IMG/VR virus record: IMGVR_UViG_3300003323_000724
Location: 39,940 to 103,939 of that record
Length of the DNA: 64,000 nt
Origin: a virus
Reading direction: 5' to 3' (one strand)
Part shown: positions 1 through 64,000 of the stretch, one piece after another
Layout of the letters: every line of letters begins with the position of its first letter
How positions within the stretch are numbered: position 1 is the first letter of the stretch
The notes under the pieces: model-generated
What the model saw: only the letters and a program-made list of their open reading frames with translations
Database searches by the model: none
Told to the model about the DNA's origin: nothing
Translations under genes and position numbers: made by a program

Positions 1-17
1 AACAAGAAAGGTGAGTT

Positions 18-1238
18 ATGGGACGGCGTGACGATGACGAATTCGAGATCGAGGACCGGCGGCGTGAGAGCTATGTGTCGGGAGGAGGGTCTGGGGCACT
101 GGAAATTCCCACCGGACTGAGTTTTCTCAAGATGGATTGGGAGGGGTCCAAGTTACTGGAGTTCATCCCGTTCAAAGTGACCGAAGCCCACCTGAAGTTC
201 TCTTCGGCGTTCCCGAAGAACCTTCAGTTCAGCCGGCCCGGGAAATGGTATCCCGAACGGACGTACTTCCGGCACGAGAACGTTGGACCGGACAACGGCC
301 GGTACGCTTGCCCGTACATGAACTTCGGGAAGAAGTGCCCGATCTGTGAGGAACGGTCGCGGCTGGCCAAATCTCCCAACCCGATCGACAAGAAGGCGGC
401 GGAAAAGCTCCGGCCGAAGGAACGGCAATTGTTTTTGGTCATGCTGCGGGACCAAAAGAGTGGCCGGTTGGAGGACGGAATCAAACTGATCGAGTTGTCC
501 ACGGCCGCGTTCGGCAAGCAACTTGATGCGTTCATTCAGAACGCTCTGCCGCGCTACCAAGAGGCGTACTCGCAATATTACCACCCACTCAAGGGACTGA
601 CGGTTCAGGTCGTGGGTGCGAAGGAGAAGATGAAGAACAACGACACGGGTGAAGGAAGCTCGTGGAACAAGTACACCCCGATGCGGTGTGACCAACGGGA
701 AGACCCGATCCCGCGCGAGGTGTTCGACCACGGGTTCGACCTGGACGCGATGGTCCGCGAGGTGAGCTATGAAACCCTTCGGAAAGCCTTTTACGGCTTG
801 GAGGAAGAGGGACAAGACGAAGATAGAGAAATCGACAATTACGTTCGCCGTCAGGAAGTTGCTCGGGAGAACGGTCCAGAGTTGAACACCGAACCGAAGC
901 GGGAACCGACCAAGGCCGAGCCGAAGAAGTCTGAACCGATCAAGGTGGATGGGTTCGCCAGCAAGGACATCGTGACATTCGACCGTAAGGGGGACAAACT
1001 GGAAGGGGAGATCATCCGGATCGATAAGGAAAAGGAAACGGCGACGGTGTACTGTGAGGATCGCGGTCGGGAATACGTTCTCGACTTCGAGGAAATGAAG
1101 GTAGTCAAGCGGGACACCACTTTCGACGCCAAACCGGAACCGGCCAAGACCGAAACAAAGAAGCCGGCCCGGGGGTGGGAAATGGGGGATGAGGACGAAC
1201 AGGACGATCGGGTAGTGAACCGAACTACGCGACGGTAG
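18..1238 (+). CDS. Single-stranded DNA-binding protein, T4 gp32-like
   Basis: Likely coats single-stranded DNA during replication and recombination. The key sign is a gp32-type zinc site, His86-x11-Cys98-x8-Cys107-x2-Cys110, close to the His-x12-Cys-x9-Cys-x2-Cys spacing of T4 gp32, inside an OB-fold-sized core (about residues 25-265). The last ~140 residues are charged and low in complexity (Pro/Lys/Glu, then a short beta-rich stretch around 315-365), with an acidic end; the acidic tail of phage SSBs recruits partner proteins. The start is preceded by AAAGGTGAG. It heads the DNA-metabolism block, two genes before the RecA-like recombinase, the same pairing as gp32 with UvsX. Family assignment is by motif only. 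Confidence 0.82.
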   Translation: MGRRDDDEFEIEDRRRESYVSGGGSGALEIPTGLSFLKMDWEGSKLLEFIPFKVTEAHLKFSSAFPKNLQFSRPGKWYPERTYFRHENVGPDNGRYACPYMNFGKKCPICEERSRLAKSPNPIDKKAAEKLRPKERQLFLVMLRDQKSGRLEDGIKLIELSTAAFGKQLDAFIQNALPRYQEAYSQYYHPLKGLTVQVVGAKEKMKNNDTGEGSSWNKYTPMRCDQREDPIPREVFDHGFDLDAMVREVSYETLRKAFYGLEEEGQDEDREIDNYVRRQEVARENGPELNTEPKREPTKAEPKKSEPIKVDGFASKDIVTFDRKGDKLEGEIIRIDKEKETATVYCEDRGREYVLDFEEMKVVKRDTTFDAKPEPAKTETKKPARGWEMGDEDEQDDRVVNRTTRR

Positions 1239-1247
1239 AGGCTGATT

Positions 1248-1278
1248 GTGGGTGGTCCGGAGTTTCCGGACCACCCAC
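1248..1278. terminator. Strong intergenic hairpin after the SSB gene
   Basis: A perfect 14-base-pair inverted repeat with a 3-base loop (arms 1248-1261 and 1265-1278) sits 10 bases after the SSB stop codon. There is no T-run on the plus side, so it may end transcription weakly, protect the mRNA 3' end, or separate expression of the SSB gene from the regulator downstream. Confidence 0.6.
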
Positions 1279-1304
1279 CAAACTACAACAATTCAAGGTG
1301 ATTT

Positions 1305-1613
1305 ATGGCGGTGGTGAAGGAAAAGAAGAAAGCTAAGAAGAACGATGCCGTGGTTATGCTCGCGGCCCTAGCGGAAGAAACGCGGCTGGGCATCGTGAAA
1401 CTGCTCGCGGCCGAAAGCAAGAACGTGACGGACATTGGACGCACACTCAATGTAGAAATCGTCAACGTTTCCCATCACTTACGGATTCTCAGTGACGCGG
1501 GGATCATCCAAGGAACCAGGGACGGCCGGATGATTTTCTACTCGATCGATCCGAACGTGTTTCAGGACGGGGTGTTCGATTTCGGCGAAGTTCAGGTGAC
1601 GTTGGTGAAGTGA
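1305..1613 (+). CDS. ArsR-like winged-helix regulator
   Basis: A 102-residue DNA-binding protein with a winged helix-turn-helix. After a lysine-rich N-terminus, residues ~15-70 follow the ArsR pattern: a helix with LAEETRLGIVKLL, then the HTH (TDIGRTLNVEIVNVSHHL) and 'LSDAGII', followed by the wing (GTRDGRMIFYSI). No CxC metal-binding pair is present, so it is probably not a metal sensor. It lies between the SSB and recombinase genes and may regulate this early operon. Subfamily and target are unknown. Confidence 0.8.
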   Translation: MAVVKEKKKAKKNDAVVMLAALAEETRLGIVKLLAAESKNVTDIGRTLNVEIVNVSHHLRILSDAGIIQGTRDGRMIFYSIDPNVFQDGVFDFGEVQVTLVK

Positions 1614-1636
1614 AGCAATTCAACTTGGGGTGATCT

Positions 1637-2779
1637 GTGGGCAAGTCGAAACTGAGTAAGGAAGAGATTGATGCCAAAGCGGACCAACTCTTGTCCACGG
1701 AACCCCGCGTCGAGCCGGCCAAGCCGGAAGACCTGCTGAGCACTGGCTGTGCCTTGTTCGACATTGCCATTTCCAAGACCTACCCGGGAGGGATTCCGGT
1801 AGGGAATTACATGTACTACGTGGGGGACTCGGGAACGGCGAAAACGTGGTGTGCGTTTTCGTTCTTGGCAGAGGCTTCGAGAAATCCACGGTTCAAGAAG
1901 CACCGGTTGATTTTCGATAACGTCGAGAACGGTGCTTTGATGGACATTGAATACTTTTTCGGCAAGAAGGTGTTCGATCGGTTGGAACCGCCTGCATGGA
2001 ACGGAAGTGAACCATATTACTCAAATACAGTACAAGAATTGTACTATAATATAGATATAAACTGTTCCAAGGGACCGTGTATCTACATTGTGGATTCGAT
2101 GGACGCTTTACGAGATGATAGCGACGAGAAGAAGTTCGACGCCGAAGTGAAGCGATACGAAACGGGCAAAGGAGAAGTTCCCGGATCGATGGGGGTGACC
2201 AAAGCGAAGACCAACAGCCAGAACATCAATCGCGTGGCCAGTTCCCTGCGGGACAGTGACAGCATTCTCTTTCTGATCGGCCAGACTCGCGACAAACTGG
2301 GAATGCCGTTCCCGATGAAAACACGCAGCGGGGGTCACGCACTGAAGTTCTTCGCTCACGTCGAAGCGTGGACGAAAATCGAAGAGAAGATCAAGAACCG
2401 GTACGCCGGCAAGGACCGGGACATTGGGGACACGATTCAGATTGATCTTCGCAAGAACCGCGTGTGCGGCTGGCATGGCAAGATCAGCGTGGACTTCTTG
2501 ACCGGATTCGGGTTCGATGACGTAGGGACTTCTGTTAACTATCTGCTCGAAGAAAAACACTGGAAGTACGAGAAAAAACAGAAAGGGGAAGACGATGAAG
2601 AGGAATCAGACAGCAAGAACTTGACTGCACCGGAATTCGAGTTTACCGGTAAGAAGGAAAAGTTGGTGGAACTGATTCAGGATTCCAACCGGGAAGTTGA
2701 GTTGCACCAGTTGGTTCTGAGGGTATGGAAAGAGATCGAAGAGGGTTCGAGACTGAACAGGAAACGAAAATATTCTTGA
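1637..2779 (+). CDS. RecA/UvsX-like recombinase
   Basis: ATP-dependent strand-exchange protein of the RecA/RadA/UvsX superfamily. It has Walker A GDSGTAKT (63-70), Walker B with CIYIVDS (148-154), and a later L2-like segment with 'IGQTRDKLG' and 'RSGGHALKFFA'. Start is GTG at 1637; no ATG fits the N-terminus better. The protein ends in a charged tail (~residues 315-380). With the gp32-like SSB, 5'-3' exonuclease and RusA-like resolvase nearby it makes a phage recombination module. An AT-rich patch at 2018-2065 is unlike the rest of the gene (separate entry). Confidence 0.85.
   Translation: MGKSKLSKEEIDAKADQLLSTEPRVEPAKPEDLLSTGCALFDIAISKTYPGGIPVGNYMYYVGDSGTAKTWCAFSFLAEASRNPRFKKHRLIFDNVENGALMDIEYFFGKKVFDRLEPPAWNGSEPYYSNTVQELYYNIDINCSKGPCIYIVDSMDALRDDSDEKKFDAEVKRYETGKGEVPGSMGVTKAKTNSQNINRVASSLRDSDSILFLIGQTRDKLGMPFPMKTRSGGHALKFFAHVEAWTKIEEKIKNRYAGKDRDIGDTIQIDLRKNRVCGWHGKISVDFLTGFGFDDVGTSVNYLLEEKHWKYEKKQKGEDDEEESDSKNLTAPEFEFTGKKEKLVELIQDSNREVELHQLVLRVWKEIEEGSRLNRKRKYS
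2018..2065. other. AT-rich patch with inverted repeat inside the recombinase gene
   Basis: Within otherwise GC-rich coding sequence there is a short stretch made almost only of A/T codons. It contains AGTACAA-GAA-TTGTACT (2029-2045), a 7-base-pair inverted repeat that runs directly into a consensus TATAAT (2045-2050). The upstream -35 region is poor. It could be an internal promoter, an unwinding or replication element, or simply a locally AT-rich exchange. Confidence 0.35.
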
Positions 2780-2787
2780 GGAACAAA

Positions 2788-2934
2788 ATGACGATTAAGA
2801 AGATGCTGGAAGAGATCCGGAGGATCATCGGTCAATGTACCGCTTCCGAAAAGGAAACCTACGAAGCGTTGGTAGATGAAGCGGCTGGATGGGAAATGCG
2901 GTTGGAGGAATTGGAGGAGGAACCCGATGAGTAG
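2788..2934 (+). CDS. Small acidic helical protein
   Basis: A 48-residue protein, strongly acidic at its end and predicted helical throughout (KKMLEEIRRIIGQ...). I do not recognise a family. The start chosen is ATG 2788, just after the recombinase stop, because the longer reading upstream would run through the recombinase C-terminus. Its last codons contain GGAGGAGG, which serves as ribosome-binding site for the next gene, and its stop overlaps that gene. Confidence 0.5.
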   Translation: MTIKKMLEEIRRIIGQCTASEKETYEALVDEAAGWEMRLEELEEEPDE

Positions 2935-3586
2935 CGAACATTTCAGTTACCACCACAACAAACCCAAGTACCGACCGAACCCGACGCGGGAGTGGACGAT
3001 TCAGGAGGACTTCGCGATCCTTCCTGTCGTTCTCGCGTGCCCGTCCCAAATCGCATACGATGCGTCCTGCCGCCTTCTCGTTGACGCATTCGACCGAAAC
3101 CACTGCCATCCGCCCGGAACCGTCCTGACGACGGCTGACAAGAACCGGGAGTGTCGGGAACTGATCGAGGGGCGGATTGCACACATAGTGATGGACAGTC
3201 ACGGCGAGCAGGATTTTTCCAGTTGGCTGCTGATGGGGAAACGAGACGAACTTAACCTGAGTTGGGGCGAAAGGGAAATAGTTCTAAAACAGTGGGTTCG
3301 TCGGGTTTTGTCTTACGACGAATACCTGTATCAACCGACTGCGATTTTGGATCGGAAGACGACATCTGCGGGAGGCTTTGGGGAAGTTAAAGTTTCGACT
3401 TATTGCATGAATTGTGATCTTGACCGAATCGAATCTGACGAAGAAAGGCCGTCTCCGGCGTCCCCCAAGAACATGCAGAAGGTGTACGGAGCGGTGACGG
3501 ATTTCCTCAAAGCAAGTGTCGATGACGAGTACGCGATCACGACGGCATGGGGTAAACTACATGCGGTGTGTCGCGACTTGGATTAG
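2927..3586 (+). CDS. Hypothetical protein, 219 residues
   Basis: No family recognised. ATG 2927 is chosen because a GGAGGAGG motif lies just upstream and the gene then overlaps the preceding stop in the compact style of this operon. The protein is soluble-looking, rich in charged and aromatic residues, with no signal or membrane segment. A middle stretch (about 'CMNCDLDRIESDEERPSP') holds a single CxxC. It sits in the DNA-metabolism operon between the recombinase and the CsrA-like gene. Confidence 0.6.
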   Translation: MSSEHFSYHHNKPKYRPNPTREWTIQEDFAILPVVLACPSQIAYDASCRLLVDAFDRNHCHPPGTVLTTADKNRECRELIEGRIAHIVMDSHGEQDFSSWLLMGKRDELNLSWGEREIVLKQWVRRVLSYDEYLYQPTAILDRKTTSAGGFGEVKVSTYCMNCDLDRIESDEERPSPASPKNMQKVYGAVTDFLKASVDDEYAITTAWGKLHAVCRDLD

Positions 3587-3606
3587 TTGAAGTAAGGAGA
3601 CGTGAA

Positions 3607-3810
3607 GTGTTGGAGATCAAGCGCAAAGTGGGCCAGCGGATCATTGTTCCTCCGGACCTGATTATCGAGTTGGTGGACAACGGGCCGGTGGGGGCCATTA
3701 TTGGGTTCATCTGCCCGCGAGACGTGGACGTGGTGCGGGAGGAACTGATGCCGCTCGCAGAGGTACGAGAGGTGTACGAAGAGGCCACGGGGATACGGAG
3801 GGAAGAATGA
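3607..3810 (+). CDS. CsrA-like RNA-binding regulator
   Basis: A 67-residue protein matching the CsrA/RsmA layout: N-terminal MLEIKRKVGQ (compare the family's MLxLTRKxGE), central beta strands, then GFICPRDVDVVREEL, which aligns with the family's 'APKxVxVHREEI'. CsrA dimers bind GGA in mRNA leaders and control translation and decay. The start is GTG 3607, 7 bases after AAGGAG; the TTG one codon later is less well placed. The usual His of 'VHREE' is Val here. Probably modulates host or phage mRNAs with SD-occluding leaders. Function is inferred from family. Confidence 0.78.
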   Translation: MLEIKRKVGQRIIVPPDLIIELVDNGPVGAIIGFICPRDVDVVREELMPLAEVREVYEEATGIRREE

Positions 3811-4259
3811 CGCGAACGGAATACCTACTGAACCGGTTGGTTAACGTGTGTGGGGAACTCAGTTCAATTTCATCGGCACGGTTGATCTACTACCCGTTTG
3901 TTGGTTTGGATCAGGGCCAGTTCAAGAACAAAATTGAGGAGTTCGCGGCCGTTATTCAATTGCTGGTGCAGGAAGGGGCGATGGAACAAGGGGACGAGTT
4001 CGAGAAGCACGTTGACGCCAAAGCGAAACAGATCGAGATCGATTACACCGGGGTGGAGAACCGAAGGGCCAAGGGGAAGCTGTACCAGTTGAAGGAATCA
4101 CCACTCACGGACCTGCCCAAGTTCTACCACGAGTTCAAGACGCAGTTTCCCGAAGTGGCCAAGAGGAAATCTCTGCGAGTGTACGAGAGCGAAACTACCG
4201 AACCGCTGATGGACCTGCTGCACGCTCACGCGATGGTTCTGCAAGAGGTGAAGACGTAA
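3807..4259 (+). CDS. Hypothetical protein, 150 residues
   Basis: Unrecognised soluble protein, charged and mostly helical by composition, with no motif I can name. Its ATG overlaps the stop of the CsrA-like gene (ATGA), and its own stop overlaps the start of the exonuclease gene (TAATG), so all three are probably translationally coupled. The position suggests a role in the replication/recombination module. Confidence 0.6.
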   Translation: MTRTEYLLNRLVNVCGELSSISSARLIYYPFVGLDQGQFKNKIEEFAAVIQLLVQEGAMEQGDEFEKHVDAKAKQIEIDYTGVENRRAKGKLYQLKESPLTDLPKFYHEFKTQFPEVAKRKSLRVYESETTEPLMDLLHAHAMVLQEVKT

Positions 4260-5086
4260 TGCACCTGATCGCCTTCGACGTGAGTTTCTGTTGCTGGCGG
4301 TCGTTCCACTCGCACGGGGGTAAAGATCCCTTTGCGAGTGTTTTGCTTGCCGTCTACGAAATGGAACGGACTCGGAAGTTCATCGACCCCCGAGCCGTTC
4401 CCGTCTTCGCCTTTGATCGCAAGCCGTACAAGCGGAACGAATTGTACCTAGACTACAAGAAGAAGTCCCAGAAGGGGGACGACGGGGAGCGAGAAGCAAA
4501 GGAAGAACTGCTCCGGCAGGTGGACAAACTCAGGACCAAGTACCTCGAACAGTTGGGACTGCCCAATGCACTGTCCTCTCCGGGCTGCGAAGCGGACGAC
4601 GTGTTTGCTTCGTTGGTAGCCAAAACCAGTTACGGGGATTTGAGGGATCAGATAACGATCGTGTCGAGGGACCAAGACCTGTACCAACTGCTGTCCAGTC
4701 GGGTGCGAATGTTCGATCCGATCAAGCGGCAGTTTTACACCCACAGGGATTTCAGGGACGAGTACGATTTGCACCCCACACAGTGGCCGCAGGTAAAAGC
4801 ACTTGGGGGCTGCGAGTCGGACAACATCGACGGTCCGCCCGGAATTGCTCAGGGCCGGGCGTTGAAGCACGTCAGCGGCGAGAAGCCGAATAAGGTCTGT
4901 AAGGAGTTCATGGAAACGGAAGCGTACCAAGTGAACCTGAAACTGACGACGCTACCGTACCTGAACAAAGCGATCGAGTTCGATATCTCAACGGAATCAG
5001 CGTTCCAACAAGAATGGTGGGTTTGCCTGTGTTCGGCCTTGGACCGTGAGGCACTGGCCGAATTTGTATTGGGGGTGAGGAGTTGA
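4259..5086 (+). CDS. 5'-3' exonuclease, FEN/T4 RNase H-like
   Basis: Structure-specific 5' nuclease that would remove RNA primers and flaps. The acidic metal-binding residues of the PIN/FEN family can be followed: Asp7, Asp53, the cluster Glu111-x-Asp113-Asp114 (GCEADDVFAS), Asp138-x-Asp140 (SRDQDLYQL) and Asp188/Asp191 (GCESDNIDGPPGI). The last lies in the helix-3-turn-helix DNA-binding region (~182-205). At 275 residues it matches stand-alone phage enzymes. It has no polymerase domain. Confidence 0.88.
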   Translation: MHLIAFDVSFCCWRSFHSHGGKDPFASVLLAVYEMERTRKFIDPRAVPVFAFDRKPYKRNELYLDYKKKSQKGDDGEREAKEELLRQVDKLRTKYLEQLGLPNALSSPGCEADDVFASLVAKTSYGDLRDQITIVSRDQDLYQLLSSRVRMFDPIKRQFYTHRDFRDEYDLHPTQWPQVKALGGCESDNIDGPPGIAQGRALKHVSGEKPNKVCKEFMETEAYQVNLKLTTLPYLNKAIEFDISTESAFQQEWWVCLCSALDREALAEFVLGVRS

Positions 5087-5087
5087 A

Positions 5088-5141
5088 ATGGGACATATCC
5101 ATCTACCAGAATGCGTTAACTGCCCAATAAGGAATACGTGA
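5088..5141 (+). CDS. Micro-ORF, 17 residues with CxxC
   Basis: ATG 5088 lies one base after the exonuclease stop and follows GGTGAGGAG, a strong ribosome-binding site. The 17-residue product carries ECVNC, a possible zinc knuckle half-site. It could be a real micropeptide or a leader that couples translation to the RusA-like gene. There is no other evidence for it. Confidence 0.35.
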   Translation: MGHIHLPECVNCPIRNT

Positions 5142-5157
5142 TTGTGAGGACCGAATA

Positions 5158-5634
5158 ATGCCTAGAAAGAAAAAGGCAACTGTGGGGGACAGATTGATGC
5201 TGGCCCTAGAGCACTTCGCATCCGATTTGGAAAACAATCGACCCCTGAAAGTTACCGTTCGTCAGAAACCAATCGTTGATTTGGAATTGCCTTTTCCTCC
5301 CACGATTAACACTTATTGGCGACGTGTGGGCAACCAGACGATCCTCTCAGCAGACGCGAGACAGTACCGTAAGGACGTGTTGAACACCTATGCTTGCCGT
5401 CGCATCCGCCCGATGCAGGGGCCGCTCAAGGTGTCAATCATTTTCTATCGTCCGGACAAGCGACGGCGTGACTTGGACAATCTCCCCAAGGGGCTGCTCG
5501 ACTCGCTGAAGCACGCGGGTGTGTACGAGGACGATTCACAGATCGAGCACCTTGATATGAAGTTCGGTCCGGTTCGGAAGGGCGGCTTAGCCGTGGTGAC
5601 GATTATTGACCTTCCAGCGGAGCAAACCAAATGA
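5158..5634 (+). CDS. RusA-like Holliday junction resolvase
   Basis: Endonuclease that resolves four-way DNA junctions before packaging. RusA hallmarks are present: N-terminal PFPPTINTYWR (~46-55), the acidic motif RRRDLDNLPKGLLDSL with Asp105, Asp107 and Asn108, and VYEDDSQI with Asp125/Asp126. The first ~38 residues are a basic/helical extension not in the minimal family. Its last bases overlap the next gene (ATGA). Confidence 0.9.
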   Translation: MPRKKKATVGDRLMLALEHFASDLENNRPLKVTVRQKPIVDLELPFPPTINTYWRRVGNQTILSADARQYRKDVLNTYACRRIRPMQGPLKVSIIFYRPDKRRRDLDNLPKGLLDSLKHAGVYEDDSQIEHLDMKFGPVRKGGLAVVTIIDLPAEQTK

Positions 5635-5921
5635 ATGAGTACGACAAGGGGTTTTTGGAAGCCTTGCAAGCGGTGTGTTGGATGGGAGGGATGAAATGGA
5701 AAGTCCATATGAAGAACGCCGAAGACTCCAGTCTTTCCGAAGCGTACCAAGATGCCGCTTTGACGGCAGCTATGACTATCGGAAAATTCGTCTCCGACCT
5801 TAAGAGTCTGGGAGCGTCGATTCACAGAAAGCAGCTAGATCCCAAGAAAATCGTAACTACCAACGCTCCGGAACACGGAGGATTTTGGTGGGCAAACGAA
5901 GAAGGAAAAGGAGTTAGTTAA
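5631..5921 (+). CDS. Hypothetical protein, 96 residues
   Basis: Small soluble protein of unknown family, starting at ATG 5631 inside the end of the RusA-like gene after a GGAG motif. Aromatic and charged, no membrane segment. Its stop (5919-5921) overlaps an ATG at 5921 that opens the next, apparently broken, small gene. Confidence 0.55.
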   Translation: MNEYDKGFLEALQAVCWMGGMKWKVHMKNAEDSSLSEAYQDAALTAAMTIGKFVSDLKSLGASIHRKQLDPKKIVTTNAPEHGGFWWANEEGKGVS

Positions 5922-6003
5922 TGAACGATTTGCCGTTACTTCAAGGAATGGGAACCGCACTGGACAGTGGAAGGAAGTTGGGATCGAGGTTGCCTTGGGT
6001 CGG

Positions 6004-6108
6004 ATGACGGCCGATGAGGTGTACCAGTTCGGGCTGAAGTTGATTACAGAGTTGCGAGAAACGACGTGGGAAGAGTGTCTTAATTGGATTGATGGGGGTG
6101 AGGACTAA
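6004..6108 (+). CDS. Small ORF, probably the 3' part of a frameshifted gene
   Basis: Encodes 34 residues (MTADEVYQFGLK...). The same frame is open upstream from about 5881 and reads as plausible protein (TGQWKEVGIEVALGR just before the ATG) but has no start codon. A separate ATG at 5921, overlapping the previous gene, starts a 28-codon ORF (5921-6007) in another frame that ends by overlapping this one. Either two tiny coupled genes, or one gene of about 60 residues with a one-base insertion near 5945-5960. Confidence 0.4.
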   Translation: MTADEVYQFGLKLITELRETTWEECLNWIDGGED

Positions 6109-6110
6109 CA

Positions 6111-6332
6111 ATGACGATGCTCGACACGCACGAGAAGTGGGCGATGTCTTTGGGGACCGGACTCCCACTCGTGATCGCTAGTTGGATGTTTGCCTTTGCC
6201 GGGTTCTTGCCCGGCCTTCTCGCTTACATCGTTCCCGTGCTCGTTACAGCCGTTTACGTGATTCAAGTGGGGTGTTGGGTTCAGTGGTTCAGGATCAAAG
6301 GGAGGGGGAAGAAATGGAAGTGGCGGCAGTGA
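6111..6332 (+). CDS. Small membrane protein, two transmembrane helices
   Basis: 73 residues with two hydrophobic segments (about 14-33, 'TGLPLVIASWMFAFAGFL', and 36-57), ending in a strongly basic cytoplasmic tail (RIKGRGKKWKWRQ). It directly precedes a single-span membrane protein that overlaps its 3' end. A holin/antiholin-like role is conceivable from size and topology, but there is no endolysin next to it, so I only call it a membrane protein. Confidence 0.65.
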   Translation: MTMLDTHEKWAMSLGTGLPLVIASWMFAFAGFLPGLLAYIVPVLVTAVYVIQVGCWVQWFRIKGRGKKWKWRQ

Positions 6333-6442
6333 TTGTGGGATTGTTCATTTACGTTTGGCTGTGTCTGTTAGTTCAACGGAAGTGGCCCGGTAGTCTAGCG
6401 AATCGAATCAGGAAGGCTATTGCAGGGGAGAATCCGAAATGA
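6314..6442 (+). CDS. Small single-span membrane protein
   Basis: 42 residues. One N-terminal hydrophobic helix (AAVIVGLFIYVWLCLLV) is followed by a basic tail. ATG 6314 lies within the end of the preceding membrane protein gene (19-base overlap), and its stop overlaps the next ATG, so the trio is translationally coupled. Function unknown. Confidence 0.6.
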   Translation: MEVAAVIVGLFIYVWLCLLVQRKWPGSLANRIRKAIAGENPK

Positions 6443-6672
6443 CCAAGAAGCTCCCGGACGGGACGGAGATTGAGTACACGGTAGCAGATTCATATGGCGG
6501 TCCCGGCAACTGTTTTTCAAATTTGAATATCAACCACAACGTAGTGTTTTGGCGATTGCCGCAGACCACTTGGGTTTCGACTCAGCACAGGAACATGCAT
6601 GGGTTCACGGAATGGTTGGATTGTTGTGAGACACACTGGAGGATTTCTTGGAAGGAGAAAAGGAATGACTAG
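6439..6672 (+). CDS. Hypothetical protein, 77 residues
   Basis: Unrecognised soluble protein with many aromatic residues and a CCETHW motif near the end. The ATG overlaps the stop of the upstream membrane gene after a GGGGAG site. Its own 3' end overlaps the start of the following TIGR02996 gene by 8 bases and supplies that gene's AAGGAG. Confidence 0.5.
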   Translation: MTKKLPDGTEIEYTVADSYGGPGNCFSNLNINHNVVFWRLPQTTWVSTQHRNMHGFTEWLDCCETHWRISWKEKRND

Positions 6673-7615
6673 TGAAATCGATCTGCTGAGGGCGTATGCG
6701 GCCAAGCCGGAAGAGGAGGAGTTCTATCGCGGGCTGCTCCTCGATTACTACTTGGAGAACGATCCGGAGCGAGCGGAGTTCCTGAAGCTTCACAGTCAGT
6801 TAAAGGGAATGAATTGTCCGTTGCATCTTTGCACTAAGCCACTGTTTGGTGCTGACAAAAGATTCAACTGGGCTGGGACTTGTACAGAATGTACTAAAGA
6901 TTCGTGGTGTGTGTTCCATTCGGTTGAACAAGACATTGAATTGATTCTCCAAAAGAATCGCGATCGGTGGCTTCGGGTCCGCTGTCCCGAGTGCATTGCG
7001 GGCCGTGTGGTTGACGTCTCCACCGGAACCCGATCGGGCTGCAAGACGTGCATGAGTACCGGTGACCTATGTCGGTTCACCCACCCCGGAACGGCCAGTC
7101 AGGACCAATTCGATGTCGAGCGGAAGAACGGGTTCCCGTACAAGGTGACTGGGGCTAAACACGCGGACGTGTTTAGGCAGATGACCAAATTGACCGAAAC
7201 CAAATGTAAGGACTGCAACGGTTATGGGCGGGTGCGTAACGATTGGTTTGCTGGGGATGAGGGAAGCCGAAAATGCGTTCGTTGCGAAGGAATGGGACGT
7301 TTTGCCGGGTTCTCAAGTTTCTACTGGGAGCCGACAGAGGTTGCGGTTGCGTGGCTGACACACCACCCGACAGTGAGGGAGATCGAGGTATCTGATGTTA
7401 GGCCATTGAACGTAAGTTGGATGCCGGATATGCCCCAAGTGTTCCGGAACGATAACTGGGAACCGCAGAGCCATTGGTGGATCGTCGGGGAAGTTTATGA
7501 CCGTATGGAAACGGACAGTCTGGACACGCTGGGGACCGGGGTGGTTGCCAGAAGGTGGAACCGCCAAGACCACAGTCGGGCTGTGGCGGACTGGGTGCGA
7601 TCATTCGTGAAATAG
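6665..7615 (+). CDS. TIGR02996 repeat-companion protein with zinc ribbons
   Basis: 316 residues. The N-terminus (DLLRAYAAKPEEEEFYRG, then LLLDYYLENDPERAEFLKL) is the Gemmata repeat-companion domain, whose consensus has 'D...R.VYADWLxE.G...RAEFIR'. The middle holds CxxC pairs in a DnaJ-like arrangement (CPEC...CKTC; CKDCNGYGRV...CVRCEGMGRF), likely binding two zinc ions. The C-terminus keeps the family's 'ahead of LRR' element (HHPTVREIEVSDV) without leucine-rich repeats. ATG 6665 follows AAGGAG. Similar architecture recurs at 10183. Role unknown; probably acquired from a planctomycete host. Confidence 0.75.
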   Translation: MTSEIDLLRAYAAKPEEEEFYRGLLLDYYLENDPERAEFLKLHSQLKGMNCPLHLCTKPLFGADKRFNWAGTCTECTKDSWCVFHSVEQDIELILQKNRDRWLRVRCPECIAGRVVDVSTGTRSGCKTCMSTGDLCRFTHPGTASQDQFDVERKNGFPYKVTGAKHADVFRQMTKLTETKCKDCNGYGRVRNDWFAGDEGSRKCVRCEGMGRFAGFSSFYWEPTEVAVAWLTHHPTVREIEVSDVRPLNVSWMPDMPQVFRNDNWEPQSHWWIVGEVYDRMETDSLDTLGTGVVARRWNRQDHSRAVADWVRSFVK

Positions 7616-7688
7616 CCAGATTACGAAATTTAGTTACTTAGGCTCACCTAACCCGACGGAATACTGTATTTTGCAAAGCCGCTTGACA

Positions 7689-8108
7689 ATGGCCGATCGT
7701 GTGGCACAGTTGGGCATGGAAACGACAACTACTAAAACGTGTAAGCAATTGTATGATGCTAACCCCGTCTTCCGCGAGATGGTGGACGTATGGGTAGAAC
7801 ACCGGTGGTGCCCGGCCGAGATGCAGGATGTGCTCTTGGAGGAGGGATTGGAGCACGCGGCGGACTGCGCTAAGTGGTGTTACGAGACGGAGGAGCGGGA
7901 GGGTCAGATTGATAAAGGCCCCGGTAGAGTTTACCCCTATTGGGTAGCCTGGAAATCGCACTGGTGGGTGAGAGAATGTCAAGACTACTTTCCTCATAAC
8001 AAAGTACCCCCAAAGAACTTACCGTCGGTGAATGATGAAATGTGGAAGCACAGCAACCACCGAGAGGCAATCCTAGCCCTTCTCGACGCATGGAGGATCG
8101 CCCAGTGA
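7689..8108 (+). CDS. Hypothetical protein, 139 residues
   Basis: Unrecognised, Trp- and Cys-containing soluble protein (WVEHRWCPAEMQDVLLEEG..., CAKWCYETEE...). The start is uncertain: ATG 7689 is used, but TTG 7671 and ATG 7716 are also in frame and none has a clear ribosome-binding site. A gap of 73 bases separates it from the TIGR02996 gene. Its stop overlaps the next start. Confidence 0.5.
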   Translation: MADRVAQLGMETTTTKTCKQLYDANPVFREMVDVWVEHRWCPAEMQDVLLEEGLEHAADCAKWCYETEEREGQIDKGPGRVYPYWVAWKSHWWVRECQDYFPHNKVPPKNLPSVNDEMWKHSNHREAILALLDAWRIAQ

Positions 8109-8368
8109 GTCCCGAAGACGCAGCGGCCAGGGCGTGGGAACTGATGCTCCAAGAAGAGAACCCGATGCCGCCCGCGATCGCACGGGACTGGGTGATGGAG
8201 CAGTTGGGGTGTGAACGTGATAAAGTGCTTGAAATTCTAGTGAATCAGGCACATGACAGACTTAAGAGTTCTCGCCCTGATGAACATGATGCCAACGTTG
8301 TGTTGGACAAGATTCGCAAGAAACAATGGGAAGAAGCAGAACGACCAGTCTTAAAATACACACAATAA
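8105..8368 (+). CDS. Hypothetical protein, 87 residues
   Basis: Charged, helical protein of unknown family (PEDAAARAWELMLQEENP..., AIARDWVMEQLGCERDKVLEIL...). GTG 8105 is chosen because GGAGG (8092-8096) lies 8 bases upstream and the start overlaps the previous stop (GTGA). An ATG at 8090 is in frame but has no such site. Confidence 0.55.
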   Translation: MSPEDAAARAWELMLQEENPMPPAIARDWVMEQLGCERDKVLEILVNQAHDRLKSSRPDEHDANVVLDKIRKKQWEEAERPVLKYTQ

Positions 8369-8380
8369 AGGAGTTACAGA

Positions 8381-8689
8381 ATGCAATCTGAACTCCAACT
8401 ACTGACCAAGAGCGTTCGGGAGAACCTGACCGAACTGGGAATTGACGTGCTGGCGGACAAGCTGCAAGACCTTGACAGGGAACGGGATGCGATGTTGTTG
8501 CGGAGACGTAAAGTCAGATGGCAGAAGACGATGCAGAAAAGATGGGAGTCGATGGAACTACTCACTTGGCGGTTTAGTGAAAGGATTACGAGACAGGAGA
8601 TGTTGCAGATGTCTCTGGAAGCCATTCAGCGTGACGCAACGTGGTCGATGAGTATGTACTTAACTCGATTTGAAAAGGAGCCGAAATGA
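8381..8689 (+). CDS. Hypothetical coiled-coil-like protein
   Basis: 102 residues, mostly helical and highly charged, with a run of Arg/Lys/Met (DRERDAMLLRRRKVRW). No family recognised. ATG 8381 follows AAGGAG with good spacing. Its stop overlaps the next gene (ATGA). Confidence 0.6.
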   Translation: MQSELQLLTKSVRENLTELGIDVLADKLQDLDRERDAMLLRRRKVRWQKTMQKRWESMELLTWRFSERITRQEMLQMSLEAIQRDATWSMSMYLTRFEKEPK

Positions 8690-8871
8690 GCACGGAATTC
8701 AAGGTCGGTGACGTGGTGCAACTCAAGAGCGGTGGGCCAATTATGACGGTTATCGGGGACAGGGATGGAAAGTTGGTTGTGGTGTGGATGGACTGGTACG
8801 GGCATTTACAGGACGGTGTGTTTTCGGAAGTGTGCTTAAAGGAATCCAAAGGCGGATGGGGCTATAGTTGA
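8686..8871 (+). CDS. YodC-like small protein (DUF2158)
   Basis: 61 residues. The sequence FKVGDVVQLKSGGPIMTV is the DUF2158/YodC signature, followed by a small beta-barrel-like tail (GDRDGKLVVVWMDWYG). Members are short, uncharacterised SH3-like proteins of bacteria and phages. ATG overlaps the previous stop after AAGGAG. It ends the left operon; the next promoter begins on its last codons. Confidence 0.75.
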   Translation: MSTEFKVGDVVQLKSGGPIMTVIGDRDGKLVVVWMDWYGHLQDGVFSEVCLKESKGGWGYS

Positions 8872-8914
8872 CCGCTGAGTTCCCTTTGGGGTACACTATC
8901 TCCTCCCGTACCCC
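8868..8914 (+). promoter_or_regulatory. Sigma70-type promoter with overlapping inverted repeat
   Basis: TTGACC (8868-8873) and TACACT (8892-8897) are 18 bases apart, a good vegetative promoter that would drive the terminase operon. GGGGTAC (8888-8894) and GTACCCC (8908-8914) form an inverted repeat spanning the -10 and the start site, a possible operator or weak terminator (TTATTTT follows). Confidence 0.6.
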
Positions 8915-8938
8915 TTATTTTGCAGTGATTTAGTTCTC

Positions 8939-9712
8939 ATGGCGAACAAGAAGAAGCTCGAATGGACCCCGCAGGTTCCCGGTGAGATCGAGTATGACAT
9001 CGATCTGACGGAGGAGGAGGTTACGTTCATCAAGTGGTACTGCATAAAGCCAAACGTGGCTTACGCTTACCGCAAAACACATCCCGAGTGCAAGCAGCGG
9101 ATGGAGCTGGCCTGGAAGCGGGGCACGAACCTCTATAACCGCCCCCACGTTCGCAAGGAGATCGACGCGGCCCAGAGCGCGGTTGCGATTACGAAGGACT
9201 TGAGGACTGATGAAACCCTCATGGAAGTGAAGGCGATTGCGTTCTCGGACCCTATTGACTTGTTTGACGAGAAGGGCCAACCACTCCCACTACATGAAAT
9301 ACCGTTCGAGGTGCGTAAAGTCATTAAGGGTTTCAAGTTACGGTCAACCAAGACGGAAACGATCAGCAGCGGGAAGAAGACGAAGAAGGTCACATACGAG
9401 ATCCTCGAATATATCCCTTACGACAAGATCGACGCATTGCAAATCATCTGCAAGCACTTGGGGATCAACAAGGAGATCCCGCCTTTGGAGGCGCTGATGA
9501 ACTTGCTGCCCAAGAACGTAGCGGAGAAGTTGCGGAAACTGCTTGCTGGGGAAGTAGTTAAGTCACAAGAACAGAGAAAAGAACCGGAGGAGAAAAAGAA
9601 TGGACCGGCCGCTAGTAGTGCTCAGCAAGAAGACGGGGTACGGCAGAACTCCGGACACGGCGACGGTGTATGTGAACCGGGAGGGACTGGCGGACTTGAA
9701 GAAGTTGATTGA
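8939..9712 (+). CDS. Terminase small subunit
   Basis: Recognises phage DNA and loads it onto the packaging motor. N-terminal features fit the Terminase_2 (PF03592) type: 'LTEEEVTFIKWYCIKPNVAYAYRKTHP' style helix-turn-helix, then 'RPHVRKEIDAAQ' and 'TDETLMEVKAIAFSDPIDLFD'. The C-terminus contains 'DALQIICKHLGINKE', typical of this family. The last ~37 residues (from ~9600) look like random low-complexity sequence where another gene overlaps. Start ATG 8939 has no obvious Shine-Dalgarno. The large subunit lies 6.6 kb downstream, unusually far. Confidence 0.8.
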   Translation: MANKKKLEWTPQVPGEIEYDIDLTEEEVTFIKWYCIKPNVAYAYRKTHPECKQRMELAWKRGTNLYNRPHVRKEIDAAQSAVAITKDLRTDETLMEVKAIAFSDPIDLFDEKGQPLPLHEIPFEVRKVIKGFKLRSTKTETISSGKKTKKVTYEILEYIPYDKIDALQIICKHLGINKEIPPLEALMNLLPKNVAEKLRKLLAGEVVKSQEQRKEPEEKKNGPAASSAQQEDGVRQNSGHGDGVCEPGGTGGLEEVD

Positions 9713-9941
9713 GTCCCTGAACACGAAAACACTGGAATTCAAAGCGGTTTCGGAAGTGGTGGGCAGGATTCCCGTGTTTCAGGACGGGGACTGGTCGTGG
9801 CTCGAAATTCGCACTTGTAGTCACGAAGGGTTCAATTGCGGTGGGAAGCCTTGTAGATGTGGGTGCCAAAAGGAATTCGAGCAGATCGAAGACAAGTACA
9901 GAGCCGCTGAAGGATTTGAGTACCGAACTGATAGGGACTGA
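9600..9941 (+). CDS. Hypothetical protein overlapping terminase small subunit
   Basis: 113 residues with N-terminal TATVYVNREGLADLKKLIESLN and a Cys-rich segment (CSHEGFNCGGKPCRCGC) that may bind zinc. ATG 9600 follows GGAGGAGAAAAA, a strong site, inside the terminase gene, giving a 113-base overlap. In the overlap this frame looks like real protein and the terminase frame does not, so the terminase gene may have lost its original stop. Confidence 0.6.
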   Translation: MDRPLVVLSKKTGYGRTPDTATVYVNREGLADLKKLIESLNTKTLEFKAVSEVVGRIPVFQDGDWSWLEIRTCSHEGFNCGGKPCRCGCQKEFEQIEDKYRAAEGFEYRTDRD

Positions 9942-9944
9942 CTA

Positions 9945-10202
9945 ATGATAATCGACCGCTTGCTCGGAGTGATGTGGATCGACACGGGAAATCAGCGTTT
10001 TTACTGGAAAACCCCACCAGATTACTACGAGTGGGGCGGTCCCAAGATCGTCCGAGAGTGGCAGCGGTTCACATCGAATTTTACCCACAAGCCCCGGTGG
10101 ACGTTCTTGCAGACTGGTGCCGGGGGCGAGTTCGTGCCGGCGGATCAAGTGGACTGGTGGACCGAAGCAATGAAGGAAACACATGGAAACCAACACGATT
10201 GA
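9945..10202 (+). CDS. Hypothetical aromatic-rich protein, 85 residues
   Basis: Unusually rich in Trp and Tyr (YWKTPPDYYEWGGP, WQRF, WWTEA). No family recognised, no membrane segment. It starts 3 bases after the previous gene and overlaps the following TIGR02996 gene by 20 bases. Confidence 0.55.
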   Translation: MIIDRLLGVMWIDTGNQRFYWKTPPDYYEWGGPKIVREWQRFTSNFTHKPRWTFLQTGAGGEFVPADQVDWWTEAMKETHGNQHD

Positions 10203-11202
10203 CCTGCTCCGGGAAATCATCCTGAACCCGGACGATGACGCACTGCGGCTCATCTACGCGGACAAGATCGAGGAGGATGATCCGAAGAACGCGGACCGGG
10301 CGGAATTCATTAGGTTGCAAGTAGAACGAAGCAGACTAGAGGACCAAGAGTGCAAATACGACTGTCGATCGCGGATCGATTATCGATGCAAATGGTGCAA
10401 TTCCATCGATAAGGGAGATGGATTACTAGGCCGAAACCAGCAATGGTGTCCGTGGACGTGGGACGACAATCAGCGGACTCCTTTGCCTGTTTTCTGGTCC
10501 CGTGGTTTCATCGAATCGATCTCAGTTCCGGCGGACGTGTGGATCGCGAATCACTACAAAATCGCGTGGAACGAGGGGCAGGCCACGTGGTGCCCAACGT
10601 GTGCCGGCAAGTGCGGACACATAATGGGGACTTCGGACCAGTATCGGAGTCCGGCCAATTGCATGACCGAAGGAGAGTTTAAACGGGACGCGGGTAAAGG
10701 ATGGAGGTCCCTAAAACCGCATCCGACTTGGAAACGATGTGAGCAATGTGACGGCGGAAGTGTTCCGCGACCGTTACCCAAAACCGCCCACCCGATTCGG
10801 AAGGTGGAAATCACGACGAGTCCGGCGATTAACCATGAAAATGCTCGTGATGGGCGAGAACGTGCTTGGTCTAGCTGGGGGATTTTAAAGGAATGGTTGG
10901 ACCCTAGACCTTATCCAAACGGAGGGTATTTTCCTCCCGACCGTGTTTTTGCGGTGTTACAGCAGGGTTGTGAGTATTGGTGGCCCCGCATCGAATTTAC
11001 GTTCCGAGAGCGGCCGTGGGAAACAGAAAGACATTGGGTGAATGTGAACTTTGGTACTGGGGGTAGGACGGACTGGGTAGAGGCGGGAGAAGCCATTTTG
11101 GTGGGTCATCAAATTGCCGCAGATTCGCAAGGCAGAGCCGTCCGTGTTCGTGTCGGTGATTACATTGTTGGTCACGCAATTTCAAACTCCCAGACGCGAT
11201 AA
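10183..11202 (+). CDS. TIGR02996 repeat-companion protein with zinc ribbons
   Basis: 339 residues. N-terminus DLLREIILNPDDDALRLIYA, then DRAEFIRLQVERSRLED, is a clear repeat-companion domain. Inserted Cys pairs follow (CKYDC...CKWC, CPTCAGKCGH, CEQCDGG). Before and after the insert are the family's 'SRGFIESISVPADVW' and 'HPIRKVEITTSP' elements. It resembles the gene at 6665, so the two are probably paralogues. ATG follows AAGGA. The last gene before the long leader of the 1,670-residue protein. Molecular role unknown. Confidence 0.78.
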   Translation: METNTIDLLREIILNPDDDALRLIYADKIEEDDPKNADRAEFIRLQVERSRLEDQECKYDCRSRIDYRCKWCNSIDKGDGLLGRNQQWCPWTWDDNQRTPLPVFWSRGFIESISVPADVWIANHYKIAWNEGQATWCPTCAGKCGHIMGTSDQYRSPANCMTEGEFKRDAGKGWRSLKPHPTWKRCEQCDGGSVPRPLPKTAHPIRKVEITTSPAINHENARDGRERAWSSWGILKEWLDPRPYPNGGYFPPDRVFAVLQQGCEYWWPRIEFTFRERPWETERHWVNVNFGTGGRTDWVEAGEAILVGHQIAADSQGRAVRVRVGDYIVGHAISNSQTR

Positions 11203-11230
11203 TCCCTTCGCTTCCCCAATCATTTCATGC

Positions 11231-11275
11231 TAAACTGGCTCCATTGGGACACTCAACACCAACTCGGAGCCAGTT
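11231..11275 (+). promoter_or_regulatory. Leader hairpin sequestering the ribosome-binding site
   Basis: AACTGGCTCC (11233-11242) pairs perfectly with GGAGCCAGTT (11266-11275), loop 23 bases. The only Shine-Dalgarno for ATG 11278 is the GGAG at 11266-11269, inside the 3' arm, so the folded leader should block translation. A TAAACT (11231-11236) overlaps the 5' arm and could be a -10 element, but the -35 is poor. Confidence 0.55.
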
Positions 11276-11277
11276 CG

Positions 11278-14200
11278 ATGGCCGATCCGTACCGCCTACC
11301 CGTCTGGGACTACTCCGGGACGTTCGCTCAGGGTAAGTTTTTAGAACCCATCAAGCGACCGGACGGTAAGTGGTATTGGGCATCTGCCCTAACCCAGCCT
11401 AGACACCAGCTCGAAAACAAGGCCGAACTGACGGACTTCCTAGGCATTCATCCGGACAGCACTGACTTCGGTTCGCACCACATCGATAGCCATTTAGGTC
11501 AACCACTCTCCTCACAGCACGTCTGGATGCACACGGGGGGTGCCGAAGGCGAACCCCCCGTGTTGGAGCAACCGGACTGGCGTCCAACGGATACAATTCC
11601 GGAAGACTTTTACGCTTACGAGGCTGCAAACGGCCCTAGCTTCGCACAGGAAGAACAAACTCAGCATCAGATAGGCAACTGGTCAGCGGGGCAACAAAAC
11701 GCAATAGAGACGCAATACGGCGATTCTGGGCAGCACCCACTTGCGGATGAGGATGGTTGGTTGGTTCAGGACGAATCGAATCCCGTGGAGTTGACCAAGC
11801 TCGGACACGACGACCACTTGCGATATCTTCGTCCGTACCACAACGGTCACGATTGGGTTTGGCGAATTCATCGAATGGAACCGGAAGCAGCAGATTGGCT
11901 CGCACTCACTGAGTTGTTCGGAAAAGATCCCATGCATATGACTCCGGAAGAATTCAAGCACATTGGAACTCCGGACCATCAGCACCGACCCCTGACTCCG
12001 GACGAGAGGATTGTTGCCGGAATCGACCCAATGCCGGAAGTCGATTGGCGCCCCAATGAAACCATTCCCGAAGACTTTTACGCGTTTTCCCGTGGGGAAT
12101 CTCCCGTGAACTACAACTGTTACTCGTTCCACGACGTGATTGCCAAGCTCCAGCGGGCGGACCAGCCGGTTACGTACAACGAAAACGCATTCCTCGAACA
12201 GATCCGTCAGAACCCCAATGATTTTACAAACAGGGCCGTCTTTGCGGATTGGCTAGAAGATCAGGAACACCCGGACCGCAACCTGTTGGACGCCCTCCGA
12301 TCGCACCAAGGGTTCGGAACTATCAGTCGAACCCCCCAAGGGTTTCACCTCGATACCCGTTCCCGCGCCCAACAGGTCGGCGAACGGGTCGGTCGGGCGA
12401 TGGCCGAATCCGCTGCTCAGTTCGGAGATGACCTGCGAGACAGTCCGAACGGGTTTGAATTGGACTCACAGGACGCAGACCAATTACACGCGGCCGGCAT
12501 AGAGTTCGGTTCTCCCGAGTGGAGGGAAGCAGAAAACCATGCCGAACGAGCGTTTTTGGAACATTTTAACCCCCCGACACAAAACGACGGGGATGAAGGA
12601 ATGGTTGATTACGGCTGGTCCGCTCCTCTCCGAACGCGGCCAAAAACGAATGCGTTGGCCCAGTTTCATGCGCCGGGGTACGAAGTGATTGAGGACCAGC
12701 CGCAGCAGATGCAATGGGAAGAGGGCTTACTGCCCCCAACGGCCGTTTCCAAGCACCCCACGCAGGAATTTGCAGGCCAATCACTGCGGCCGAACGAACA
12801 GGGAACCGTGTGGGACAATCCGTTCCAGCCGTGGGGACAGGACTATGAGCCGGAAACGGGACTGTTTCAGCTCCCTTATGCGGAACAATTGGACGACGGG
12901 ATGTTCGATCAGGAAGGGTTTTTGTTGACTCCCAAAGGAGCGAGCCGTCGTGCGGTCCGGGGTATTCACTTCGATCCCGAAGTTGGGAATTATCGACTTC
13001 ATGGGTACTGGATCAATCGGGACGATCAGGGCAATCCGCAGTGGTGGAGCAGAGGACCATCGATGTGGAAAGGACCGTCTCCCGAACACATTGAGGGCAT
13101 GATCTACGAACCGGGGGACACTCGGGATCATATGCTTTTCGGTGAAAATCCGGATCGAACCCCTGTTTCTCCCGAGCACCTGTGGGCACTTGGATTAGGG
13201 GGCCAACCGCCGCAAGCCCCCGACGCACCCGATTGGAGAACTCCTGACACAGTTCCAGAGGACTTTTATGCGTACGGGAGGGCTGATTACGGCTGGGGCC
13301 AAACTCTGAAGTCTGCGTTCGATCTCGGTAAGCAGTACTGGCCCCAGATCGCCGCAGCCGCACCGCACGCTTGGAACGCAGCCAAGTCTTGGTGGAACGG
13401 AGAAGAAGGATCGTCCCAGCACGCCCAAAACGCTTGGGATTCTTGGAACTCGGCTACGCAGAACGATGATGATGGGGACATGGTAGGGTATGGCGACTTG
13501 TCATCCGAAAAAGCACGGGAAATTCTACATGACGGGACCGTTCACGGGCACCCGATCACGGACAAACAGAGGCGATTCTTTGGGTGGAAATCGCACCAGA
13601 CGGATTATGCTGACGAACTGAACCAGGACGAGAACAATGCGTTCATCCAAACCATCCACGCAAACCCGCTGGATGCAACGAATCACCTCGTTCATTCGGA
13701 CTGGCTCCGGGACCGGGGGCACCATGATGAAGCGGAGTTCCGACAAGCGATGGGGGAATGGGTGAAGGGTTGGAACAGGATTCAAGATTTGCACAAACCC
13801 AGATTGGACCCGGATCGACCTTGGATGGTTCCGTTATCGTTTCTTCCTGGTGGAATAGTTGCCGATAACCTCCCTGGTGCAAGATTTACTGTAGCCCGTG
13901 ATTACACGGAGCAGGCCAGACAACTGGACCCTCACACTGGAATGCGATTTAGAGACACGTATCACTACCCCTCCTACCCCCACATGGAAGAAGCCTTCCG
14001 CCGGGCCTTCCATCAGGGTCGAGGGGAACAAACCCAAGCCTCGATGTACGCCGATCCGTACCAGTACCCGAGTTTCACCGATATGAGGCTCCCGCCGGCC
14101 ACTCCCGGGACGGGCGAAATGCTCGATCCCGTCCAACTCGGGTTCACCCAGTGGACCGCACCGGGCGGACTCGCACGCATCGCCGGGCCACAGTTCATGC

Positions 14201-16290
14201 CTACCGATTGGCACTCTCCGTCAATCATGTGGAGCCAGCCGAACGGGGAGGACTACGACCAGTTCGGCCAAACTGCCGGCGATCGTGGGGAATACGCACG
14301 GGCGGACTACTTCCTTCCCGCTATTGCAGCCGCAGCGGAATCGTTAGCTCCGGCAATGGCTCGATCTGCCACAATCGGAGCTGCTTCGGACGCGGCCGGG
14401 GACCTGTTTGGCGGTGGTGATGACCAGCAAGACTACGCAGCCTACGGAATGGCCCAGTACGGCGATGAGGAAGACAACCAAGCGTTCCTGAACGCAATCC
14501 ACGCCAACCCGCTCGACGCAACCAACCACCTCGTTCACGCAGATTGGTTGGACGAACGGGGGCAGCACGGGGAAGCGGCGTTTCGGCGGGCGATGGGGGA
14601 GTGGGCTGCGAGAACCAGTCCCCATCTTCTGGACGTTACTCCATCTCGTGTCGAAGGAACTCACGGAATTTCGACACGAGCAATTCCTTCGTGGGTCAAC
14701 GGGAGGATAGGAGTATCCTCAACAAGCTCCGATCCAAATATCGGCTACTCCCCTAATTCCCTTTGGACTTATTTCCACGGGTTCGGTCCAATGGAAGAAG
14801 CCTTCCGCCGGGCCTTCCACGCGAACCAAAACACGGTCCAACCGGGCCAAATACCCGCCGATCTGGGGGACGACAGCGACGTGAGGATGGGTGGGGGCGA
14901 ACAACCGGTTGAGTTTGCCGCTTACAGCCAGATACACACCACTCACCCCGATGACGAGTCCGGCTGGGGCGAACCGGACTTTCGCCGGGAGGACGAGATT
15001 GCTAACTGGGTGAGTTCCCCGATCCCGCACCCGCACGACAACTTTCCGGGGACGCCGAGCGCTTACGCCGGCCACGTCAACCAACCCAACTGGGGCAACG
15101 TTGACGGAATCATGCGGGCGATTCCCGAGAACAAGTTCGTCGGTGGGAAGTACGGGTACAAGTCCGCTGCGAACTACGAGGGCGAAGAGGAAGCCTTTCA
15201 ACAGGCCATTCACCAGAACCCGTTCGAGTTCGTTAACCACGGGGCATATGCGGACTGGCTCCGAGAGCAAGGAAGGCACGAGGACGCCGATTTCCGAACG
15301 AACATGGGGGAATGGATGCAATCCCGGGCAGCGGGGCATGATAATGGATTTCTTCCCGTGCCGACAGTCGTTCGGCACACGGAAGCCCCGCAGTGGGCCA
15401 AGGGGAAGATTCGCATCGAGAACATTTTCACGCCCCATGCCAAAGACGCTCCGTTCCGGTGGGACTCGCGACACGTCGGGTGGGACAGTTACCCGCAGAT
15501 GGAAGAGGCTCTCCGACGTGCGCACGATTTCGTCGGTCCTCCGGTTCAGCAACACGAAGAAACACCGAACTGGTTCCGAGATCGGGAGTACCTAAGTAAT
15601 GATGCCCATCCGATGAACTACGAGCACGACTGGATGGGGCCGACGGACTATGCTCCACCGGAAAGTCTCTATGCTGCTTACGGCGATCCGGGCGACAACG
15701 GCACCACCGCATCGGCCGGGAACACGCAGGAGTGGAACTACCAGCCGAAGAATTATTGGGAAACAACCCGGTACGGCGATTTGACTTCGATGGAATATGG
15801 GGCATATTTGGGGTACGCGGACGATCAGTACGAAGACGAGCACCAGCCCGAATCGGAGATTCCAGTGGAAGAAACTACCCCGACCAGACCAGAGTTGTTA
15901 AACGGTGCTTTGGTTTCTGCTGCACTCAAGCCGTCTCGTAAGCGGGGGCCGAACGTGGGCCAATTTGATCGGGCTGCAATGGGAGCACTTGGAGACCACC
16001 TCCAAGAAATCGGGAATCCACTAGGAGTTGCCGTTTCCCATTTCGTCCGAACCGGACAGAACATCCCGTTTTCGTCCCTGTCGGGAACTTCGGAACACGA
16101 AGTGTCAACGGCCGATGGTTCACACCAAGTGTTCGGTCGGCGTGGGATCAGTCGAGACGGGAAGCCGATTGTGTGGACTGTGATTAAGCAAAACAAACCA
16201 CGCCAACACCCAGACGGACGAATTATTTGGGATAGTGACAAGTCCCACAGTTTTGCTGTTCCGGCTGAGTTGTTCGACCAACCACAATAA
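11278..16290 (+). CDS. Giant protein with four TIGR02996 units between the terminase genes
   Basis: 1,670 residues. ATG 11278 is chosen because it has GGAG 8 bases upstream and begins 'MADPYRLPVWDYSG'. Four repeat-companion-like units occur near residues 302, 786, 1067 and 1304 (NAFxxxIHANPLDATNHLVH, then a DWLxxRG). The last three are followed by a second repeat, 'MEEAFRRAFH'. Another motif, DWRPxDTIPEDFYAY, occurs three times in the first 670 residues. Residues ~742-769 hold DGTVHGHPITDKQRRFFG, a motif I associate with phage virion proteins. Linkers are rich in Tyr/Asp/Gly. No enzyme domain or membrane segment seen. Position suggests a structural, packaging or ejected protein. Function unknown. 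Confidence 0.8.
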   Translation: MADPYRLPVWDYSGTFAQGKFLEPIKRPDGKWYWASALTQPRHQLENKAELTDFLGIHPDSTDFGSHHIDSHLGQPLSSQHVWMHTGGAEGEPPVLEQPDWRPTDTIPEDFYAYEAANGPSFAQEEQTQHQIGNWSAGQQNAIETQYGDSGQHPLADEDGWLVQDESNPVELTKLGHDDHLRYLRPYHNGHDWVWRIHRMEPEAADWLALTELFGKDPMHMTPEEFKHIGTPDHQHRPLTPDERIVAGIDPMPEVDWRPNETIPEDFYAFSRGESPVNYNCYSFHDVIAKLQRADQPVTYNENAFLEQIRQNPNDFTNRAVFADWLEDQEHPDRNLLDALRSHQGFGTISRTPQGFHLDTRSRAQQVGERVGRAMAESAAQFGDDLRDSPNGFELDSQDADQLHAAGIEFGSPEWREAENHAERAFLEHFNPPTQNDGDEGMVDYGWSAPLRTRPKTNALAQFHAPGYEVIEDQPQQMQWEEGLLPPTAVSKHPTQEFAGQSLRPNEQGTVWDNPFQPWGQDYEPETGLFQLPYAEQLDDGMFDQEGFLLTPKGASRRAVRGIHFDPEVGNYRLHGYWINRDDQGNPQWWSRGPSMWKGPSPEHIEGMIYEPGDTRDHMLFGENPDRTPVSPEHLWALGLGGQPPQAPDAPDWRTPDTVPEDFYAYGRADYGWGQTLKSAFDLGKQYWPQIAAAAPHAWNAAKSWWNGEEGSSQHAQNAWDSWNSATQNDDDGDMVGYGDLSSEKAREILHDGTVHGHPITDKQRRFFGWKSHQTDYADELNQDENNAFIQTIHANPLDATNHLVHSDWLRDRGHHDEAEFRQAMGEWVKGWNRIQDLHKPRLDPDRPWMVPLSFLPGGIVADNLPGARFTVARDYTEQARQLDPHTGMRFRDTYHYPSYPHMEEAFRRAFHQGRGEQTQASMYADPYQYPSFTDMRLPPATPGTGEMLDPVQLGFTQWTAPGGLARIAGPQFMPTDWHSPSIMWSQPNGEDYDQFGQTAGDRGEYARADYFLPAIAAAAESLAPAMARSATIGAASDAAGDLFGGGDDQQDYAAYGMAQYGDEEDNQAFLNAIHANPLDATNHLVHADWLDERGQHGEAAFRRAMGEWAARTSPHLLDVTPSRVEGTHGISTRAIPSWVNGRIGVSSTSSDPNIGYSPNSLWTYFHGFGPMEEAFRRAFHANQNTVQPGQIPADLGDDSDVRMGGGEQPVEFAAYSQIHTTHPDDESGWGEPDFRREDEIANWVSSPIPHPHDNFPGTPSAYAGHVNQPNWGNVDGIMRAIPENKFVGGKYGYKSAANYEGEEEAFQQAIHQNPFEFVNHGAYADWLREQGRHEDADFRTNMGEWMQSRAAGHDNGFLPVPTVVRHTEAPQWAKGKIRIENIFTPHAKDAPFRWDSRHVGWDSYPQMEEALRRAHDFVGPPVQQHEETPNWFRDREYLSNDAHPMNYEHDWMGPTDYAPPESLYAAYGDPGDNGTTASAGNTQEWNYQPKNYWETTRYGDLTSMEYGAYLGYADDQYEDEHQPESEIPVEETTPTRPELLNGALVSAALKPSRKRGPNVGQFDRAAMGALGDHLQEIGNPLGVAVSHFVRTGQNIPFSSLSGTSEHEVSTADGSHQVFGRRGISRDGKPIVWTVIKQNKPRQHPDGRIIWDSDKSHSFAVPAELFDQPQ
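12181..15530 (+). repeat. TIGR02996-type repeat array within the giant gene
   Basis: Repeat units begin near 12181, 13633, 14476 and 15187. Units two and three are close copies at the protein level. A 29-base identical direct repeat lies at 13984-14012 and 14791-14819 (codons for MEEAFRRAFH), with a diverged third copy near 15500, so the region grew by internal duplication. Confidence 0.75.
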
Positions 16291-16292
16291 CC

Positions 16293-17915
16293 ATGTCCGC
16301 CAACACATCCGATCTTGCCAAAGCACTGGCCCGGGTCTACGGCTCACGGGCCGTAGACCGCCTCGTTTCCACGCCCGTCGCCAGTTCGGACGACATGGCG
16401 AAGTACCACGACGATCCGGTGGGGTTCATCCGCGATGCGTTTGGAATAGACCTGACAATGCCGCAGTTGAACGCGGCATTGGCAATGCCCGGACGAATTA
16501 AAATCAATTCAGGGCACGGGTTAGGTAAAACTCTCCTGTGCGCCGCTCTTGCCATTTGGTGGTACGCGACCCGGAATCCCGGCGTGGTCATCATTACCGC
16601 ACCCACCAGCCACCACATCACTACGGTTCTGTTTGCTGAAATTAGACTCCTGCTCGCCAAGTGTCGTATTAAACTGCCCGGGACCCTGTCGCCCAAGGCA
16701 CCCCTCTTGTACGACTCACCGGAGCACTGGATCGAAGGATTTACGAGTTCATCGGGGGAAGGTTTCCAAGGTCGTCACCGCGCGAGCATGTTTTTCATCT
16801 TTGACGAGTGCGAAGACGTAGACGCGGTATATTGGCAAACTACCGAAACGATGTACAAGGACGGAGAAGACCATGCTTGGCTTACCGTTGGTAATCCATT
16901 AACAACGTCTTCGCAAAGCTACCTTGAAGACTTGGCCGAACGGGAGGACGGAACGCCGAAATGGAAGCAGTACGTATTGTCCTCGATGGATCACCCCAAC
17001 ATCATCGCTCAACTCAATGGTGAACCACCGCCGATACCCAACGCGGTTACGCTTCACCAAGTTAACCAGTGGGTCAAGGACTGGACCGATCCGGTTCAAT
17101 TTGGCGACATCAAGCCATTGGACTTCGAGTGGCCCGTAGGATCACAGAAGTGGCGCAGACCATCCCCGATCTTTAAGGGCCGCGTTCTCGGCATTCGACC
17201 GACGGAAGGGGTTGATACGGTTTGGGGCGCCGTTGTGTGGCAAATGGCCACGACACGAACTGCTAACCCCTCCGCTTGTTGGTGGGGCGAATACGGTATT
17301 ACAATTGGTGTGGACGTTGCTATGTTCGGGGACGATTCAACGGCCATTCACCTTCGCAGTGGTCCGATGAGTTTGCTGCACGAGGAACACAACGGCTGGA
17401 CACCTCAGCAAACGGCCGGTCGTCTGAAGGACTTGTGCGTTGAGTACGCTGACGTTTACAACTCGTGGGCGGTGATCCCCACTCGTCCGCGACTGGAACC
17501 GTCTGACGTTAGCGTAGTTATCGAAGTGGATGGGTACGGGTATTCGGTACTGTCACACTGTGACGGGTTTGGTAACTGGTCCGGGTTTAAGGCCGGGGAA
17601 GCATCGACCGCTTTGGACCATAAGGGCCAGCCCCGGTACACGAAAAGACGGAGCGAGATGTGGTTCACCGGTAAGGAAAAGGCTATGGGGGGCCAAATGG
17701 ACCTGTCGTACTTACCCCAAGACGTGTTGCAGAAACTTCGACTGGAACTGATGTCGTCCATGTATTGGGCGACATCATCGGGGGCAATTCAGGTCGAAGA
17801 GAAAGTGGACATCAAGAAGCGGCTGAAAAAGTCCCCAGACGGGGCCGACGCACTGCTAGTTTGCTACGCGGACGTAACTTCGGATCTTCCAATGGCGATA
17901 ATCAGGGGGGAGTAG
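16293..17915 (+). CDS. Terminase large subunit
   Basis: ATP-driven DNA packaging motor and headful/site nuclease. Walker A GHGLGKT (74-80), Walker B FFIFDE (167-172) and coupling 'VGNPLTTSS' (199-207) form the ATPase. The nuclease half shows Asp341 (GVDVAMFGDDST), Asp413 (VVIEVDGYG) and a C-terminal DGADALL aspartate. Length 540 is normal. It starts 2 bases after the giant gene's stop without an evident Shine-Dalgarno, so translation is probably coupled. Its 3' end overlaps a reverse-strand gene by 14 bases. Confidence 0.92.
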   Translation: MSANTSDLAKALARVYGSRAVDRLVSTPVASSDDMAKYHDDPVGFIRDAFGIDLTMPQLNAALAMPGRIKINSGHGLGKTLLCAALAIWWYATRNPGVVIITAPTSHHITTVLFAEIRLLLAKCRIKLPGTLSPKAPLLYDSPEHWIEGFTSSSGEGFQGRHRASMFFIFDECEDVDAVYWQTTETMYKDGEDHAWLTVGNPLTTSSQSYLEDLAEREDGTPKWKQYVLSSMDHPNIIAQLNGEPPPIPNAVTLHQVNQWVKDWTDPVQFGDIKPLDFEWPVGSQKWRRPSPIFKGRVLGIRPTEGVDTVWGAVVWQMATTRTANPSACWWGEYGITIGVDVAMFGDDSTAIHLRSGPMSLLHEEHNGWTPQQTAGRLKDLCVEYADVYNSWAVIPTRPRLEPSDVSVVIEVDGYGYSVLSHCDGFGNWSGFKAGEASTALDHKGQPRYTKRRSEMWFTGKEKAMGGQMDLSYLPQDVLQKLRLELMSSMYWATSSGAIQVEEKVDIKKRLKKSPDGADALLVCYADVTSDLPMAIIRGE

Positions 17916-18063
17916 GGCTTCCCGGTGGTACCACCGGAGCGGGCGGCATCACAATTGGCGGTGTCGGGTTCACCGGCTCTGGGGAACCGGTGGGATCTTC
18001 GGGCTGGGCACCGACGGGGTTGATCCGGTCGTCTAGGACTTCGAGTTGCGGTTTGAAGTTCAT
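17902..18063 (-). CDS. Proline-rich small protein
   Basis: 53 residues; the second half is a proline tract (PTPPIVMPPAPVVPPG). ATG overlaps the upstream stop (TAATG), indicating coupling with the 72-residue gene before it. Its 3' end overlaps the end of the terminase large subunit gene tail-to-tail. No family recognised. Confidence 0.55.
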   Translation of the reverse strand: MNFKPQLEVLDDRINPVGAQPEDPTGSPEPVNPTPPIVMPPAPVVPPGSPTPP

Positions 18064-18281
18064 TAGGAATTTGAAGTATTCGTTGTGATTGATTTAGCGT
18101 TGACGCAGACCAGTTTGGCCTTTGTCGCTTCCAACAATTGACTAGTGTATCGCCGCAGATCAGCGACATCCTGAGAGGTAATTAGCTCAGGATGATTAAG
18201 CAATTCGGCGATCCGCCTATCGCCGCCGAGCAAAACAATAGTGTCGTGGAGACAATGCAGAACTTCCGTCATCAATTTCAC
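18063..18281 (-). CDS. Hypothetical protein, 72 residues
   Basis: Helical, soluble protein (LHDTIVLLGGDRRIAELLNHPE, short of any family I know). It follows GGGAGGAG and a strong TTGACT/CATAGT promoter 35-60 bases upstream, so this gene and the proline-rich gene form their own transcription unit. Confidence 0.6.
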   Translation of the reverse strand: MKLMTEVLHCLHDTIVLLGGDRRIAELLNHPELITSQDVADLRRYTSQLLEATKAKLVCVNAKSITTNTSNS

Positions 18282-18315
18282 TTTTTACTCCTCCCGTGGT
18301 TTCGGTTGACACCCA

Positions 18316-18343
18316 ACTATGCCACACGGATCACGGTAGTCAA
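18316..18343 (-). promoter_or_regulatory. Cargo-type promoter, reverse strand
   Basis: Read on the minus strand: TTGACT (18338-18343), 16-base spacer ending GTGG, CATAGT (18316-18321). One of seven near-identical promoters in the window. It fires toward 18281-17902. Confidence 0.75.
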
Positions 18344-18350
18344 ATGAAGT

Positions 18351-18367
18351 GGGAGGAATTACCTCCC
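18351..18367 (-). terminator. Hairpin containing a stop codon, upstream of the promoter
   Basis: GGGAGG (18351-18356) and CCTCCC (18362-18367) form a stem with a 5-base loop that includes the TAA stop of the 18359-18682 gene. Together with the adjacent promoter it repeats almost exactly at 63577-63611, suggesting a terminator-promoter unit. Confidence 0.5.
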
Positions 18368-18682
18368 TAGTGCTTTGGCTATCGCTTCCCGGGCGGCTTT
18401 TCGGTTCTTGTTAATCCACGCTAACAACTGTGGAATGTCGAACTCTTCACCGTCAACAAAACCCTGATCCCACAACTGACATGCGGCCAGCAGTTCGGGA
18501 GCCGCAGCCATCAGTTGGAACTTACGCTCCACGTCTTCGGGAACCCCATCCTTTTCGAGAAAGTCCAAACTGTAAGCAAATGAATCACAATCGTCGTTCT
18601 CGTGCGGTCCGATTCCCAGACTGACCCGATCCCCGTAGTCTTCTGGGGTGCTGTGGTGGTTGATGTGCCACTTCTCGTTCAT
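18359..18682 (-). CDS. Hypothetical protein with AAAPELLAA motif
   Basis: 107 residues, starting MNEKWHINHHSTPEDYG. It carries 'LMAAAPELLAACQLWDQG', a helix found in many small uncharacterised phage proteins, and a helical C-terminus. ATG overlaps the preceding stop. Last gene of the six- to seven-gene reverse operon started at the 20.4 kb promoter. Confidence 0.65.
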   Translation of the reverse strand: MNEKWHINHHSTPEDYGDRVSLGIGPHENDDCDSFAYSLDFLEKDGVPEDVERKFQLMAAAPELLAACQLWDQGFVDGEEFDIPQLLAWINKNRKAAREAIAKALGR

Positions 18683-18930
18683 TTCGCTTCTCCCTGATCG
18701 CGTCTGATCTTTTCCATCGCGGTCTTCACGGCTTGGTCCTTCTCCGCGTCAGTGGAATCGTTGAACGCGGACGCCAGCAGCTTCTTCATCGCGTCCTTGG
18801 TGTCCTGTGGCATTTTCTTGAACCAACAGGTCGAACACAATCCGCTTTCACCCTCTTTGATGCTGTGAAGCACCCGATTGCATTGCGGGACCGTACACCG
18901 ATCGTGAACCACGATCGTTCGAGTTGCCAT
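18679..18930 (-). CDS. Small zinc-finger-like protein
   Basis: 83 residues. The N-terminal half has DRCTVPQC and GLCSTCW, a C-x4-C...C-x2-C arrangement likely to bind zinc; the rest is a charged helix. Its start and stop both overlap neighbours, so it is coupled within the reverse operon. Function unknown; DNA or RNA binding is possible. Confidence 0.6.
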   Translation of the reverse strand: MATRTIVVHDRCTVPQCNRVLHSIKEGESGLCSTCWFKKMPQDTKDAMKKLLASAFNDSTDAEKDQAVKTAMEKIRRDQGEAK

Positions 18931-19253
18931 TACTTCTTCCCCTCAATCTGTTCCAAGAGCTGTTTCGCCTGATGATACGTTGCCATTACCTGAGCGTGCG
19001 ACCCGTCTACGGCATCGATGAACTGTCGGAGCATGACGATTACCATTATCTTTTCAGCGTTCGGAAGACCTAACGGTTCGTAAATGATGGCTTTTTGCGT
19101 CATCCGGTACGAAAAAGCTTCGGTCAGCGATTTGCACAGCCAGAAGTCATTCCGTGAAGCGAACGCAATGTACCGTGCCGGAATGATAACCCCACTCGGT
19201 TTGATCTCTTCGTTGACCTTCTCGGACCAGTACCCAAATTCATCGTCTTCCAT
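18930..19253 (-). CDS. Hypothetical protein, 107 residues
   Basis: Soluble protein beginning MEDDEFGYWSEKV. ATG 19253 is used because it overlaps the upstream stop (TAATG); a longer reading would pass through the neighbour's coding region. C-terminus is helical (AKQLLEQIEGKK). No family recognised. Confidence 0.55.
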   Translation of the reverse strand: MEDDEFGYWSEKVNEEIKPSGVIIPARYIAFASRNDFWLCKSLTEAFSYRMTQKAIIYEPLGLPNAEKIMVIVMLRQFIDAVDGSHAQVMATYHQAKQLLEQIEGKK

Positions 19254-19528
19254 TATTTCTCCTCCCCGTTGAACCCTTCCCAGTCGATCTGGTCCGGGCT
19301 GGTGATCTTTACCGTGTCCAGGGCGAAATCGGCTACCCACAGACTTTTGGTGGGGTCCGATTCGCCACGCTTGAATTTAGCGAGCGCGGCCGTCCGCTCT
19401 GGTCCATACGTTTCCTTCCTGTCGTATACTGAGTTCCACGGTGAAACGCAGTCAGCGGGCATCACAAGAACGCGGCTGTGGTGACACTTGATACCGTTTC
19501 CAACTGTTCGAGAATGGGGCCAGTTCAT
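19253..19528 (-). CDS. Hypothetical protein, 91 residues
   Basis: No recognised domain. Begins MNWPHSRTVGNGIKCHHSRV, contains isolated Cys/His, and ends acidic (DWEGFNGEEK). Start overlaps the upstream stop; part of the coupled reverse operon. Confidence 0.55.
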   Translation of the reverse strand: MNWPHSRTVGNGIKCHHSRVLVMPADCVSPWNSVYDRKETYGPERTAALAKFKRGESDPTKSLWVADFALDTVKITSPDQIDWEGFNGEEK

Positions 19529-19911
19529 TGCGAGACCTCAACTGGAATGAGTGATTGGAGTTGTTCACCGATAGTGCAGATTTGCAATGCCATTCCTAGC
19601 CAAGAGTTCCAATGATCTTGGATGTTTCCATCTCGCCTTCTCTTAAGATCGGTCATGGCGTAATCCGTAGCGTGTCCCCAGTACCCATAGGCAACTTTTA
19701 TGTGCAGATCCGAACCACGTCTTCTGTCTCTTTTCTCCCTTTCGTCTTCGAGCCAGTCCGCCAAAGCGTGCCGGATCTGCTCGTAAGCCTCTGCCGCTTC
19801 GCACTCTAATTCATCCCGGACGTAATCCAAGGCCGCTTGGGACAGCATCGGGTGTTCCGGGTGCATGAGCATTTCAGCGGCACGGACGGCTGCGGGGTGA
19901 ATGGTCACCAT
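19525..19911 (-). CDS. Hypothetical protein, 128 residues
   Basis: Helix-rich N-terminal half (AAVRAAEMLMHPEHPMLSQA, Ala/Glu heptads) and a highly charged middle with EDEREKRDRRR. No family recognised. The 3' end overlaps the next gene by 4 bases and the 5' end overlaps the upstream gene by 7. Confidence 0.55.
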   Translation of the reverse strand: MVTIHPAAVRAAEMLMHPEHPMLSQAALDYVRDELECEAAEAYEQIRHALADWLEDEREKRDRRRGSDLHIKVAYGYWGHATDYAMTDLKRRRDGNIQDHWNSWLGMALQICTIGEQLQSLIPVEVSQ

Positions 19912-20162
19912 GAGACCTCCGTGTCGGACGTTCCCGCAGTAATCTCAAATCCTGCGGCACTGAGTTGCCTTAATGCTTCTTGACGAGCGTTATCGGGTAT
20001 GGGGGTGCGAACGTTGCCCAAGTCGCTGGCGTAAACAGCCGACAGTCCTTTTTCGGCCGCGCGTTTGATTCCTTCGTACCACAGCTCTAGGACGATTCGC
20101 ACTTTGACCGGATCGGCCGCGTTAACTTTGTCTGTGATGTTGCGGGCATCTTGAGCTGTCAT
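19905..20162 (-). CDS. Hypothetical protein, 85 residues
   Basis: Soluble, mixed alpha/beta composition (NITDKVNAADPVKVRIVLE, then KGLSAVYASDLGN). One base separates it from the upstream 61-residue gene. No recognised family. Confidence 0.55.
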   Translation of the reverse strand: MTAQDARNITDKVNAADPVKVRIVLELWYEGIKRAAEKGLSAVYASDLGNVRTPIPDNARQEALRQLSAAGFEITAGTSDTEVSW

Positions 20163-20163
20163 C

Positions 20164-20349
20164 TCACTTCCCTCCGTTAAGGATTCGGTCCACTAGTTCG
20201 AGCACGTCAAAGGGACCGGCCGCTTCCAGTTCCCGGACGATCCCGACGATTTGGAGCCGCTCGGCCGTCGTAGCGTGCTTCCGAACGTCCTCGATCAGCC
20301 GGTCCGTCTCGGTGCGGATCTGGGCGACGATTTCAGGTGACGCGAACAT
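20164..20349 (-). CDS. Hypothetical helical protein, first gene of reverse operon
   Basis: 61 residues starting MFASPEIVAQIRTETDRL; two amphipathic helices. ATG 20349 follows GGAGAC and lies ~30 bases after the -10 of the divergent promoter pair, so longer upstream reading is excluded by the promoter. Confidence 0.6.
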   Translation of the reverse strand: MFASPEIVAQIRTETDRLIEDVRKHATTAERLQIVGIVRELEAAGPFDVLELVDRILNGGK

Positions 20350-20377
20350 TCGTTGTCTCCAGTTTCGGACGCACACA

Positions 20378-20405
20378 ACTATGCACCACGATCGGGGAGA
20401 GTCAA
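20378..20405 (-). promoter_or_regulatory. Cargo-type promoter, reverse (divergent pair)
   Basis: Minus strand TTGACT (20400-20405), 16-base spacer ending GGTG, CATAGT (20378-20383). Transcribes the 20349-18359 operon. Its -35 is 15 bases from the -35 of the plus-strand partner. Confidence 0.78.
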
Positions 20406-20420
20406 ATTCGATTTCCCGAT

Positions 20421-20448
20421 TTGACTTCTCGGAACCGCGTGGCATATT
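20421..20448 (+). promoter_or_regulatory. Cargo-type promoter, forward (divergent pair)
   Basis: TTGACT (20421-20426), 16-base spacer ending GTGG, CATATT (20443-20448). Transcribes the accessory operon from 20476. Back-to-back with the reverse promoter, so one regulator between them could control both. Confidence 0.78.
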
Positions 20449-20475
20449 TGAGAACCACTAACGGGAGGACTGTGA

Positions 20476-20679
20476 ATGGGAAATTGCGTGCTGACCGGAA
20501 TGTACAAAGACGAACAGCCGGAACAGGTAACGTGGTGCGGCCGGAACGCGGGCAAACAAGAGTGGTTGTTCCAGTCTGCTTCACATGTTGCACTGAACGC
20601 TCGGAATCGCGGCAGCGTTTCTCCGTGTCGTAAGTGTATTGAGTCAATTATCAAAGCACTCCGAAAGGAGTTGAAATGA
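20476..20679 (+). CDS. Small Cys-containing hypothetical protein
   Basis: 67 residues with Cys at both ends ('NCVLTG', 'TWCGRNAGK', 'SPCRKCIESI'), possibly a zinc site; basic C-terminus. ATG follows GGGAGG with 9-base spacing and is the first gene after the forward promoter. Function unknown. Confidence 0.6.
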   Translation: MGNCVLTGMYKDEQPEQVTWCGRNAGKQEWLFQSASHVALNARNRGSVSPCRKCIESIIKALRKELK

Positions 20680-20915
20680 CGCAAGCCGACCGAGCAATGT
20701 ACGACGCCGGCAACGTATTTTGCGAAACGCGCAAAGCACTGGTGGATTTGGCAACCAAGAAGGGCATCAAGGACCGAGTGGTTTTTATGGTTGGCCGTGT
20801 CGCGTGGTACATCGACCCACCGAAGTCCGCCCGGAACTACGAGCACGACAACGGATTAGACGGATGGGTAATCAGCTTCGGTTCTCGGCCGGAAGAGATC
20901 GAGGTGATCGAATGA
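20676..20915 (+). CDS. Hypothetical protein, 79 residues
   Basis: No family recognised. Predicted helix then beta strands (DRVVFMVGRVAWYIDPP, GWVISFGSRP). Start and stop overlap neighbours (ATGA), after AAAGGAG. Confidence 0.55.
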   Translation: MTQADRAMYDAGNVFCETRKALVDLATKKGIKDRVVFMVGRVAWYIDPPKSARNYEHDNGLDGWVISFGSRPEEIEVIE

Positions 20916-21517
20916 GTGTGCTCAAAGGATTAATGCGGAACATCTGCGAAAACCCGTTCGATGACAACGCTCGGCTCGTACTGGCCGATTACTTCGATGA
21001 GAACGGAAAGCAATGGCACGCGGATCTGATTCGGTTGCAACTGCGAAAACCTAGTTTCCAAGAGGTTTACGATTTTGCAAAGGGACTGGGGACGAATCCA
21101 GAACCGAACCGAGAGTTCGGGGCATTTTACTTTGCCGAACTGGGGTGGATGTCTTCTCCCCTGCACCACTCGCACATTGTCAGCCGGGGTTTAATTGGGG
21201 GCATTCACACCGATACCAACACATTCCTTCGGTCCCCCGAGTTGGTTTTCACTAAGAACCCGATAGTTCACGTAGTGTTCCAAGACGTTTGGCCGTACAT
21301 GGGTAGCGGTTCCCCCCAACTGCGAAGGACGACCAAACCAAAACCAATCGGCAGTCAAACTTCTTCGGTTCCTGCTGTGATTTATGATCGACTGCCGAAA
21401 GGACGTAACAGGTTCCGAACGCGACAAGACGTGACTCGGCTCCTTAGTCGGACCGCTGTGGATTACGGGCGAGAACGAGCGGGGCTGCCAAAACTGAACT
21501 GGGAGGACGAACGGTGA
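20912..21517 (+). CDS. TIGR02996 repeat-companion protein
   Basis: 201 residues. N-terminus 'NICENPFDDNARLVLADYF', 'ENGKQWHADLIRLQL' is the repeat-companion domain. Downstream 'VSRGLIGGIH' and 'FTKNPIVHVVFQDVWP' match the family's RGF and 'HP(V/I)..V' elements; leucine-rich repeats are absent. ATG 20912 overlaps the upstream stop; the longer in-frame reading is a shadow of the previous gene. Adjacent to a second, different TIGR02996 gene. Confidence 0.75.
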   Translation: MSVLKGLMRNICENPFDDNARLVLADYFDENGKQWHADLIRLQLRKPSFQEVYDFAKGLGTNPEPNREFGAFYFAELGWMSSPLHHSHIVSRGLIGGIHTDTNTFLRSPELVFTKNPIVHVVFQDVWPYMGSGSPQLRRTTKPKPIGSQTSSVPAVIYDRLPKGRNRFRTRQDVTRLLSRTAVDYGRERAGLPKLNWEDER

Positions 21518-22077
21518 GCGACGGGGACGCACTTTTGAAGGCGATACTTGCGAACCGGGACGATGACACACCGAGACTGGTGTACGCGGACTGGTTAACT
21601 GAGAACGGACAAGAGGCGAGAGCGGAATTCATTCGGGTGCAGGTGGAATTGATGCGTTGGTTGAAAGAGAACTCAGAAAGCCCCAATCGTGACCCAGACA
21701 TTTATGGAGCGAGGGAAGGAATTTCTCGCATGAAGCAATTGTGGAACCTTCGAGCTTACCCACCCGCACCTAAAGGATTCATTGCTTGTTTGGCCACAGA
21801 TTATTTTGGATACCTTCCTTCGCACCGAGTGGCAGTTTACCGAAGAGGGTTTCCCCATCAGATTTACTGCCCCACTGAAGATTGGTTGGAGTGTGCTGAC
21901 GTGGTGTTTGGTCAATATCCAATTCAAAAAGTAAATCTAACTACTCACATCCCACTGGGCAACCTATTCGATCTGTGCCGAAAGGCAGGATTGGGGGAAT
22001 ACCCCGGGAACCGGATTTCGTTCCATGAAGAGATCCTTGGCGGTATCTGGAAAGGGATCAAATTCACACTCCCTTGA
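21514..22077 (+). CDS. TIGR02996 repeat-companion protein
   Basis: 187 residues. 'ALLKAILANRDDDTPRLVYA', 'DWLTENGQEARAEFIRVQ' is close to the published family consensus and the best match in this window. Later 'YRRGFPHQIYCPTEDW' and 'FGQYPIQKVNLT' complete the non-LRR form. Start GTG 21514, after GGGAGG, overlapping the previous stop. Followed by a 206-base gap. Confidence 0.82.
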   Translation: MSDGDALLKAILANRDDDTPRLVYADWLTENGQEARAEFIRVQVELMRWLKENSESPNRDPDIYGAREGISRMKQLWNLRAYPPAPKGFIACLATDYFGYLPSHRVAVYRRGFPHQIYCPTEDWLECADVVFGQYPIQKVNLTTHIPLGNLFDLCRKAGLGEYPGNRISFHEEILGGIWKGIKFTLP

Positions 22078-22171
22078 GAATAGCCCTAATTTCGCTCAAG
22101 ATCAATTTTGGCCACTCGGACGTGACGTATCCCTGTTGACGTGTCGATCGATCAACCTGGAGCATCCTGTG

Positions 22172-22248
22172 CTAAATAAAAAGGGTCCGGATCGCCTACC
22201 AAGGTAATCCGAACCCCTACTGCAATGAAGGCCCAACAACGAGTTGGG
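22172..22248 (+). promoter_or_regulatory. Structured leader before the DUF262 gene
   Basis: The 206-base gap 22078-22283 carries CTAAAT (22172-22177, possible -10), then a 10-base-pair stem with one mismatch (22183-22192 with 22207-22216), and a second hairpin CCCAAC/GTTGGG (22232-22248). The gene start has its own exposed GAGAGG site. Upstream of 22172 I see only a stray TTGACG. Confidence 0.4.
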
Positions 22249-22283
22249 TGAGCTGCAACGGAATGGTAACAGAGAGGTGAAGG

Positions 22284-22820
22284 ATGGGAAAGTTAACTCG
22301 GTTCCAAGACGTGGACCGGTTCACGCGAGACGGGAGTTGGGAATGTGACTACACCCCGGACCGTCTAATTAAGCAAATCGATGATTGGGTGGGAGAAGAG
22401 AAACTAAATATGGACCCGGACTTCCAACGGGGACACGTTTGGACCGCGAAACAACAAACGGCCTACATCGAGTTCTACCTTCGCGGCGGGAAAACCGCTC
22501 GGGTGATCTACTTCAACAACCCAACCTGGAACCGAGACTGTGACGACTATCGAGATTTCGTAATCGTTGATGGTCTCCAACGGGTGACCGCGTTTCGGAC
22601 GTTCATCGAGAATCGAATCAAGGTGTTCGGGAGCTATTACCGAGAGTACACGGACAGTTTCCGAATGGGACTGAACACGGTGCGGCTGAACGTGAACGAT
22701 CTGAAGACCCGGGCCGAGGTGCTTCAGTGGTACTTGGATTTCAACACCGGTGGCGTGGTCCACACGGACGCGGAGATCCAACGGGTTCGGAAACTGCTCG
22801 AAGCGGAGAAGGTCAAATGA
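22284..22820 (+). CDS. DUF262 (GmrSD/ParB-like) domain protein
   Basis: 178 residues. 'LNMDPDFQRGHVW' and 'FVIVDGLQRVTAF' are the two signature blocks of DUF262 (the second is normally DGQQRLT), seen in ParB-like NTPase folds and in the GmrS part of modification-dependent restriction systems. Here it stands alone, without the DUF1524 HNH nuclease half, so it is not a complete GmrSD. Start ATG follows GAGAGGTGAAGG. Could regulate or counter host defence; inference only. Confidence 0.75.
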   Translation: MGKLTRFQDVDRFTRDGSWECDYTPDRLIKQIDDWVGEEKLNMDPDFQRGHVWTAKQQTAYIEFYLRGGKTARVIYFNNPTWNRDCDDYRDFVIVDGLQRVTAFRTFIENRIKVFGSYYREYTDSFRMGLNTVRLNVNDLKTRAEVLQWYLDFNTGGVVHTDAEIQRVRKLLEAEKVK

Positions 22821-22996
22821 ACAAGACGGCAGATTGCTACCGGTGCGGGGAACCGTCCGAGAACCCGGGCGAATCTTGGATGGGCGGTAAGGACAGCATG
22901 GAACCGGTTGTGGTGTGCGGAATGTGTTTTCAGTTGTCTATGATCGATCCGGACGAGTTCTGGCGAGTGATTCGAGAAAAGGAGGACAAGGAATGA
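22817..22996 (+). CDS. Small zinc-ribbon-like protein
   Basis: 59 residues with CYRCGE near the N-terminus and CGMC 25 residues later, a typical zinc ribbon. ATG overlaps the DUF262 stop. No family name available. Confidence 0.6.
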   Translation: MNKTADCYRCGEPSENPGESWMGGKDSMEPVVVCGMCFQLSMIDPDEFWRVIREKEDKE

Positions 22997-23208
22997 CGGA
23001 TTTGAAGTGGACTAAAGATATGCCCCGGAAGCCGGGATTTTATTGGATGTCCAAATTCCCTCATGACGATCCGGAGATTGTGGAAATTGATGTTTACGAG
23101 GGGCGAGCGTTCCGCGTGTGGTTGCGAGGTAACTACTACCCTTTGGACGATGTTGGTTTGGAGTGGGTGTGGTGTGGCCCGTTAACCGTTCCGGAGGGGC
23201 TGAAGTGA
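22993..23208 (+). CDS. Hypothetical protein, 71 residues
   Basis: 'DMPRKPGFYWMSKFPHDDPE' resembles the opening of small phage proteins that begin with a PxxPGxYW element. Beta-rich, Trp-rich, ends WCGPLTVPEGLK. ATG 22993 overlaps the upstream stop. Confidence 0.6.
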   Translation: MTDLKWTKDMPRKPGFYWMSKFPHDDPEIVEIDVYEGRAFRVWLRGNYYPLDDVGLEWVWCGPLTVPEGLK

Positions 23209-23531
23209 CGGAGCAAGAAATGCGGCAACTGGACGCGGAGATCCACACCAAGGTGTTCGGGAAGTTGGCAGGACATACCTATCATTGGACGGACGATTTG
23301 GTTTTCGAGCCACCGGAGGATCTTCCTAGGTACTCAACGAATTTGGTCGATGCGTGGAAGGTTGTGGACAAACTGACGGATAACTACGGGTTTTGTTTGG
23401 ACTCTGGAATCCAACCGGACAAGTGGCAGGCGACCTTTACTCACTTTCCGCACATGTTGGACGAGACAGGAAACACGCCGGCGGAAGCGATCTGCCGGGC
23501 CGCACTGCTAGTTGTCGGGAATCGGGTTTGA
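23205..23531 (+). CDS. Phage ABA-sandwich domain protein
   Basis: 108 residues. 'PRYSTNLVDAWKVVDKL', 'WQATF' and 'AEAICRAALLVVG' are the conserved parts of the Phage_ABA_S (PF18066) family, widespread small phage proteins of unknown function. GTG 23205 follows GGAGG and overlaps the upstream stop. Confidence 0.75.
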   Translation: MTEQEMRQLDAEIHTKVFGKLAGHTYHWTDDLVFEPPEDLPRYSTNLVDAWKVVDKLTDNYGFCLDSGIQPDKWQATFTHFPHMLDETGNTPAEAICRAALLVVGNRV

Positions 23532-23554
23532 TTGGGTGATTCCGTACCGATTCT

Positions 23555-23582
23555 TTGCATTCCCGAATCCGTGAGGCATAGT
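23555..23582 (+). promoter_or_regulatory. Cargo-type promoter, forward
   Basis: TTGCAT (23555-23560), 16-base spacer ending GAGG, CATAGT (23577-23582). The -10 ends 5 bases before ATG 23588, so the transcript should start at or about the A of the start codon. Confidence 0.7.
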
Positions 23583-23587
23583 TGAGC

Positions 23588-23806
23588 ATGGAAACACTAG
23601 CTAACCGACTAGCTCTATGGACCGGCCTGTTTACATTTGCGTGTCTTGGGGTAATGGCTTGTGGGATGGAGTTGTTGGGTCGGCACTGGGAAGCTGGAAT
23701 GATGCTGGGAGCGAATGCAGTTTGTGTGATTCTGATGATGTGGTTTACAGTGGAACACCGACTCCAAAAGGGTTGGTGGCCGTGGCAGGATAAACCAGAG
23801 GATTGA
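23588..23806 (+). CDS. Small membrane protein, two helices, possibly leaderless
   Basis: 72 residues with hydrophobic segments at ~10-30 (LWTGLFTFACLGVMACGMEL) and ~36-54. There is no Shine-Dalgarno and the promoter -10 is 5 bases upstream, so the mRNA is probably leaderless. Role unknown; a membrane protein from its own strong promoter in a phage could be an exclusion factor (inference). Confidence 0.6.
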   Translation: METLANRLALWTGLFTFACLGVMACGMELLGRHWEAGMMLGANAVCVILMMWFTVEHRLQKGWWPWQDKPED

Positions 23807-23807
23807 G

Positions 23808-24227
23808 ATGAGCACCGAGTTGAAGCTAGGCCAACTGATTGAGGGCAACCCACAGCGGGACGCCATTCACATCGCCGTGATTCCGATGGTGGCGATTAGG
23901 ACGATGAAACCGGGTGAACACCTGAAGAACGGGTGCGTAGACCCATTCCTGAATGCTCCAGTGCAGCCCGGACAGCGGTTTTGGCTGTTTTTGTATCCGA
24001 ACACAGTTACCAGCCTGCGGCACGTCTGGGAACATGCCGCATTTCCCACGGAACCGGAACTGCCCGAGAAGCGGCGTTCCGAAGCGGACGTGTGGGCCGA
24101 ACAGACGGTGCTGATGGACCAACCGGGAACGTTTACCACAGTGGACTACGCGGACCTTCCGCCGATGACGGAAGAGATCAGGGACAGCATCGTTGAAGTG
24201 TGGGAACGGCAAGGGAGGACCAAGTGA
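23808..24227 (+). CDS. Hypothetical protein, 139 residues
   Basis: 'AIRTMKPGEHLKNGCVDPFL' followed by 'PGQRFWLFLYPNTVTSLRHV' suggests a small beta barrel, and the C-terminal half is helical and acidic. I have seen this shape in planctomycete phage-like proteins but cannot name a family. Ends by overlapping the next GTG. Confidence 0.55.
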   Translation: MSTELKLGQLIEGNPQRDAIHIAVIPMVAIRTMKPGEHLKNGCVDPFLNAPVQPGQRFWLFLYPNTVTSLRHVWEHAAFPTEPELPEKRRSEADVWAEQTVLMDQPGTFTTVDYADLPPMTEEIRDSIVEVWERQGRTK

Positions 24228-24733
24228 ACATCGAGAACTTGAAAATCGATCCCAAGTGGCGGACCCAGACCGTTGTGGACCTGTGCTTGGCCATGCGAGA
24301 AACGCAAGACTTCTCCGCGATGCCGATTCTGGCAGACGCACTTCAGGAAGCGGATTGCGGGGATGAAACGTTACTTCAATTCCTTCGCAATCCGACAGGG
24401 ACGTATGCGATTAAGGCCGGAGTCGTTGGGTTAGTAACGAGCCAAGACACGGAGGAAGCAGTTCTAGAACTCCATGACTTTGGTTCAAACGGTTATGACT
24501 GCCCTGATTATGAAATACTCGTCAATGCTGCTTCAGGGCATCACAAGGAAAACAAAATTACGGGGGATGAATACGGATGGATTCACAGCAAAAATGACGG
24601 CGAATACTTGTGCTTTGGGGGCGTCGACGCGCACGGGGATATTCCAGATCGGTTCTGGGATTTGGTGCAGAAGGCCACGGGAAAAGTAATTCATCGAAAC
24701 GATCGAGCTAAATACTTCTCCTGTTCCTGTTGA
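24224..24733 (+). CDS. MPILADALQ-motif protein
   Basis: 169 residues. 'DFSAMPILADALQEADCGDE' followed by LLQFLR is a module I recognise as common in planctomycete proteins; the same module is in the partial gene at the right end of this window. The rest is unrecognised. Start GTG 24224 follows GGGAGG and overlaps the upstream stop. Confidence 0.6.
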   Translation: MNIENLKIDPKWRTQTVVDLCLAMRETQDFSAMPILADALQEADCGDETLLQFLRNPTGTYAIKAGVVGLVTSQDTEEAVLELHDFGSNGYDCPDYEILVNAASGHHKENKITGDEYGWIHSKNDGEYLCFGGVDAHGDIPDRFWDLVQKATGKVIHRNDRAKYFSCSC

Positions 24734-24742
24734 GGATTCCTA

Positions 24743-25114
24743 ATGGCCCACCAATGGAACCCCGGGTACGATGTGATCGCTTCCCTGCCGCCCTGCGAAG
24801 CGGTGCCCGTTTACTTCCTGCAAGACTACCCGAACACGTTCCACGTCGAGGTGACTACGTTTCCTCAGAACCGACACTTCCAAGTTCGGTTCCCGCCCAA
24901 GGTGTGGGTGAAGACGAACAATTTCGACGCGGGCAAGGACTGGCACCAGAAGCACTACCGTATCACCTGCACTTACGTCAGTGATTTGATCTGGAAGGTG
25001 GGCGACTACAACGAGCACTACGTCGAGGTCCGTGGCACGTTCGCGCTGGAACCGATTGAGGACGAAGTGGACCAGCCGTTAATCGTGGAGGACAAATGCT
25101 TGCAACGAACCTGA
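24743..25114 (+). CDS. Hypothetical beta-rich protein, 123 residues
   Basis: Strands with alternating hydrophobics (TFHVEVTTFPQNRHFQVRF) and many aromatics; no family recognised. Overlaps the next gene by 19 bases. Confidence 0.55.
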   Translation: MAHQWNPGYDVIASLPPCEAVPVYFLQDYPNTFHVEVTTFPQNRHFQVRFPPKVWVKTNNFDAGKDWHQKHYRITCTYVSDLIWKVGDYNEHYVEVRGTFALEPIEDEVDQPLIVEDKCLQRT

Positions 25115-25401
25115 TCGGTGAACGAGTGGTTTTGAGTTTGTCCGGGGAACTAGTCGCTACTGGAATAATTAGGGCGTTTGCGTGGGTCGAATCGGGTGTG
25201 ACCGCTCGTTTGCTTTTGGAAGGTCCGGGACGAAAAGTAACTGCTTGGGTGTGGAGTTGTGTTGACGATTATTCGGAACTGCAAATTATTGGGACTGCCG
25301 AAGACTTGGCATCTACTGAATTGGCTCGCGCCGTTCTCGCCGGGGACAAAGTAGCCGCCCGAGCACTGGCCGATCGGGTCCAAGAACTGTGCCAGGAATG
25401 A
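25096..25401 (+). CDS. Hypothetical protein, 101 residues
   Basis: N-terminal half looks like a small beta barrel (GERVVLSLSGELVATGIIRA), C-terminal half is an Ala-rich helix. ATG 25096 lies inside the previous gene. No family recognised. Confidence 0.55.
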   Translation: MLATNLIGERVVLSLSGELVATGIIRAFAWVESGVTARLLLEGPGRKVTAWVWSCVDDYSELQIIGTAEDLASTELARAVLAGDKVAARALADRVQELCQE

Positions 25402-25424
25402 TTCTCCGGCCCAAGGAGATGGAA

Positions 25425-25664
25425 ATGAAGACCAGCAAGGAATGGGTCTTGGTATACCAACCCAAAGCGAAAGTAGAGTTACAGGAATTGAACGGGAATA
25501 CGCGGTTTCGGATCAAAGGGTTCAACAGAACCGGAGCACCCAAATGTTTGTCCGTCTGGTGCGAGTCGGAAGAGAACGCTTGGGCCTTGGCGGACCAAAT
25601 TCTGTCGGACCGGTATCGAGAACTGGAAGCGGTGAGCGAACCTACTGGTGGGAAGCAACTCTAA
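25425..25664 (+). CDS. Hypothetical protein, paralogue of the 25966 gene
   Basis: 79 residues. 'VWCESEENAWALADQIL' corresponds to 'KWCDSEDRAWKAATQSL' in the gene at 25966. ATG 25425 is chosen because AAGGAG lies 6 bases upstream; ATGs at 25398 and 25419 are in frame but worse placed. Confidence 0.55.
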   Translation: MKTSKEWVLVYQPKAKVELQELNGNTRFRIKGFNRTGAPKCLSVWCESEENAWALADQILSDRYRELEAVSEPTGGKQL

Positions 25665-25678
25665 CTGGAGGATCGAAG

Positions 25679-25966
25679 ATGTTCGGAAAGAAAAAGAAGA
25701 AGCCCGAGAAGAAGCCCGAGAAGAAGCCCGAGAAGAAGCCCGTTAAGGGAACGGGTGGGAGCAGTTCAAGCAAGTCAACCAGTTCGGACGGTCCCACGGA
25801 CACGTCGAATGCGTTCTTGTGGGGAACGATCTACGGATCGAGCAGTTCCAGTTCGGACCCAAGCTCATCATCTTCGAGCTATGGCAGTGGTAGTTCCGAT
25901 TCGTCCGGTTCCGGGGACTTTAGCAGCGACACGGGATCGGGTGGTAGTTGCGGTGGGGATTTCTGA
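25679..25966 (+). CDS. Serine-rich low-complexity protein
   Basis: 95 residues: a lysine-rich head with KKPE repeats, then a Ser/Gly tract, ending GGSCGGDF. Such tails occur in small uncharacterised bacterial and phage proteins. ATG follows GGAGG; the stop overlaps the next ATG (TGATG). Confidence 0.6.
   Translation: MFGKKKKKPEKKPEKKPEKKPVKGTGGSSSSKSTSSDGPTDTSNAFLWGTIYGSSSSSSDPSSSSSSYGSGSSDSSGSGDFSSDTGSGGSCGGDF
25697..25742 (+). repeat. 12-base tandem repeat (AAGAAGCCCGAG)
   Basis: Three perfect copies plus ten bases of a fourth, coding for KKPE. Copy number is likely variable among relatives because perfect in-frame repeats slip readily. Confidence 0.85.
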
Positions 25967-26181
25967 TGAGCAAGGAAACTGTACTAGCCAAGAAACCCAA
26001 GGCGATGGTAGAGCGGAAGATCCTGATCGGTGCCCCGTGTCAGTACCGAATCATCGATCCGACGGCGACGATGTTTGGCCAACGGCGGGTACTGTGTAAG
26101 TGGTGCGATTCAGAGGACCGAGCGTGGAAGGCGGCAACGCAATCCCTGTTCACCAAATCGCTGGGTAAGATGGACGAATAG
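25966..26181 (+). CDS. Hypothetical protein, paralogue of the 25425 gene
   Basis: 71 residues. Shares 'PKAxVE...' and 'WC(D/E)SE' plus the following helix with the 25425 product, although the middle differs. The two flank the Ser-rich gene, suggesting an ancient duplication with insertion. Stop is 4 bases before a 30-base palindrome. Confidence 0.55.
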   Translation: MSKETVLAKKPKAMVERKILIGAPCQYRIIDPTATMFGQRRVLCKWCDSEDRAWKAATQSLFTKSLGKMDE

Positions 26182-26185
26182 AGCA

Positions 26186-26222
26186 CACAGGTGTTCCCTT
26201 AAGGGAACACCTGTGGTACACT
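26186..26222 (+). promoter_or_regulatory. 30-base perfect palindrome and promoter
   Basis: 26186-26215 is a perfect palindrome (arms CACAGGTGTTCCCTT, no spacer), directly followed by TACACT (26217-26222) as a candidate -10. It occupies the -35 position, so it may be an operator for the HTH protein encoded 15 bases on, or a terminator hairpin for the upstream operon. Confidence 0.6.
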
Positions 26223-26230
26223 TCTGAGTA

Positions 26231-26407
26231 ATGCCCACGTTAACCACGGCCGAAGTCGCGAAGATTCTCCAAGTGACCCCTCGGTGGGTCCGGAAACTTC
26301 GTGACCGAATCGGCGGGTTTGAGATTAAGGGCGGTGTTTTGTTATTCGATCAGCGGGCCGTGGAGCGGTTCAAAGCTAGTCGAGAGAGGAAGGGAAAGAA
26401 TGCCTGA
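26231..26407 (+). CDS. Excisionase/MerR-type helix-turn-helix protein
   Basis: 58 residues. 'LTTAEVAKILQVTPRWVRKL' is a canonical HTH_17 (excisionase-family) DNA-binding domain, followed by a wing (GGVLLFDQRAVERF) and a basic tail. Its start is close to the palindrome and promoter, so autoregulation is likely. The stop overlaps the next ATG by 8 bases. May also act as a recombination directionality factor, but I find no integrase here. Confidence 0.8.
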   Translation: MPTLTTAEVAKILQVTPRWVRKLRDRIGGFEIKGGVLLFDQRAVERFKASRERKGKNA

Positions 26408-26597
26408 AACAATCGATCCTCGGGACGTTCTCGTGATTCAGGCCACGAAGGAGTTGTACGAGGTCATCCACACCTGGACAAAGCGACACCAGTTGACCGA
26501 AGCAGAGTTTACTTTCGTTGTGGCCGGGATGCTGGCCCGACAGACGCAGAAGATGTGTTTGCGTGAGCGAGGGTTGCTACAGGAGACTGAAGCGTGA
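26400..26597 (+). CDS. Hypothetical helical protein, 65 residues
   Basis: Amphipathic helices throughout (LVIQATKELYEVIHTWTKRH), ends acidic. ATG 26400 follows GAGAGAGGAAGGG and overlaps the HTH gene. No family recognised. Confidence 0.6.
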   Translation: MPETIDPRDVLVIQATKELYEVIHTWTKRHQLTEAEFTFVVAGMLARQTQKMCLRERGLLQETEA

Positions 26598-26914
26598 ACA
26601 AAAGTATGATAGACTCTAATTCTTGGGAATTCCCCTTGATTCAGTTTGAACGAGAAGTGGCCCAACTTGTAGGCGAAGAGATAGTAAAGTTGGTTGGGTA
26701 TAGTGGAGTGGTGGGGGGAGCGCTTGCTATCGAAGATCCTGCGGCGGAGATGCCGTTCTTCGTGAGGCTCTATCTCGACTGTGAACCGGAACTTGTGGCC
26801 GACCAACTCCCACATACGCTCACGGTGAATTTGCCCTCGAAGCAACTAAATCTTCCTGTTAGTGCCGAGTACACTGGCAAATTCCAGGGGCAGAGTTGGG
26901 AGGATTCTAAGTGA
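26594..26914 (+). CDS. Hypothetical protein, 106 residues
   Basis: Start GTG overlapping the previous stop. Mixed composition with a hydrophobic Gly/Val stretch (LVGYSGVVGGALAI) too short for a clear membrane helix. No family recognised. Confidence 0.5.
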   Translation: MNKSMIDSNSWEFPLIQFEREVAQLVGEEIVKLVGYSGVVGGALAIEDPAAEMPFFVRLYLDCEPELVADQLPHTLTVNLPSKQLNLPVSAEYTGKFQGQSWEDSK

Positions 26915-27261
26915 CCCTCAAGGAGCGAGCAGCGGAGCAGGCTACACGGGAAGCGGACGTGATGGCAGCTCTGTGTGAAATGCCCCAGTGCGGTCGTGCG
27001 TCGTGGCTCTGTCGGGTGATTAATTTCAAGGGTCCGAGTGGGTGGTGCCCAGTAGGTCCGCCTCGAATGGGAGAGCACAGGAATCTTCCGTCAGTTCCTA
27101 CAATGTCCCAAGCGAGAGTCAACGATGTGCTCCGGAAAATGTATAAGAAGGGCGCCATTCAACTGATCTACCCGAACACGCGGATGATGCGGTACGTGCT
27201 GCTAGAGGAGTGGAACGAAATGAAACGGAAGGGCCAATCGACGGAGGGGATGAAATTGTGA
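26911..27261 (+). CDS. Winged-helix-like hypothetical protein
   Basis: 116 residues. 'TMSQARVNDVLRKMYKKGAI' followed by 'RMMRYVLLEEW' resembles recognition helix and wing of a winged HTH. A Cys/Pro-rich insert (WCPVGPPRMG) is unusual. GTG start overlaps the upstream stop. DNA binding is an inference. Confidence 0.5.
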   Translation: MTLKERAAEQATREADVMAALCEMPQCGRASWLCRVINFKGPSGWCPVGPPRMGEHRNLPSVPTMSQARVNDVLRKMYKKGAIQLIYPNTRMMRYVLLEEWNEMKRKGQSTEGMKL

Positions 27262-27467
27262 CAGAGAAAAAGCCGAACCAAGTGACGACGGCGTACATTC
27301 TGGTGTCCATTCCGAATCTGGATGCGTGGTCGATAGATCACTTGGGAAAAGTTGTGGAGAGGCTCAAGAAGGAACAGCATAAACCGGAAGCCGAACGGTT
27401 CATTCCGATTTGGCTCGATCTTGTTCCAAAGAAACCCGAATGGCACCCGATTGAGGATGATCTGTGA
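27258..27467 (+). CDS. Hypothetical protein, 69 residues
   Basis: GTG 27258 overlaps the upstream stop; longer reading is a shadow of the neighbour. 'TTAYILVSIPNLDAWSIDHL' then a charged helix. No family recognised. Confidence 0.5.
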   Translation: MTEKKPNQVTTAYILVSIPNLDAWSIDHLGKVVERLKKEQHKPEAERFIPIWLDLVPKKPEWHPIEDDL

Positions 27468-27742
27468 CTGATAAAGGGTTTGAACCAACACACGACATCA
27501 ATCTTACGCTGACCATCAAGGATCGAGTTACGGGCGAAGTGCAGACTCGGGCGACGGAATTCGGAACCTACTGGTGGACGGAAGGTAACGGTTCGGATGA
27601 TTGTAACCGACGGGCATTGTTCTTTCCCGACCATTCAGACGAGCCGTGTCAGGCGAAGCGGTACATTGTGATTGGCGTCGAACCATTGCTCCAAGGCTAC
27701 TCGTTGGAAGACTTTAATCTGAACTACGAGGACGTGAAGTGA
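27464..27742 (+). CDS. Hypothetical protein, 92 residues
   Basis: Beta-rich (INLTLTIKDRVTGEVQTRA), acidic, no motif known. GTG start and 3' end both overlap neighbours; it directly precedes the large glycosyltransferase fusion. Confidence 0.5.
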   Translation: MTDKGFEPTHDINLTLTIKDRVTGEVQTRATEFGTYWWTEGNGSDDCNRRALFFPDHSDEPCQAKRYIVIGVEPLLQGYSLEDFNLNYEDVK

Positions 27743-29760
27743 TTCCGAGTTACTTGCTCGTATGCGATGAACTTCCCGAAAGGCGGGATGGGGCGATCGC
27801 CCACTTGTGGGAACGAGGACTAGAGCCAACGGTTTGGAAAGGATTCCACGGCCGTTCTTGGGGTCTCATGACCACGCGAGAATACGATAAGGGGCAGCGG
27901 ATCAGTCCGGGTCACGTTGGGCTGAATACGGGCAGTTGGGCAATGTGGCAGGCTGCAATGCTAGGGGTCGGGTGTGACGGGACTAAGCCTTGGGATGGGG
28001 ACGAAGAATTGATGTTTTTTGAGGACGATGTTTGCCTTCCTGTCGATTTTAAGAATCAACTGAACGCCCTCTTTTGGGAACTGGACCAATCCCTTCCGGA
28101 CTGGGATTTGGTGTTCTTGGGTCTCGCTGAGGTCCAGCCAAATGTTTGGGGAAAGGTCACAGATCGGTTGGGTGACGGAGCGTCGAGGTTGTGCGTTTTA
28201 GATTCGCCCTTTGGCACCCATGCCCTGCTTGTCCGCCGTCGCGCTCTGCCGGTCCTGCTCGAACACATGCGACACGCGGAACGGAACCTCGATCAACAGC
28301 TCTGGAAGTACGTACTCCAGCCGGGACTATTGAAGTGGTGCGCCGTGCTTCCCTCGATCGTTACCCAGCGAACGTTCGATTACGAAGGAACCGGAAAGCC
28401 GGAATGGGTTGCGTCCACGATCCACGCCGATGATCCGATGTACACGCCCACGCTCCCGCACCACCCACCGGCCGAGCACGTCAACACGCGAAGTCCGGAA
28501 GAAGTGACCAAAGCCATCAAGATGGTCGAACAGGACAAGAATGGAATCGACGTTCACCAGCGGACGCTAGAAATGACGGACCCGATTCCTTGCGCCTACA
28601 GAGGCGAAGGTGTTGATGAGATTGCTTTGTCAAACAAAGGATTTCCAGTTCCCCTCTGGGAATGTGCCCGGCTCGACAAACTGTGTTTCAACAAAAAGGG
28701 AATCGTTCTGGCCGATCCGAAGGAAGCCCTGCGATGTGAAACCTGTGAAGTGCGGGAGCAGCTTACTCCACCGGAGCAGCTAACACGGCTGCCGCTTCCG
28801 GAAGGGCACTTTAACTGCTCAGCCATCAAATGGGACAACCGGTTGATCCTCGCATCTCGTGACTCGTGGGGCCACTCTAAAGTGGCCCTGTGGGAAATGA
28901 CCAACACGGAAAAGGACTGGTCCGGAACTTGGACTGCGAAAGCGATTGGCAGCTTTGCTAGCGATCACTCGTTGATGCCACGACTGGAAGACCCGCGACT
29001 GTTCATCGCACCCAGTCCGGTCACGGGCCGACCGCACCTGTGTTCCGTGTTCTCGTGCCCCGATGGGTATCCGCCGGAGTTGGTTAAGGTTGGATATGTT
29101 CGCTTCAAGGAAGACCTGTCGGGGATCGAACATTCTGAAGTACTTGATTCACCCTACGATAGCAAGTATGAGAAGAACTGGTTACCATTGGTTAACCAAT
29201 ACGGAACAAGTTGGGTGTACGGGTCGAAGCCCAACCACGAAGTGATTCAGTTTGACAAGGACGGGAAGGTTAGTCAGAAGTGGATTACCCCCAATCCACT
29301 ACCGTGGAAGGGCGGTGCCCATCGTGGTGGGGCCGTGCCGGTGTTCGTGTCTCGAACTTACGCACAAGCTAACAAGATGCGCGATTGGGGCTGTGACGTT
29401 CACTACCACTTCCATCATGGGGTTCTTAAGAGGATTCAAGGGGCGGTTTACAGTACGGGATGCACAGTTTTTGAAGCACAACCACCGTACCGAGTTCTTG
29501 CCCAGACTAGGATTCCGCTTCAATGGGCCGACAACTCCGGAAACAATGACCGATGTGTGAAGCGATATGTTCTATTCATCGGTGGAGCAATACCTCATCA
29601 CGGACATTGGAATTTGTTTAGTGGGATCGATGACACATACTGCCGACACTCCAGAATTTCGTTTGCAGTTGTTAACACGGCACTGAACACGGAGCCGGAA
29701 GAAGATCGCGGTGTAGGTATTCGGGACACGCCGATTTCACTTGGATCGAGGGGACAATGA
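27739..29760 (+). CDS. GT25-like glycosyltransferase fused to GH130-like propeller
   Basis: 673 residues. The N-terminal ~220 residues resemble GT25/LPS-type transferases: 'GHVGLNTGSWAMWQAAML' then ELMFFEDDV (94-98 acidic motif, metal and nucleotide-sugar binding) and 'DLVFLGLAE'. A linker with CETC follows. From ~330 on, 'FNCSAIKWDNRLILASR', 'MPRLEDPRLFIAP' (~413-425), 'YEKNWLPL' and 'GGAHRGGAVPVF' match the five-bladed propeller of GH130 mannoside phosphorylases and hydrolases. A single polypeptide could remodel a surface or virion glycan. GTG start overlaps the previous gene, and a methyltransferase follows. Confidence 0.72.
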   Translation: MIPSYLLVCDELPERRDGAIAHLWERGLEPTVWKGFHGRSWGLMTTREYDKGQRISPGHVGLNTGSWAMWQAAMLGVGCDGTKPWDGDEELMFFEDDVCLPVDFKNQLNALFWELDQSLPDWDLVFLGLAEVQPNVWGKVTDRLGDGASRLCVLDSPFGTHALLVRRRALPVLLEHMRHAERNLDQQLWKYVLQPGLLKWCAVLPSIVTQRTFDYEGTGKPEWVASTIHADDPMYTPTLPHHPPAEHVNTRSPEEVTKAIKMVEQDKNGIDVHQRTLEMTDPIPCAYRGEGVDEIALSNKGFPVPLWECARLDKLCFNKKGIVLADPKEALRCETCEVREQLTPPEQLTRLPLPEGHFNCSAIKWDNRLILASRDSWGHSKVALWEMTNTEKDWSGTWTAKAIGSFASDHSLMPRLEDPRLFIAPSPVTGRPHLCSVFSCPDGYPPELVKVGYVRFKEDLSGIEHSEVLDSPYDSKYEKNWLPLVNQYGTSWVYGSKPNHEVIQFDKDGKVSQKWITPNPLPWKGGAHRGGAVPVFVSRTYAQANKMRDWGCDVHYHFHHGVLKRIQGAVYSTGCTVFEAQPPYRVLAQTRIPLQWADNSGNNDRCVKRYVLFIGGAIPHHGHWNLFSGIDDTYCRHSRISFAVVNTALNTEPEEDRGVGIRDTPISLGSRGQ

Positions 29761-30428
29761 ACGTCGAAAACGAATTGGATGTGCTGGGAAGGTATCAGGA
29801 TGAACCATTACACAAAATCGCCGAATCGATCACAGAAGAGGTCCGGATTTGGACACATTTGACAGATGCTTACATTCTTGGTGATTTGCTTCAGGAACAA
29901 GACAAGGAATTGGATTTCGTTTCAGGACGAAACTATACTTGGTGGTACATGATTTCGGATCACTTCGACCCCAGTTCCGTTGTTGAAATCGGGACGCGGT
30001 TTGGTTACGGGTTGAAAGCCGTTCATTCGGGGTTTACTTACGACCGCTTGATGCGGATTCACGTTTTCGATTCCGAGTGCAACCCCGGCGACAAGGAACC
30101 GCTGAAAATATTCGAGGACTACTTCCGCAACCGTCTGGGGATTACTGATCTGCGCATCAACCGTGTAGACACCCAAACGCTAACCACGCTTGGGGTCACC
30201 GAGCCGGTTGACATGGCGATCGTGGACGCGGACCACAGCGAAGCGGGCTGCTACCACGACTGCTGTCTCGCGTGGGAAGCTCTGAAACCGGGCGGCGTGC
30301 TTGTGGTAGACGATTGCAATCCGGGGGAGCCGCAGCGGGCCACGGAACGGTTCTGCCGCGAACGGAACCTGGAATGGGCGTTTCTTCCCTCACTGCGGGG
30401 GATTTACTTGGTGCGAAAGGAAGGATGA
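29757..30428 (+). CDS. Class I SAM-dependent methyltransferase
   Basis: 223 residues. Motif I 'VVEIGTRFGYG' (75-85), acidic 'VDMAIVDADHSEAGCYHD' (151-168) and 'LKPGGVLVVDDC' (176-187) identify a Methyltransf_24-like fold. ATG overlaps the GT-GH gene after GAGGGG, so the pair is coupled and the likely substrate is the same glycan. Confidence 0.85.
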   Translation: MNVENELDVLGRYQDEPLHKIAESITEEVRIWTHLTDAYILGDLLQEQDKELDFVSGRNYTWWYMISDHFDPSSVVEIGTRFGYGLKAVHSGFTYDRLMRIHVFDSECNPGDKEPLKIFEDYFRNRLGITDLRINRVDTQTLTTLGVTEPVDMAIVDADHSEAGCYHDCCLAWEALKPGGVLVVDDCNPGEPQRATERFCRERNLEWAFLPSLRGIYLVRKEG

Positions 30429-30429
30429 C

Positions 30430-30747
30430 ATGGCGGAATCAGACAAGAGGGACTATTCAGATTTTCTGGAATACTGCCATCGAGTCAGTGAAATCGTAAA
30501 AACTTGGCCGGCATGGAAACAAGAAGTATTAGGTGGAAAAGCAGTGCAACAAGCAACCCAAGAACAACCCAAGGTGATCGACGCAACGAAGCGAATCATC
30601 ATTTTCTACTACCCGGCCGAGGATGAAGGAGCCAAAGGACGAGCGGAAAAGAACGCTGCTCGAATCCAAGGTGCCGGAACTCTCGTGGTTTCCCGACCGA
30701 CAACATACACTGGTCCGATGGTTGAAGCGATTGACCCACCAAAGTGA
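30430..30747 (+). CDS. Small protein containing a portal-protein segment
   Basis: 105 residues. Residues 54-101 align without gaps to portal residues 312-359: 'IFYYP..D', 'RAExNAxR', 'VVxRPxxYxGPMVE'; I count 24 identities in 47 positions. The first ~50 residues (with KTWPAWKQEVLGG) are unrelated to the portal. ATG follows AAGGAAGGA. It may be a portal decoy or assembly regulator, a superinfection factor or a leftover duplication. Not explained by any family I know. Confidence 0.7.
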   Translation: MAESDKRDYSDFLEYCHRVSEIVKTWPAWKQEVLGGKAVQQATQEQPKVIDATKRIIIFYYPAEDEGAKGRAEKNAARIQGAGTLVVSRPTTYTGPMVEAIDPPK

Positions 30748-30754
30748 GGAATTT

Positions 30755-31039
30755 GTGGAACCCAAAGAACTGAAAACTCTCGCTCGCCGGGCACAAAGTC
30801 TCGCGTCCGGATTCGCCCCACTCCAAAACGACAAGGGGATTTCTCTCCCCAGTCGCTTGTGGCTCCGGGGTGTTGACCAAATCCGGCACTTCCTGTTCGG
30901 TTACCGGAACAAGGAACTGTCCCCCCGGTTCGTGGCCGAAGTCACGAACGCACTGCTGTCCTGCGGTAACGTCCTCGAATCGATCGCCGACGGCAAAATT
31001 GTCGTCAAACCCGAAGAGGTAAAAGAAAGTGTCAACTGA
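30755..31039 (+). CDS. Hypothetical protein, 94 residues
   Basis: Helical protein (ARRAQSLASGF..., VAEVTNALLSCGNVLESI). GTG 30755 follows GAGGAATTT; the longer in-frame reading overlaps the portal-segment gene and is unlikely. Overlaps the next gene by 11 bases. Confidence 0.55.
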   Translation: MEPKELKTLARRAQSLASGFAPLQNDKGISLPSRLWLRGVDQIRHFLFGYRNKELSPRFVAEVTNALLSCGNVLESIADGKIVVKPEEVKESVN

Positions 31040-31280
31040 ACTGAACCCGGCCCAAGACTTGACCGATCCGAAGGTTCTTACCCAGAACCTCGACATGCTG
31101 GCCGAAGGGTGCGCTCAGCAAATTCTCGTCGCCAACAGCGTCCTTCCGATCGGCGGACACAGTGACCCGAAATACTTCTACGCCAAGATCCAAGCAACGC
31201 TGCAAGCGGCCAGTCGGATGATTAAAGAGCACCTGATGACGACGGCGGAACAACAAGCCAAGAAGGAAGTGAAGAAATGA
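31029..31280 (+). CDS. Hypothetical helical protein, 83 residues
   Basis: Mostly alpha helix (LTQNLDMLAEGCAQQILVA, AASRMIKEHLMTTAEQQ). GTG start inside the previous gene; stop overlaps the next ATG. No family recognised. Confidence 0.55.
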   Translation: MSTELNPAQDLTDPKVLTQNLDMLAEGCAQQILVANSVLPIGGHSDPKYFYAKIQATLQAASRMIKEHLMTTAEQQAKKEVKK

Positions 31281-31849
31281 GCATCGAGCGAACAGACAAT
31301 ATCGGAATGCTGGCTCGGAAGTTGGCTGGAACCGGAGGGGAAGTTCCGGATTTTACAGCCGGACCACTGCTGGTAGACGCTTTGTTGGAAGCGGGGGACC
31401 AGCAGATCGCAATGAAGCTCCAGTACCACATCGGAATGTTGATGGGGTATTTGGTTTCAGACAACCTGGACGAGATCGACCCAAGACAAAAAGTCCGAGT
31501 CTTGGCGGATCTCAGCAGTGCTGTTCGAGAAGTATGTTTGCCTTTGATTCTTGACTTCAACTCAGTGTGTAATGATTTGGCTGGGTTTGTGGCTAAATTG
31601 AGCGAAAATACCAAAGTTGAGGCTAACGATATTAAGCTCCAAGTAGTCAAAATTAAGGTTGGCTCAAGGGTTCGGTTGGGTAACCACGTTACTATTGACG
31701 AGACTCGCCAAGGTGTTGTGGTTTCCAATCCGGACGAGAACGGATTCGCAAACGTGATGCCCCTCGAAGACGAAACCAGCGTAGTGGGGTATCCGACTGA
31801 TGGTATGCCTGTGGGGATGATTCCGATGACTCGAACCAGTCGGTGGTGA
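31277..31849 (+). CDS. Hypothetical protein, 190 residues
   Basis: Helical N-terminal two thirds; the C-terminal third is a small beta domain (KIKVGSRVRLGNHVTI, then GVVVSNPDENGFANVMPLE) like a KOW/SH3-type barrel. No family assigned. Confidence 0.55.
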   Translation: MSIERTDNIGMLARKLAGTGGEVPDFTAGPLLVDALLEAGDQQIAMKLQYHIGMLMGYLVSDNLDEIDPRQKVRVLADLSSAVREVCLPLILDFNSVCNDLAGFVAKLSENTKVEANDIKLQVVKIKVGSRVRLGNHVTIDETRQGVVVSNPDENGFANVMPLEDETSVVGYPTDGMPVGMIPMTRTSRW

Positions 31850-31852
31850 AAA

Positions 31853-32203
31853 GTGAGCCAGATTTCTGTTCCGAGCGAATCTGTTCTGATGCTCGACTGG
31901 GACGCACCCAGTGATGATTTCAGCCGCCGTAAGATTCTCCGAATTGGCTACCATGACATCTTGGAAGGCATTCTGTTCAAAGGTCAACGACTTCCGGACT
32001 GCGTTCGGGTTGTTGACGGGCCGGGATTGCCGGACGATGTGCGAATACTTGCGGTTCATGAGGACCACGCTAGTCGATCGTTTGTGTTCGTTCTTTGTCA
32101 CCCGTCGTTCGATGTCGTTCCCGAAGGGATGCCAGCACCAAGCCTCAACGGTCCGTTCGGGTTGACGTGGAAGATGATCGAAACTAAAAGGAAAATCACA
32201 TGA
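31853..32203 (+). CDS. Hypothetical protein, 116 residues
   Basis: GTG start, beta-rich (RVVDGPGLPDDVRILAVHED, SFVFVLCHPSFDVVPEG). Overlaps the Tat-signal gene by 4 bases. No family recognised. Confidence 0.5.
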   Translation: MSQISVPSESVLMLDWDAPSDDFSRRKILRIGYHDILEGILFKGQRLPDCVRVVDGPGLPDDVRILAVHEDHASRSFVFVLCHPSFDVVPEGMPAPSLNGPFGLTWKMIETKRKIT

Positions 32204-32685
32204 ATCGTCGCCAATTCGGACTTTCTTCGCTGTTGTCTTTGTTCTGTTTAGATGCAGCGAAAGCCAGTCAACCGACGAAAATAAAAACTCCTGTGATCCT
32301 ATTGGACACATTCGATCGTGAAGAATGCCGACCGTTGATTCCTGCTGGGGCAATTGAAAAATTTATTCAATTGCCATTATCCGACTCAGTTCCCATTCGA
32401 TTAGGAGTGGAGTGCAAAGGACCAGACGCAGGGCGCGTACTTGGTTGGGAAGTTCAAGGAGGTTGGCTTTTAGCAGAAATTCAATCCAGTCCGGAAGTGG
32501 TTCAGTCTTTGAGTTCTGGAGGGATGTGCTTGCGTCCTTCCATTTTTGGATCTTACACGAGCAAGACATGGGGGCGATTTACGGAAATCACAGGATTTGA
32601 GTGTTTGTTTACGCATCCGCTTAAGAAATCGTGCTGGGCTGAACAGCAGATGGAGCAGTTTGGAACTAAAGGAGGAACAGTGTAG
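32200..32685 (+). CDS. Exported protein with Tat-like signal peptide
   Basis: 161 residues. N-terminus MNRRQFGLSSLLSLFCLDAA has a twin-arginine RRxFxL motif, a hydrophobic core and an AKA-S cleavage site. The mature part has 'GRVLGWEVQGGWLLAEIQSS' and 'GGMCLRPSIFGSY', faintly like the beta core of prohead proteases, which would normally not be exported. Export from the host cell suggests a moron acting at the envelope. Function unknown. Confidence 0.6.
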   Translation: MNRRQFGLSSLLSLFCLDAAKASQPTKIKTPVILLDTFDREECRPLIPAGAIEKFIQLPLSDSVPIRLGVECKGPDAGRVLGWEVQGGWLLAEIQSSPEVVQSLSSGGMCLRPSIFGSYTSKTWGRFTEITGFECLFTHPLKKSCWAEQQMEQFGTKGGTV

Positions 32686-32705
32686 CACTTAGGGTGCCAT
32701 TAGTG

Positions 32706-32755
32706 TACACTTCCCACAACGGGCGCTCGGCTGTCAGAAGCCCGGCGTCCTTTTT
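32706..32755 (+). promoter_or_regulatory. Candidate promoter followed by terminator-like hairpin
   Basis: TACACT (32706-32711) is followed by a hairpin 32721-32750 (11 pairs with one mismatch and two G-T pairs) and TTTTT (32751-32755). It can end the accessory operon, attenuate transcription into the portal, or both. The -35 is weak. Confidence 0.5.
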
Positions 32756-32772
32756 CATTTGGGCACATTACG

Positions 32773-35763
32773 ATGCCAGCGTTTGAAATTCCAAATACGT
32801 TCTCCGATTTCAAAATCGGTAACGCTCCCGCCGGATTCGACCCTTCCAAGTTCCGGCTCCCAACTGGCGAGCCGATGCTGAACGATGATTCGCTCATCAT
32901 CCCGGCTAGTCGCGGGTTCACTTCCGTTTGGAATCAGGGTCAGAAGGTATACACCTATCGCTTCGATGAAGCTATGAGGGATTCGTACATCAATGCTCGT
33001 GCAATGCGACGGGACGGGTTCTTACGTGGACTATTTGAAGAACGTATTCTTCCAACGATCAATAGAGAATGGGTAATCGAGATTGACGATGACCGCGACC
33101 CACAGCAGCGGACCGTTCGGGACGCCCTCAAGAAGATCGTTCGGGAAATTCCCCAATTCACCCTTCTGAAACGCGCCCTACTCGACGGGGTGTGGTTCGG
33201 TCGCGCCGGTGTCGCCGGGTTCTTCAACCGGAACCCGGACGTGGAAAACCTGTGGTGCTACAGCTACTCCCCGTCCTGCAAGGATCACAAGTGGGATTCG
33301 GTCCACGGGGACAGCATTCAGTACACGTTCGACGGCATTCCGGCGATCATGATGGATTCCATCACGGCCGGATGGTACGCGGCTAACGGAGCTGTCTGGC
33401 AGGGGGAATGGCAGTCCAAGTTTGGTAACAGCACGACCGGATTCGGTGAGTACGGAGTTACTTCCGGTGGTGGTGATTTGCGGTACACGGACCGGGGCGG
33501 CACGGCTCTGGTTCTCCATCGCAAATACTGGCGGGACCGGTACGCGATTCACCAGCACATGCGCGAGAAGGCGGATTACCTCGAAGGGGAACTAGCGGGT
33601 AGCGTCCAGGGCTTGGGGCTTCGCGGCCTCGTCTACTGGCTCTACGTGCTCCGCACACAAGCCCTTGCGTGGATGCTCGCTTACATGCAGTCCGTCGGCA
33701 TGATGGACATGGTGATTTTCTACTACCCGACGGGGGATCACGCGGCCCGTGTTCGTGCGGAACAGAACGCCAACCGGATGATTGGCAAAGCAGCTTTCGT
33801 TGTGCCCCGGCCGGTAAATTACAACGGGCCAATGGTCGAACAGCTCCAGATGAACAGTGCGGGCTTCAAAGCCATGCACGAGTTCCTGAGTGATTACTTC
33901 GACCGACACATTGAACGCCTCTTTGTGGGCCAGTCCATGAGTTCCGGTGCCGACCACGGCACCGGACTTGGCGGCACCGGGCGCGCTCTTTTTGCAAAGG
34001 CCACTAAAGACGAGATTATTCAGTACGATACAACAAACCTTGATGAGACTATAACCCGCGACATTCTTACTCCGTTGAAGCAGTACAACTTTGCGTGGGC
34101 CAACTTTCCGGTTCGGTTCAAATCGATGCTTCCTGATCCGGACGCGCAAGAGAAGGTACAGAGCGGCAAGGTTCTGGTTTCTCTGGGGATTCCCGTCAAG
34201 TCCGTGGAAATGCTCCAAGCGGCCAAGTTTACGACTCCGGAAGACGGAGATGAGGTCATCATTGCTGCCGGTCCGGGGGGTCCGCCAATCCTTACGACGA
34301 TGGGGCCAAACGGCCCGCTCCCGCCGCAGCAGTCGCCAATGATGGCCTCCATGATGCCCCCAATCGGTCCGGGCGGTGGTCCAATGCTGCCCCCGGGTCC
34401 GATGGGACCGCCCGGAATTCCCCCCGGTTCGGCACCTCCACGGCCGCTATTGACTCAGCCACCGATCCAGAACGGCCCCCAAATCGCACCAGTTCGTCCA
34501 TATGTGGTTCCGCAGCACCAGATGGTGACTTTGCCAGCCGGATCACATTCGGCGATTGTTCGCCATCCTGTGCGATTTGCGGAGGGGGCATCGGGGGCAC
34601 CGCCGTCCGCTGGCCCCGTGATGGGAAGTCCGGCGGGAAGCAACACGTACATTCCGAGTGCGGGGACCAAACCATCCTACGAACGGCGACACACCCCCAA
34701 GGGTGGCATCACGTACCGGGACAAGCCTTACCGTTCGGGTCAATTCATGCCCGGTACGGTAATGTTTCAGCACACCCCGCCGCGACCGAAAGTGACGGCC
34801 GACTTTGGTTCCCGGACGCCCCCGAAACCACCGGTGGAGTACACGGAAGATCAACCCCAAGAACAACTCCCGTGGACCGGGCACCCGGACGCCGAAGCGG
34901 TGATGAGTTCACTGCCGAAAGCGGCCCACGAGCGGCTCAAAACGCGGCTCCTGAAGTTCACTCCGGTTCCGGACGTGGAAACGTCAACCAAGATGTGGTA
35001 CGACGGTGACCCAAACGCACCGCATCCGAGCAAACGAACCCCCGCGATTGCGTTCTACGATCCGGCTAACGGGGAATTGGTTGCGGCTCCGGGCGGTCCA
35101 AACGTAGACGCAAGAGGGGCAATTGCCCACGAGATGTTCCACGCTCTCGATCAGGACGAGAACCGGCAGTATTTCGATCTGTCCGGTGATCCGGAGTGGT
35201 TGGATGCGTGGCAGAAGGAAATTGCGGGCGGGCAGCTATCTAAGTACGCCACAACCGATGAAATTGAGGCGTTTTCCGAGATGGGACGGGCGTTGCATGG
35301 GGGTCAGCACGACCGGGGGGATATCGAAAAGCGATTCCCCCAATCGGTGGCGTTCCTACGCAAGCACGGGTTGGTGGATGAACCGAAACAACCAACCCAA
35401 GCCTCTCGGTACGCCGAAGAATACGACACTTCACATTTGCTGTTACCTTCTGCTGGCGGTTGGGTGGGCAAGGAAAAGTCTCGTGATTTGGGGGACGGAA
35501 TTATTCATTTTGTTGATCCATTCGGCAGCCACCGTTTTGTAGCTCATTCCGAAGGAGTTCCCGTGTCGGCAATTCAAGTGATGGGTACGGGAAAATCGGG
35601 AAGGGTTGTGGGAGCCTATACCCATCCGCAATACAGGCGGATGGGCCACGCTTCTAATTTAATCCACACCGCTCGTGGAATTTTTCCAGACTTGAGCTTT
35701 GACGATGATAGGTCGAGCGCGGGGGATGGGTTGGTGCAATCTTTAACGAGACAACCGAATTAA
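32773..35763 (+). CDS. Portal protein fused to metallopeptidase and GNAT-like domain
   Basis: 996 residues. Residues ~40-490 are a Mu gp29-type (DUF935) portal: 'INREWVIEIDDDRDPQQR', 'MMDMVIFYYP', 'LFVGQSMSSGADHGTGLGG', 'LFAKATKDEIIQYD'. A Pro/Gly-rich linker (~495-700) follows. Then ~700-860 has AIAHEMFHALD, a zincin HExxH (His786, Glu787, His790) with a later acidic 'EIEAFSEMGRALHGG' that could give the third zinc ligand. Residues ~880-996 contain 'VVGAYTHPQYRRMGHASNLI', the acetyl-CoA loop of GNAT acetyltransferases, short for a complete domain. Ordinary portals are ~450-550 residues, so half the protein is additional. Confidence 0.85.
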   Translation: MPAFEIPNTFSDFKIGNAPAGFDPSKFRLPTGEPMLNDDSLIIPASRGFTSVWNQGQKVYTYRFDEAMRDSYINARAMRRDGFLRGLFEERILPTINREWVIEIDDDRDPQQRTVRDALKKIVREIPQFTLLKRALLDGVWFGRAGVAGFFNRNPDVENLWCYSYSPSCKDHKWDSVHGDSIQYTFDGIPAIMMDSITAGWYAANGAVWQGEWQSKFGNSTTGFGEYGVTSGGGDLRYTDRGGTALVLHRKYWRDRYAIHQHMREKADYLEGELAGSVQGLGLRGLVYWLYVLRTQALAWMLAYMQSVGMMDMVIFYYPTGDHAARVRAEQNANRMIGKAAFVVPRPVNYNGPMVEQLQMNSAGFKAMHEFLSDYFDRHIERLFVGQSMSSGADHGTGLGGTGRALFAKATKDEIIQYDTTNLDETITRDILTPLKQYNFAWANFPVRFKSMLPDPDAQEKVQSGKVLVSLGIPVKSVEMLQAAKFTTPEDGDEVIIAAGPGGPPILTTMGPNGPLPPQQSPMMASMMPPIGPGGGPMLPPGPMGPPGIPPGSAPPRPLLTQPPIQNGPQIAPVRPYVVPQHQMVTLPAGSHSAIVRHPVRFAEGASGAPPSAGPVMGSPAGSNTYIPSAGTKPSYERRHTPKGGITYRDKPYRSGQFMPGTVMFQHTPPRPKVTADFGSRTPPKPPVEYTEDQPQEQLPWTGHPDAEAVMSSLPKAAHERLKTRLLKFTPVPDVETSTKMWYDGDPNAPHPSKRTPAIAFYDPANGELVAAPGGPNVDARGAIAHEMFHALDQDENRQYFDLSGDPEWLDAWQKEIAGGQLSKYATTDEIEAFSEMGRALHGGQHDRGDIEKRFPQSVAFLRKHGLVDEPKQPTQASRYAEEYDTSHLLLPSAGGWVGKEKSRDLGDGIIHFVDPFGSHRFVAHSEGVPVSAIQVMGTGKSGRVVGAYTHPQYRRMGHASNLIHTARGIFPDLSFDDDRSSAGDGLVQSLTRQPN

Positions 35764-35942
35764 GAAAATAACCAGAGGACTCTCCCCATCAACGTCTCCC
35801 GCTTTTCAGCGGTAATCGACTCAGGAGAGATTCCTGCGGGTCTGGTACTCCGTCCCATCCGAGAAGGGATTTGGTGGCGGAAGCGACCCCGCACATCACC
35901 CGGTTTACTCCGGGATTGTAGGCACTAGCTAAGTGCCGTGGC
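35764..35942. other. 179-base gap with possible structured RNA
   Basis: No standard gene. It contains several stems: CCGC/GCGG, GCGGG/CCCGC enclosing GTCCC/GGGAT, CCCGG/CCGGG and GGCACT/AGTGCC. It is also open for ~50 codons in the portal's frame after the stop, ending near 35926, and reads plausibly (VIDSGEIPAGLVLRPIREG) but has no usual start codon. Could be an ncRNA, a bidirectional terminator or a read-through extension of the portal. Confidence 0.35.
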
Positions 35943-36242
35943 TCAACGATACTCAGATCCGAATGACATTTTCATCAGGTTGATATCGGCTTGGTTCAGT
36001 GCATCGCAGAATAAACCAAGCCCGGTTTTATCCAGATACTCCGTGATGGATGCACACAAGGAACGCAATCGTTCCCTATCATGGGGTTTGGATTTTAGAC
36101 ATTCGGTCCGTTTCAGAAAATTCATCTCATGTATTAATCTGCGAGCTTCCGATACTCTTTCTTTGGGCGTAGCTGCTGATCGCAAAGACGCGAACGTGTC
36201 GGACAGGGAGGAAATTAAATTTCGATAATCAGCAACTCGCAT
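35943..36242 (-). CDS. Hypothetical helical protein, 99 residues
   Basis: All-helical, basic protein (RNLISSLSDTFASLRSAA, KERVSEARRLIHEMN). ATG follows GGAGACTGAG and lies ~28 bases after the predicted start of a TTGACT/CATAGT promoter, so it has its own transcription unit. No family recognised. Confidence 0.6.
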   Translation of the reverse strand: MRVADYRNLISSLSDTFASLRSAATPKERVSEARRLIHEMNFLKRTECLKSKPHDRERLRSLCASITEYLDKTGLGLFCDALNQADINLMKMSFGSEYR

Positions 36243-36276
36243 CTCAGTCTCCGGTTCGTGTTGTTTGGGACACTCA

Positions 36277-36304
36277 ACTATGCAACACGAACCGGAAGAG
36301 TCAA
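36277..36304 (-). promoter_or_regulatory. Cargo-type promoter, reverse strand
   Basis: Minus strand TTGACT (36299-36304), 16-base spacer ending GTTG, CATAGT (36277-36282). Drives the 36242-35943 gene. Confidence 0.75.
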
Positions 36305-36322
36305 ATAAACCGTGGGATATAT

Positions 36323-36703
36323 TTAAATCTCTTCATTCTGTTGGGGAACCACCAAGAATCCACGCTGTTCTAGTTCCACAAGGGCATCGAGGTGCTTGCA
36401 TCGCCCCCCAGCCTCGTAGCCTTTACAACAGCACGCATGGTGCATGTCCGGATCGGTTACCAAGCACACATAGTGCTCCTCTCCGGTAGGTCGTTTTCGG
36501 AGCCGGAAGTGCCGCTCCGGCCCCTTGTGGTCGTACAGCTCCCGCACGTAATACTGAGACTTGTACTTCTGGCTAGTTTCCGTCCGCTGGCCGCAAATTT
36601 CCAGTGCCCCGCGAAGTCCGTCCGGCTGATCGATCTGGACCCAAGTGGCCGTGCGGATCGGATGCACACGGGTTGGGGAAAGAGGGACTGTGTTGAGCTT
36701 CAT
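36323..36703 (-). CDS. SWIM-type zinc finger protein
   Basis: 126 residues. HHACCCKGYEAGGRCKHLDA is a SWIM motif (CxC...CxH), a zinc finger used for DNA or protein binding. The N-terminal half is unrecognised. ATG 36703 follows GAGGAACAAGA and overlaps the upstream gene's stop; the longer reading lacks a site. Confidence 0.75.
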   Translation of the reverse strand: MKLNTVPLSPTRVHPIRTATWVQIDQPDGLRGALEICGQRTETSQKYKSQYYVRELYDHKGPERHFRLRKRPTGEEHYVCLVTDPDMHHACCCKGYEAGGRCKHLDALVELEQRGFLVVPQQNEEI

Positions 36704-36909
36704 TCTTGTTCCTCTCGTGGTGGCGGGGTGAAAGCGAAGTGGATTCCGTTGCACCCCAGAATCTCCACCAACTTCAGAGCCGAGTACGTTTCCAGCTTTC
36801 CCAAAATTGACTCGGACGATCCGCCTGCACGTTCAATTGCACCTGCAAGACTTGCAAGACATTTAGCAATTCGGGCCGCAATGTCTTCTTGGTTGTAGTT
36901 TTTGGTCAC
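36700..36909 (-). CDS. Hypothetical helical protein, 69 residues
   Basis: Ala/Glu/Leu-rich helix pair (IAARIAKCLASLAGAIERAG). GTG 36909 overlaps the upstream TGA and follows GGGAAGGGAAA. No family recognised. Confidence 0.55.
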   Translation of the reverse strand: MTKNYNQEDIAARIAKCLASLAGAIERAGGSSESILGKLETYSALKLVEILGCNGIHFAFTPPPREEQE

Positions 36910-37223
36910 TTTCCCTTCCCTCCCTTTTTGGCTGTCGGCGATTCCCATTCGTACTCGTAAGTTCCGTACTCTGCTGCGTAGATGCCCAGATCGGTCAGTT
37001 TGTAAACCGTTCGGTGTTCGACCGGCTGTGATCGTAGATCACCCTTGTCGACCGAAACCACTTCGATTAGCCCGTCTTGGACCAGTTTCGAGAACCACGT
37101 CCCGTCCTTGGTCTTTCTGCCCCAATACATTTGCCGCAACTCGGCACCAGTACATTCTTTGTCCCTGACGAGCATCCTTAGCACCCGCCACGTCGCACTG
37201 TCGAGATCCTTGATACGCTTCAC
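36906..37223 (-). CDS. Winged-helix DNA-binding protein
   Basis: 105 residues. 'DSATWRVLRMLVRDKECTGA', 'LRQMYWGRKTKDGTWFSKLV', 'QDGLIEVVSVD' and 'HRTVYKLTDLGIYAAE' give the helix-helix-helix-wing pattern of a winged HTH. Lys-rich end. Probably a transcription regulator of this small reverse operon or of the adjacent structural operon. Confidence 0.65.
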   Translation of the reverse strand: MKRIKDLDSATWRVLRMLVRDKECTGAELRQMYWGRKTKDGTWFSKLVQDGLIEVVSVDKGDLRSQPVEHRTVYKLTDLGIYAAEYGTYEYEWESPTAKKGGKGK

Positions 37224-37468
37224 TTCGATTCCTCTTCAGACTGGATGGAAAATGAGTAATTGGGAACACGTTCGCGAAGTAACTTCATGAATTCGTTTTT
37301 GGCCTTTTCGATGTCCCACTCCGAACCGCATGGGGCGCATTGGATGTCGAATTGAATCGTGCCTGATGCCCTTCCGTTTTCAACTTTGTCCACGATCAGA
37401 ACGGAACTGGTCACCTTGGCTAGTGGGATTCCAAAGGACCGATAGACCTGTCGTTTGAGCCAGTTCAT
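37220..37468 (-). CDS. Hypothetical protein with CAPC motif
   Basis: 82 residues starting MNWLKRQVYRSFGIP. 'FDIQCAPCGSEWDIE' has a CxxC. ATG 37468 follows GGAGGAGAAC and is ~20 bases after the predicted transcript start; it is the first gene of this operon. No family recognised. Confidence 0.55.
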   Translation of the reverse strand: MNWLKRQVYRSFGIPLAKVTSSVLIVDKVENGRASGTIQFDIQCAPCGSEWDIEKAKNEFMKLLRERVPNYSFSIQSEEESK

Positions 37469-37494
37469 GTTCTCCTCCAGTTCGGGAACACGCA

Positions 37495-37522
37495 ACTATG
37501 CACCACGTCGGACCGAATGCAA
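37495..37522 (-). promoter_or_regulatory. Cargo-type promoter, reverse strand
   Basis: Minus strand TTGCAT (37517-37522), 16-base spacer ending GGTG, CATAGT (37495-37500). Drives the 37468-36323 operon and lies back-to-back with the candidate promoter of the protease gene. Confidence 0.72.
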
Positions 37523-37623
37523 GGAAACCGATAGATTTTGTTCCGGATTGGCTGTTTTCGGAGTCCTTTGCCCACGAATTGGAGAAAGTCAAAAAATTTT
37601 GTCGGATTTGCCCTAAATTTGTG

Positions 37624-37651
37624 TTTACTTGTTGCCACGGCATCCTATACG
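37624..37651 (+). promoter_or_regulatory. Candidate promoter for the protease/head operon
   Basis: TTTACT (37624-37629), 16-base spacer, TATACG (37646-37651). Different from the cargo-type promoters. It would start transcription near 37658, just ahead of the structured leader. Confidence 0.45.
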
Positions 37652-37696
37652 CTAATTCAAACGGGCAGCGATCGACTAGCTATCTTTCGCCACAAA

Positions 37697-37794
37697 CCAA
37701 TGCCACTGAGAGAGACGGGAGCGAATCCCGATCCGGTGTGGTTGGTTTCACACTTCTCCTTCAGTGGCATTGGCTCCCACCTCAAGGCCACTGA
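37697..37794 (+). ncRNA. Structured leader with alternative pairing (cis-regulatory)
   Basis: CCAATGCCACTGA (37697-37709) pairs perfectly with TCAGTGGCATTGG (37761-37773), enclosing two hairpins, CGGGA/TCCCG (37716-37730) and GTGTG/CACAC (37736-37753): a three-way junction. The 3' arm can instead pair with GCCACTGA (37787-37794), next to the TTG start at 37796 and touching its AAGG. The two folds exclude each other, which is how a translational switch works. Confidence 0.5.
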
Positions 37795-37795
37795 G

Positions 37796-39613
37796 TTGTC
37801 TACCCACTACTTAGCACCCACTCCCGAAACACCTCCCGCCGCTATTACGCCGGATCAGGTGCCCACGGGTGTCGATGCCACGGCGTCATTCGGGCAAAAG
37901 ATAAACGATTCGAGCAAATGGAAAGTAGTTAGTGGGGTTCCTGTATTCAAGGCGCACCAGCGAACTGACCCCAACACACAAAAGCTGATTTCGGTTGACC
38001 TTCCCAAGCTCTATCGAATTGCCGAGAACATGCAGCGGATGGAGCGACAGGGCGGCGTGCCGATTCGGATGACTTTAGGACACACCGAGCCGGGGAAGCC
38101 CGAGACACAGCAGCCCCCGATTGCTGGGTACTACCGAAACGCACGGGTGCAGAAGTTCGGACCCGGCGGCGAACCGGCAATCGTTGTAGATGAGTTTCTC
38201 GACCCCCAGTTCTCGAACGTGCGGAAGAACTACCCGTACCGCAGTTCGGAATACTACGACGACACGGAACAGATTACCGGTGTCGCACTCCTAACCCGCG
38301 ACCCGTTCCTCGATCTTGGCGTAGTCGCCTATCAGAAGGGCGACCAAAGCAACCTGACTTACGAGAACCGGCAGACCACTTCCTTTGTGGCCCACGCGAC
38401 GGAAATCCCCGGTTCCGGCCAAACGAATCCTTCTACCGGGCGCACCCCGGTAATGTACCGCCTCAACCTCGGAGAAGTTCCTATGTACCCGCAGGGTGCG
38501 CCCCAGCCGAACCAATTCGTTCCGCCCCCGCAACAGGTTCCGGTTGCCCCGCAACCGACTCCTTACGCTGCTCCCGTTCAACAGTCCGACCCGCAGCCTG
38601 TGTGGGGCCAAACCGTTCCCGCTCCGACGCCCTACGCTTACCCGCGTCCGGTTTCGTACTGGGACGGCACCCAAGCCTCTGGTGGCAACCCGCCCCGGCC
38701 GGTTCCGCACCAACACCAGAACACGGGTGCGATCTACAGCCAGAACGGTCGCGGTGGGATCGGCCGCTACGCGGACGAACCGCCGATGGGTGGCCCTCCG
38801 AACGCTGGTCCTCCTGGAAGCGAACCGGGGAACAGTGGCCCGACCGCTTCACCGCTGGATCAAGTACGGGAACTGCTGATGCAAGCCGCTCAAGTCCTTG
38901 CGGACTGTGAAGGTGGCGGCATGGGTGGCCCCGGCGGTCCTCCGATGATGGCTTCTCGTACCGGCGGCAATGCTCGCTACGGCCGTACTCCGAGCCGCCC
39001 GCGTCTCTCCCCGGGAGCACGGTACGAAACTCCCCGGACCCCGACGCAGTACACCGGTGCGACAACCATTTCTGGGATGCCCGTGGGTGTCCAGATGGAA
39101 ATGGACAAGCTGAAGCTCGAAAACACCCAGCTCAAGCAGGGGATGAACGTCCTGTTCTACGAACGGGACCAAGCGGACACCCACGCTTGCATCGAGACCG
39201 TTCGCAGCCTTCAGTACCAAGGCTTCCAGGTCGGCGAGTACGAGGTTTCGGAACTCAAGAAGAAGACCCCGGAAGAACGGGCCGCTTACGTTCAGCACAT
39301 CGCGACCCACTACCAACAGATCGGCACCACGCCGCTTCCGCAGCAGTTGGGTGATCCGACCCCGGCTGGGGCGGAACCGGTTCCACCGATGACCAAGGAA
39401 CACATGCAAGCGGCCCTGCGTGCGACTCAGGGAAACAACGACTCGAACGCATTTATTGCGGCCATGACGCACTATCAGCGGAACGGTGTCCCGGCCGGTA
39501 GCCGATTTACCCCTCCGACGGTGCAACCGAGCTATGCGTTCGACCAGAACCCGTTCGAGGGGCAAGCGGTTCCCAACGCCGCTCCCGGGACGAACCCGTA
39601 CTCGATGGATTGA
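37796..39613 (+). CDS. Mu gpI-like prohead protease/scaffold
   Basis: 605 residues from TTG 37796 (AAGG 8 bases upstream; the longer frame runs through the leader structure). The N-terminal ~220 residues match phage I-type proteases: 'GVPVFKAHQ', 'IRMTLGHTEP', 'PIAGYYRNARV', 'DEFLDPQFSN' and 'ITGVALLTRDPFLDLG'. The centre is a long Pro/Gln/Gly-rich linker, and the C-terminus has a coiled coil (MDKLKLENTQLKQGMNVLFY) plus a short tail, as in protease-scaffold fusions. Position between portal and capsid agrees. Confidence 0.78.
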   Translation: MSTHYLAPTPETPPAAITPDQVPTGVDATASFGQKINDSSKWKVVSGVPVFKAHQRTDPNTQKLISVDLPKLYRIAENMQRMERQGGVPIRMTLGHTEPGKPETQQPPIAGYYRNARVQKFGPGGEPAIVVDEFLDPQFSNVRKNYPYRSSEYYDDTEQITGVALLTRDPFLDLGVVAYQKGDQSNLTYENRQTTSFVAHATEIPGSGQTNPSTGRTPVMYRLNLGEVPMYPQGAPQPNQFVPPPQQVPVAPQPTPYAAPVQQSDPQPVWGQTVPAPTPYAYPRPVSYWDGTQASGGNPPRPVPHQHQNTGAIYSQNGRGGIGRYADEPPMGGPPNAGPPGSEPGNSGPTASPLDQVRELLMQAAQVLADCEGGGMGGPGGPPMMASRTGGNARYGRTPSRPRLSPGARYETPRTPTQYTGATTISGMPVGVQMEMDKLKLENTQLKQGMNVLFYERDQADTHACIETVRSLQYQGFQVGEYEVSELKKKTPEERAAYVQHIATHYQQIGTTPLPQQLGDPTPAGAEPVPPMTKEHMQAALRATQGNNDSNAFIAAMTHYQRNGVPAGSRFTPPTVQPSYAFDQNPFEGQAVPNAAPGTNPYSMD

Positions 39614-39664
39614 TCGCTGAACAATACAGCGATGGACCCCAAGCGTAAGTCCATCATCACGCTT
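39613..39664 (+). promoter_or_regulatory. Intergenic RNA element, hairpin overlapping a pseudoknot
   Basis: ATCGCTG/CAGCGAT (39613-39633) is a 7-base-pair hairpin. GATGGAC (39631-39637) pairs with GTCCATC (39649-39655), and AAGCGT (39641-39646) with ACGCTT (39659-39664); the arms are interleaved, the order of an H-type pseudoknot. It lies 30 bases before the decoration-like gene and may tune its expression relative to the protease. Confidence 0.4.
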
Positions 39665-39693
39665 ACTGAAATCTCTAACGGAGAAACCATCGT

Positions 39694-40179
39694 ATGATGG
39701 ACTTAGACCTAGACTTCAATCTGCTGCCGTCTGAAATCATCTACGGCGCCCGCGCAATTCAACTGGACCCGGCCAACCAAGGGTACTGCTACCAAGGCAC
39801 CCTCAATGGCCGCTGTGTCGGGGTTTCGATCCAGGGCACCGGGACCGCTCCGGGTGCGATCGGTTCGACTCCTCCGCTCCCGCTGGCCATTCCATCGAGT
39901 AATGCCGCGTACCCCTACGTTCCAGGGGGTATTACGAACATGCAAGTCGCGGTGTACGGTCCGAACCGGAACTGCTTGATCGAAATCGATCCGAGCTTCG
40001 CCGGTCAGATCAAGCCCGGCGACCTGATTCGTTCGAGCAACAGCGGCTACGGCACCTTGGCCAGCCCCACCGGTGCTTACAACCAGTGGATTATCGGCAT
40101 TGCACGCACGTTCGCCAACGGCGGACAGTGCTGCAACATCAAGGTGTCCGTGTTCCCGTGGCTGCCGACCGGATCGTAA
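39694..40179 (+). CDS. Putative head decoration protein
   Basis: 161 residues, beta-rich, with 'LIEIDPSFAGQIKPGDLIRS' and 'NQWIIGIARTFANGGQ', the shape of DUF2190-like capsid decoration proteins that sit between protease and capsid genes. ATG 39694 (or 39697) follows GGAG. Assignment rests mainly on size and position. Confidence 0.5.
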   Translation: MMDLDLDFNLLPSEIIYGARAIQLDPANQGYCYQGTLNGRCVGVSIQGTGTAPGAIGSTPPLPLAIPSSNAAYPYVPGGITNMQVAVYGPNRNCLIEIDPSFAGQIKPGDLIRSSNSGYGTLASPTGAYNQWIIGIARTFANGGQCCNIKVSVFPWLPTGS

Positions 40180-40202
40180 GCGAAACAACGGAGTGTGAAC
40201 CG

Positions 40203-40526
40203 GTGCCCGAAGAAGTCCAACCCGATCCCGTTCCGGCCGATCCGAGCACTCTCGATGTCGGCAACTGGGTCCACACGGTGTTCTGGAAGCCGTTCATTAT
40301 GAGCGGCCAGGATCACGGGAACTGGGAAGTAGTGTCCGGAAGGTTGATCTCCGTCGGCAAGGTGAAAGCCTGCTACGAACTGGAGAGCAGTCACCTTCCG
40401 GGCAACTACGGTGGGATCGGGGCTGAAGGCTCTCGAATTCGATTCACGCCGCTCGACAAAGTGTTCACCGACCACGAGGTGGCGGTTAAGTTTGCAGCAA
40501 AACTCCCTCGACCGGGAAAATTGTAA
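40203..40526 (+). CDS. Hypothetical head-region protein, 107 residues
   Basis: GTG 40203 with GGAG 9 bases upstream. Pro/Glu-rich start (PEEVQPDPVPADP), then a small beta domain ('GNWEVVSGRLISVGKVKACY'). Located between decoration-like and capsid genes; possibly a head accessory protein. Confidence 0.5.
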   Translation: MPEEVQPDPVPADPSTLDVGNWVHTVFWKPFIMSGQDHGNWEVVSGRLISVGKVKACYELESSHLPGNYGGIGAEGSRIRFTPLDKVFTDHEVAVKFAAKLPRPGKL

Positions 40527-40543
40527 TACCCTGGAGACCCTAA

Positions 40544-41998
40544 ATGTTACCGACCAACCCGGCGAACGGGGCAGCACAAACCCAAACCGCTCCGACGGTT
40601 CAGCAAATGGGGTTTAACCCCATGCAGTTCACGCCGAATCCTACCCTCGGGGACAAGACTCGGAACCGTGATTGGGCCAAGCGGGAAGCGCAACTCAATT
40701 ACGAGATGGCGCAAGCCCCGCTCCCGCACCAGTACACCACGGCATCGGCCCACCCGATGTTCGGTGGTGGGTCCGGCAGTCCGCTAACCCAGTGGCTTCC
40801 GCAAGGGCAGCCCACGGGCTTCGCGGCGAACAAGGCTCCGGTGCTCTACAGCAACCCGGGTACGGCCCCGATGGTCCGCCCGACGTATGCGTACAACAAC
40901 CGGCTCGTGGGTATCAACCCGAGACAGCCGACGATGTACGTGGGAACGTGGCCGAACCAGCAGTACCCGGCTGGCTCTAACACGTACATTCCGAACTGGG
41001 AAGCCACCGGGATCATCATCAAATTCACCCGGGACGCCTCCAAGTTTCGGATCAACAAGTACCTCAAGTTCCTGACCGTACCGAAGGATCAGGGGTACTA
41101 TCTGACCCTCGACGCGGACAACCCGTACCGGATCATCAACCCCGCTGACTGGGCGTGGGAAGACGGCGCGGACGCTCCCGGCGGTCGTGGCAATAAGCAA
41201 GGGTTCGGGTTCCAGCCGTACAAGACGAGCCGGATGTGCTTCCCGTTCACCCTCGGGCAGAAGTCCGTTACGCAGGCCGAATGGCCGATCGTTGCGGAAC
41301 ACGCGATGATGGCCGCGTGCCAAGCGATGACGCTGCGAACGATCGTGAGCACGGCTCTGTTGACCAACACGGCTAACTGGACCGGTTCGTTCGGTACGAA
41401 CACGTCCGCTCAGTCCGCTCAGTGGACGAACGCGGCGTCCAACACGTCGAACGCGATCCAGACGGACATCAACACGGCGATGATCGCGATCGAACAGGCT
41501 TCGGGCGGTATCGTTACCGACGAGGAAGCCCTGAACATCACCCTGAACCCGGTAACGGCTCGGGGTATCGCGAAGTCCTACGAGTACAAGCAGTACATCC
41601 AAGGGTCTCCGGACGCCCTGGCTGCGATCACGGACCAACGGAACCCGAACCGCAAGTACGGTCTCGCCCCGTACCTCTACGGTCTGGCTCTGGTGGTGGA
41701 AAACGCCATCCAGGTGACCACACCGAAGTCGGACAACGTGGCTTCTCCGCTGGCACAGAGCCGTAGCTACATTTGGGCTAACCAGTACGTGAACATCACC
41801 AGCAAGCCCACCGGGTTGGTTGGTGAGGATCAGCAAACCTTGGACTTCAGCACAGTGGCAATGCGAAGTCTAGAAAACTTAACGACAGAAACTAAGGCAG
41901 ACCCCGATAACCGCCGCGAAACCGGCCGCGTCGTAGATGAATTCTGTACGTGTGTTCAGGCACCTCAGACGGGGTACTTGATTACTGGTGTCACGTAA
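40544..41998 (+). CDS. Major capsid protein
   Basis: 484 residues, encoded in regular, strongly biased codons as for a highly expressed gene. Features of an HK97-like capsid: proline-rich N-arm, 'WPIVAEHAMMAACQAMTLRT' long helix, 'VTDEEALNITLNPVTARGIA' and C-terminal 'PTGLVGEDQQTLDF'. Order protease, decoration, capsid, DUF1320 connector is that of Mu-type heads. I cannot see a clear scaffold cleavage site. A terminator-like hairpin follows. Confidence 0.78.
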   Translation: MLPTNPANGAAQTQTAPTVQQMGFNPMQFTPNPTLGDKTRNRDWAKREAQLNYEMAQAPLPHQYTTASAHPMFGGGSGSPLTQWLPQGQPTGFAANKAPVLYSNPGTAPMVRPTYAYNNRLVGINPRQPTMYVGTWPNQQYPAGSNTYIPNWEATGIIIKFTRDASKFRINKYLKFLTVPKDQGYYLTLDADNPYRIINPADWAWEDGADAPGGRGNKQGFGFQPYKTSRMCFPFTLGQKSVTQAEWPIVAEHAMMAACQAMTLRTIVSTALLTNTANWTGSFGTNTSAQSAQWTNAASNTSNAIQTDINTAMIAIEQASGGIVTDEEALNITLNPVTARGIAKSYEYKQYIQGSPDALAAITDQRNPNRKYGLAPYLYGLALVVENAIQVTTPKSDNVASPLAQSRSYIWANQYVNITSKPTGLVGEDQQTLDFSTVAMRSLENLTTETKADPDNRRETGRVVDEFCTCVQAPQTGYLITGVT

Positions 41999-42042
41999 AA
42001 GTTAGAATGTGGAATTACTGCTTCCCATTCACCACAACGAAG

Positions 42043-42080
42043 TACAATGCGAACAGCCAGCCCCGGAAAGGCTGGCTGTT
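42043..42080 (+). terminator. Hairpin after the capsid gene, with a candidate -10
   Basis: AACAGCCAGCC/GGCTGGCTGTT (42052-42080) is a perfect 11-base-pair stem with a 7-base loop and a short T-run. TACAAT (42043-42048) just upstream could be a -10 but its -35 is poor. Partial termination after the capsid gene would fit the high demand for capsid. Confidence 0.6.
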
Positions 42081-42098
42081 TCACCAAGAGGACAGAGC

Positions 42099-42284
42099 GT
42101 GGCTGAATCCGCTCCGACCAAGACGTTTCTCTGTGACGCTCCGGACTGTCGATCGTCCGTTACGATTGCGGTTCACCCGACGACGGATGAAGACCAAGCC
42201 CTGAATGTCCGTGGTTGGTGCTGTGTTGAAGTGGACGGGGAGCAGAAACACTACTGTTTGATTCACAAGGATCTTGGGAACTAA
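42099..42284 (+). CDS. Small zinc-binding-like protein
   Basis: 61 residues from GTG 42099 (AGAGGACA upstream). 'FLCDAPDCRSSVTIAV' and 'RGWCCVEVDGEQKHYCLIH' give two Cys pairs and a His, likely a zinc site. It sits directly after the capsid gene. No family recognised. Confidence 0.6.
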   Translation: MAESAPTKTFLCDAPDCRSSVTIAVHPTTDEDQALNVRGWCCVEVDGEQKHYCLIHKDLGN

Positions 42285-42286
42285 CC

Positions 42287-42571
42287 GTGCTTGACATCAT
42301 CGCCAAACGTTCCACCGAAACGTCTCCGTCCACCCGAGCCAACCCCGGGATTGAGGTAACGTTTCCCAACGGGGCCAAGCACTTTTTCCCCGGCGGTACG
42401 GAACAGATGGCAATGGCGATCGCGATTTGCAGCTCCCACAAGGACAAGCTGGCCGACAAGGGAACCCAGATCGAGTTCGGGTTCCGGTCGGGCGGGGAGT
42501 TCTTCGGCGAGAAGATTACGAAACCGAAGGTGGAAGACGTGCAGCGGCCCACAACCCCAACGAAGAGGTAA
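42287..42571 (+). CDS. Hypothetical protein, 94 residues
   Basis: GTG start 2 bases after the previous stop. 'IEVTFPNGAKHFFPGGTEQM' then a helix. Basic Pro/Thr end. Unknown head-region protein. Confidence 0.5.
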   Translation: MLDIIAKRSTETSPSTRANPGIEVTFPNGAKHFFPGGTEQMAMAIAICSSHKDKLADKGTQIEFGFRSGGEFFGEKITKPKVEDVQRPTTPTKR

Positions 42572-42574
42572 GTT

Positions 42575-43153
42575 GTGGCTCAGACCCCGTGGTCATCATC
42601 CGTGCCCTATTGCAGTGCGCCGATGATGCTCCAGTTCTACGCCAAGCCTCTTGTGGCAGACATGTGCCGTGTTCGCCCCACGGCACCTCCTCCGAGCTAT
42701 TTGGCGTTAATTGACCAGAGCAACCCGGCCGGTGCGAAGCTCTACAAGCACCTGAAGATGGGGGCGGGGGAGATTGAATCGAACGCTCTTGTGGCAAAGA
42801 GGTATTCCCCAGAGGATCTACAGGCACTTACTGGCGTGTCTCAGGTGCTTCTACAGAAGCTCAACGCTGCTCGTGCCATGTGGAGCCTTCAACAAACTCT
42901 GAAACCCATTACTGCGCGCCAAGAGGATGTTCCAGCGGTCAAGGAAAGTGCTGAGTTGATTAGGATGCTAAGGGACGGCGAGACTATCTTCGGGTTCGTC
43001 CAGAGCGCCGAAGCAGGGTTACCGGATGTGGTTCCACCTCGGCCGTGGGAGCTGTATACACCGAATACTCTATTGTACGCTAATAGATTGTTCCCCAATT
43101 TTCAAATAAACGGACCAGTAAACTACCCCGGATATTACGGAGGGAACCAGTGA
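42575..43153 (+). CDS. Head-tail connector, Mu gp36-like (DUF1320)
   Basis: 192 residues. 'YLALIDQSNPAGAKLYKHLK', 'ALVAKRYSPEDLQAL', 'QVLLQKLNAARAMWSLQQ', 'ELIRMLRDGETIFGF' follow the helix order of DUF1320 connectors, where a set of helices is followed by 'AxxxLxxIxxGxxxL'. The C-terminus adds a Pro/Tyr/Asn tail. GTG start after GAGG. Confidence 0.6.
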   Translation: MAQTPWSSSVPYCSAPMMLQFYAKPLVADMCRVRPTAPPPSYLALIDQSNPAGAKLYKHLKMGAGEIESNALVAKRYSPEDLQALTGVSQVLLQKLNAARAMWSLQQTLKPITARQEDVPAVKESAELIRMLRDGETIFGFVQSAEAGLPDVVPPRPWELYTPNTLLYANRLFPNFQINGPVNYPGYYGGNQ

Positions 43154-43155
43154 AT

Positions 43156-43727
43156 TTAAATGTGCGTCCAGTATCTTCGGTTAATTATTGCTTTAATTGT
43201 TGAAAAATGTACTCCGTATTTTGGTGCTAGTAGCTTGTATCCAGAATCTCCAACACCCGGAACGTACTCGGCTCGGATGGCAAGCACTTGAGCTTCCGTT
43301 AATTTGGATCTGGATGCTTTCTCTCCTCTTGGGAAAGTACGTGAATCGCTTTGTCGTTCATGTTTTCTGTGTGGGTTCCCCAAACTAAGTTGGTGACTCG
43401 ATTGTTGGTTGGATCACCGTTTGGGAAGTGCCGGCACTGCATACCTTCGGGGCATGGACTGACAAAGCTCTTGAGAACCAGATGATGAACGGAATTCCAA
43501 CATCGTCCGGGCATTAAAAGGACGCGAAGGTGCCCACTGGGACCAATGTCGTATTTAAGCTCTCGCCAAACGGTCCAGAAGCCATACCCGCCAGTTTTCT
43601 TACAGGTGTAAACCTTGCCGTCATCGCCTACGGCGTAACCGGGGAACCCCAGGAAGTCGAGTTTACGGTAACAGACATCAGAGACGGGATCGTAATCGAA
43701 TTGATGACTATGTGGGAACAGCAACAT
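43156..43727 (-). pseudogene. HNH homing endonuclease (NUMOD4-HNH-HTH), frameshifted
   Basis: The 5' part has NUMOD4 'FPGYAVGDDGKVYTCKKTGG' and the HNH core 'VHHLVLKSFVSPCPEGMQC', 'NNRVTNLVWGTHTENMND'. The 3' part, in another frame, has 'TFPRGEKASRSKLTEAQVLA' and a helix-turn-helix end (PKYGVHFSTIKAIINRRYW) that normally follow directly. The frames meet at CACGTACTTTCC (minus strand, near 43337-43342); one added G would restore '...AIHGTFPRGEK'. Either a decayed free-standing homing gene or a sequence error. ATG 43727 is the likely start; a start at 43817 is possible. It ends 2 bases from the connector gene. Confidence 0.82.
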
Positions 43728-43870
43728 GAAGCACCTACCAAGTGCGTACCTCAAGAAAAAGAAAATGCGGAAGGCTGGGAGGTAAATCCAGCCGTTTCGG
43801 AGCAACCCTATCCGCACGATTCAGTACAATGGGACCAAACCGAACAGCAGTCAAGCCGGGAGCAGTCGAA

Positions 43871-44170
43871 GTGAAAATCCGCATCAAGTACCGCCACCGC
43901 CCCGAATTCCCCGGTTTCGTCATCAATCCGTCAGAGGAAGCTGTTGCTCGTGGCCCCAAGTACGTTAAACGGGAACTGCTAGAGCAACTCGAAACGCACC
44001 TTCGGTTCTACACTCAGGAAACCGAAGGAGCTGAGAACGGGAACACCAAGAACACCACCGTCCGAAAGTTGACCAATGCCGACCGCGAAATCAACTTCGT
44101 TGAGGACGACGGGGAAACTGTAATCGAGCCGATCCACTTGACGCCCCGCAAGGTCTCCGTCAAGAACTAA
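43871..44170 (+). CDS. Hypothetical head-tail protein, 99 residues
   Basis: GTG 43871 with GGGAG 9 bases upstream; first plus-strand gene after the HNH insertion. Beta-rich N-terminus (KIRIKYRHRPEFPGFVINP) then a helix and an acidic strand. Position suggests a neck or tail-completion protein. ATG 43829 is an alternative start. Confidence 0.5.
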   Translation: MKIRIKYRHRPEFPGFVINPSEEAVARGPKYVKRELLEQLETHLRFYTQETEGAENGNTKNTTVRKLTNADREINFVEDDGETVIEPIHLTPRKVSVKN

Positions 44171-44191
44171 CACTCTAACAGGAGTTTGCTC

Positions 44192-44722
44192 TTGGCAATC
44201 GACGGTTATACAATAAATGGACCGGCATTAGTCAATGTCGGTACGGGATCTGCTGGAGCGTTAGAGCTTCTTGGGTATACCGATCACGGCGTTCGTATCC
44301 GGATCATCGAAAACTACAGCGACATCATTACGGACATTATGGGTCCGATGACGCCTCAAGACGTGCAAAATATGTCGTTTGTGGCGAACATCAGTTGTCC
44401 GCTGATCGCGATGGATCGCACAGTAATGGCTAAACTCCAAGGTCGTGGTGACCGAACTACGGCCGGTCTTAGTAGTTCCCCCGGTCTTGTAATGGGAGCT
44501 ACTGGCTGGGCCTTTCGCGTGGGGATCGCGTCCTCTGCCCTTCAAGGTGTAGCGGCCGATAGTCCTTGGTCCTTCTCTAAGTGCATTACACGTCCCGGGT
44601 TTGATACCCAACTTGCGACTCGGGCTAATCCATTCAATATCGAGTTCTTCGCATGGCCGTACAGTCTTTTTACTAATACTTCAGGAAAAGATGTTCCGTT
44701 GTGGACCCGGACCCTCGCGTAA
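44192..44722 (+). CDS. Putative major tail or neck protein
   Basis: 176 residues from TTG 44192 (AGGAG 7 bases upstream). 'ALELLGYTDHGVRIRIIENY', 'DVQNMSFVANISCPLIAMD', 'PFNIEFFAWPYSLF' form a beta-sandwich-like protein of the size of a tail tube subunit. The next genes have the order expected after a tail tube gene. No sequence family recognised, so this is positional. Confidence 0.5.
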   Translation: MAIDGYTINGPALVNVGTGSAGALELLGYTDHGVRIRIIENYSDIITDIMGPMTPQDVQNMSFVANISCPLIAMDRTVMAKLQGRGDRTTAGLSSSPGLVMGATGWAFRVGIASSALQGVAADSPWSFSKCITRPGFDTQLATRANPFNIEFFAWPYSLFTNTSGKDVPLWTRTLA

Positions 44723-44731
44723 CGGAGCTTT

Positions 44732-45211
44732 ATGTTCTTCTTTGGGCGACTGAAACGCTGGTGGTTCGATCGCCAGCGAAACATCTTCCGGTACTGGGAC
44801 GGACGATTGTGGCGGTACGGCGATCCTATTGCAATCGGCACTCGTCTCCAGGACGAGTGCCCTGATTACTTAGACTACTTCAGCACCGTGTTCGATGATC
44901 CCGACAAGCTCCCGGCCGGATCACTCCGGGAGAACTTGAAGACCGAACAAAAGAAGGCCCAGAACGTTCTTATCGATGCGTCCCGTAAAGTGCTCGGAAT
45001 CGAACCGTGGGACGACGTGAACCGCACGGGGTTGATGATCCCCGAAACGCTCCGGGTGTTGGGTCAGTACCTCCACTTCATGAACCAGTTAGCGGAGGAC
45101 TCCCGCCCTTTTGGGAACTCGCCGGGGCCGGTTGCGGACTCCCGGCAGGACTCAACTATCGAACACTTGCCGGATGTTGGTGGCGCAGAGACACAATCAG
45201 TGCCCGCTTGA
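44732..45211 (+). CDS. Hypothetical protein, tail-chaperone position
   Basis: 159 residues; basic, aromatic N-terminus (FFFGRLKRWWFDRQRNIFRY) and acidic C-terminus. It lies between the presumed tail protein and the tape-measure-like gene, where tail assembly chaperones usually occur. I looked for a slippery heptamer near its end and did not find one. Confidence 0.5.
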   Translation: MFFFGRLKRWWFDRQRNIFRYWDGRLWRYGDPIAIGTRLQDECPDYLDYFSTVFDDPDKLPAGSLRENLKTEQKKAQNVLIDASRKVLGIEPWDDVNRTGLMIPETLRVLGQYLHFMNQLAEDSRPFGNSPGPVADSRQDSTIEHLPDVGGAETQSVPA

Positions 45212-45279
45212 GAAAATCCTATGCGAAAGTAGCCAACTCCCTTCTCGATTCCATTACCTCTAGCCTGAGTGGTCGATGA
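45208..45279 (+). CDS. Possible 23-residue ORF
   Basis: TTG 45208 overlaps the previous stop (TTGA) and its TGA overlaps the next start (ATGA). It encodes 23 residues ending 'NSLLDSITSSLSGR'. No Shine-Dalgarno. It could be the end of a -1 frameshift product of the 44732 gene, or a coupling ORF. Confidence 0.3.
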   Translation: MRKSYAKVANSLLDSITSSLSGR

Positions 45280-46316
45280 GTTCCGGACCGCCCCCAGCCA
45301 ACCCGAACCAACAGAACCCGGGACCGGCGTCCAACGGTGGGGAACTGTCCGCCGTCATTGGGGAACTCAAACAGTTAGTCGATCTGCAAAAATCCTCAAT
45401 CGGACTACAACAAGCTAGTTACAAACTGCTTGTGAGTAACCAGCAATCCGGTTCCTACGCTCCTAGCCAACAGAGCACCGATGATCGCGGGTTCCCGATT
45501 CGGAACCGGGGGATCGAGGGGCTTCTTCGTCGGTCCGCCTTGGGACTGGACACGACAAAGCGAAGTGCCAAAGCCGTTGCATCTTCAATCGGCAAAGCAA
45601 CCGCATTCGCCACCGAACCAATTCGCAAGTCTAAAGCATTTCAGTGGGCTGGACACGAAGCAGGAGTTATTGGAGGAAAGATCGGCCGACAGCTCAAGAA
45701 ATTACCCGGTGCTCAAACCGTAGCCAAGTACGCAAAAAGGGGAGCGGGAGCGGTAGGTACTGCGGGACGGGCCGTTGGTGACCTTGCGATGGGGTTTATC
45801 AAAGCAAGGGACGCGGTGGAAGAGTGGACCGAAGCGTCTCTCAAGTCAGCCAAGCAGCTTTCAGCGATGTCAGGTGCGATGGCCGGAGTGATGGCCGAAA
45901 AGATGGTGTACGACCTAAAACGGGATCAGCTTAAGGGGCAACAAACCGCTGGAACCACTCGGGGTTTGGTTCAAGCTGAAAACGAGCGTAAGAAGTCCGA
46001 AGATCGAATCGATGTGGTGTGGACCAATATCAAGAACAAGGGACTGGAATGGGGCAACATCCTCGTTTCTAAAATTATCAATCCGTTCGCGGCAGCCGTT
46101 GAAAAGGCCAACCGCCTTCTTGGGCTGGACAAACTCGGGAGCGACGGTGACCCCAACGCTTATGGGTTGGGTAGCATGGAAAAGCAAATCATGGACTGGA
46201 ACAACGCGATCGATAAACGCGGCCAGAACCTTATGGACATTGCCCGACAAGCCGGTTCGACCGGTCTCCGGCCCCAAGGTCAAATGCCCCCCGGACCGAT
46301 GGGAGGGCGTCCGTAA
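45276..46316 (+). CDS. Short tape-measure-like or internal virion protein
   Basis: 346 residues, Ala/Gly/Lys-rich and helical. It starts with a Pro/Asn/Gln-rich linker, then 'AVIGELKQLVDLQKSSIGLQ' and a long amphipathic region (KRGAGAVGTAGRAVGDLAMG) typical of tape-measure and ejected internal proteins. If it is the tape measure, the tail would be very short. The stop overlaps the next ATG. Confidence 0.45.
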   Translation: MSSGPPPANPNQQNPGPASNGGELSAVIGELKQLVDLQKSSIGLQQASYKLLVSNQQSGSYAPSQQSTDDRGFPIRNRGIEGLLRRSALGLDTTKRSAKAVASSIGKATAFATEPIRKSKAFQWAGHEAGVIGGKIGRQLKKLPGAQTVAKYAKRGAGAVGTAGRAVGDLAMGFIKARDAVEEWTEASLKSAKQLSAMSGAMAGVMAEKMVYDLKRDQLKGQQTAGTTRGLVQAENERKKSEDRIDVVWTNIKNKGLEWGNILVSKIINPFAAAVEKANRLLGLDKLGSDGDPNAYGLGSMEKQIMDWNNAIDKRGQNLMDIARQAGSTGLRPQGQMPPGPMGGRP

Positions 46317-48208
46317 TGGCTGCCGGCTACTACTACAACGGACTATACCTTCAACACTGCCAGACTTTAGAGTTTAACTGGCGTCCGGTTTACGATCCCA
46401 GTAACACGGACGTGATCTATTTTGAGTACACGATTCGGGTCAAGGGGTTTCTCACTACCGGAGCAAATTCCTTCCCCGGAGTTGCCGGATTTCCCATTTC
46501 GTCCGCCGCCACACTGACTTCAATCAAGACCCTTCTGGAATCCCCCCGCCGTGCGATGTTTTACAACATCGGCGGCACGAACATGATTCAGATTCTTCCG
46601 GGTCAGATTGACGACAAGAACGGCCCGGAACCGCTTCCCGCTGTTGTAAGGGAGCCAAGTTCCGGAACTTTCATGGTGGAGTGCGGGTGTATCGTTCGAT
46701 CCGCGAACTGCACTCCGTACTGCAACTCCGGACTTCCCGTTGTTTCCCTGCGGTGGGGCCAAACGGAGACGTTCGATCAGAACTGGAACTCGACGTTGCA
46801 CACGGAAGGAGATTTGATCGTCAAATCCAGCCTCCTACGATGTGCAGACATCTACCGCCCCCTCTGCACACCTCCGCTCCTGAACGACTATATTCGCACC
46901 GAATCTCGATACACGCTCTCCCCCGACGGACTTTCTCTGAAGTTCAATTTCACCGACCGCGAAGTGGATCGCCTCCCGCCGTTCCCGGCCACAACAGCAG
47001 CCGGATCGTACACGGTGATCGCGACCCAGCAATCAGCCGGGATGGTTCGTACCGGGATCGTCAGCTTGGAACTGACCGGACAGAAGGGGACCAACCGTCG
47101 CGATCTGATGGTAAAAGCCCTTGCGATGGCCTATTCCAAGATCCGCTCGGACGTAAGCATTCTGTCCGAACCGAACTGGTCCCCGATCTACTTTGGTGAG
47201 TTTACGGAAGACTTGTTTGAGCCGAAAGTTACGATCAAGATGGGTTCCCGCCTCACCAACCTGGACCAAAACGGGTTCGCCGGGGATCTTACGAATTTGA
47301 CCCAACAGCCCCCCATCATGCCCTCCGTTGGAGGATTTACGGAAGGGCTGAAGTCCAACCAACCCGGGATCGCCCCTCCTGACCGGAAACGGATCGCGTC
47401 TCTTTTTGCTGCCGCGTTTCGCGATCCGTGCGCGTGTAACTTGGCGAACGCCTCGCTGACCAGTCCATCACAGCCCAGTTCGTTTGAAAAAAACGTCACA
47501 ATGACCAATACATCACGATCTGCTGTGGCCGTGGTGGAACTTGGAACCCAAAGACAAACTTCACGGCTCATTCGGGATTACGCTCCCTATGACACGTACC
47601 ACATCGAATTGCAAACCGACTATCAAACTGGCATGATCCAAATGCCGGCTACCGGTTTGGGGCCGGATGGGGCCGTTTCATCTGTAGTTCAAACGCACGG
47701 TGGGATGATGCAGTACACCGTAACGTGGGTTGCGGGACGCACCGGTTCTCCACCACAGTTGCCCCCGTTCCAGAGCCTTAATCCAAATTACGTGGGGATA
47801 GATAGCCGAATCGTTGCTAAAGACGCGGTTCCGTCTCCGGACGGAACCGCCCTCTCGTACTTGATTGCCGGGTATTACAGGTACGCAGTTTTGAACCCAA
47901 ACCAACACCAAATATCGGCCGCGTCCGCTCCCTACTTGACTGATCTGGTTCGGTCCGGGGCTTCACTAATTGCTCAATATTGGCTCAACTTCATTCCGGG
48001 AACTGGACTCGGGACGGCCGATTTGCGAGCCAATCCCAATGTAACCAATGGAATTAATGTTGGGGGACAGCCCCAATTCCCGACCGGGTTCCAGTCTGCT
48101 TCGGTTCCCACGGGGGGCAATTCGAGTCAACAGCAGTCGCTTACTTCACAACAGAACAACAGCAATACGACAGGTGGCGGATTCGCATACCCTCCGGTCA
48201 ATCCATAA
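46316..48208 (+). CDS. Large tail structural protein, 630 residues
   Basis: No family recognised. Mostly beta-strand composition, a Cys cluster (CGCIVRSANCTPYCNSG, ~121-137), and a Gln/Ser/Asn-rich tail. ATG 46316 follows GGGAGGG and overlaps the previous stop. Placed between the tape-measure-like gene and fibre genes, so a baseplate or tail-tip component is likely. Confidence 0.6.
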   Translation: MAAGYYYNGLYLQHCQTLEFNWRPVYDPSNTDVIYFEYTIRVKGFLTTGANSFPGVAGFPISSAATLTSIKTLLESPRRAMFYNIGGTNMIQILPGQIDDKNGPEPLPAVVREPSSGTFMVECGCIVRSANCTPYCNSGLPVVSLRWGQTETFDQNWNSTLHTEGDLIVKSSLLRCADIYRPLCTPPLLNDYIRTESRYTLSPDGLSLKFNFTDREVDRLPPFPATTAAGSYTVIATQQSAGMVRTGIVSLELTGQKGTNRRDLMVKALAMAYSKIRSDVSILSEPNWSPIYFGEFTEDLFEPKVTIKMGSRLTNLDQNGFAGDLTNLTQQPPIMPSVGGFTEGLKSNQPGIAPPDRKRIASLFAAAFRDPCACNLANASLTSPSQPSSFEKNVTMTNTSRSAVAVVELGTQRQTSRLIRDYAPYDTYHIELQTDYQTGMIQMPATGLGPDGAVSSVVQTHGGMMQYTVTWVAGRTGSPPQLPPFQSLNPNYVGIDSRIVAKDAVPSPDGTALSYLIAGYYRYAVLNPNQHQISAASAPYLTDLVRSGASLIAQYWLNFIPGTGLGTADLRANPNVTNGINVGGQPQFPTGFQSASVPTGGNSSQQQSLTSQQNNSNTTGGGFAYPPVNP

Positions 48209-48238
48209 GTTAAATCCTTGATTTATGGGGTTCTAGTC

Positions 48239-48514
48239 ATGATCCAAGGAAAGTTTCGACTGTTCCAAATCGAGAGTGACCTGAACGACGATTGGCGAAT
48301 GGTGGACCGGTACAAGGGGAGCATGATCGCCTACGCTCCCGGCCAACCCACCGAAGAAGAGTGGCTGGATTTCCTCGCGGACAAGATCGAATACCTCGAT
48401 CCGGGACCAGAAGTCCGGGAACACATCCGATTCGCGGTAAACTCCTTGGGCGAAGACTGTTATCGAGTTACAATCGATTTTGAAATCGTTGAACGAGATA
48501 CGGAGGCGGCGTAA
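48239..48514 (+). CDS. Hypothetical protein, 91 residues
   Basis: 'GKFRLFQIESDLNDDWRMVD' then 'PTEEEWLDFLADKIEYLDPG'; ends with a beta strand (YRVTIDFEIVERD). ATG 48239 is preferred over TTG 48218. Its stop overlaps the next ATG. Tail-region protein of unknown role. Confidence 0.55.
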   Translation: MIQGKFRLFQIESDLNDDWRMVDRYKGSMIAYAPGQPTEEEWLDFLADKIEYLDPGPEVREHIRFAVNSLGEDCYRVTIDFEIVERDTEAA

Positions 48515-49914
48515 TGGCCCTGACATGGACCGGTGTTGGAGGGTTATTTACCCGGATCGGCCGAATACTCAAAATTGGGTATGACTTGACTCAATACCAG
48601 AAGACCCTCCCGGCTCAATACGACGATATCAACGATCAGTTTTTGGCTGATCTGCAATTCATTGGTGGTGGTGTCACTACACAAGCCAACGGTCTCGTCC
48701 GGGCCTCTTCCGGTGAAATGGCCTTTGCGTCTAACACGGCGTCCCAAGTTGTTATTGAAATGGTCCAGCAGGATCAGGGAAGCCAGTCGATTTCTCTGCA
48801 AGTAGCAATGCAGGAAGTGATCCGACAAATGATCGTAGCGTCTCAAACGGTCAAGGCTGCGACTGTTACCACTGTTGCTTCCACTCTAACCGGGTTTGTC
48901 GGGAATGGTGTTGTTGTCCTCTCGACCAAACGGGGCGACGGACTGATTCAAGAAAACATCATTCCCGAAACGTTACGACTTGCGTGCATTGCCGACAGCT
49001 ACACCGGAAACACCACTCGGGGACAAGAACAGTTCAATCTCGGGGGCGAACCAATCACCTACAACACCGTATGGGACTACGATTATCCGTCCGGTTCGGC
49101 TGCTTCTACTCAAGTGGCCGCAATCAGTTCCGCTACCGACGGGAATGGCCAGACCAACATCCTGACCAACGGAGACTTCGAGGTGTGGACCCCAACAACT
49201 CCCGACGCACCGACCAACACTCTCGATAACTGGACCCTCGCGTCCCCTGCAGCGTGGGGGACGGATATCGAACAGAACACTACGAATCCGAATCAGGGTA
49301 CGTACTGCGTTCAGTTCCTTCCCGGGACGGGGGTGAACACAACCCTGTACCAAGTGTTCAACGATCCGGTAACGGGAACCCTGACGACCCCGGCCGGGCT
49401 AACTTCCTACGCGGTCAATTTATGGCTCAGGAAGCTCTCAGGAACGATTTCAGCGGGCGTGTTGCAGGTTGCCCTCACCGATGGCTCCGGAACGGTCCTG
49501 AACGACGCACAGGGCGTTGCAAACAGCTTCACCGTCACCCTCTCGACTTTGGGGACCGTCTACACAGCCTACAACGGGGTGTTTCGACTGAACGCCACCC
49601 CCCCTTCTACGATTTGGCTCCGGTTGCGGTTAACCACTCCTCTTGTCGGTGCGTCGTTCCTCGCGGACGACATTTGCATGGCTCCTCTAACGGCCATGTA
49701 TGCAGGTGGTCCGGGATTCGCCGTATTTTCTGGAGCGACTTCGTTCGTACAAAAAGATGCATGGAACATAGTGGACGCCAATGATTACGGAACCGCTACT
49801 GATTTGGGGTCGTTCCAAATAGGTTTTGAACGACTTTTTTCTTTATCTAGTATGGGACTATTACTTCCAAGTTCTGGTTCACCTACGATTTCTGACGCTT
49901 TGATTACCGCTTGA
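48514..49914 (+). CDS. Tail protein with carbohydrate-binding-like domain
   Basis: 466 residues. The N-terminal ~200 residues are helical to mixed ('SSGEMAFASNTASQVVIEMV'). From ~213, 'NILTNGDFEVWTP' and 'SYAVNLWLRKLSGTISAG' are the opening and core strands of a CBM4/9-type beta-sandwich. Likely contributes to receptor binding. ATG follows GGAGG. Confidence 0.65.
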   Translation: MALTWTGVGGLFTRIGRILKIGYDLTQYQKTLPAQYDDINDQFLADLQFIGGGVTTQANGLVRASSGEMAFASNTASQVVIEMVQQDQGSQSISLQVAMQEVIRQMIVASQTVKAATVTTVASTLTGFVGNGVVVLSTKRGDGLIQENIIPETLRLACIADSYTGNTTRGQEQFNLGGEPITYNTVWDYDYPSGSAASTQVAAISSATDGNGQTNILTNGDFEVWTPTTPDAPTNTLDNWTLASPAAWGTDIEQNTTNPNQGTYCVQFLPGTGVNTTLYQVFNDPVTGTLTTPAGLTSYAVNLWLRKLSGTISAGVLQVALTDGSGTVLNDAQGVANSFTVTLSTLGTVYTAYNGVFRLNATPPSTIWLRLRLTTPLVGASFLADDICMAPLTAMYAGGPGFAVFSGATSFVQKDAWNIVDANDYGTATDLGSFQIGFERLFSLSSMGLLLPSSGSPTISDALITA

Positions 49915-49930
49915 TTATTGGAGTTCATCC

Positions 49931-50803
49931 GTGGCCGACAACTTTCCCGTAACACCGGCGACATCCTCCCCGATGCGGGACGTGGCCACCGATCAGGTTA
50001 CGTATAGCGGTGATTCTGCTGACGTGCAGCTCATCCGGTACGTGTTCGTTACTGGAGCCGAAGGGTCAAAGACTGTTATCGATCCCCCTGCTGGAGCCGG
50101 AGCAACGACCAGCGGGACGCCACGAACTGTCACCGCTTCTGATTCACCCGAAGTGACGGCACTCGCCAGTGTAGTCACCAACACCGGTGACGCACTCACC
50201 CGCATCGGGGAAGTTAGTTCCAATCCAACGTCTAATACGATCCTCGATCGACTGCTTCAGATTCAGGTACTTTTGGGCAACGCGACGACGATTCAGAGTG
50301 AATACTTTGCGGCCCTCCCGACACTGACCAACGGACAACTTTCCCCACCGGCTCTTGATGTTAACAGCGTTCTTTACACAAATCCGGGAGCACTGAGTTA
50401 CACAACGGACAGTGTTTCGTCCTACGCAACGGCCCGAACGAGTGGCGGAACCAGTATCAGCAAGCTAATCACGGCCGCAACTACTAATGCAACTGTAGTC
50501 AAGGCGAGTGCAGGACAGCGTTACCGTGTTGTGTGCTCGAATCTCAATACATCTGAAGCCCGGTACGTTCACTTTTGTAACTCATCATCGACTCCAGTCG
50601 CGGGCACAACAGCCGTTGTCGACACGATTGTGGTTCCGGCCGCGTCCTCTTCGATCCTCCCAACTGTGATGGGCTTCAGTGACGGAATCGGTGTCGCGTT
50701 CTCTACCGGCATCAGCTATTACGTGACTAAAGGTGTTCTCGACAGCGATGCAACGGCACTCACGACCGCGAACGACATGGTTATTACCGTGGAGTGGTTC
50801 TAA
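49931..50803 (+). CDS. Tail/fibre structural protein, 290 residues
   Basis: Ser/Thr/Val/Ala-rich protein with a C-terminal beta domain ('QRYRVVCSNLNTSEARYVHF', 'PAASSSILPTVMGFSDGIGV') like other small phage fibre proteins. GTG 49931 after GGAG; stop overlaps the tailspike ATG. Confidence 0.6.
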   Translation: MADNFPVTPATSSPMRDVATDQVTYSGDSADVQLIRYVFVTGAEGSKTVIDPPAGAGATTSGTPRTVTASDSPEVTALASVVTNTGDALTRIGEVSSNPTSNTILDRLLQIQVLLGNATTIQSEYFAALPTLTNGQLSPPALDVNSVLYTNPGALSYTTDSVSSYATARTSGGTSISKLITAATTNATVVKASAGQRYRVVCSNLNTSEARYVHFCNSSSTPVAGTTAVVDTIVVPAASSSILPTVMGFSDGIGVAFSTGISYYVTKGVLDSDATALTTANDMVITVEWF

Positions 50804-53800
50804 TGGCGGACCGCACGGAAGTGTCTCGGGGACTCGTCACTCGAACCTACGTTAATCGCACTTACGTCAATCGGGGATACGGTCTCCCGGTCCGTCCCCT
50901 TCCGCCCATAAATCTGTCCGGAATCCCCTCCACAAACTCCGTACAAGTTACGTGGACCGATACCAATTCTGGGGCCATTGCGTATCGAGTAGAAGTCTCC
51001 CTCGATGGGGTGAGCTACTCTACTAGCGGAACCACCGAAGTCGGCGGGACGTTCTTCGTTGTTGGAAACCTCCAACCGGCTACTGATTATTACTTCCGAG
51101 TCTATGCTTTCGCCCTCGTGGATTCGGCAACGGCCCCTGTTGCTCAAATCACAACGTCGAGTCTTCCCCAGATCCCACCTGGAACGCCAATCGGATTGAA
51201 CGCTCTTGTCCTATCGAGCGAACGGATTGATTTGGGGTGGACCCCGGCCGATCAACTGGATCAGGGGTTCCAAGTTCAGATTTCGCTCGATAGTTCTAAT
51301 TGGACCACGATTACTAATCCCCTAACCGCTCCGCACGCGGTGTCATTCTCCGCGACTGGACTGGCTACCGGAACTCTTTATTATTTCCGCGTTGCGGGAG
51401 TCAATACTTTTGGATCGTCGGCCTACAGCGCTCCAATTTCTGCTACTACTCAATCCCCCGCACAAGCCCCGAACGCTCCCACGAATTTGACCGTTTCTCT
51501 TCCATCGGGTGGGGCAGCGGCTTCTCAACTGAATTTGTCTTGGGTCCGAAACAGCACCAACGAGACCGGATTCAAAATCGAACGGTCTCCGAACGGGGTG
51601 GGGAGCTGGGTCCAAATTGACATTGCGGCAGCGGGGAGCACGACATACCAGAATACCGGACTGGCGTCTTCTACCACGTACTACTACCGCATCCGAGCCA
51701 CCAACACGTTTGGTGATTCGGCCTACACTCCCGTTCGGTCCGGAACCACACAGTCTGGTGGTAGTACCGCTCCCACGGCTCCGACACTAAATCAGCCCAC
51801 GTCCCCGAGCGCAACACAGATCACTCTCGTTTGGGTGTCGAATGCCACTAACACAGATTCCTACACCGTGTATCGGGGGGTTGCCTCTACCAACATGGTG
51901 GCGATTCAGACCGGAATTACTCCGGACATTCTGACCTACACGGACAACAACGCGGGACCAGCGGGAACTTACTGGTACTACGCGGTTGCGGCTGTGAACG
52001 GGTTCGGTGAAGGTCGATCGGCGAACCGCTACGTTCAGTCCAAACCCAATGCCCCTGCTGCTCCCCCTCAAACTCTTACCTCAACAACAATCTCGCCGTA
52101 CACCGTCCGTCTCGATATTCCCACAAACGCGGCCCCGACCGCTATATTCTCGACGTGGCAGTGGTCAACTGACGGGACAACGTGGCCCGCAGGGGACACA
52201 AATAATGTCTGGCCCAACGTTCCCCCTGCGTCTACCGATCGACAAACTCAAGGGTACTACAATACGTTCCAAGCGGTTTTCGGATCTGCTCCCCAACGGT
52301 ACTACGTCTCCGGATTGACCCCGGGACAGCAGTATTGGTTCCGGTTGGTAAACACCAATTCGGGAGCCGCTTCTGACCCGTCGAATGTGGTTGGACCGAT
52401 CACGATGCCGACCACGGCGTCAACAGTAACAGCCCCCACCGGAGTTAGTGGAACTGCACTAACGGCTGTAACAGCCGTTGTCCAATGGACCCTTCAATCG
52501 ACTCGATTGGAAACGGGAATTCTCGTTGAACGGTCGGCGGATGCTGGAAGCACTTGGCAGGTTGCGGCCGGTAATATGTTTGCCGGGTCATCGTACTTGG
52601 TTGATTCCGGATTGATTCCCGGCGCAACGTACAGATGGCGAGTTACTTCGTTTACCGGAAGAACCCAAACCGGATACCAAACTTACAGCTACGTCAGTTC
52701 CGCAACCTCAACATCTTCTAGTGGAATCATACTGAGTGGAACATCCGGCTCCGCTCCAACGACTCCGTCACTCTTAACTGCATCGGCCTACGATGACACA
52801 CGGGTAAGTCTCGAATGGCAATTGAACGCGGAGGATGAACTAGGAACGTCCGTTGAAATTTCCACCAACGGGGGATCGAGTTGGAATCAGATTACCACTG
52901 TGGGTAAGTGGGTTTGGTCCTGTTACGTCACCGGATTGGTAGCGTCCACCAGTTATCAGTTCCGCATCCGCACCTTCAATGCAGGGGGCTATTCTTCTTA
53001 CACATCTGCCGTTACCGTTTCGACCCTCGCCGCTGGTCACAATTACACAGGTGACTTGGCTCTTGCTTCTGTCCCGGCCACGATTGGGATTACCCCCCAA
53101 CGGCTTGCCACCTATCGGCAGATGCAGATCGATTACAATAACGGCAGTCCGATCAACTACGGTGGAACCCTCTACGCGATCATTAAAACTCGTGCGGACA
53201 ACACCTTGGCTTTCATGCAATCCGGAAACACAGCCGGATTGGGGTACCTCGATGCCTGGGGCGATGTGGGTTGGTACGCAGCTTTGATGTACCAACTTAC
53301 CGGAGCAACCGCTTATGCCCAAGCTGCCTACACGATGCTAATCACAAATCCGGCAGGGGTGTCGAGCACTTACGGGGGCCAAATCACGGTCCGACCCGTC
53401 TACTTGCTTCGTGGCTCCCCTGCGTTCAATTATGTTTCTGCTTGCACCCAGCAAGTTCAGATGATTTACGACTGGTGTCGGGGCGCGTGGACCTCAGACC
53501 AACAAGCTGTAGTCCAGAGTGGCATCGAAGCGTGGATCGCATACGCAAACGGCTGGAACCAAAAGCAGTACACGGGGGGGATGCGGCTCGGTCCGGCTCA
53601 GGAAACTAACATCAACTCGTTCGGGTGGGCGTATTACGCGGCTGCTGTGTGGGATGTATTGAACTACTCCACTACGGCAGGCACATGGACTCTTCAGAGC
53701 CAGTTTATTCCCTACGGAGGCATCCAACCGTCTTACTCTACCCAAACCGGCCCCACCAGCGATTGTACTACGTACTGCAATGAAAGCATGGGCACATGGG

Positions 53801-55635
53801 CGTACCAACGATCCGACGGAGAAGGGGCCGAATCTACAGAGTACGACGATAAGACTGCCGTGTCATTTGCTTGTAACGTTGAACTGATCCGTCAGTCCCG
53901 GTCAGTGAATGGAGACAACGTTGAGTACCACCCGGTGGCCCGTACCGGGGCACGGAAAAACGGGTTCGGGATCATGGCCCACTTCAGTTCCGACTTGCAG
54001 CAGATGTTCAAATTCGGGGACAACGGGAACCCCCACAGTTTTGGAAACAATGGGTTCATCCGGTCCACGATGCACCCAATTGGGCTGATCGCAAACGCTT
54101 CCCGAGGGAACGTTACAATCGGTCCCGTGGTTAATGGATTCGCACAAGAAATATTCAACAAGAACGGAGCAGCCCCTTGGGGCGGATCGAACACCCCTTA
54201 TTGGGGATGGTATTTGGGCGTCGATCCGTACATCACAACCGCCCCCCGGTCGACGTTGGCCAAGGGCCACGCGGCAATGGTACAGGGATTCGTGACGTAC
54301 CACACGGGGTACTCGAATAGTGACACTGCGTTCTACACGATGATGATCCGGAACAACTGGACGGACCACCAAGCGTACCAGTTTGGAAATTGGGGGCTGT
54401 ACCGAAAGGGCGAATGGGCAATTACTTACGCTAACGGATACGGCGGTCCTGGGATCTATTCGGATTGTGCCAACCAGCTCCAGTTGGGGGGATTTGGAAA
54501 CTTCGGTAACTTGTTCTGTACCCCGACAACCCAACGGGGCACACAACGGATTATCACATCAAAATTCAATACATCCCCGGACTTTACTTACGCTGTGGGA
54601 GAGACGTGGGGACCATTTTATGCGGTGGCTGCGATCTACGGCGGAACCCCGCCGACGTTCGTTCAGGAGTGGACCCGGAGCATTGTCCACATTCCGTCCT
54701 CTGATGCTCTGTCTGATACGGTAATCACATTTGATCGGGTTCTTGCGGCCAATCCCAATAACCTTCCCAACGGGGGCGGCACGGGAACCGGAATTGGATT
54801 TTATGCAACGTACCCTGCATCCGACTCTCTCGGAGACCGAACTCGGATCAATGGCAATCCGATATCGAACGTCCCCGACAGTGCAAACACGTCGGTTCCT
54901 AGCAGTCCCGGAACTCCGGCCCTTGTTCAATTCATTCAGCACTGCGCAACGGCTCCCACAATCAACGGGGGTGGAACTTCCGTCACTTGGACCACTTCCG
55001 GAGCGATCAACTACTCCGGCGTGAACAACCTCAAGTTGGTCCCACTGCTCCCAACAGGATCGACAGTAGCGACGTACACAGATTCGGTGATATTCTTTCC
55101 GCCTTACCGCAACAACATTGCCGGGAGTGCGACCCTTCCAACGGTCTCCAACGGAACCCCGTACTCACCAGAAGCCCGTTACCAAGTTCGCATTTGGCCC
55201 TCGACGGCGTGGCCCAACGACGCCAATAATTATTGGTATGTGTTCCTGAACGTTGTGTTCGCGACGGATATTTCGGGCGGTCCGACCACGAGTGCAATCA
55301 CTGTTCAGGACGGAACCGGAACAATTGCGGCCGGGACGCGGATTACCCGTACTTCACTGAACGATGTTGTGGTAATGTTCAGTCAAGTTCCATCCACCGG
55401 ATCGTGGCCCACAACGACGTTCAATCGGGTGCTCCAGTCTGGGTACACGTTTACTTGGACCGCAACGACGGCCACAACAAACGTAATTCTGTGTGATTTG
55501 AGTACGTCGAAGACTTGGACTTATACGATTGATGGCGGCGGATCGCAATCCTTGTCCGTTGACAGCTCGTCCGGCGTCGGTGTGATTGCGGTTACGGGAA
55601 CGGGAAGTCACACAATAGTCCTTACGGGAATTTGA
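50803..55635 (+). CDS. Tailspike: FN3 repeats plus heparinase II/III-like lyase
   Basis: 1,610 residues. Seven fibronectin type III-like repeats begin near residues 33, 123, 223, 324, 416, 543 and 650 (e.g. 'ATDYYFRVYAFAL', 'STTYYYRIRATNTFG'). From ~745 an alpha/alpha-toroid-like region (AWGDVGWYAALMYQLTGATA) leads to 'TDHQAYQFGNWGLYRKGEWA', the His-bearing strand pattern of heparinase II/III-type polysaccharide lyases, then beta domains to the end. It would depolymerise a host polysaccharide during adsorption. ATG overlaps the previous stop (TAATG). Lyase family is inferred from fold-like pattern. Confidence 0.75.
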   Translation: MADRTEVSRGLVTRTYVNRTYVNRGYGLPVRPLPPINLSGIPSTNSVQVTWTDTNSGAIAYRVEVSLDGVSYSTSGTTEVGGTFFVVGNLQPATDYYFRVYAFALVDSATAPVAQITTSSLPQIPPGTPIGLNALVLSSERIDLGWTPADQLDQGFQVQISLDSSNWTTITNPLTAPHAVSFSATGLATGTLYYFRVAGVNTFGSSAYSAPISATTQSPAQAPNAPTNLTVSLPSGGAAASQLNLSWVRNSTNETGFKIERSPNGVGSWVQIDIAAAGSTTYQNTGLASSTTYYYRIRATNTFGDSAYTPVRSGTTQSGGSTAPTAPTLNQPTSPSATQITLVWVSNATNTDSYTVYRGVASTNMVAIQTGITPDILTYTDNNAGPAGTYWYYAVAAVNGFGEGRSANRYVQSKPNAPAAPPQTLTSTTISPYTVRLDIPTNAAPTAIFSTWQWSTDGTTWPAGDTNNVWPNVPPASTDRQTQGYYNTFQAVFGSAPQRYYVSGLTPGQQYWFRLVNTNSGAASDPSNVVGPITMPTTASTVTAPTGVSGTALTAVTAVVQWTLQSTRLETGILVERSADAGSTWQVAAGNMFAGSSYLVDSGLIPGATYRWRVTSFTGRTQTGYQTYSYVSSATSTSSSGIILSGTSGSAPTTPSLLTASAYDDTRVSLEWQLNAEDELGTSVEISTNGGSSWNQITTVGKWVWSCYVTGLVASTSYQFRIRTFNAGGYSSYTSAVTVSTLAAGHNYTGDLALASVPATIGITPQRLATYRQMQIDYNNGSPINYGGTLYAIIKTRADNTLAFMQSGNTAGLGYLDAWGDVGWYAALMYQLTGATAYAQAAYTMLITNPAGVSSTYGGQITVRPVYLLRGSPAFNYVSACTQQVQMIYDWCRGAWTSDQQAVVQSGIEAWIAYANGWNQKQYTGGMRLGPAQETNINSFGWAYYAAAVWDVLNYSTTAGTWTLQSQFIPYGGIQPSYSTQTGPTSDCTTYCNESMGTWAYQRSDGEGAESTEYDDKTAVSFACNVELIRQSRSVNGDNVEYHPVARTGARKNGFGIMAHFSSDLQQMFKFGDNGNPHSFGNNGFIRSTMHPIGLIANASRGNVTIGPVVNGFAQEIFNKNGAAPWGGSNTPYWGWYLGVDPYITTAPRSTLAKGHAAMVQGFVTYHTGYSNSDTAFYTMMIRNNWTDHQAYQFGNWGLYRKGEWAITYANGYGGPGIYSDCANQLQLGGFGNFGNLFCTPTTQRGTQRIITSKFNTSPDFTYAVGETWGPFYAVAAIYGGTPPTFVQEWTRSIVHIPSSDALSDTVITFDRVLAANPNNLPNGGGTGTGIGFYATYPASDSLGDRTRINGNPISNVPDSANTSVPSSPGTPALVQFIQHCATAPTINGGGTSVTWTTSGAINYSGVNNLKLVPLLPTGSTVATYTDSVIFFPPYRNNIAGSATLPTVSNGTPYSPEARYQVRIWPSTAWPNDANNYWYVFLNVVFATDISGGPTTSAITVQDGTGTIAAGTRITRTSLNDVVVMFSQVPSTGSWPTTTFNRVLQSGYTFTWTATTATTNVILCDLSTSKTWTYTIDGGGSQSLSVDSSSGVGVIAVTGTGSHTIVLTGI

Positions 55636-55637
55636 GA

Positions 55638-56720
55638 ATGGCTGTTGGCGCATTTGCCCGAACCAGAACATCCGACCCCTTCGCAACTCCGTTTGCGTTG
55701 GGCGGTGTGGCTACTACGTACCCAATGGCCGCAACTCTTAGTATCGGGTGGTGCGCGAGATTCAAAGCAACCGAAACTACACCGATTGCAGGAATCCGAA
55801 TCAACTGGTCTGCTATCTCTGTTCCCGGGACCATCACCGCCCGAATCGAAACCACCGACACGAGTACGGGAAAGCCCACGGGAACGCTCTACGACGCCAA
55901 TGCAACTAAAACCTTCACTCCCACTGTGGGCTGGCAGCAAGTTACGTTTGACACACCCCCGACTACGAATCGAACTCAGGGAGTAGACTACTGCGTAGTT
56001 CTTCTGACCGCCGGAACCGGAACTACACAAACTCTCCGATCGAGTGTGAGCTTTAACCCGTATCCGGTTGCACTCTTTACCGCTTCTGATGGTTCCACTC
56101 GATCGAATTTTACTCTCGTTTCCGGAGCGTGCCCGATCTGCTCATTGGTGTTGACAAATGCTAGTGAAGTGACAGAGGGGATGTGTCCGTATGCGGTGGG
56201 TGGCACTACTGTTCAGATTTACGGCACCCGAGCGGCTGGTTTCAAGTTTACACTCCTGTCGGGTGCCGTCATTAGTGGCATCGATTGCCAAGCGATGACA
56301 ATTACTGGCACCCCAACAAACATCTTGGCCAAGATATTCAGCGGCTCCTCTCTCGTTAGCGGCTCGACCAGTACGAACACGTTTACCGACATGCAGGCCA
56401 CGACGGTGACCCGTGTCGGTCGGTTCTTGTTCGACACGGGTCCAGTAACCCTCGCGGCGGGCACGTACCGGGCTGTGATCCAACAAAGTGACACCACCAC
56501 GGCGAGTGGAAATCGCTACAACCTGTCTACCGGTGTGGGTGTTGTGTCTGATCTGGTCCCGACGAATGTGCAACTGACGACAACCTTGGACGTGACTGCC
56601 GGATCGATTTCGTGGACTGATACGACAACAGAAACACCGGCTGGGATGGGCTTGATAATTTCAAGCCTTCCCGCCGGTGGAGTGAGTGGGCCGACATTGC
56701 CGATCATTGTGAACATCTGA
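55638..56720 (+). CDS. Tail fibre-like protein with two repeated beta domains
   Basis: 360 residues. Two halves share a pattern ('IAGIRINWSAISVPGTITAR' and 'ISGIDCQAMTITGTPTNILA'; both then have '...TYxxV(I/L)...'), as in jelly-roll fibre domains with duplicated structure. ATG after GGGAA. Ends converging with the reverse-strand secreted protein gene (17-base overlap). Confidence 0.6.
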   Translation: MAVGAFARTRTSDPFATPFALGGVATTYPMAATLSIGWCARFKATETTPIAGIRINWSAISVPGTITARIETTDTSTGKPTGTLYDANATKTFTPTVGWQQVTFDTPPTTNRTQGVDYCVVLLTAGTGTTQTLRSSVSFNPYPVALFTASDGSTRSNFTLVSGACPICSLVLTNASEVTEGMCPYAVGGTTVQIYGTRAAGFKFTLLSGAVISGIDCQAMTITGTPTNILAKIFSGSSLVSGSTSTNTFTDMQATTVTRVGRFLFDTGPVTLAAGTYRAVIQQSDTTTASGNRYNLSTGVGVVSDLVPTNVQLTTTLDVTAGSISWTDTTTETPAGMGLIISSLPAGGVSGPTLPIIVNI

Positions 56721-57270
56721 GGCGACGGCGAACCAGTCCGAGAATCGGCAAACCGGACAGGAGCATCACCAAACCAGCCGGAGCTGGGGCAGATTGAGGA
56801 TCGGGAGGAATCCCAATGTCTTGAAAATTGGTCGCGTAGAAGTGAACCGATGTGTTGTCTGTGGTCAAATATGGGTTTAGCTGGTCTGGGTACATTGAAA
56901 CCGCGATGTAGTAATAGTCCTTGTCAGACGCGATCGTTGGACCCGGGTCAACAGTATTTGAAACTCCCAAACCAGCCGACTTGATATACACCGGATCGGC
57001 TCCGTCCGCAACCGCATAAACGTCGAAGGTGACAATCGCCTGTGTCGGAACAACGTAATCCGAGTGGACGTGAAAAACGTCAAATACGATGGATAGGGGC
57101 TGCCAGATGCCTCCAAACGATACAGGAACGTCACCCGGAGTGTATAGGGCAGGATCAGTGGGCATGACCACCCATCCAACAGACTGGACCGGGTCTGGCG
57201 TAATCGTAAACCCCGCTCGGGACTCACTAACAGACAAAAGGACCAGAAACGCAGCGACTAGGGATCTCAC
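56704..57270 (-). CDS. Secreted protein with PEP-CTERM-like anchor
   Basis: 188 residues. Signal peptide RSLVAAFLVLLSVSESRAG, a beta-rich body, and a C-terminus of the PEP-CTERM type: 'APAPAGLVMLLSGLPILGLV' (Pro-Ala-Pro in place of Pro-Glu-Pro, hydrophobic helix) then RRRLR. Exosortase systems of planctomycetes process such tails. GTG start has GGAG 7 bases upstream. Single reverse gene inside the fibre operon, so probably a cargo gene that modifies the infected cell surface; alternatively host-derived. Confidence 0.7.
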   Translation of the reverse strand: MRSLVAAFLVLLSVSESRAGFTITPDPVQSVGWVVMPTDPALYTPGDVPVSFGGIWQPLSIVFDVFHVHSDYVVPTQAIVTFDVYAVADGADPVYIKSAGLGVSNTVDPGPTIASDKDYYYIAVSMYPDQLNPYLTTDNTSVHFYATNFQDIGIPPDPQSAPAPAGLVMLLSGLPILGLVRRRLRCSQ

Positions 57271-57353
57271 GGTTTGACTCCGGAAGGAAATTTCGAGACA
57301 CTCTATGTATGCAGTACAATTACCGTCCGGGCAAATAAAATAGGGGGATTACA

Positions 57354-57479
57354 ATGAGTCTTCTTCTCCTCTTCAGATCCGGTAGCGGACGCCCACCAAC
57401 GGGTCGGGTGGGAATTATCCCCGTGTTCTTGTCGATTCCGACCGAAGGGTACATTAGCACGATTGCTATGGAGCCGTAA
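57354..57479 (+). CDS. Small hypothetical protein, 41 residues
   Basis: MSLLLLFRSGSGRPPTGRVG..., starting after GGGGG and ending 1 base before the next ATG. A candidate -10 TACAAT (57315-57320) lies upstream. The last part 'PTEGYISTIAMEP' is conserved-looking, but no family is recognised. Confidence 0.5.
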   Translation: MSLLLLFRSGSGRPPTGRVGIIPVFLSIPTEGYISTIAMEP

Positions 57480-57480
57480 C

Positions 57481-57828
57481 ATGGCCGCTTCCCCGGTACT
57501 GACGATCGGTACGGCCTTCAAAGCGGCCGGGGACCAAAACGTCCGTATGCCCCTCGATCTAGGGGACGAGCCGTTAGTGATCGAACTGCTGACCGATCCC
57601 ACAACCGGGGAGTACGATCCGAACGCGGCTGCGATCCAAACGGCGTCAGTTTCGGTATCTCCGTCTGGTCCGACGTTATCAAGAACTCAGTTAGATTACC
57701 CTTATCAGATTAGCTGTTTAGTATCAGGTGGAACGGCCGGGACTGCTTACAATCTGACGTATTCGATCACCCTGATGGACGCGGACGCTACGATCCTGAC
57801 CCGTGTGGGCGCCCTTGTGGTTAAGTAG
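57481..57828 (+). CDS. Small Ig-like fibre-domain protein
   Basis: 115 residues. 'AAAIQTASVSVSPSGPTLSR', 'CLVSGGTAGTAYNLTYSITL' and '...VGALVVK' match a beta-sandwich seen in phage tail/fibre adaptor proteins (pattern SGGTxGTxYxLT). Likely a tail component. Confidence 0.6.
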   Translation: MAASPVLTIGTAFKAAGDQNVRMPLDLGDEPLVIELLTDPTTGEYDPNAAAIQTASVSVSPSGPTLSRTQLDYPYQISCLVSGGTAGTAYNLTYSITLMDADATILTRVGALVVK

Positions 57829-57841
57829 GAGATTCTAACAA

Positions 57842-58402
57842 GTGTTTGTGGATTTTGGAACTCAGACAATCGATACCGGAGAGCTTCTCCGACTCGTTGT
57901 TGATCGAGTACAAAAGGTGACTGGTCTAGGGGACCGAGTGTTCCTCTCCGTTTGGCCCGATGATTGGCACTTATCGGAAAGCCCGCGAGCAATACAGTTC
58001 GTCGCGATCCGACCGAACAACTTTCCCGTGTGGCAATCTGTAGTTAGTGGTGGAGGGTTCGATTACACAGGGTTCAACAGTGGTTTGACTATCACATCAT
58101 TCGTCCAAAACAGTTCCGATCCCGAATCGTGGTCCGGGAACGCACTGACCGAAGAAGCGATTGGTATAACTCAACTCGTCATGAAGGTTGCCGGAGCAGT
58201 CCAAGGCTGGTTTCCGATTGTGGGGACGAACGCCGATGCGGATCAAAGAACTGCTACTCCCCTTCGAGAGTACATGCGGATTGCCGACTCGGGATTCCGG
58301 TACAACACCGTCAAGAAAGGTACTAATTGGTGGTCTAAGGTTAGTATGGATGTGGAAATGAAATACTCGGCTAAGTTAACCACCCCACTGGACATTAGCT
58401 AA
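57842..58402 (+). CDS. Putative tail completion/terminator protein
   Basis: 186 residues from GTG 57842 (AGGAG). 'AIQFVAIRPNNFPVW' and 'VMKVAGAVQGWFPIVGTNAD' fit a small alpha/beta tail-terminator-like fold. Assignment is by size and neighbourhood. Last bases overlap the next ATG. Confidence 0.45.
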   Translation: MFVDFGTQTIDTGELLRLVVDRVQKVTGLGDRVFLSVWPDDWHLSESPRAIQFVAIRPNNFPVWQSVVSGGGFDYTGFNSGLTITSFVQNSSDPESWSGNALTEEAIGITQLVMKVAGAVQGWFPIVGTNADADQRTATPLREYMRIADSGFRYNTVKKGTNWWSKVSMDVEMKYSAKLTTPLDIS

Positions 58403-60024
58403 TGAGCATCCAGTTTGCCGGTGTTCCCTTATCGCCGTTACATAACAATCAAACAGAAGCTAGTCAATACTGGCACGGTCACAGGATTGATGAGTACGAA
58501 TACCAGTCTTATTTTCAGCAATCCATTCAACACCTTCCTACCCCATACATTCCCAAGCGGGACGCCCCCCGTCTCGGGGTTCTAAGCATTCCCACGGGGG
58601 CCAGCCGCTTTACCACTTGCCACTTGCTTGCTACTGGTGAGCAACTTGCGGCCATTCGCCAACAGATCGGCACCGTTCCCGTTCCCAGAACACTTCTCAT
58701 CACGGACGGCACTACCTCGATCCAAACCCAACTCTTCCTCATTGCTGCTCGGCCGATTCACCAACGGGGATCGAACGAATGGTACATGCTCACCTTGGCA
58801 GACGAGAGATTTTATTGGATGACTTCAGGGGACGCAGCAGCTCCTACGGCTCCCGTCTCTTGGAGCAGCATGCTCACATCACTCTTCGGCGCAATCGGCG
58901 CCGCCCCAAGTATCGATTCTATCGCTTCCGCGTACCTTACCCCGAACACGGATAGGTGGGACGTTGGGGTCCAACCGATCCCGCTTCTGATCGACGCCGT
59001 TTGTCGTCAGATTGGAATGCAGGTCGTTCGGCTCCTAGATGGGACGGTTCAGGTCGTTAACTACAACACAGCACAAGTGGCGGACACATCGCGGTGGGAG
59101 AGTATTCGCAATCTGGTCCTGGCCGGCGGGCGGTTGGCAGCGACCGATCTAGCGCGCATGGTCCCCGCTTCCGTCGACGTGATGTTCTTCGACGGGACCA
59201 CAACCAACAAGACGCTTTCTTCTCTTGCTTTATCCGCTTTCGGAGGCATCAATGGCGTTACCTACGGGACGGCTCGGTACACGGCCGATCCCGCTGCTGG
59301 GGCTGCTAATCCTACGCAGAAGGCTAACCTCGCAACTCAGGCGGCGACCGACTACTACAATTGGGTTCTCTCACTGACCGATTGTACCCTCCGGGGCGTT
59401 CAAAATATTCAACCAACCGGTCTCGATGACGTGGTGGAATGGGTTCACCACCCAGACCAGATCGTCACACGGATCATTCGTCCGCAGTACAGCGACAGGA
59501 ACGTTTACGGGGAGGAATTCTCATCACAGAGTACGGGAACTGGTACTGGCACGGGGACAGGAACGGGAACCGGCACGGGGGACTGCATCAGTTACAAGGT
59601 TCAGTGCGAAAACGGATTCCTTGTGCAATACAGATGCGAATCTGATGACAATTGGGTTTACGATTCATCGCTGGGCTTACCTTGTTCGTCCGATACCGAA
59701 ATCACCACTGGAAACTACCCATTCATCTTTCGCTACGTCTCGGACGTGTGTCCCATCTTTGGGCATCTTCGAGAGGTTAACACTAACGATACGGCTACTC
59801 TCGAAGATGATGTTTTGGTGGCGAAAACGGCTGGTATTACAATTACTCTTCCCAGTCCCGCAACCAACCCCGGGGGCCAAGACTGGCTGTGGATCAAGAA
59901 CCAAGCCGGCGGTAACATAGACCTGTCCGGAACCGTTGATGGGACCGCTGGAACGACCACGCTGGCAGACGGTGAGTCGGTGATTCTCGTCAACGACGGT
60001 TTGGCCACTTGGCTTGTCTTCTAA
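58402..60024 (+). CDS. Tail protein with Gly-Thr hinge and C-terminal fibre domain
   Basis: 540 residues. The N-terminal ~370 residues look like a globular tail-tip or baseplate module ('PRTLLITDGTTSIQTQLFLI'). A (Gly-Thr)n hinge follows (~378-392), then a small Cys-rich domain (CISYKVQCENG, YRCESDDNW), and 'ITLPSPATNPGGQDWLWIKN', '...LADGESVILVNDGLATW', a fibre end domain common in phages. Confidence 0.6.
   Translation: MSIQFAGVPLSPLHNNQTEASQYWHGHRIDEYEYQSYFQQSIQHLPTPYIPKRDAPRLGVLSIPTGASRFTTCHLLATGEQLAAIRQQIGTVPVPRTLLITDGTTSIQTQLFLIAARPIHQRGSNEWYMLTLADERFYWMTSGDAAAPTAPVSWSSMLTSLFGAIGAAPSIDSIASAYLTPNTDRWDVGVQPIPLLIDAVCRQIGMQVVRLLDGTVQVVNYNTAQVADTSRWESIRNLVLAGGRLAATDLARMVPASVDVMFFDGTTTNKTLSSLALSAFGGINGVTYGTARYTADPAAGAANPTQKANLATQAATDYYNWVLSLTDCTLRGVQNIQPTGLDDVVEWVHHPDQIVTRIIRPQYSDRNVYGEEFSSQSTGTGTGTGTGTGTGTGDCISYKVQCENGFLVQYRCESDDNWVYDSSLGLPCSSDTEITTGNYPFIFRYVSDVCPIFGHLREVNTNDTATLEDDVLVAKTAGITITLPSPATNPGGQDWLWIKNQAGGNIDLSGTVDGTAGTTTLADGESVILVNDGLATWLVF
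59533..59580 (+). repeat. Gly-Thr codon repeat
   Basis: A 6-base imperfect repeat (GGN-ACN) encoding alternating Gly and Thr within the 58402 gene, a flexible hinge. A short version occurs in the 61060 gene (near 61168). Confidence 0.75.
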
Positions 60025-60037
60025 CGGGAGTTCCAAC

Positions 60038-61063
60038 GTGGCCCTTTTGCACAATCAAACGATTATCGGTGCTGAATCAATGGTGTCGGTATCTAACAGT
60101 ACCGATACCCCTCTTGCGGCCGGTGCGACATGGACCGGATTGGGAGAGTCAATTAGTGGCTACATCTCGGTAGCAGTTTCGATTACAACAGACCAGCCGG
60201 GAACCTGTCACCTTTTATATTCTCCTAACGGCGAACATTGGGACTTTGATATTGTTGCCAATGTGGTTCTCGGACAGCCGATGCCCCGAATCGTTACTAG
60301 TGGCATCCGCGCCCCGTGGGTAAAGGTTACGTTCACCAATACGTCTGGATCGCCTCAAACGTACTTGCGACTTCAGACGATGTACAATCCGTCTGCTGTA
60401 GACACTGGATCGTCTCGGGTCTCTGACGGGTTTTCTAATGCGGCTCTTGCGGAGACTGTAAAATCGGCCGTCTTCGGAACTAGGGATGACGGGGCGACGA
60501 CGGGGATCAAATTCGACAACTTCAACCAACTGAAAACTACGGCCAATGTTGCTAACTTCCCGAATCCGCAACCAGTAAGCGGGACTATTTCCGTTTCAAA
60601 TTTTCCGGCTACGTATTCCGTAACGGGAGCCTTTTGGCAGGCCACACAACCGATTTCCGGAACCATTACTGCTCTACCAAGTACAACAGCTACTAACGGG
60701 TGGAGCACCGGAACTTTATCTACATCAACAACCACTGCCGATCAAACAATTGTCTCATACACTGTTCCTAATGGTAAAACATTACTGCTTAACGGCGCAG
60801 ATGTGTCTTGTATTGCAACTGGAATACTGGGCAATATTCTTGCCCTTGTTACGGTACAAAACTTGGGACTCACGTCTCTTGTGATCGACGGAACGAAAAT
60901 TTGGACAGGACAACTTGCGGGACTAACACAAGATCGGGATCGGACCCAATCCGTTGCGAATCCTATTCCAGTTCCAGCCGGGTTGATTGTTAAAATAGTT
61001 TGCACCCCGGGAATAACCACTCTTCTTCGTTGGATTGGAAATATCGAAGGTGTCTTAGTGTGA
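60038..61063 (+). CDS. Tail/fibre structural protein, 341 residues
   Basis: GTG 60038 after GGGAG. Beta-rich with 'GQPMPRIVTSGIRAPWVKVT' and a Thr/Ser-rich middle ('PQPVSGTISVSNFPATYSVT', 'PISGTITALPSTT'), repeated 'FPxxxPVSGTI' units common in phage tail fibres. Ends GTGA-overlapping the next gene. Confidence 0.6.
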   Translation: MALLHNQTIIGAESMVSVSNSTDTPLAAGATWTGLGESISGYISVAVSITTDQPGTCHLLYSPNGEHWDFDIVANVVLGQPMPRIVTSGIRAPWVKVTFTNTSGSPQTYLRLQTMYNPSAVDTGSSRVSDGFSNAALAETVKSAVFGTRDDGATTGIKFDNFNQLKTTANVANFPNPQPVSGTISVSNFPATYSVTGAFWQATQPISGTITALPSTTATNGWSTGTLSTSTTTADQTIVSYTVPNGKTLLLNGADVSCIATGILGNILALVTVQNLGLTSLVIDGTKIWTGQLAGLTQDRDRTQSVANPIPVPAGLIVKIVCTPGITTLLRWIGNIEGVLV

Positions 61064-62016
61064 GCAAGAGAATAGTAGGACTGACTGTTGAATATTCCCT
61101 CGGGGTCGTCAAGGCCGTGGGGTCTTCGACCGTATTTGAGTGCGTGGAAAATCCAGAAGCGTGTTGCGACGGAACCGGCACGGGGGAGCTTTCGACCGGG
61201 TGCTGTTACCTATCTCAGCCAAACGACACGGTTCAGTTCTTGGTAAACGGTCCCTTTGGGTTCGCTTGTACCGAGTGTGAATTCGGCGGTGATTTGACCT
61301 ACGACGACAACTTGGTCTGGACCTTTCCCATTACCGAAAACGAGTGCAATGTTGATCTGGAAATGAAGTTGTACTGTGACGCGGGTCATTGGAAAGTGTC
61401 TGGAAAGTTCATCCTACCCGATGGAACCGAAGTGCCTTTTGACGTTCCCGCGATAATCAGCCCAACGACCGGAGCACTTATTGGTGTTGTGGCGATTCCC
61501 GGATGTCCCACTCCGGCCATGATCGGAATCGATTCTCCGTGCGAAGGGGCAGTCAGTTGGATCTGCTTGGACAACGAGACTTGCACAGCCATTTCCGGAC
61601 CGGATGGGGAATTTACATCAAAGTCTGAGTGTGAATCCAACTGCCCAGCGGCTCCGGTTAACTGCTGCCCGGACACGAGTAAGTCACTGTACTTCGAGGT
61701 GGTTTCTACAACTGGAACGTGTGGGTGCTTCGCGGGCACTTCTACCGTTGTTCCCTACATTGGAGGCGGCGGGGCTGGTCCGACTTGGAACAATACCGGC
61801 GGTCTGGGGTATCAACCGTGCTCCTACCCGTGTTCGATTAGCTTGACCTGTAACGGATCGGGGGAGTACACGAACCTGAACTTTACGGGCACAAACAGTT
61901 CGATCAACGTAGTATCCTGCTCTCCGTATGAAGCCTACGGGTACACTGAGATGAGTACCGTTCCGCCCGGATTGAATTGCACCGGAACTGTGATTTGGCG
62001 AATCACCGAATACTAG
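61060..62016 (+). CDS. Cys-rich tail/fibre protein
   Basis: 318 residues with more than 25 cysteines (CVENPEACCDGTGTGE, CCYLSQ, CTECE), unusual for phage structural proteins. GTG 61060 overlaps the preceding stop. Probably a disulfide or metal stabilised receptor-binding part. The stop shares CTAG with the convergent membrane-protein gene. Confidence 0.6.
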   Translation: MSKRIVGLTVEYSLGVVKAVGSSTVFECVENPEACCDGTGTGELSTGCCYLSQPNDTVQFLVNGPFGFACTECEFGGDLTYDDNLVWTFPITENECNVDLEMKLYCDAGHWKVSGKFILPDGTEVPFDVPAIISPTTGALIGVVAIPGCPTPAMIGIDSPCEGAVSWICLDNETCTAISGPDGEFTSKSECESNCPAAPVNCCPDTSKSLYFEVVSTTGTCGCFAGTSTVVPYIGGGGAGPTWNNTGGLGYQPCSYPCSISLTCNGSGEYTNLNFTGTNSSINVVSCSPYEAYGYTEMSTVPPGLNCTGTVIWRITEY

Positions 62017-62339
62017 TCCGGTTTCGTCGCAACAAAGTGGCTGCCGTTAACATCGATGATCCACACGTCATTGTTCAGCTCCGGACCACCCAGCGGGTGC
62101 TGTGCAACGGGTCGATGTGCAATAAACTCACCGGTGGGCTTGAATGATTCCCGAATCTCTAGTGGGGTCACAGTTCGTCCGGACGGGGATAATGGATCAG
62201 GTCTGTTGACAAGGATTCGAGGTGTGTTGACTTCTATGGGCATTACCGCTCGCGGTTCTCGTTTTCCGATGTGCTGTCCGAACAGAAAACCGGACGAGCC
62301 GGTAATCACTGCGACGATAATAACCCACTTGCTGTTCAC
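62013..62339 (-). CDS. Membrane-anchored small protein
   Basis: 108 residues from GTG 62339 (GGAG upstream). N-terminal hydrophobic helix (WVIIVAVITGSSGFLFG) anchors it; the outer part is Pro-rich and ends 'VWIIDVNGSHFVATKPD'. Divergent from the GT2 gene with only 21 bases between starts. Function unknown. Confidence 0.6.
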   Translation of the reverse strand: MNSKWVIIVAVITGSSGFLFGQHIGKREPRAVMPIEVNTPRILVNRPDPLSPSGRTVTPLEIRESFKPTGEFIAHRPVAQHPLGGPELNNDVWIIDVNGSHFVATKPD

Positions 62340-62360
62340 GTTTTGCTCCAAAAGGACGTT

Positions 62361-63476
62361 ATGGGAATCGACAAATTGAATCTGCTGCAAAAAGCCATCC
62401 AAGCCCACCGACTGAACCCGAATCCGCCCCCGGCTCCCGAAAAGATTCTCCGGTCCGGGGCCAAAGTTGCCCCTCTCGGGGGCTTTCAGGGAACCAACAC
62501 AGTCCGTCCCGGTCAATTTGCAGTGACTGTTGTTCTCCCTCACCTAAACACGGTCGAACAACTCAAGTTAGCCGTTGGTTTGTGGCGGTGTCAAACCGTC
62601 CGTCCGTTCATCTGCGTCATCGATACCGGTTCCCCGTGGGAAGTTGTCGAAGACTTGGAACACAACCTCCGCGCGACGGACTGTGAAATTCACTACATTC
62701 GCGGCCACGGATACAAGCACAGTTCCGAGCCGGTCACGGCCGCTCTCGACCTGTCACACACTCGGTGCCAGACAGAATATCTGTTCCACACCCACACCGA
62801 CGTGTTTCCCAAGCGTAAGGACTTCCTACAGTTCATGATCGGGAAATGCAGCCACAAGAACCCGGTTGTGGGCTGGCAAATGTCCCCCCGGAACAATTCC
62901 ACGTTGCCCACAAAAGACGAGTGGAAGGAATGTGTGTCCCACACCGCAACCATGCTTCACATGCCCACGATCCATCGGGGACACTGTACTTGGGCAATGG
63001 AGATGTACTACGCTCACCGGCCAGAAGATCGCAAAGCATCTGTGGGCTGGCCGGATACCGAATCTCCGTTCTTGCTCTCGATGCGGAAAGCGGGAATTAC
63101 CCCTGAACTTCTCGGACCGGAGCCAAATTTCCAGTTCCATCGGCTGACGACTGACGACGGGCGAGAGTGGGCCGATCACGCTCGAAGTTACACTGGGTTA
63201 GTTGCCCATAGTCCCGCTACCGAAAAGCTCCGGATCAAGGCCGAATCGTACATGCAACAGGCTATGGCCGATGCCCGCAAGCGGCTCCGGGACTGGACCG
63301 ATCCGACCGGGTGTGAGTTTCGATCGGCGGAATCCACGGGAACCGTCAAATGCCCCTCCTGTCGGGGCACAGTCGAACTGAAGGTGTTTGACTGCTCGAA
63401 ACACAAATCTTGTGTTTTGGGCAAAGAGGGGGCTGGTCACAAAAACTGTACTACCTGCCCCGATCGGAAGAACTAA
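62361..63476 (+). CDS. GT2-family glycosyltransferase
   Basis: 371 residues from ATG 62361 (AAGGACGTT). GT-A fold signs: 'VTVVLPHLNTVEQLKLAVGL', 'RPFICVIDTGSPWEVVEDLE', and 'LFHTHTDVFPKR' with an acidic residue in the DxD position. The C-terminal ~50 residues carry CPSCRG and further Cys pairs (KSCV, KNCTTC), a zinc ribbon. Together with the GT25-like fusion it would decorate virion or host glycans. Confidence 0.75.
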   Translation: MGIDKLNLLQKAIQAHRLNPNPPPAPEKILRSGAKVAPLGGFQGTNTVRPGQFAVTVVLPHLNTVEQLKLAVGLWRCQTVRPFICVIDTGSPWEVVEDLEHNLRATDCEIHYIRGHGYKHSSEPVTAALDLSHTRCQTEYLFHTHTDVFPKRKDFLQFMIGKCSHKNPVVGWQMSPRNNSTLPTKDEWKECVSHTATMLHMPTIHRGHCTWAMEMYYAHRPEDRKASVGWPDTESPFLLSMRKAGITPELLGPEPNFQFHRLTTDDGREWADHARSYTGLVAHSPATEKLRIKAESYMQQAMADARKRLRDWTDPTGCEFRSAESTGTVKCPSCRGTVELKVFDCSKHKSCVLGKEGAGHKNCTTCPDRKN

Positions 63477-63520
63477 GCCTTCAACTTGTCGATCAGCTTG
63501 CTGATTTCGGCTCGATTCAT
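63473..63520 (-). CDS. 15-residue ORF behind a strong promoter
   Basis: MNRAEISKLIDKLKA, with GGAG just upstream and a TTGACT/CATATT promoter 35 bases further. Its stop overlaps the stop of the GT2 gene. Either a micropeptide, or a truncated gene left after rearrangement. Helix-forming sequence. Confidence 0.4.
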   Translation of the reverse strand: MNRAEISKLIDKLKA

Positions 63521-63554
63521 TTTCTTTCTCCGTTTGGGTTTCCGTTACGTCTCA

Positions 63555-63582
63555 AATATGCCTCATGGAATTTCAGAGTCAA
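63555..63582 (-). promoter_or_regulatory. Cargo-type promoter, reverse strand
   Basis: Minus strand TTGACT (63577-63582), 16-base spacer ending GAGG, CATATT (63555-63560). The only visible target is the 15-codon ORF. Confidence 0.72.
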
Positions 63583-63589
63583 ACAAAGT

Positions 63590-63611
63590 GGGAGGAATTA
63601 TTTGTCCTCCC
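63590..63611 (-). terminator. Stop-codon hairpin next to the promoter
   Basis: GGGAGGA/TCCTCCC (7 base pairs, 8-base loop) with the stop codon of the Ala-rich gene in its loop. Same arrangement as at 18351-18367. Confidence 0.5.
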
Positions 63612-64000
63612 AGATCCCGAGAAGGTTTGTGATCACCCAATCACTGTTCCCGAACTCCTCGAAATCGTTCTGTAGGTGTTCGATCGTTTCCAAGTGATCA
63701 AACCCCGCGTCCTGTAACGCATCTGCCAAGATCGGCATCCGGTCGAACGCTCGTTCTGCGTGAATCCCACGAGCAATCTCAACAGCCGTGCTGGTTTTCC
63801 ACTCTGCTCGGAAATTCAATTCTGGGCCGCGACAGTACTTGAACTTTTTGTAACACCACTTCCATTTTTCCTGTCGGTTAGCAGCGTCAGCAGCGTAAGC
63901 AGCAGCGTTAGCAGCAGCGTTAGCAGCAGCGTAAGCAGCAGCGTTAGCAGCGTTAGCAGCAGCGTAAGCAGCGTAAGCAGCAGCGTTAGCAGCAGCGTTA
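63598..64000 (-). CDS. Ala-Asn/Tyr repeat protein with MPILADALQ domain (5' end beyond window)
   Basis: Open from the window edge to a TAA at 63598. It begins with repeats of Ala-Ala-Asn and Ala-Ala-Tyr (at least 37 residues), then 'RQEKWKWCYKKFKYCRGPEL' and 'RMPILADALQDAGFDHLETI', the module shared with the 24224 gene. Such AAYAA repeats upstream of that module occur in planctomycete proteins. The N-terminus is missing, so total length is unknown. It ends in a hairpin with its stop codon in the loop. Confidence 0.7.
   Translation of the reverse strand, partial: NAAANAAAYAAYAAANAANAAAYAAANAAANAAAYAADAANRQEKWKWCYKKFKYCRGPELNFRAEWKTSTAVEIARGIHAERAFDRMPILADALQDAGFDHLETIEHLQNDFEEFGNSDWVITNLLGIWEDK
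63882..64000 (-). repeat. Trinucleotide-type Ala/Asn/Tyr repeat
   Basis: On the minus strand GCT runs are interrupted by AAC or TAC codons (GCTGCTAAC, GCTGCTTAC). The repeat continues past the window edge. Prone to length change and to assembly collapse. Confidence 0.85.

Follow-up and report, generated by a model that had tools for sequence, protein, structure and literature searches.

In a dodecameric portal of published structure, the clip domain consists of three strands and one helix joining two stem helices (PMC12847820). The clip is the docking face for the terminase and the tail machinery (PMC12847820), and the adaptor contacts it as well (PMC11445458). The same face is central to bacterial defense and to phage counter-defense, as described for the sensing of YonE by SpbK and for Nip of phi3T (PMC11984713, PMC12847820). 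SpbK, an anti-phage TIR NADase, recognizes the portal clip with its N-terminal domain, and clustering on the assembled portal ring activates it; a mutation in the clip gives the phage partial escape (PMC12847820, PMC11984713). Nip binds SpbK and leaves the contact between SpbK and the portal in place, in a tripartite complex. In the literature searched, we found no earlier report of phage-encoded portal decoys.

Short ORFs homologous to part of a Mu-type portal are found in several PHROG families (phrog_25139, phrog_10231 and others). Of these, phrog_25139 covers both the clip and the stems (JBD30 187-285), which would be the case for broken portal genes. The small ORF described here is likewise short and portal-like, but it holds the clip only, fused to another segment. 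It lies in a stretch of 64,000 nucleotides (positions 39,940 to 103,939 of the 104-kb IMG/VR record IMGVR_UViG_3300003323_000724), and this whole stretch is what we call the window.

The small ORF and its likeness to the portal

The features of the window that are needed here are listed with their coordinates and strand.

16293..17915, + strand: terminase large subunit, the expected clip partner (43-52% identical to those of two relatives; weak Terminase_6N match)
29757..30428, + strand: methyltransferase gene (Methyltransf_24), directly upstream of the small ORF, in the same accessory block within the terminase-portal interval
30420..30425, + strand: Shine-Dalgarno-like GAAGGA, just 5' of the ATG of the small ORF and within the last bases of the methyltransferase gene
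30430..30747, + strand: small ORF of 105 aa, a predicted chimera of an N-terminal helical WPxWK segment, a linker and a stand-alone portal clip domain
30442..30534, + strand: N-terminal segment of the small ORF, residues 5-35, with two predicted helices and WPxWK (PHROG matches and model)
30595..30732, + strand: putative clip-domain copy, residues 56-101 of the small ORF (alignment, profile and model, pLDDT ~80)
32773..35763, + strand: portal protein gene, Mu type, a 996-aa ORF (Portal_Mu, E 2.2e-34; phrog_113)
33709..33846, + strand: putative clip domain inside the portal, residues 313-358, corresponding to the copied piece (placed by alignment with the JBD30 portal and by the secondary structure of a low-confidence model)

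The reading frame of the small ORF is open, and its ATG lies 1 base past the stop of the methyltransferase gene, near the structural genes and on the same strand. Pfam gives no match to it at E values up to 1, and the gathering score of Portal_Mu is not reached. As read from its sequence, the encoded protein joins a motif common in small phage proteins to a portal clip. Residues 5-33 match phrog_29728 (E 4.5e-6) and, more weakly, phrog_38465 (E 0.02); the WPxWK motif of this segment is common to small proteins of Pectobacterium and Xanthomonas phages, and the model predicts helices at residues 10-24 and 28-44. The likeness to the WPxWK proteins of these two families lies in the N-terminal segment, and unlike the small ORF they have no clip.

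Residues 56-101 align without gaps to portal residues 313-358, with 24 of 46 residues identical and a score of 127 in a BLOSUM62 local alignment, whereas 2,000 shuffles gave a mean of 34 (SD 4.6) and a maximum of 58. The DNA of the clip copy and of the portal clip in the window is 64% identical. When all ORFs of at least 30 aa in the 104-kb record were compared with one another, the small ORF and the portal paired at E 7e-12, and this was the sole partial copy of a structural gene that was seen in the record. A profile built from three portals also recovers the small ORF (E 2e-7, model positions 291-336). Judged by these comparisons, the homology of the piece to the portal is secure and a chance match very unlikely.

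The preliminary description of this DNA had claimed a stand-alone piece of the portal, and the alignment score and the E value bear this out, although the span must be narrowed from residues 54-101 and 312-359 (24 of 47 identical) to the 46 residues given above. It had also called the rest of the protein unrelated, which holds relative to the portal but not overall, in view of the PHROG and small phage protein matches of residues 5-33. The phage's own portal, named there as the source, is the closest portal known. However, the third-position GC of the small ORF is 44%, as against 55-77% in most genes of the window, and since this is unusual the gene may derive from another phage, with a sister phage as a possible alternative donor of the clip copy. 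The reading of the shared segment as a general domain of many unrelated proteins, which the description had put forward against its own claim, was ruled out: every profile search assigns the segment to portals, and the clip part matches no other domain family.

Alignment and modelling, both proposed earlier as ways to find which region had been copied, point to the clip. The segment aligns to about residues 232-275 of the JBD30 portal, flanked by the stem (W211/F215) on one side and by the tunnel loop, which starts at 301, on the other (structure 8rka; the numbering used reproduces stem residues W211 and F215). In the model of the small protein, a strand at residues 56-62 is followed by a helix (66-78) and two strands (83-89 and 98-101) at a pLDDT of ~80, so the protein is predicted to have the three strands and one helix of a clip. 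Portal residues 284-379 are modelled, at low confidence, as a long helix, strand, helix, strand, strand and long helix; the portal core model was built from three sequences and has a pLDDT of 33, and only its secondary structure was taken. By alignment and predicted secondary structure, the copied piece is a complete clip domain, a strand-helix-strand-strand unit between two stem helices. Foldseek searches of PDB and BFVD with the model of the small protein returned nothing below E 0.001, the matches being mostly thioredoxin-like strand-helix look-alikes with a few portals at E 0.65-1, and the assignment of the clip fold therefore rests on the sequence alignment and the secondary structure.

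The clip of Mu-type portals (Portal_Mu PF06074; Mu gp29, JBD30 gp32, PDB 8rka) is homologous to the 46-residue segment, but the small ORF has no wing, stem, crown or tunnel loop, only portal residues 313-358 being represented, and it would not be expected to make a portal ring of its own. A broken portal gene was considered as well and ruled out, as the ORF carries the clip only, an intact portal gene lies elsewhere, and the Mu-type fragments in PHROG include stems.

A second stand-alone clip and the origin of the copies

Neither the small protein nor the portal had a close relative in IMG/VR and GTDB genomes by single-sequence or two-row segment queries, and relatives surfaced only through capsid, portal-alignment and terminase searches. 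Two came from the capsid and portal searches: IMGVR_UViG_3300033067_001965 (G001), whose capsid and portal are 60% and 51% identical to those of the window phage, and IMGVR_UViG_3300044946_000175 (G002), whose portal is 52% identical. In both, the small gene is absent from the stretch ahead of the portal. The search for similar decoys that had been suggested at the outset did yield a second case of the same 46 residues, in G002, which brings the stand-alone clips to two (window phage and G002). It is a 95-aa ORF (L011:7323-7610) about 11-13 kb downstream of the G002 portal gene, and its residues 10-55 align without gaps to residues 313-358 of the G002 portal with 25 of 46 identical.

The ends of the two clip copies coincide, at positions 291-336 of the three-portal profile in the window and 290-337 in G002. 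The clip is C-terminal in the window ORF, while in G002 it is N-terminal and followed by a different helix-like sequence. Both copies retain the core that is conserved in portals, and both have lost two features common to all three portals, the I-G-K-A that follows the helix and the Q near the end.

Each clip copy is closest to its own portal, cross-comparisons giving 17, 15 and 14 identities. Trees uniting the two small proteins were rejected with five taxa (delta lnL at least 21, AU p <0.01) and also when a distant portal was added as outgroup (delta lnL 24, AU p 0.018). A single origin of the two clip proteins is thus rejected by the topology tests at an AU p of about 0.02 or less. The two clip copies apparently reflect either separate capture or gene conversion with their own portals, two routes that 46 positions cannot separate.

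The clip ORF of G002 belongs to a block that follows the major capsid gene, where it is flanked by two partial copies of capsid protein (G002 21.4-23.7 kb). One is a shortened copy of the major capsid protein (L011:6439-7287, 282 aa, 31% identical to the capsid protein of the same phage), and the other is a chimeric ORF within L011:8023-8673 that holds 85 residues of capsid protein at 42% identity. With clip and capsid copies side by side, several pieces of structural proteins are free-standing in G002. An HNH endonuclease precedes the block, and a further HNH gene lies on the opposite strand beyond the next gene.

Possible roles of a free clip

In a portal ring, twelve clip domains form the face that docks the terminase and later the adaptor. 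A free monomeric clip could occupy a clip-binding partner without clustering it and would in that way act as a competitive mimic. The partner would most likely be a host portal sensor, making the protein a counter-defense decoy, with the terminase or the adaptor as the next candidate. This is the reading that we favor, at a probability of roughly 40%: as a monomer, the product of the small ORF would mimic the clip and compete for a partner that binds it, which is most likely a portal sensor of the host. The monomeric state, the partner and the effect of the protein are what we infer here. Recurrent capture of the clip alone, resemblance to the own portal, accessory location and patchy presence together fit a decoy best, and an accessory position combined with absence from other relatives is the pattern expected of arms-race genes.

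The effect that we propose would, by analogy, resemble that of Nip. The means would differ, as Nip leaves the contact between SpbK and portal in place, whereas the small protein is proposed to be a copy of the trigger instead. Its link to SpbK itself is likewise one of analogy. Several points count against a decoy. The known sensing of the clip by SpbK is in Bacillus, whereas the likely host here is a planctomycete; the instances are two; Foldseek gave no significant match; and the dN/dS of ~0.40 of the window copy alone (given below) leaves room for constraint being weak. The PADLOC library of defense and counter-defense profiles had no match for the small protein of the window or that of G002.

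We would place a decoy first among the readings, then competition for the terminase or adaptor, recombination debris and finally an assembly factor. The preliminary description had instead suggested that the portal piece blocks or tunes portal ring assembly, including that of a rival phage. This fits less well, since in the absence of wing and stem the poisoning of ring assembly is less natural than competition for a clip-binding partner, but its notion of interference with a rival lives on in the second of these readings. Here the free clip would bind the terminase or adaptor of co-infecting relatives or satellites, block portal docking and thereby favor the phage that encodes it. That the clip is a docking platform for the terminase, the tail machinery and the adaptor (PMC12847820, PMC11445458) agrees with such interference, as does the resemblance of the copy to the portal of its own lineage, which a sibling competitor's portal would share. 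We nevertheless regard it as rather unlikely, because the phage's own packaging should suffer too and no immunity device was seen, and because the portal-invariant I-G-K-A and near-end Q that both copies lack are possibly needed for a faithful docking mimic.

The fusion could also be the functionless outcome of illegitimate recombination between a piece of portal and a small ORF. In favor of this, the genomes of phages are mosaic, the G002 case has HNH endonucleases close by, and the unusual third-position GC of the window ORF is as for a recent arrival. Such an origin is unlikely, however, as two lineages carry the same 46 residues, bounded by the same ends, and these make up a whole structural domain. 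The substitutions bear on this as well. The copy and portal of G002 differ by a pS of 0.77 and a pN of 0.30, so that synonymous change is saturated and non-synonymous change small, which indicates constraint on the G002 clip copy; the window pair has a dS of 0.97 and a dN of 0.39 (dN/dS ~0.40). In simulations of neutral decay to an equal nucleotide distance, 14.4 identical residues remained on average for G002 and 16.7 for the window, and the 25 and 24 identical residues observed exceed the neutral 99.9th percentiles of 21 and 23. As the portal side is itself constrained, these figures argue strongly for selection in G002 but are no more than suggestive for the copy in the window. In a small base-rate control, no partial portal or major-capsid copies were found in six cultured phages (Mu, HK97, P22, StM171, POA1180 and a 15-kb part of JBD30), and no partial portal copy in a 73-kb distant relative (G005). 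The strongest evidence that the clip piece is selected is the second, apparently separate case of the same piece, and that a relative apparently copied the same domain separately points to a mimic or decoy under selection, not to random debris.

A normal assembly helper or minor virion component, for example one that sits beside the portal clips or holds the terminase until the ring is ready, would agree with the best match being to the own portal and with the position of the gene, close to the structural genes and on their strand, but it is quite improbable given that the clip protein was not found in the structural blocks of G001 and G005 and that the two carrier phages have it in different places and with different fused parts.

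If the free clip is a decoy for a host sensor, a broader proposal would be that this phage group repeatedly copies single domains of its own structural proteins (the portal clip; the capsid pieces of G002) into small accessory genes for decoys of the host immune receptors that sense these proteins, with the clip copies as trigger-mimic decoys against portal-sensing immunity. We consider this doubtful in its full breadth. The portal clip is the docking site of the motor and, in the case of SpbK, the spot where bacterial immunity reads the phage, and a free phage-borne clip, apparently captured separately in two lineages, predicts that trigger-mimic decoys exist. To search for them, one would look in the accessory regions of other phages for structural domains copied as free-standing units whose ends match those of the domain exactly.

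Surrounding genes

A 1687-aa ORF just upstream of the terminase (11227-16290) matches the Gemmata domain TIGR02996 (rpt_mate_G_obs) four times, and further TIGR02996 proteins are encoded at 10183-11202 and 21514-22077. These proteins point to a Gemmata-like host. Between the terminase and the gene at 27739 lie ~10 kb of accessory genes (18000-27700), some of them on the minus strand, and the homologues of the terminase and of the 27739 gene are adjacent in G001. The terminase large subunit of G001 (G001:32583-35159, - strand, within L019) has an intein-like insertion of ~264 residues between the parts that match residues 281 and 282 of the window terminase. At 22284-22820, a 178-aa ORF matches two defense-library models in its N-terminal part, NsnA (E 1.7e-12) and PD-T4-2_A (E 9e-8).

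The C-terminal half of the window portal ORF contains an HExxH motif (AHEMFHALDQ) and has a weak match to GNAT acetyltransferases at residues 920-967; the portal ORF of G005 is 1654 aa long. Near the capsid block of G002, a TnpB-like protein (L011:11205-12299, - strand) was recognized by eye, with zinc-ribbon cysteines near its C-terminus. Finally, the ORFs at 24200-24733 (+ strand) and 63601-63999 (- strand) of the window are distant paralogues, 35% identical over 51 aa (E 1.5e-5).

What the first reader, a model, noticed from the sequence alone, without database searches (positions are those of the whole stretch)
32773..35763. Portal fused to a zinc metallopeptidase and an acetyltransferase-like domain
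Beyond a normal DUF935 portal there are ~500 additional residues with an HExxH zincin motif and a GNAT-type acetyl-CoA loop. Twelve copies of such enzymes at the DNA channel could be delivered into the host or act in capsid maturation.
Basis: partly seen in the sequence, partly recalled or inferred. Interest (0 to 1): 0.78.

Follow-up and report, generated by a model that had tools for sequence, protein, structure and literature searches.

The report
Phage portal with built-in enzyme tail
A virus of bacteria carries, fused to the end of the protein ring through which its DNA passes, a real zinc-protease domain and a probable acetyltransferase domain, most likely enzymes packed inside the virus head for delivery into the host; this is a new example of a known phage strategy rather than a new kind of system.

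Summary
The ORF at 32773-35763 is one uninterrupted 996-aa frame: a Mu-type portal core (PF06074, formerly DUF935), a Pro/Gly-rich linker, and about 300 extra residues. The extra zincin is real. A two-sequence profile hits anthrax lethal factor in the PDB at E=1e-7, and an AlphaFold model (pLDDT ~80-90) matches the M34-type proteases lethal factor and PPEP. All five active-site positions (H786, E787, H790, Y825, E832) are present. The acetyltransferase (GNAT) is probable, not proven: Pfam scores are sub-threshold and the model is uninformative. The fusion is not an assembly error, because a diverged relative (43% identity) has portal+zincin without the GNAT. A third relative has an unrelated, possibly ParB-like tail, so the tail behaves as a swappable module. 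The linker shares a nonamer, PAGSNTYIP, with the presumed major capsid protein. The core motif occurs exactly twice in each of three related virus records, which suggests a shared head-protease or targeting site. Phage Mu's own portal appears to lose its C-terminus to protease I. Best reading: a polyvalent effector tail, released inside the head and ejected with DNA. Processing and injection are inferred. Portals fused to effector domains are already described (Iyer 2017), so this is a new member of a known kind.

The parts
32773..34260 (+). Portal core (Mu-type, PF06074/DUF935), residues 1-496
   Evidence: Pfam E=2e-34; PHROG_113 portal E=8e-20; 54-57% identity to the cores of two related viruses
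34261..34842 (+). Pro/Gly-rich linker, residues 497-690
   Evidence: 48 Pro and 26 Gly in residues 496-700; 12 Pro-Pro dipeptides; poorly conserved
34630..34656 (+). Nonamer PAGSNTYIP, residues 620-628, identical to residues 142-150 of the presumed major capsid protein; candidate head-protease or capsid-targeting site
   Evidence: Longest peptide shared by any pair of 20 window ORFs (next 6); at most 6 in 1000 shuffles; coding motif occurs exactly twice in each of three virus records
34864..35388 (+). Zincin metallopeptidase domain (M34/lethal factor/PPEP-like), residues 698-872
   Evidence: PDB profile hit to lethal factor E=1e-7; AlphaFold pLDDT mostly ~80-90; Foldseek to LF E=2e-5 and PPEP-2 TMt 0.64
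35128..35142 (+). HExxH active-site motif (HEMFH, residues 786-790); with Y825 (35245-35247) and E832 (35266-35268) a complete M34-type active-site set
   Evidence: Positions; conserved in relative L003; alignment to lethal factor
35389..35412 (+). QPTQASRY, residues 873-880, at the zincin/GNAT junction; the same octamer lies in the separate ORF after the portal in relative L003
35413..35760 (+). GNAT-like acetyltransferase domain, residues 881-996 (motif A at 35626-35661)
   Evidence: Pfam Acetyltransf_7 E=0.0012, sub-threshold; only PF00583 match in this virus record; model uninformative, pLDDT ~35
37538..39613 (+). Candidate head protease + scaffold gene (conserved part from about 37850; the TTG start is uncertain)
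   Evidence: Conserved in three viruses, N-terminal part 61-64% identical; same relative position as Mu gene I/Z; no profile match to any known protease, so the assignment is inferred
40544..41998 (+). Presumed major capsid protein with PAGSNTYIP at residues 142-150 (40967-40993)
   Evidence: 58-63% identity in three viruses, GSNTY invariant; position after protease/scaffold as in Mu; no profile match and failed model, so the assignment is inferred

Best explanation
This is a Mu-type portal protein whose C-terminus has grown a modular, polyvalent-type effector tail: a flexible Pro/Gly linker, an M34-like zinc metallopeptidase and a GNAT-like acetyltransferase. Portal C-termini lie at the crown, inside the head, so the portal ring would place 12 tails in the head lumen. 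The most likely sequence is: (1) the portal carries the tail into the prohead; (2) the head protease cuts at or near the GSNTY site shared with the presumed capsid protein, leaving an ordinary portal of about 620-630 residues and freeing a ~370-residue enzyme fragment, perhaps cut again at QPTQASRY; (3) the fragment is ejected with the DNA and acts on host proteins by cleavage and acetylation. Shown here: the fusion, the zincin fold, its complete active site, conservation of the portal-zincin fusion, tail swapping between relatives, and the shared motif. Inferred: GNAT activity, crown location, cleavage, release, ejection and host targets.
For: Intact frame and portal domain. Zincin by profile and by fold, with a complete active site conserved in a relative at 43% overall identity. 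In relative L003 the tail ends after the zincin. In relative L004 the portal core is conserved but the tail is unrelated and carries a ParB-like motif. GSNTY motif: exactly two sites in each of three virus records, one in the presumed capsid protein and one in the portal linker or the ORF directly after the portal; nonamer identity far above shuffles. Best viral fold matches are 'minor capsid' proteins, with polyvalent-domain and vRNAP proteins lower and weaker. Literature: the last 124 residues of Mu portal gp29 are absent from virions and possibly cut by protease I (PMC11915804). Giant-phage head protease cuts capsid, portal and other head proteins at a shared motif (PMC5694885). Portal and MuF fusions to effector domains are proposed to be injected (PMC5512222; PMC5576092).
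Against: No virion proteomics. The candidate protease and capsid protein have no profile support and the capsid-protein model failed. GSNTY could be a binding motif rather than a cut site. In L003 the GSNTY copy is in the separate ORF after the portal, not in the portal itself, so that zincin would not be released by a cut at this motif. GNAT support is sub-threshold, and the domain occurs in only one of the three viruses.
Confidence: 0.55

Rival explanations
1. The zincin works inside the prohead as an assembly or maturation protease (processing head proteins), and the tail is a structural or internal-core element that never enters the host.
For: It would sit in the head lumen. N4-type vRNAP needs its metallopeptidase-containing region for encapsidation and P1 DdrB is processed before packaging (PMC5512222). 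Portal-linked location and linker motif shared with the presumed capsid protein.
Against: Relative L004 keeps the same capsid, candidate protease/scaffold and portal core but has no such zincin in its 119-kb record (record possibly incomplete). A GNAT has no obvious role in assembly. Tail swapping fits effectors better than an essential maturation enzyme.
Confidence: 0.2
2. The zincin is an autoprocessing module: PPEP-like, it cuts the Pro-Pro-rich linker or the zincin-GNAT junction to free itself and/or the GNAT, in the head or after injection.
For: The fold matches Pro-Pro endopeptidases (PPEP-2 TMt 0.64). The linker holds 12 Pro-Pro dipeptides. Autoprocessing is the role Iyer et al. favour for such domains (PMC5512222).
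Against: The relative with the zincin (L003) has only one Pro-Pro in its tail, while the relative without it (L004) has three, so Pro-Pro content does not track the zincin. Pro-rich linkers also occur in the scaffold gene.
Confidence: 0.15
3. GSNTY is a shared docking or capsid-targeting peptide, not a cleavage site; the tail stays tethered to the portal in the mature virion and acts, if at all, from there.
For: Conservation extends beyond a minimal cut site ([YF]P-x-GSNTY-[IVL]P) and continues with a downstream I-x-F/Y-TR segment in the capsid protein and in L003/L004 copies.
Against: The Mu portal C-terminus is missing from virions. The motif lies about 142 residues into the presumed capsid protein, close to known capsid propeptide lengths (130 in SPN3US; 124 in P1).
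Confidence: 0.2
4. Artefact: misassembly or a chance motif in a disordered tail.
For: None beyond the single contig.
Against: Independent relative with the same fusion, confident fold, profile hit.
Confidence: 0.02

Closest known systems
Polyvalent proteins of phages and conjugative elements (Iyer et al. 2017, PMC5512222)
   Same: Multidomain protein; lethal-factor-like zincin, their most common domain; GNAT domains also used; portal fusions to PBECR, 2H and InPase domains reported; head packaging and injection proposed
   Different: The combination portal + zincin + GNAT was not named in the parts read; the motif shared with the presumed capsid protein is not part of that description
MuF polymorphic toxins of temperate phages (Jamet et al. 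2017, PMC5576092)
   Same: Effector domain on a head protein at the portal; 20% of MuF toxins carry a metallopeptidase; head loading and injection hypothesised; best viral fold matches here are 'minor capsid' proteins
   Different: Here the carrier is the portal itself; no MuF domain was found in the portal or, in the two relatives, in the next ORF
Phage Mu portal gp29 and protease I (PMC11915804)
   Same: Same portal family (PF06074); C-terminal residues apparently removed by the head protease; portal - protease/scaffold - capsid gene order
   Different: Mu's lost C-terminus is 124 residues with no enzyme reported there; no detectable sequence similarity between the candidate protease here and Mu I
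M34 metallopeptidases: anthrax lethal factor catalytic domain and Pro-Pro endopeptidases (PPEP)
   Same: Fold, HExxH plus Tyr and Glu active-site layout
   Different: About 17% identity in the structural alignment; attached to a phage portal; no receptor-binding or translocation parts; substrate unknown
Giant-phage (SPN3US/phiKZ) head maturation (PMC5694885)
   Same: One protease processes capsid, portal and some inner head proteins at a shared sequence motif
   Different: There the portal propeptide is N-terminal and the motif ends in Glu; here the shared motif is GSNTY and the appended part is C-terminal

Membership tests
Mu-type portal (PF06074) | Significant match to the portal profile over the core | tested here: met
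   E=2.2e-34, 119.8 bits against a cut-off of 23.9
M34-type zincin (lethal factor/PPEP) | Zincin fold closest to LF/PPEP | tested here: met
   AlphaFold pLDDT ~80-90 over residues 698-872; Foldseek LF E=2e-5, PPEP-2 TMt 0.64; profile E=1e-7
M34-type zincin (lethal factor/PPEP) | HExxH plus downstream Tyr and Glu zinc ligand | tested here: met
   H786, E787, H790, Y825, E832; conserved in L003
M34-type zincin (lethal factor/PPEP) | Curated Pfam cut-off (ATLF, PF07737) | tested here: not met
   13.4 and 14.1 bits against 27.4 for two members; hence 'M34-like', not a filed member of PF07737
M34-type zincin (lethal factor/PPEP) | Zinc-dependent proteolysis | not testable with these tools
   needs an assay
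GNAT acetyltransferase | Acetyl-CoA-binding motif A (Q/R-x-x-G-x-G/A) | tested here: met
   PQYRRMGHASNL at residues 952-963; 72 of 20,000 shuffles
GNAT acetyltransferase | Profile match above cut-off | tested here: not met
   19.6 bits against 27 and 17.2 against 20.7
GNAT acetyltransferase | GNAT fold | tested here: inconclusive
   model pLDDT ~35 in this part, single sequence
Phage polyvalent protein | Two or more effector-type domains in one polypeptide of a portal-terminase phage | tested here: met
   zincin (firm) plus GNAT (probable) on a portal
Phage polyvalent protein | Packaged in the head and injected | not testable with these tools
   needs virion proteomics and ejection assay
MuF polymorphic toxin | MuF domain N-terminal to the toxin domain | tested here: not met
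   no MuF match in the portal or in the next ORF of relatives
Mu-type prohead protease (gene 37538-39613) | Sequence similarity to Mu I or a known head protease | tested here: not met
   no match by Pfam, PHROGs, PDB profile or hhalign; position and residue pattern only

The most novel reading that the evidence does not exclude
In this virus lineage the portal is a general carrier for swappable enzyme cargo. Whatever is fused behind the linker is taken into the head twelvefold and cut loose by the same maturation step that trims the capsid protein, at a shared GSNTY site. Zincin, zincin+GNAT and ParB-like modules would be exchanged between relatives like the toxin ends of polymorphic toxins.
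Probability: 0.35. Interest if true: 0.68.

Novelty: new member of a known kind. Interest (0 to 1): 0.46.

Why it matters
It gives a clear, testable case of a phage portal carrying enzyme cargo, with an apparently intact active site, a visible module boundary and a candidate release site shared with the presumed capsid protein. If the cut is real, attaching cargo to a portal would be a simple way to load exactly twelve copies of an enzyme per head. Three relatives with three different tails make the tail's exchange directly testable. The zincin itself extends the lethal factor/PPEP-type fold in phage heads, where substrates are unknown.

Tried and rejected
Single-protein searches of viral and genome collections found no relatives. 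Relatives came only through the presumed capsid protein and the portal alignment; further scans returned the same two viruses, and a genome scan with the capsid alignment found no host. tblastn of the zincin, GNAT, capsid protein and candidate protease against 50,697 phage records gave nothing for window sequences and only a weak hit for the L003 zincin (E=0.4). The AlphaFold model of the presumed capsid protein failed (pLDDT 29), so its fold and the position of GSNTY in it could not be checked. Profile comparison with Mu protease I and Mu capsid protein found nothing. The idea that Pro-Pro content of the linker marks PPEP-type self-cleavage was checked against relatives and does not track the zincin. 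[AGS]RY as a second processing motif was considered: it occurs three times in the scaffold gene and once in the portal but also in unrelated ORFs, so it is not claimed. The ParB-like assignment of the L004 tail rests on the motif DGVHRLWKARAKG only; searches did not confirm it.

Full report
What is there. The ORF at 32773-35763 (+) is one open frame of 996 codons. Its first ~496 residues are a Mu-type portal (PF06074, the former DUF935; E=2e-34; PHROG_113 portal). A Pro/Gly-rich linker follows to about residue 690, then two further domains. The window lies in an IMG/VR virus record of 103,939 bases.

The zincin is real. Single-sequence hits were weak but pointed the same way (Pfam ATLF E=0.065; PDB lethal factor E=0.002). 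A profile of just two sequences (window and relative L003) hits anthrax lethal factor at E=1e-7, with a PRO-PRO endopeptidase as the next family (E=0.42). An AlphaFold model of residues 690-996 is confident (pLDDT mostly ~80-90) exactly over residues 698-872. Foldseek places it with lethal factor (E=2e-5) and PPEP-2 (TM 0.64 by target length). H786, E787, H790, Y825 and E832 reproduce the lethal-factor layout (the residue roles are from general knowledge of M34 enzymes). The curated ATLF cut-off is not reached, so I call it M34-like.

The GNAT is probable. Residues 952-963 match acetyl-CoA motif A, found in 0.36% of shuffled tails. Several GNAT families score on the isolated region, all below cut-off (best E=0.0012). 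In a whole-record search this is the only PF00583 match in the virus (E=6e-4). The model is uninformative here (pLDDT ~35). No relative of the domain was found in either related virus. G+C in this part drops to 0.49, against 0.57-0.65 over residues 501-900, compatible with late acquisition but not proof.

Relatives. A scan with the presumed capsid protein found L003 (IMGVR_UViG_3300033067_001965), and the two-portal alignment found L004 (IMGVR_UViG_3300044946_000175). L003's portal (853 aa, 43% identical overall) has the same zincin and stops right after it. The next ORF overlaps the portal's end by 13 bases and carries GSNTYVP and QPTQASRY, two peptides that sit inside the portal tail in the window. 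So some tail elements are split off in the relative while the zincin stays fused. L004's portal (976 aa) keeps the core (57% identical) and a GSNTYLP linker, but its tail is unrelated and no zincin like this one is found in its 119-kb record. Its tail contains a ParB-like motif (motif only). An assembly error is thereby excluded and the tail looks modular.

A shared head motif. The portal linker and the presumed capsid protein share the nonamer PAGSNTYIP (portal 620-628, capsid 142-150). It is the longest peptide shared by any pair among 20 window ORFs (next longest 6), and shuffled portals never share more than 6 residues with the capsid protein. The codons differ (GGAAGCAACACGTAC and GGCTCTAACACGTAC), so it is not a recent DNA copy. 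A DNA pattern for the core peptide occurs exactly twice in each of the three virus records; the reversed control pattern gave 0, 0 and 1. One site is in the presumed capsid protein. The other is in the portal linker (window, L004) or in the ORF directly after the portal (L003). GSNTY is invariant in the three capsid proteins. A capsid site ~142 residues in fits known propeptide lengths (130 in SPN3US, PMC5694885; 124 in P1, PMC12810830). I read it as a head-protease or targeting site. That is inference: the capsid protein and the candidate protease/scaffold (37538-39613) are named by position, size and conservation only. Neither has a profile match, and the capsid model failed.

How it most likely works. 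The crown and wing of portals lie inside the head (JBD30, PMC11445458; C-terminal crown in P1), so the tail should project into the head lumen, twelve copies per ring. In phage Mu, of the same portal family, the last 124 residues of the portal are absent from the virion and may be cut by protease I (PMC11915804). In giant phages one protease trims capsid, portal and some inner head proteins. The simplest account is that the head protease frees the tail, which is then ejected with DNA to act on host proteins. Domains of this kind on portals and MuF proteins are proposed to do this (PMC5512222; PMC5576092). The best viral fold matches are two 'minor capsid' proteins; phage 'lethal factor', polyvalent-domain and vRNAP proteins appear lower and weaker. 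A difficulty is that in L003 the GSNTY copy is outside the portal, so release there would need another site.

Rivals. A maturation-protease role is weakened by L004, which has the same head genes without the zincin. Self-cleavage in the Pro-Pro linker is suggested by the PPEP fold, but Pro-Pro content does not follow the zincin among relatives (12, 1 and 3). A docking role for GSNTY with the tail remaining attached cannot be excluded.

Known or new. Portal fusions to effector domains and lethal-factor-like zincins in phage head proteins are described. The combination portal + zincin + GNAT and the capsid-shared motif were not found in the papers read, but I could not survey all published architectures. 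I therefore file it as a new member of the polyvalent, portal-fused kind. The carrier-with-release-site reading is the more novel case.

Noticed in passing
window 30430-30747 (+): A 105-aa ORF ends in a 46-residue stretch 52% identical to portal residues 313-358 (E=1e-14): a partial second copy of the portal 2 kb upstream of it. A weaker copy (36%) lies in the L004 virus at 22344-22484 of its record.
   Followed up: partly
window 35943-37495 (-): Several small minus-strand ORFs interrupt the head operon between portal and candidate protease/scaffold; one (36323-36754) has a SWIM-like Cys/His pattern (CCCKGYEAGGRCKH), without a Pfam match.
   Followed up: no
window 27739-30428 (+): A 673-aa glycosyltransferase-like ORF (by eye; no Pfam hit) also present in L003 and L004, followed in the window by a methyltransferase (PF13578, E=2e-12), sits directly upstream of the portal region.
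   Followed up: no
L004 7960-10890: Portal of the related virus carries a different tail with a ParB-like motif (DGVHRLWKARAKG) and a hydrophobic stretch near the end; the next ORF is 1175 aa with two similar GNAT-looking repeats.
   Followed up: partly
record of L004 (G002), 21859-22284 and 23386-23634: Two additional partial copies of the presumed capsid protein (35-43% identity) downstream of the full-length one.
   Followed up: no
window 50794-55635 (+): 1613-aa protein with four fibronectin type III repeats (E=2e-29) and a weak tip-attachment J-like Ig domain: probable tail-tip/host-recognition protein.
   Followed up: no
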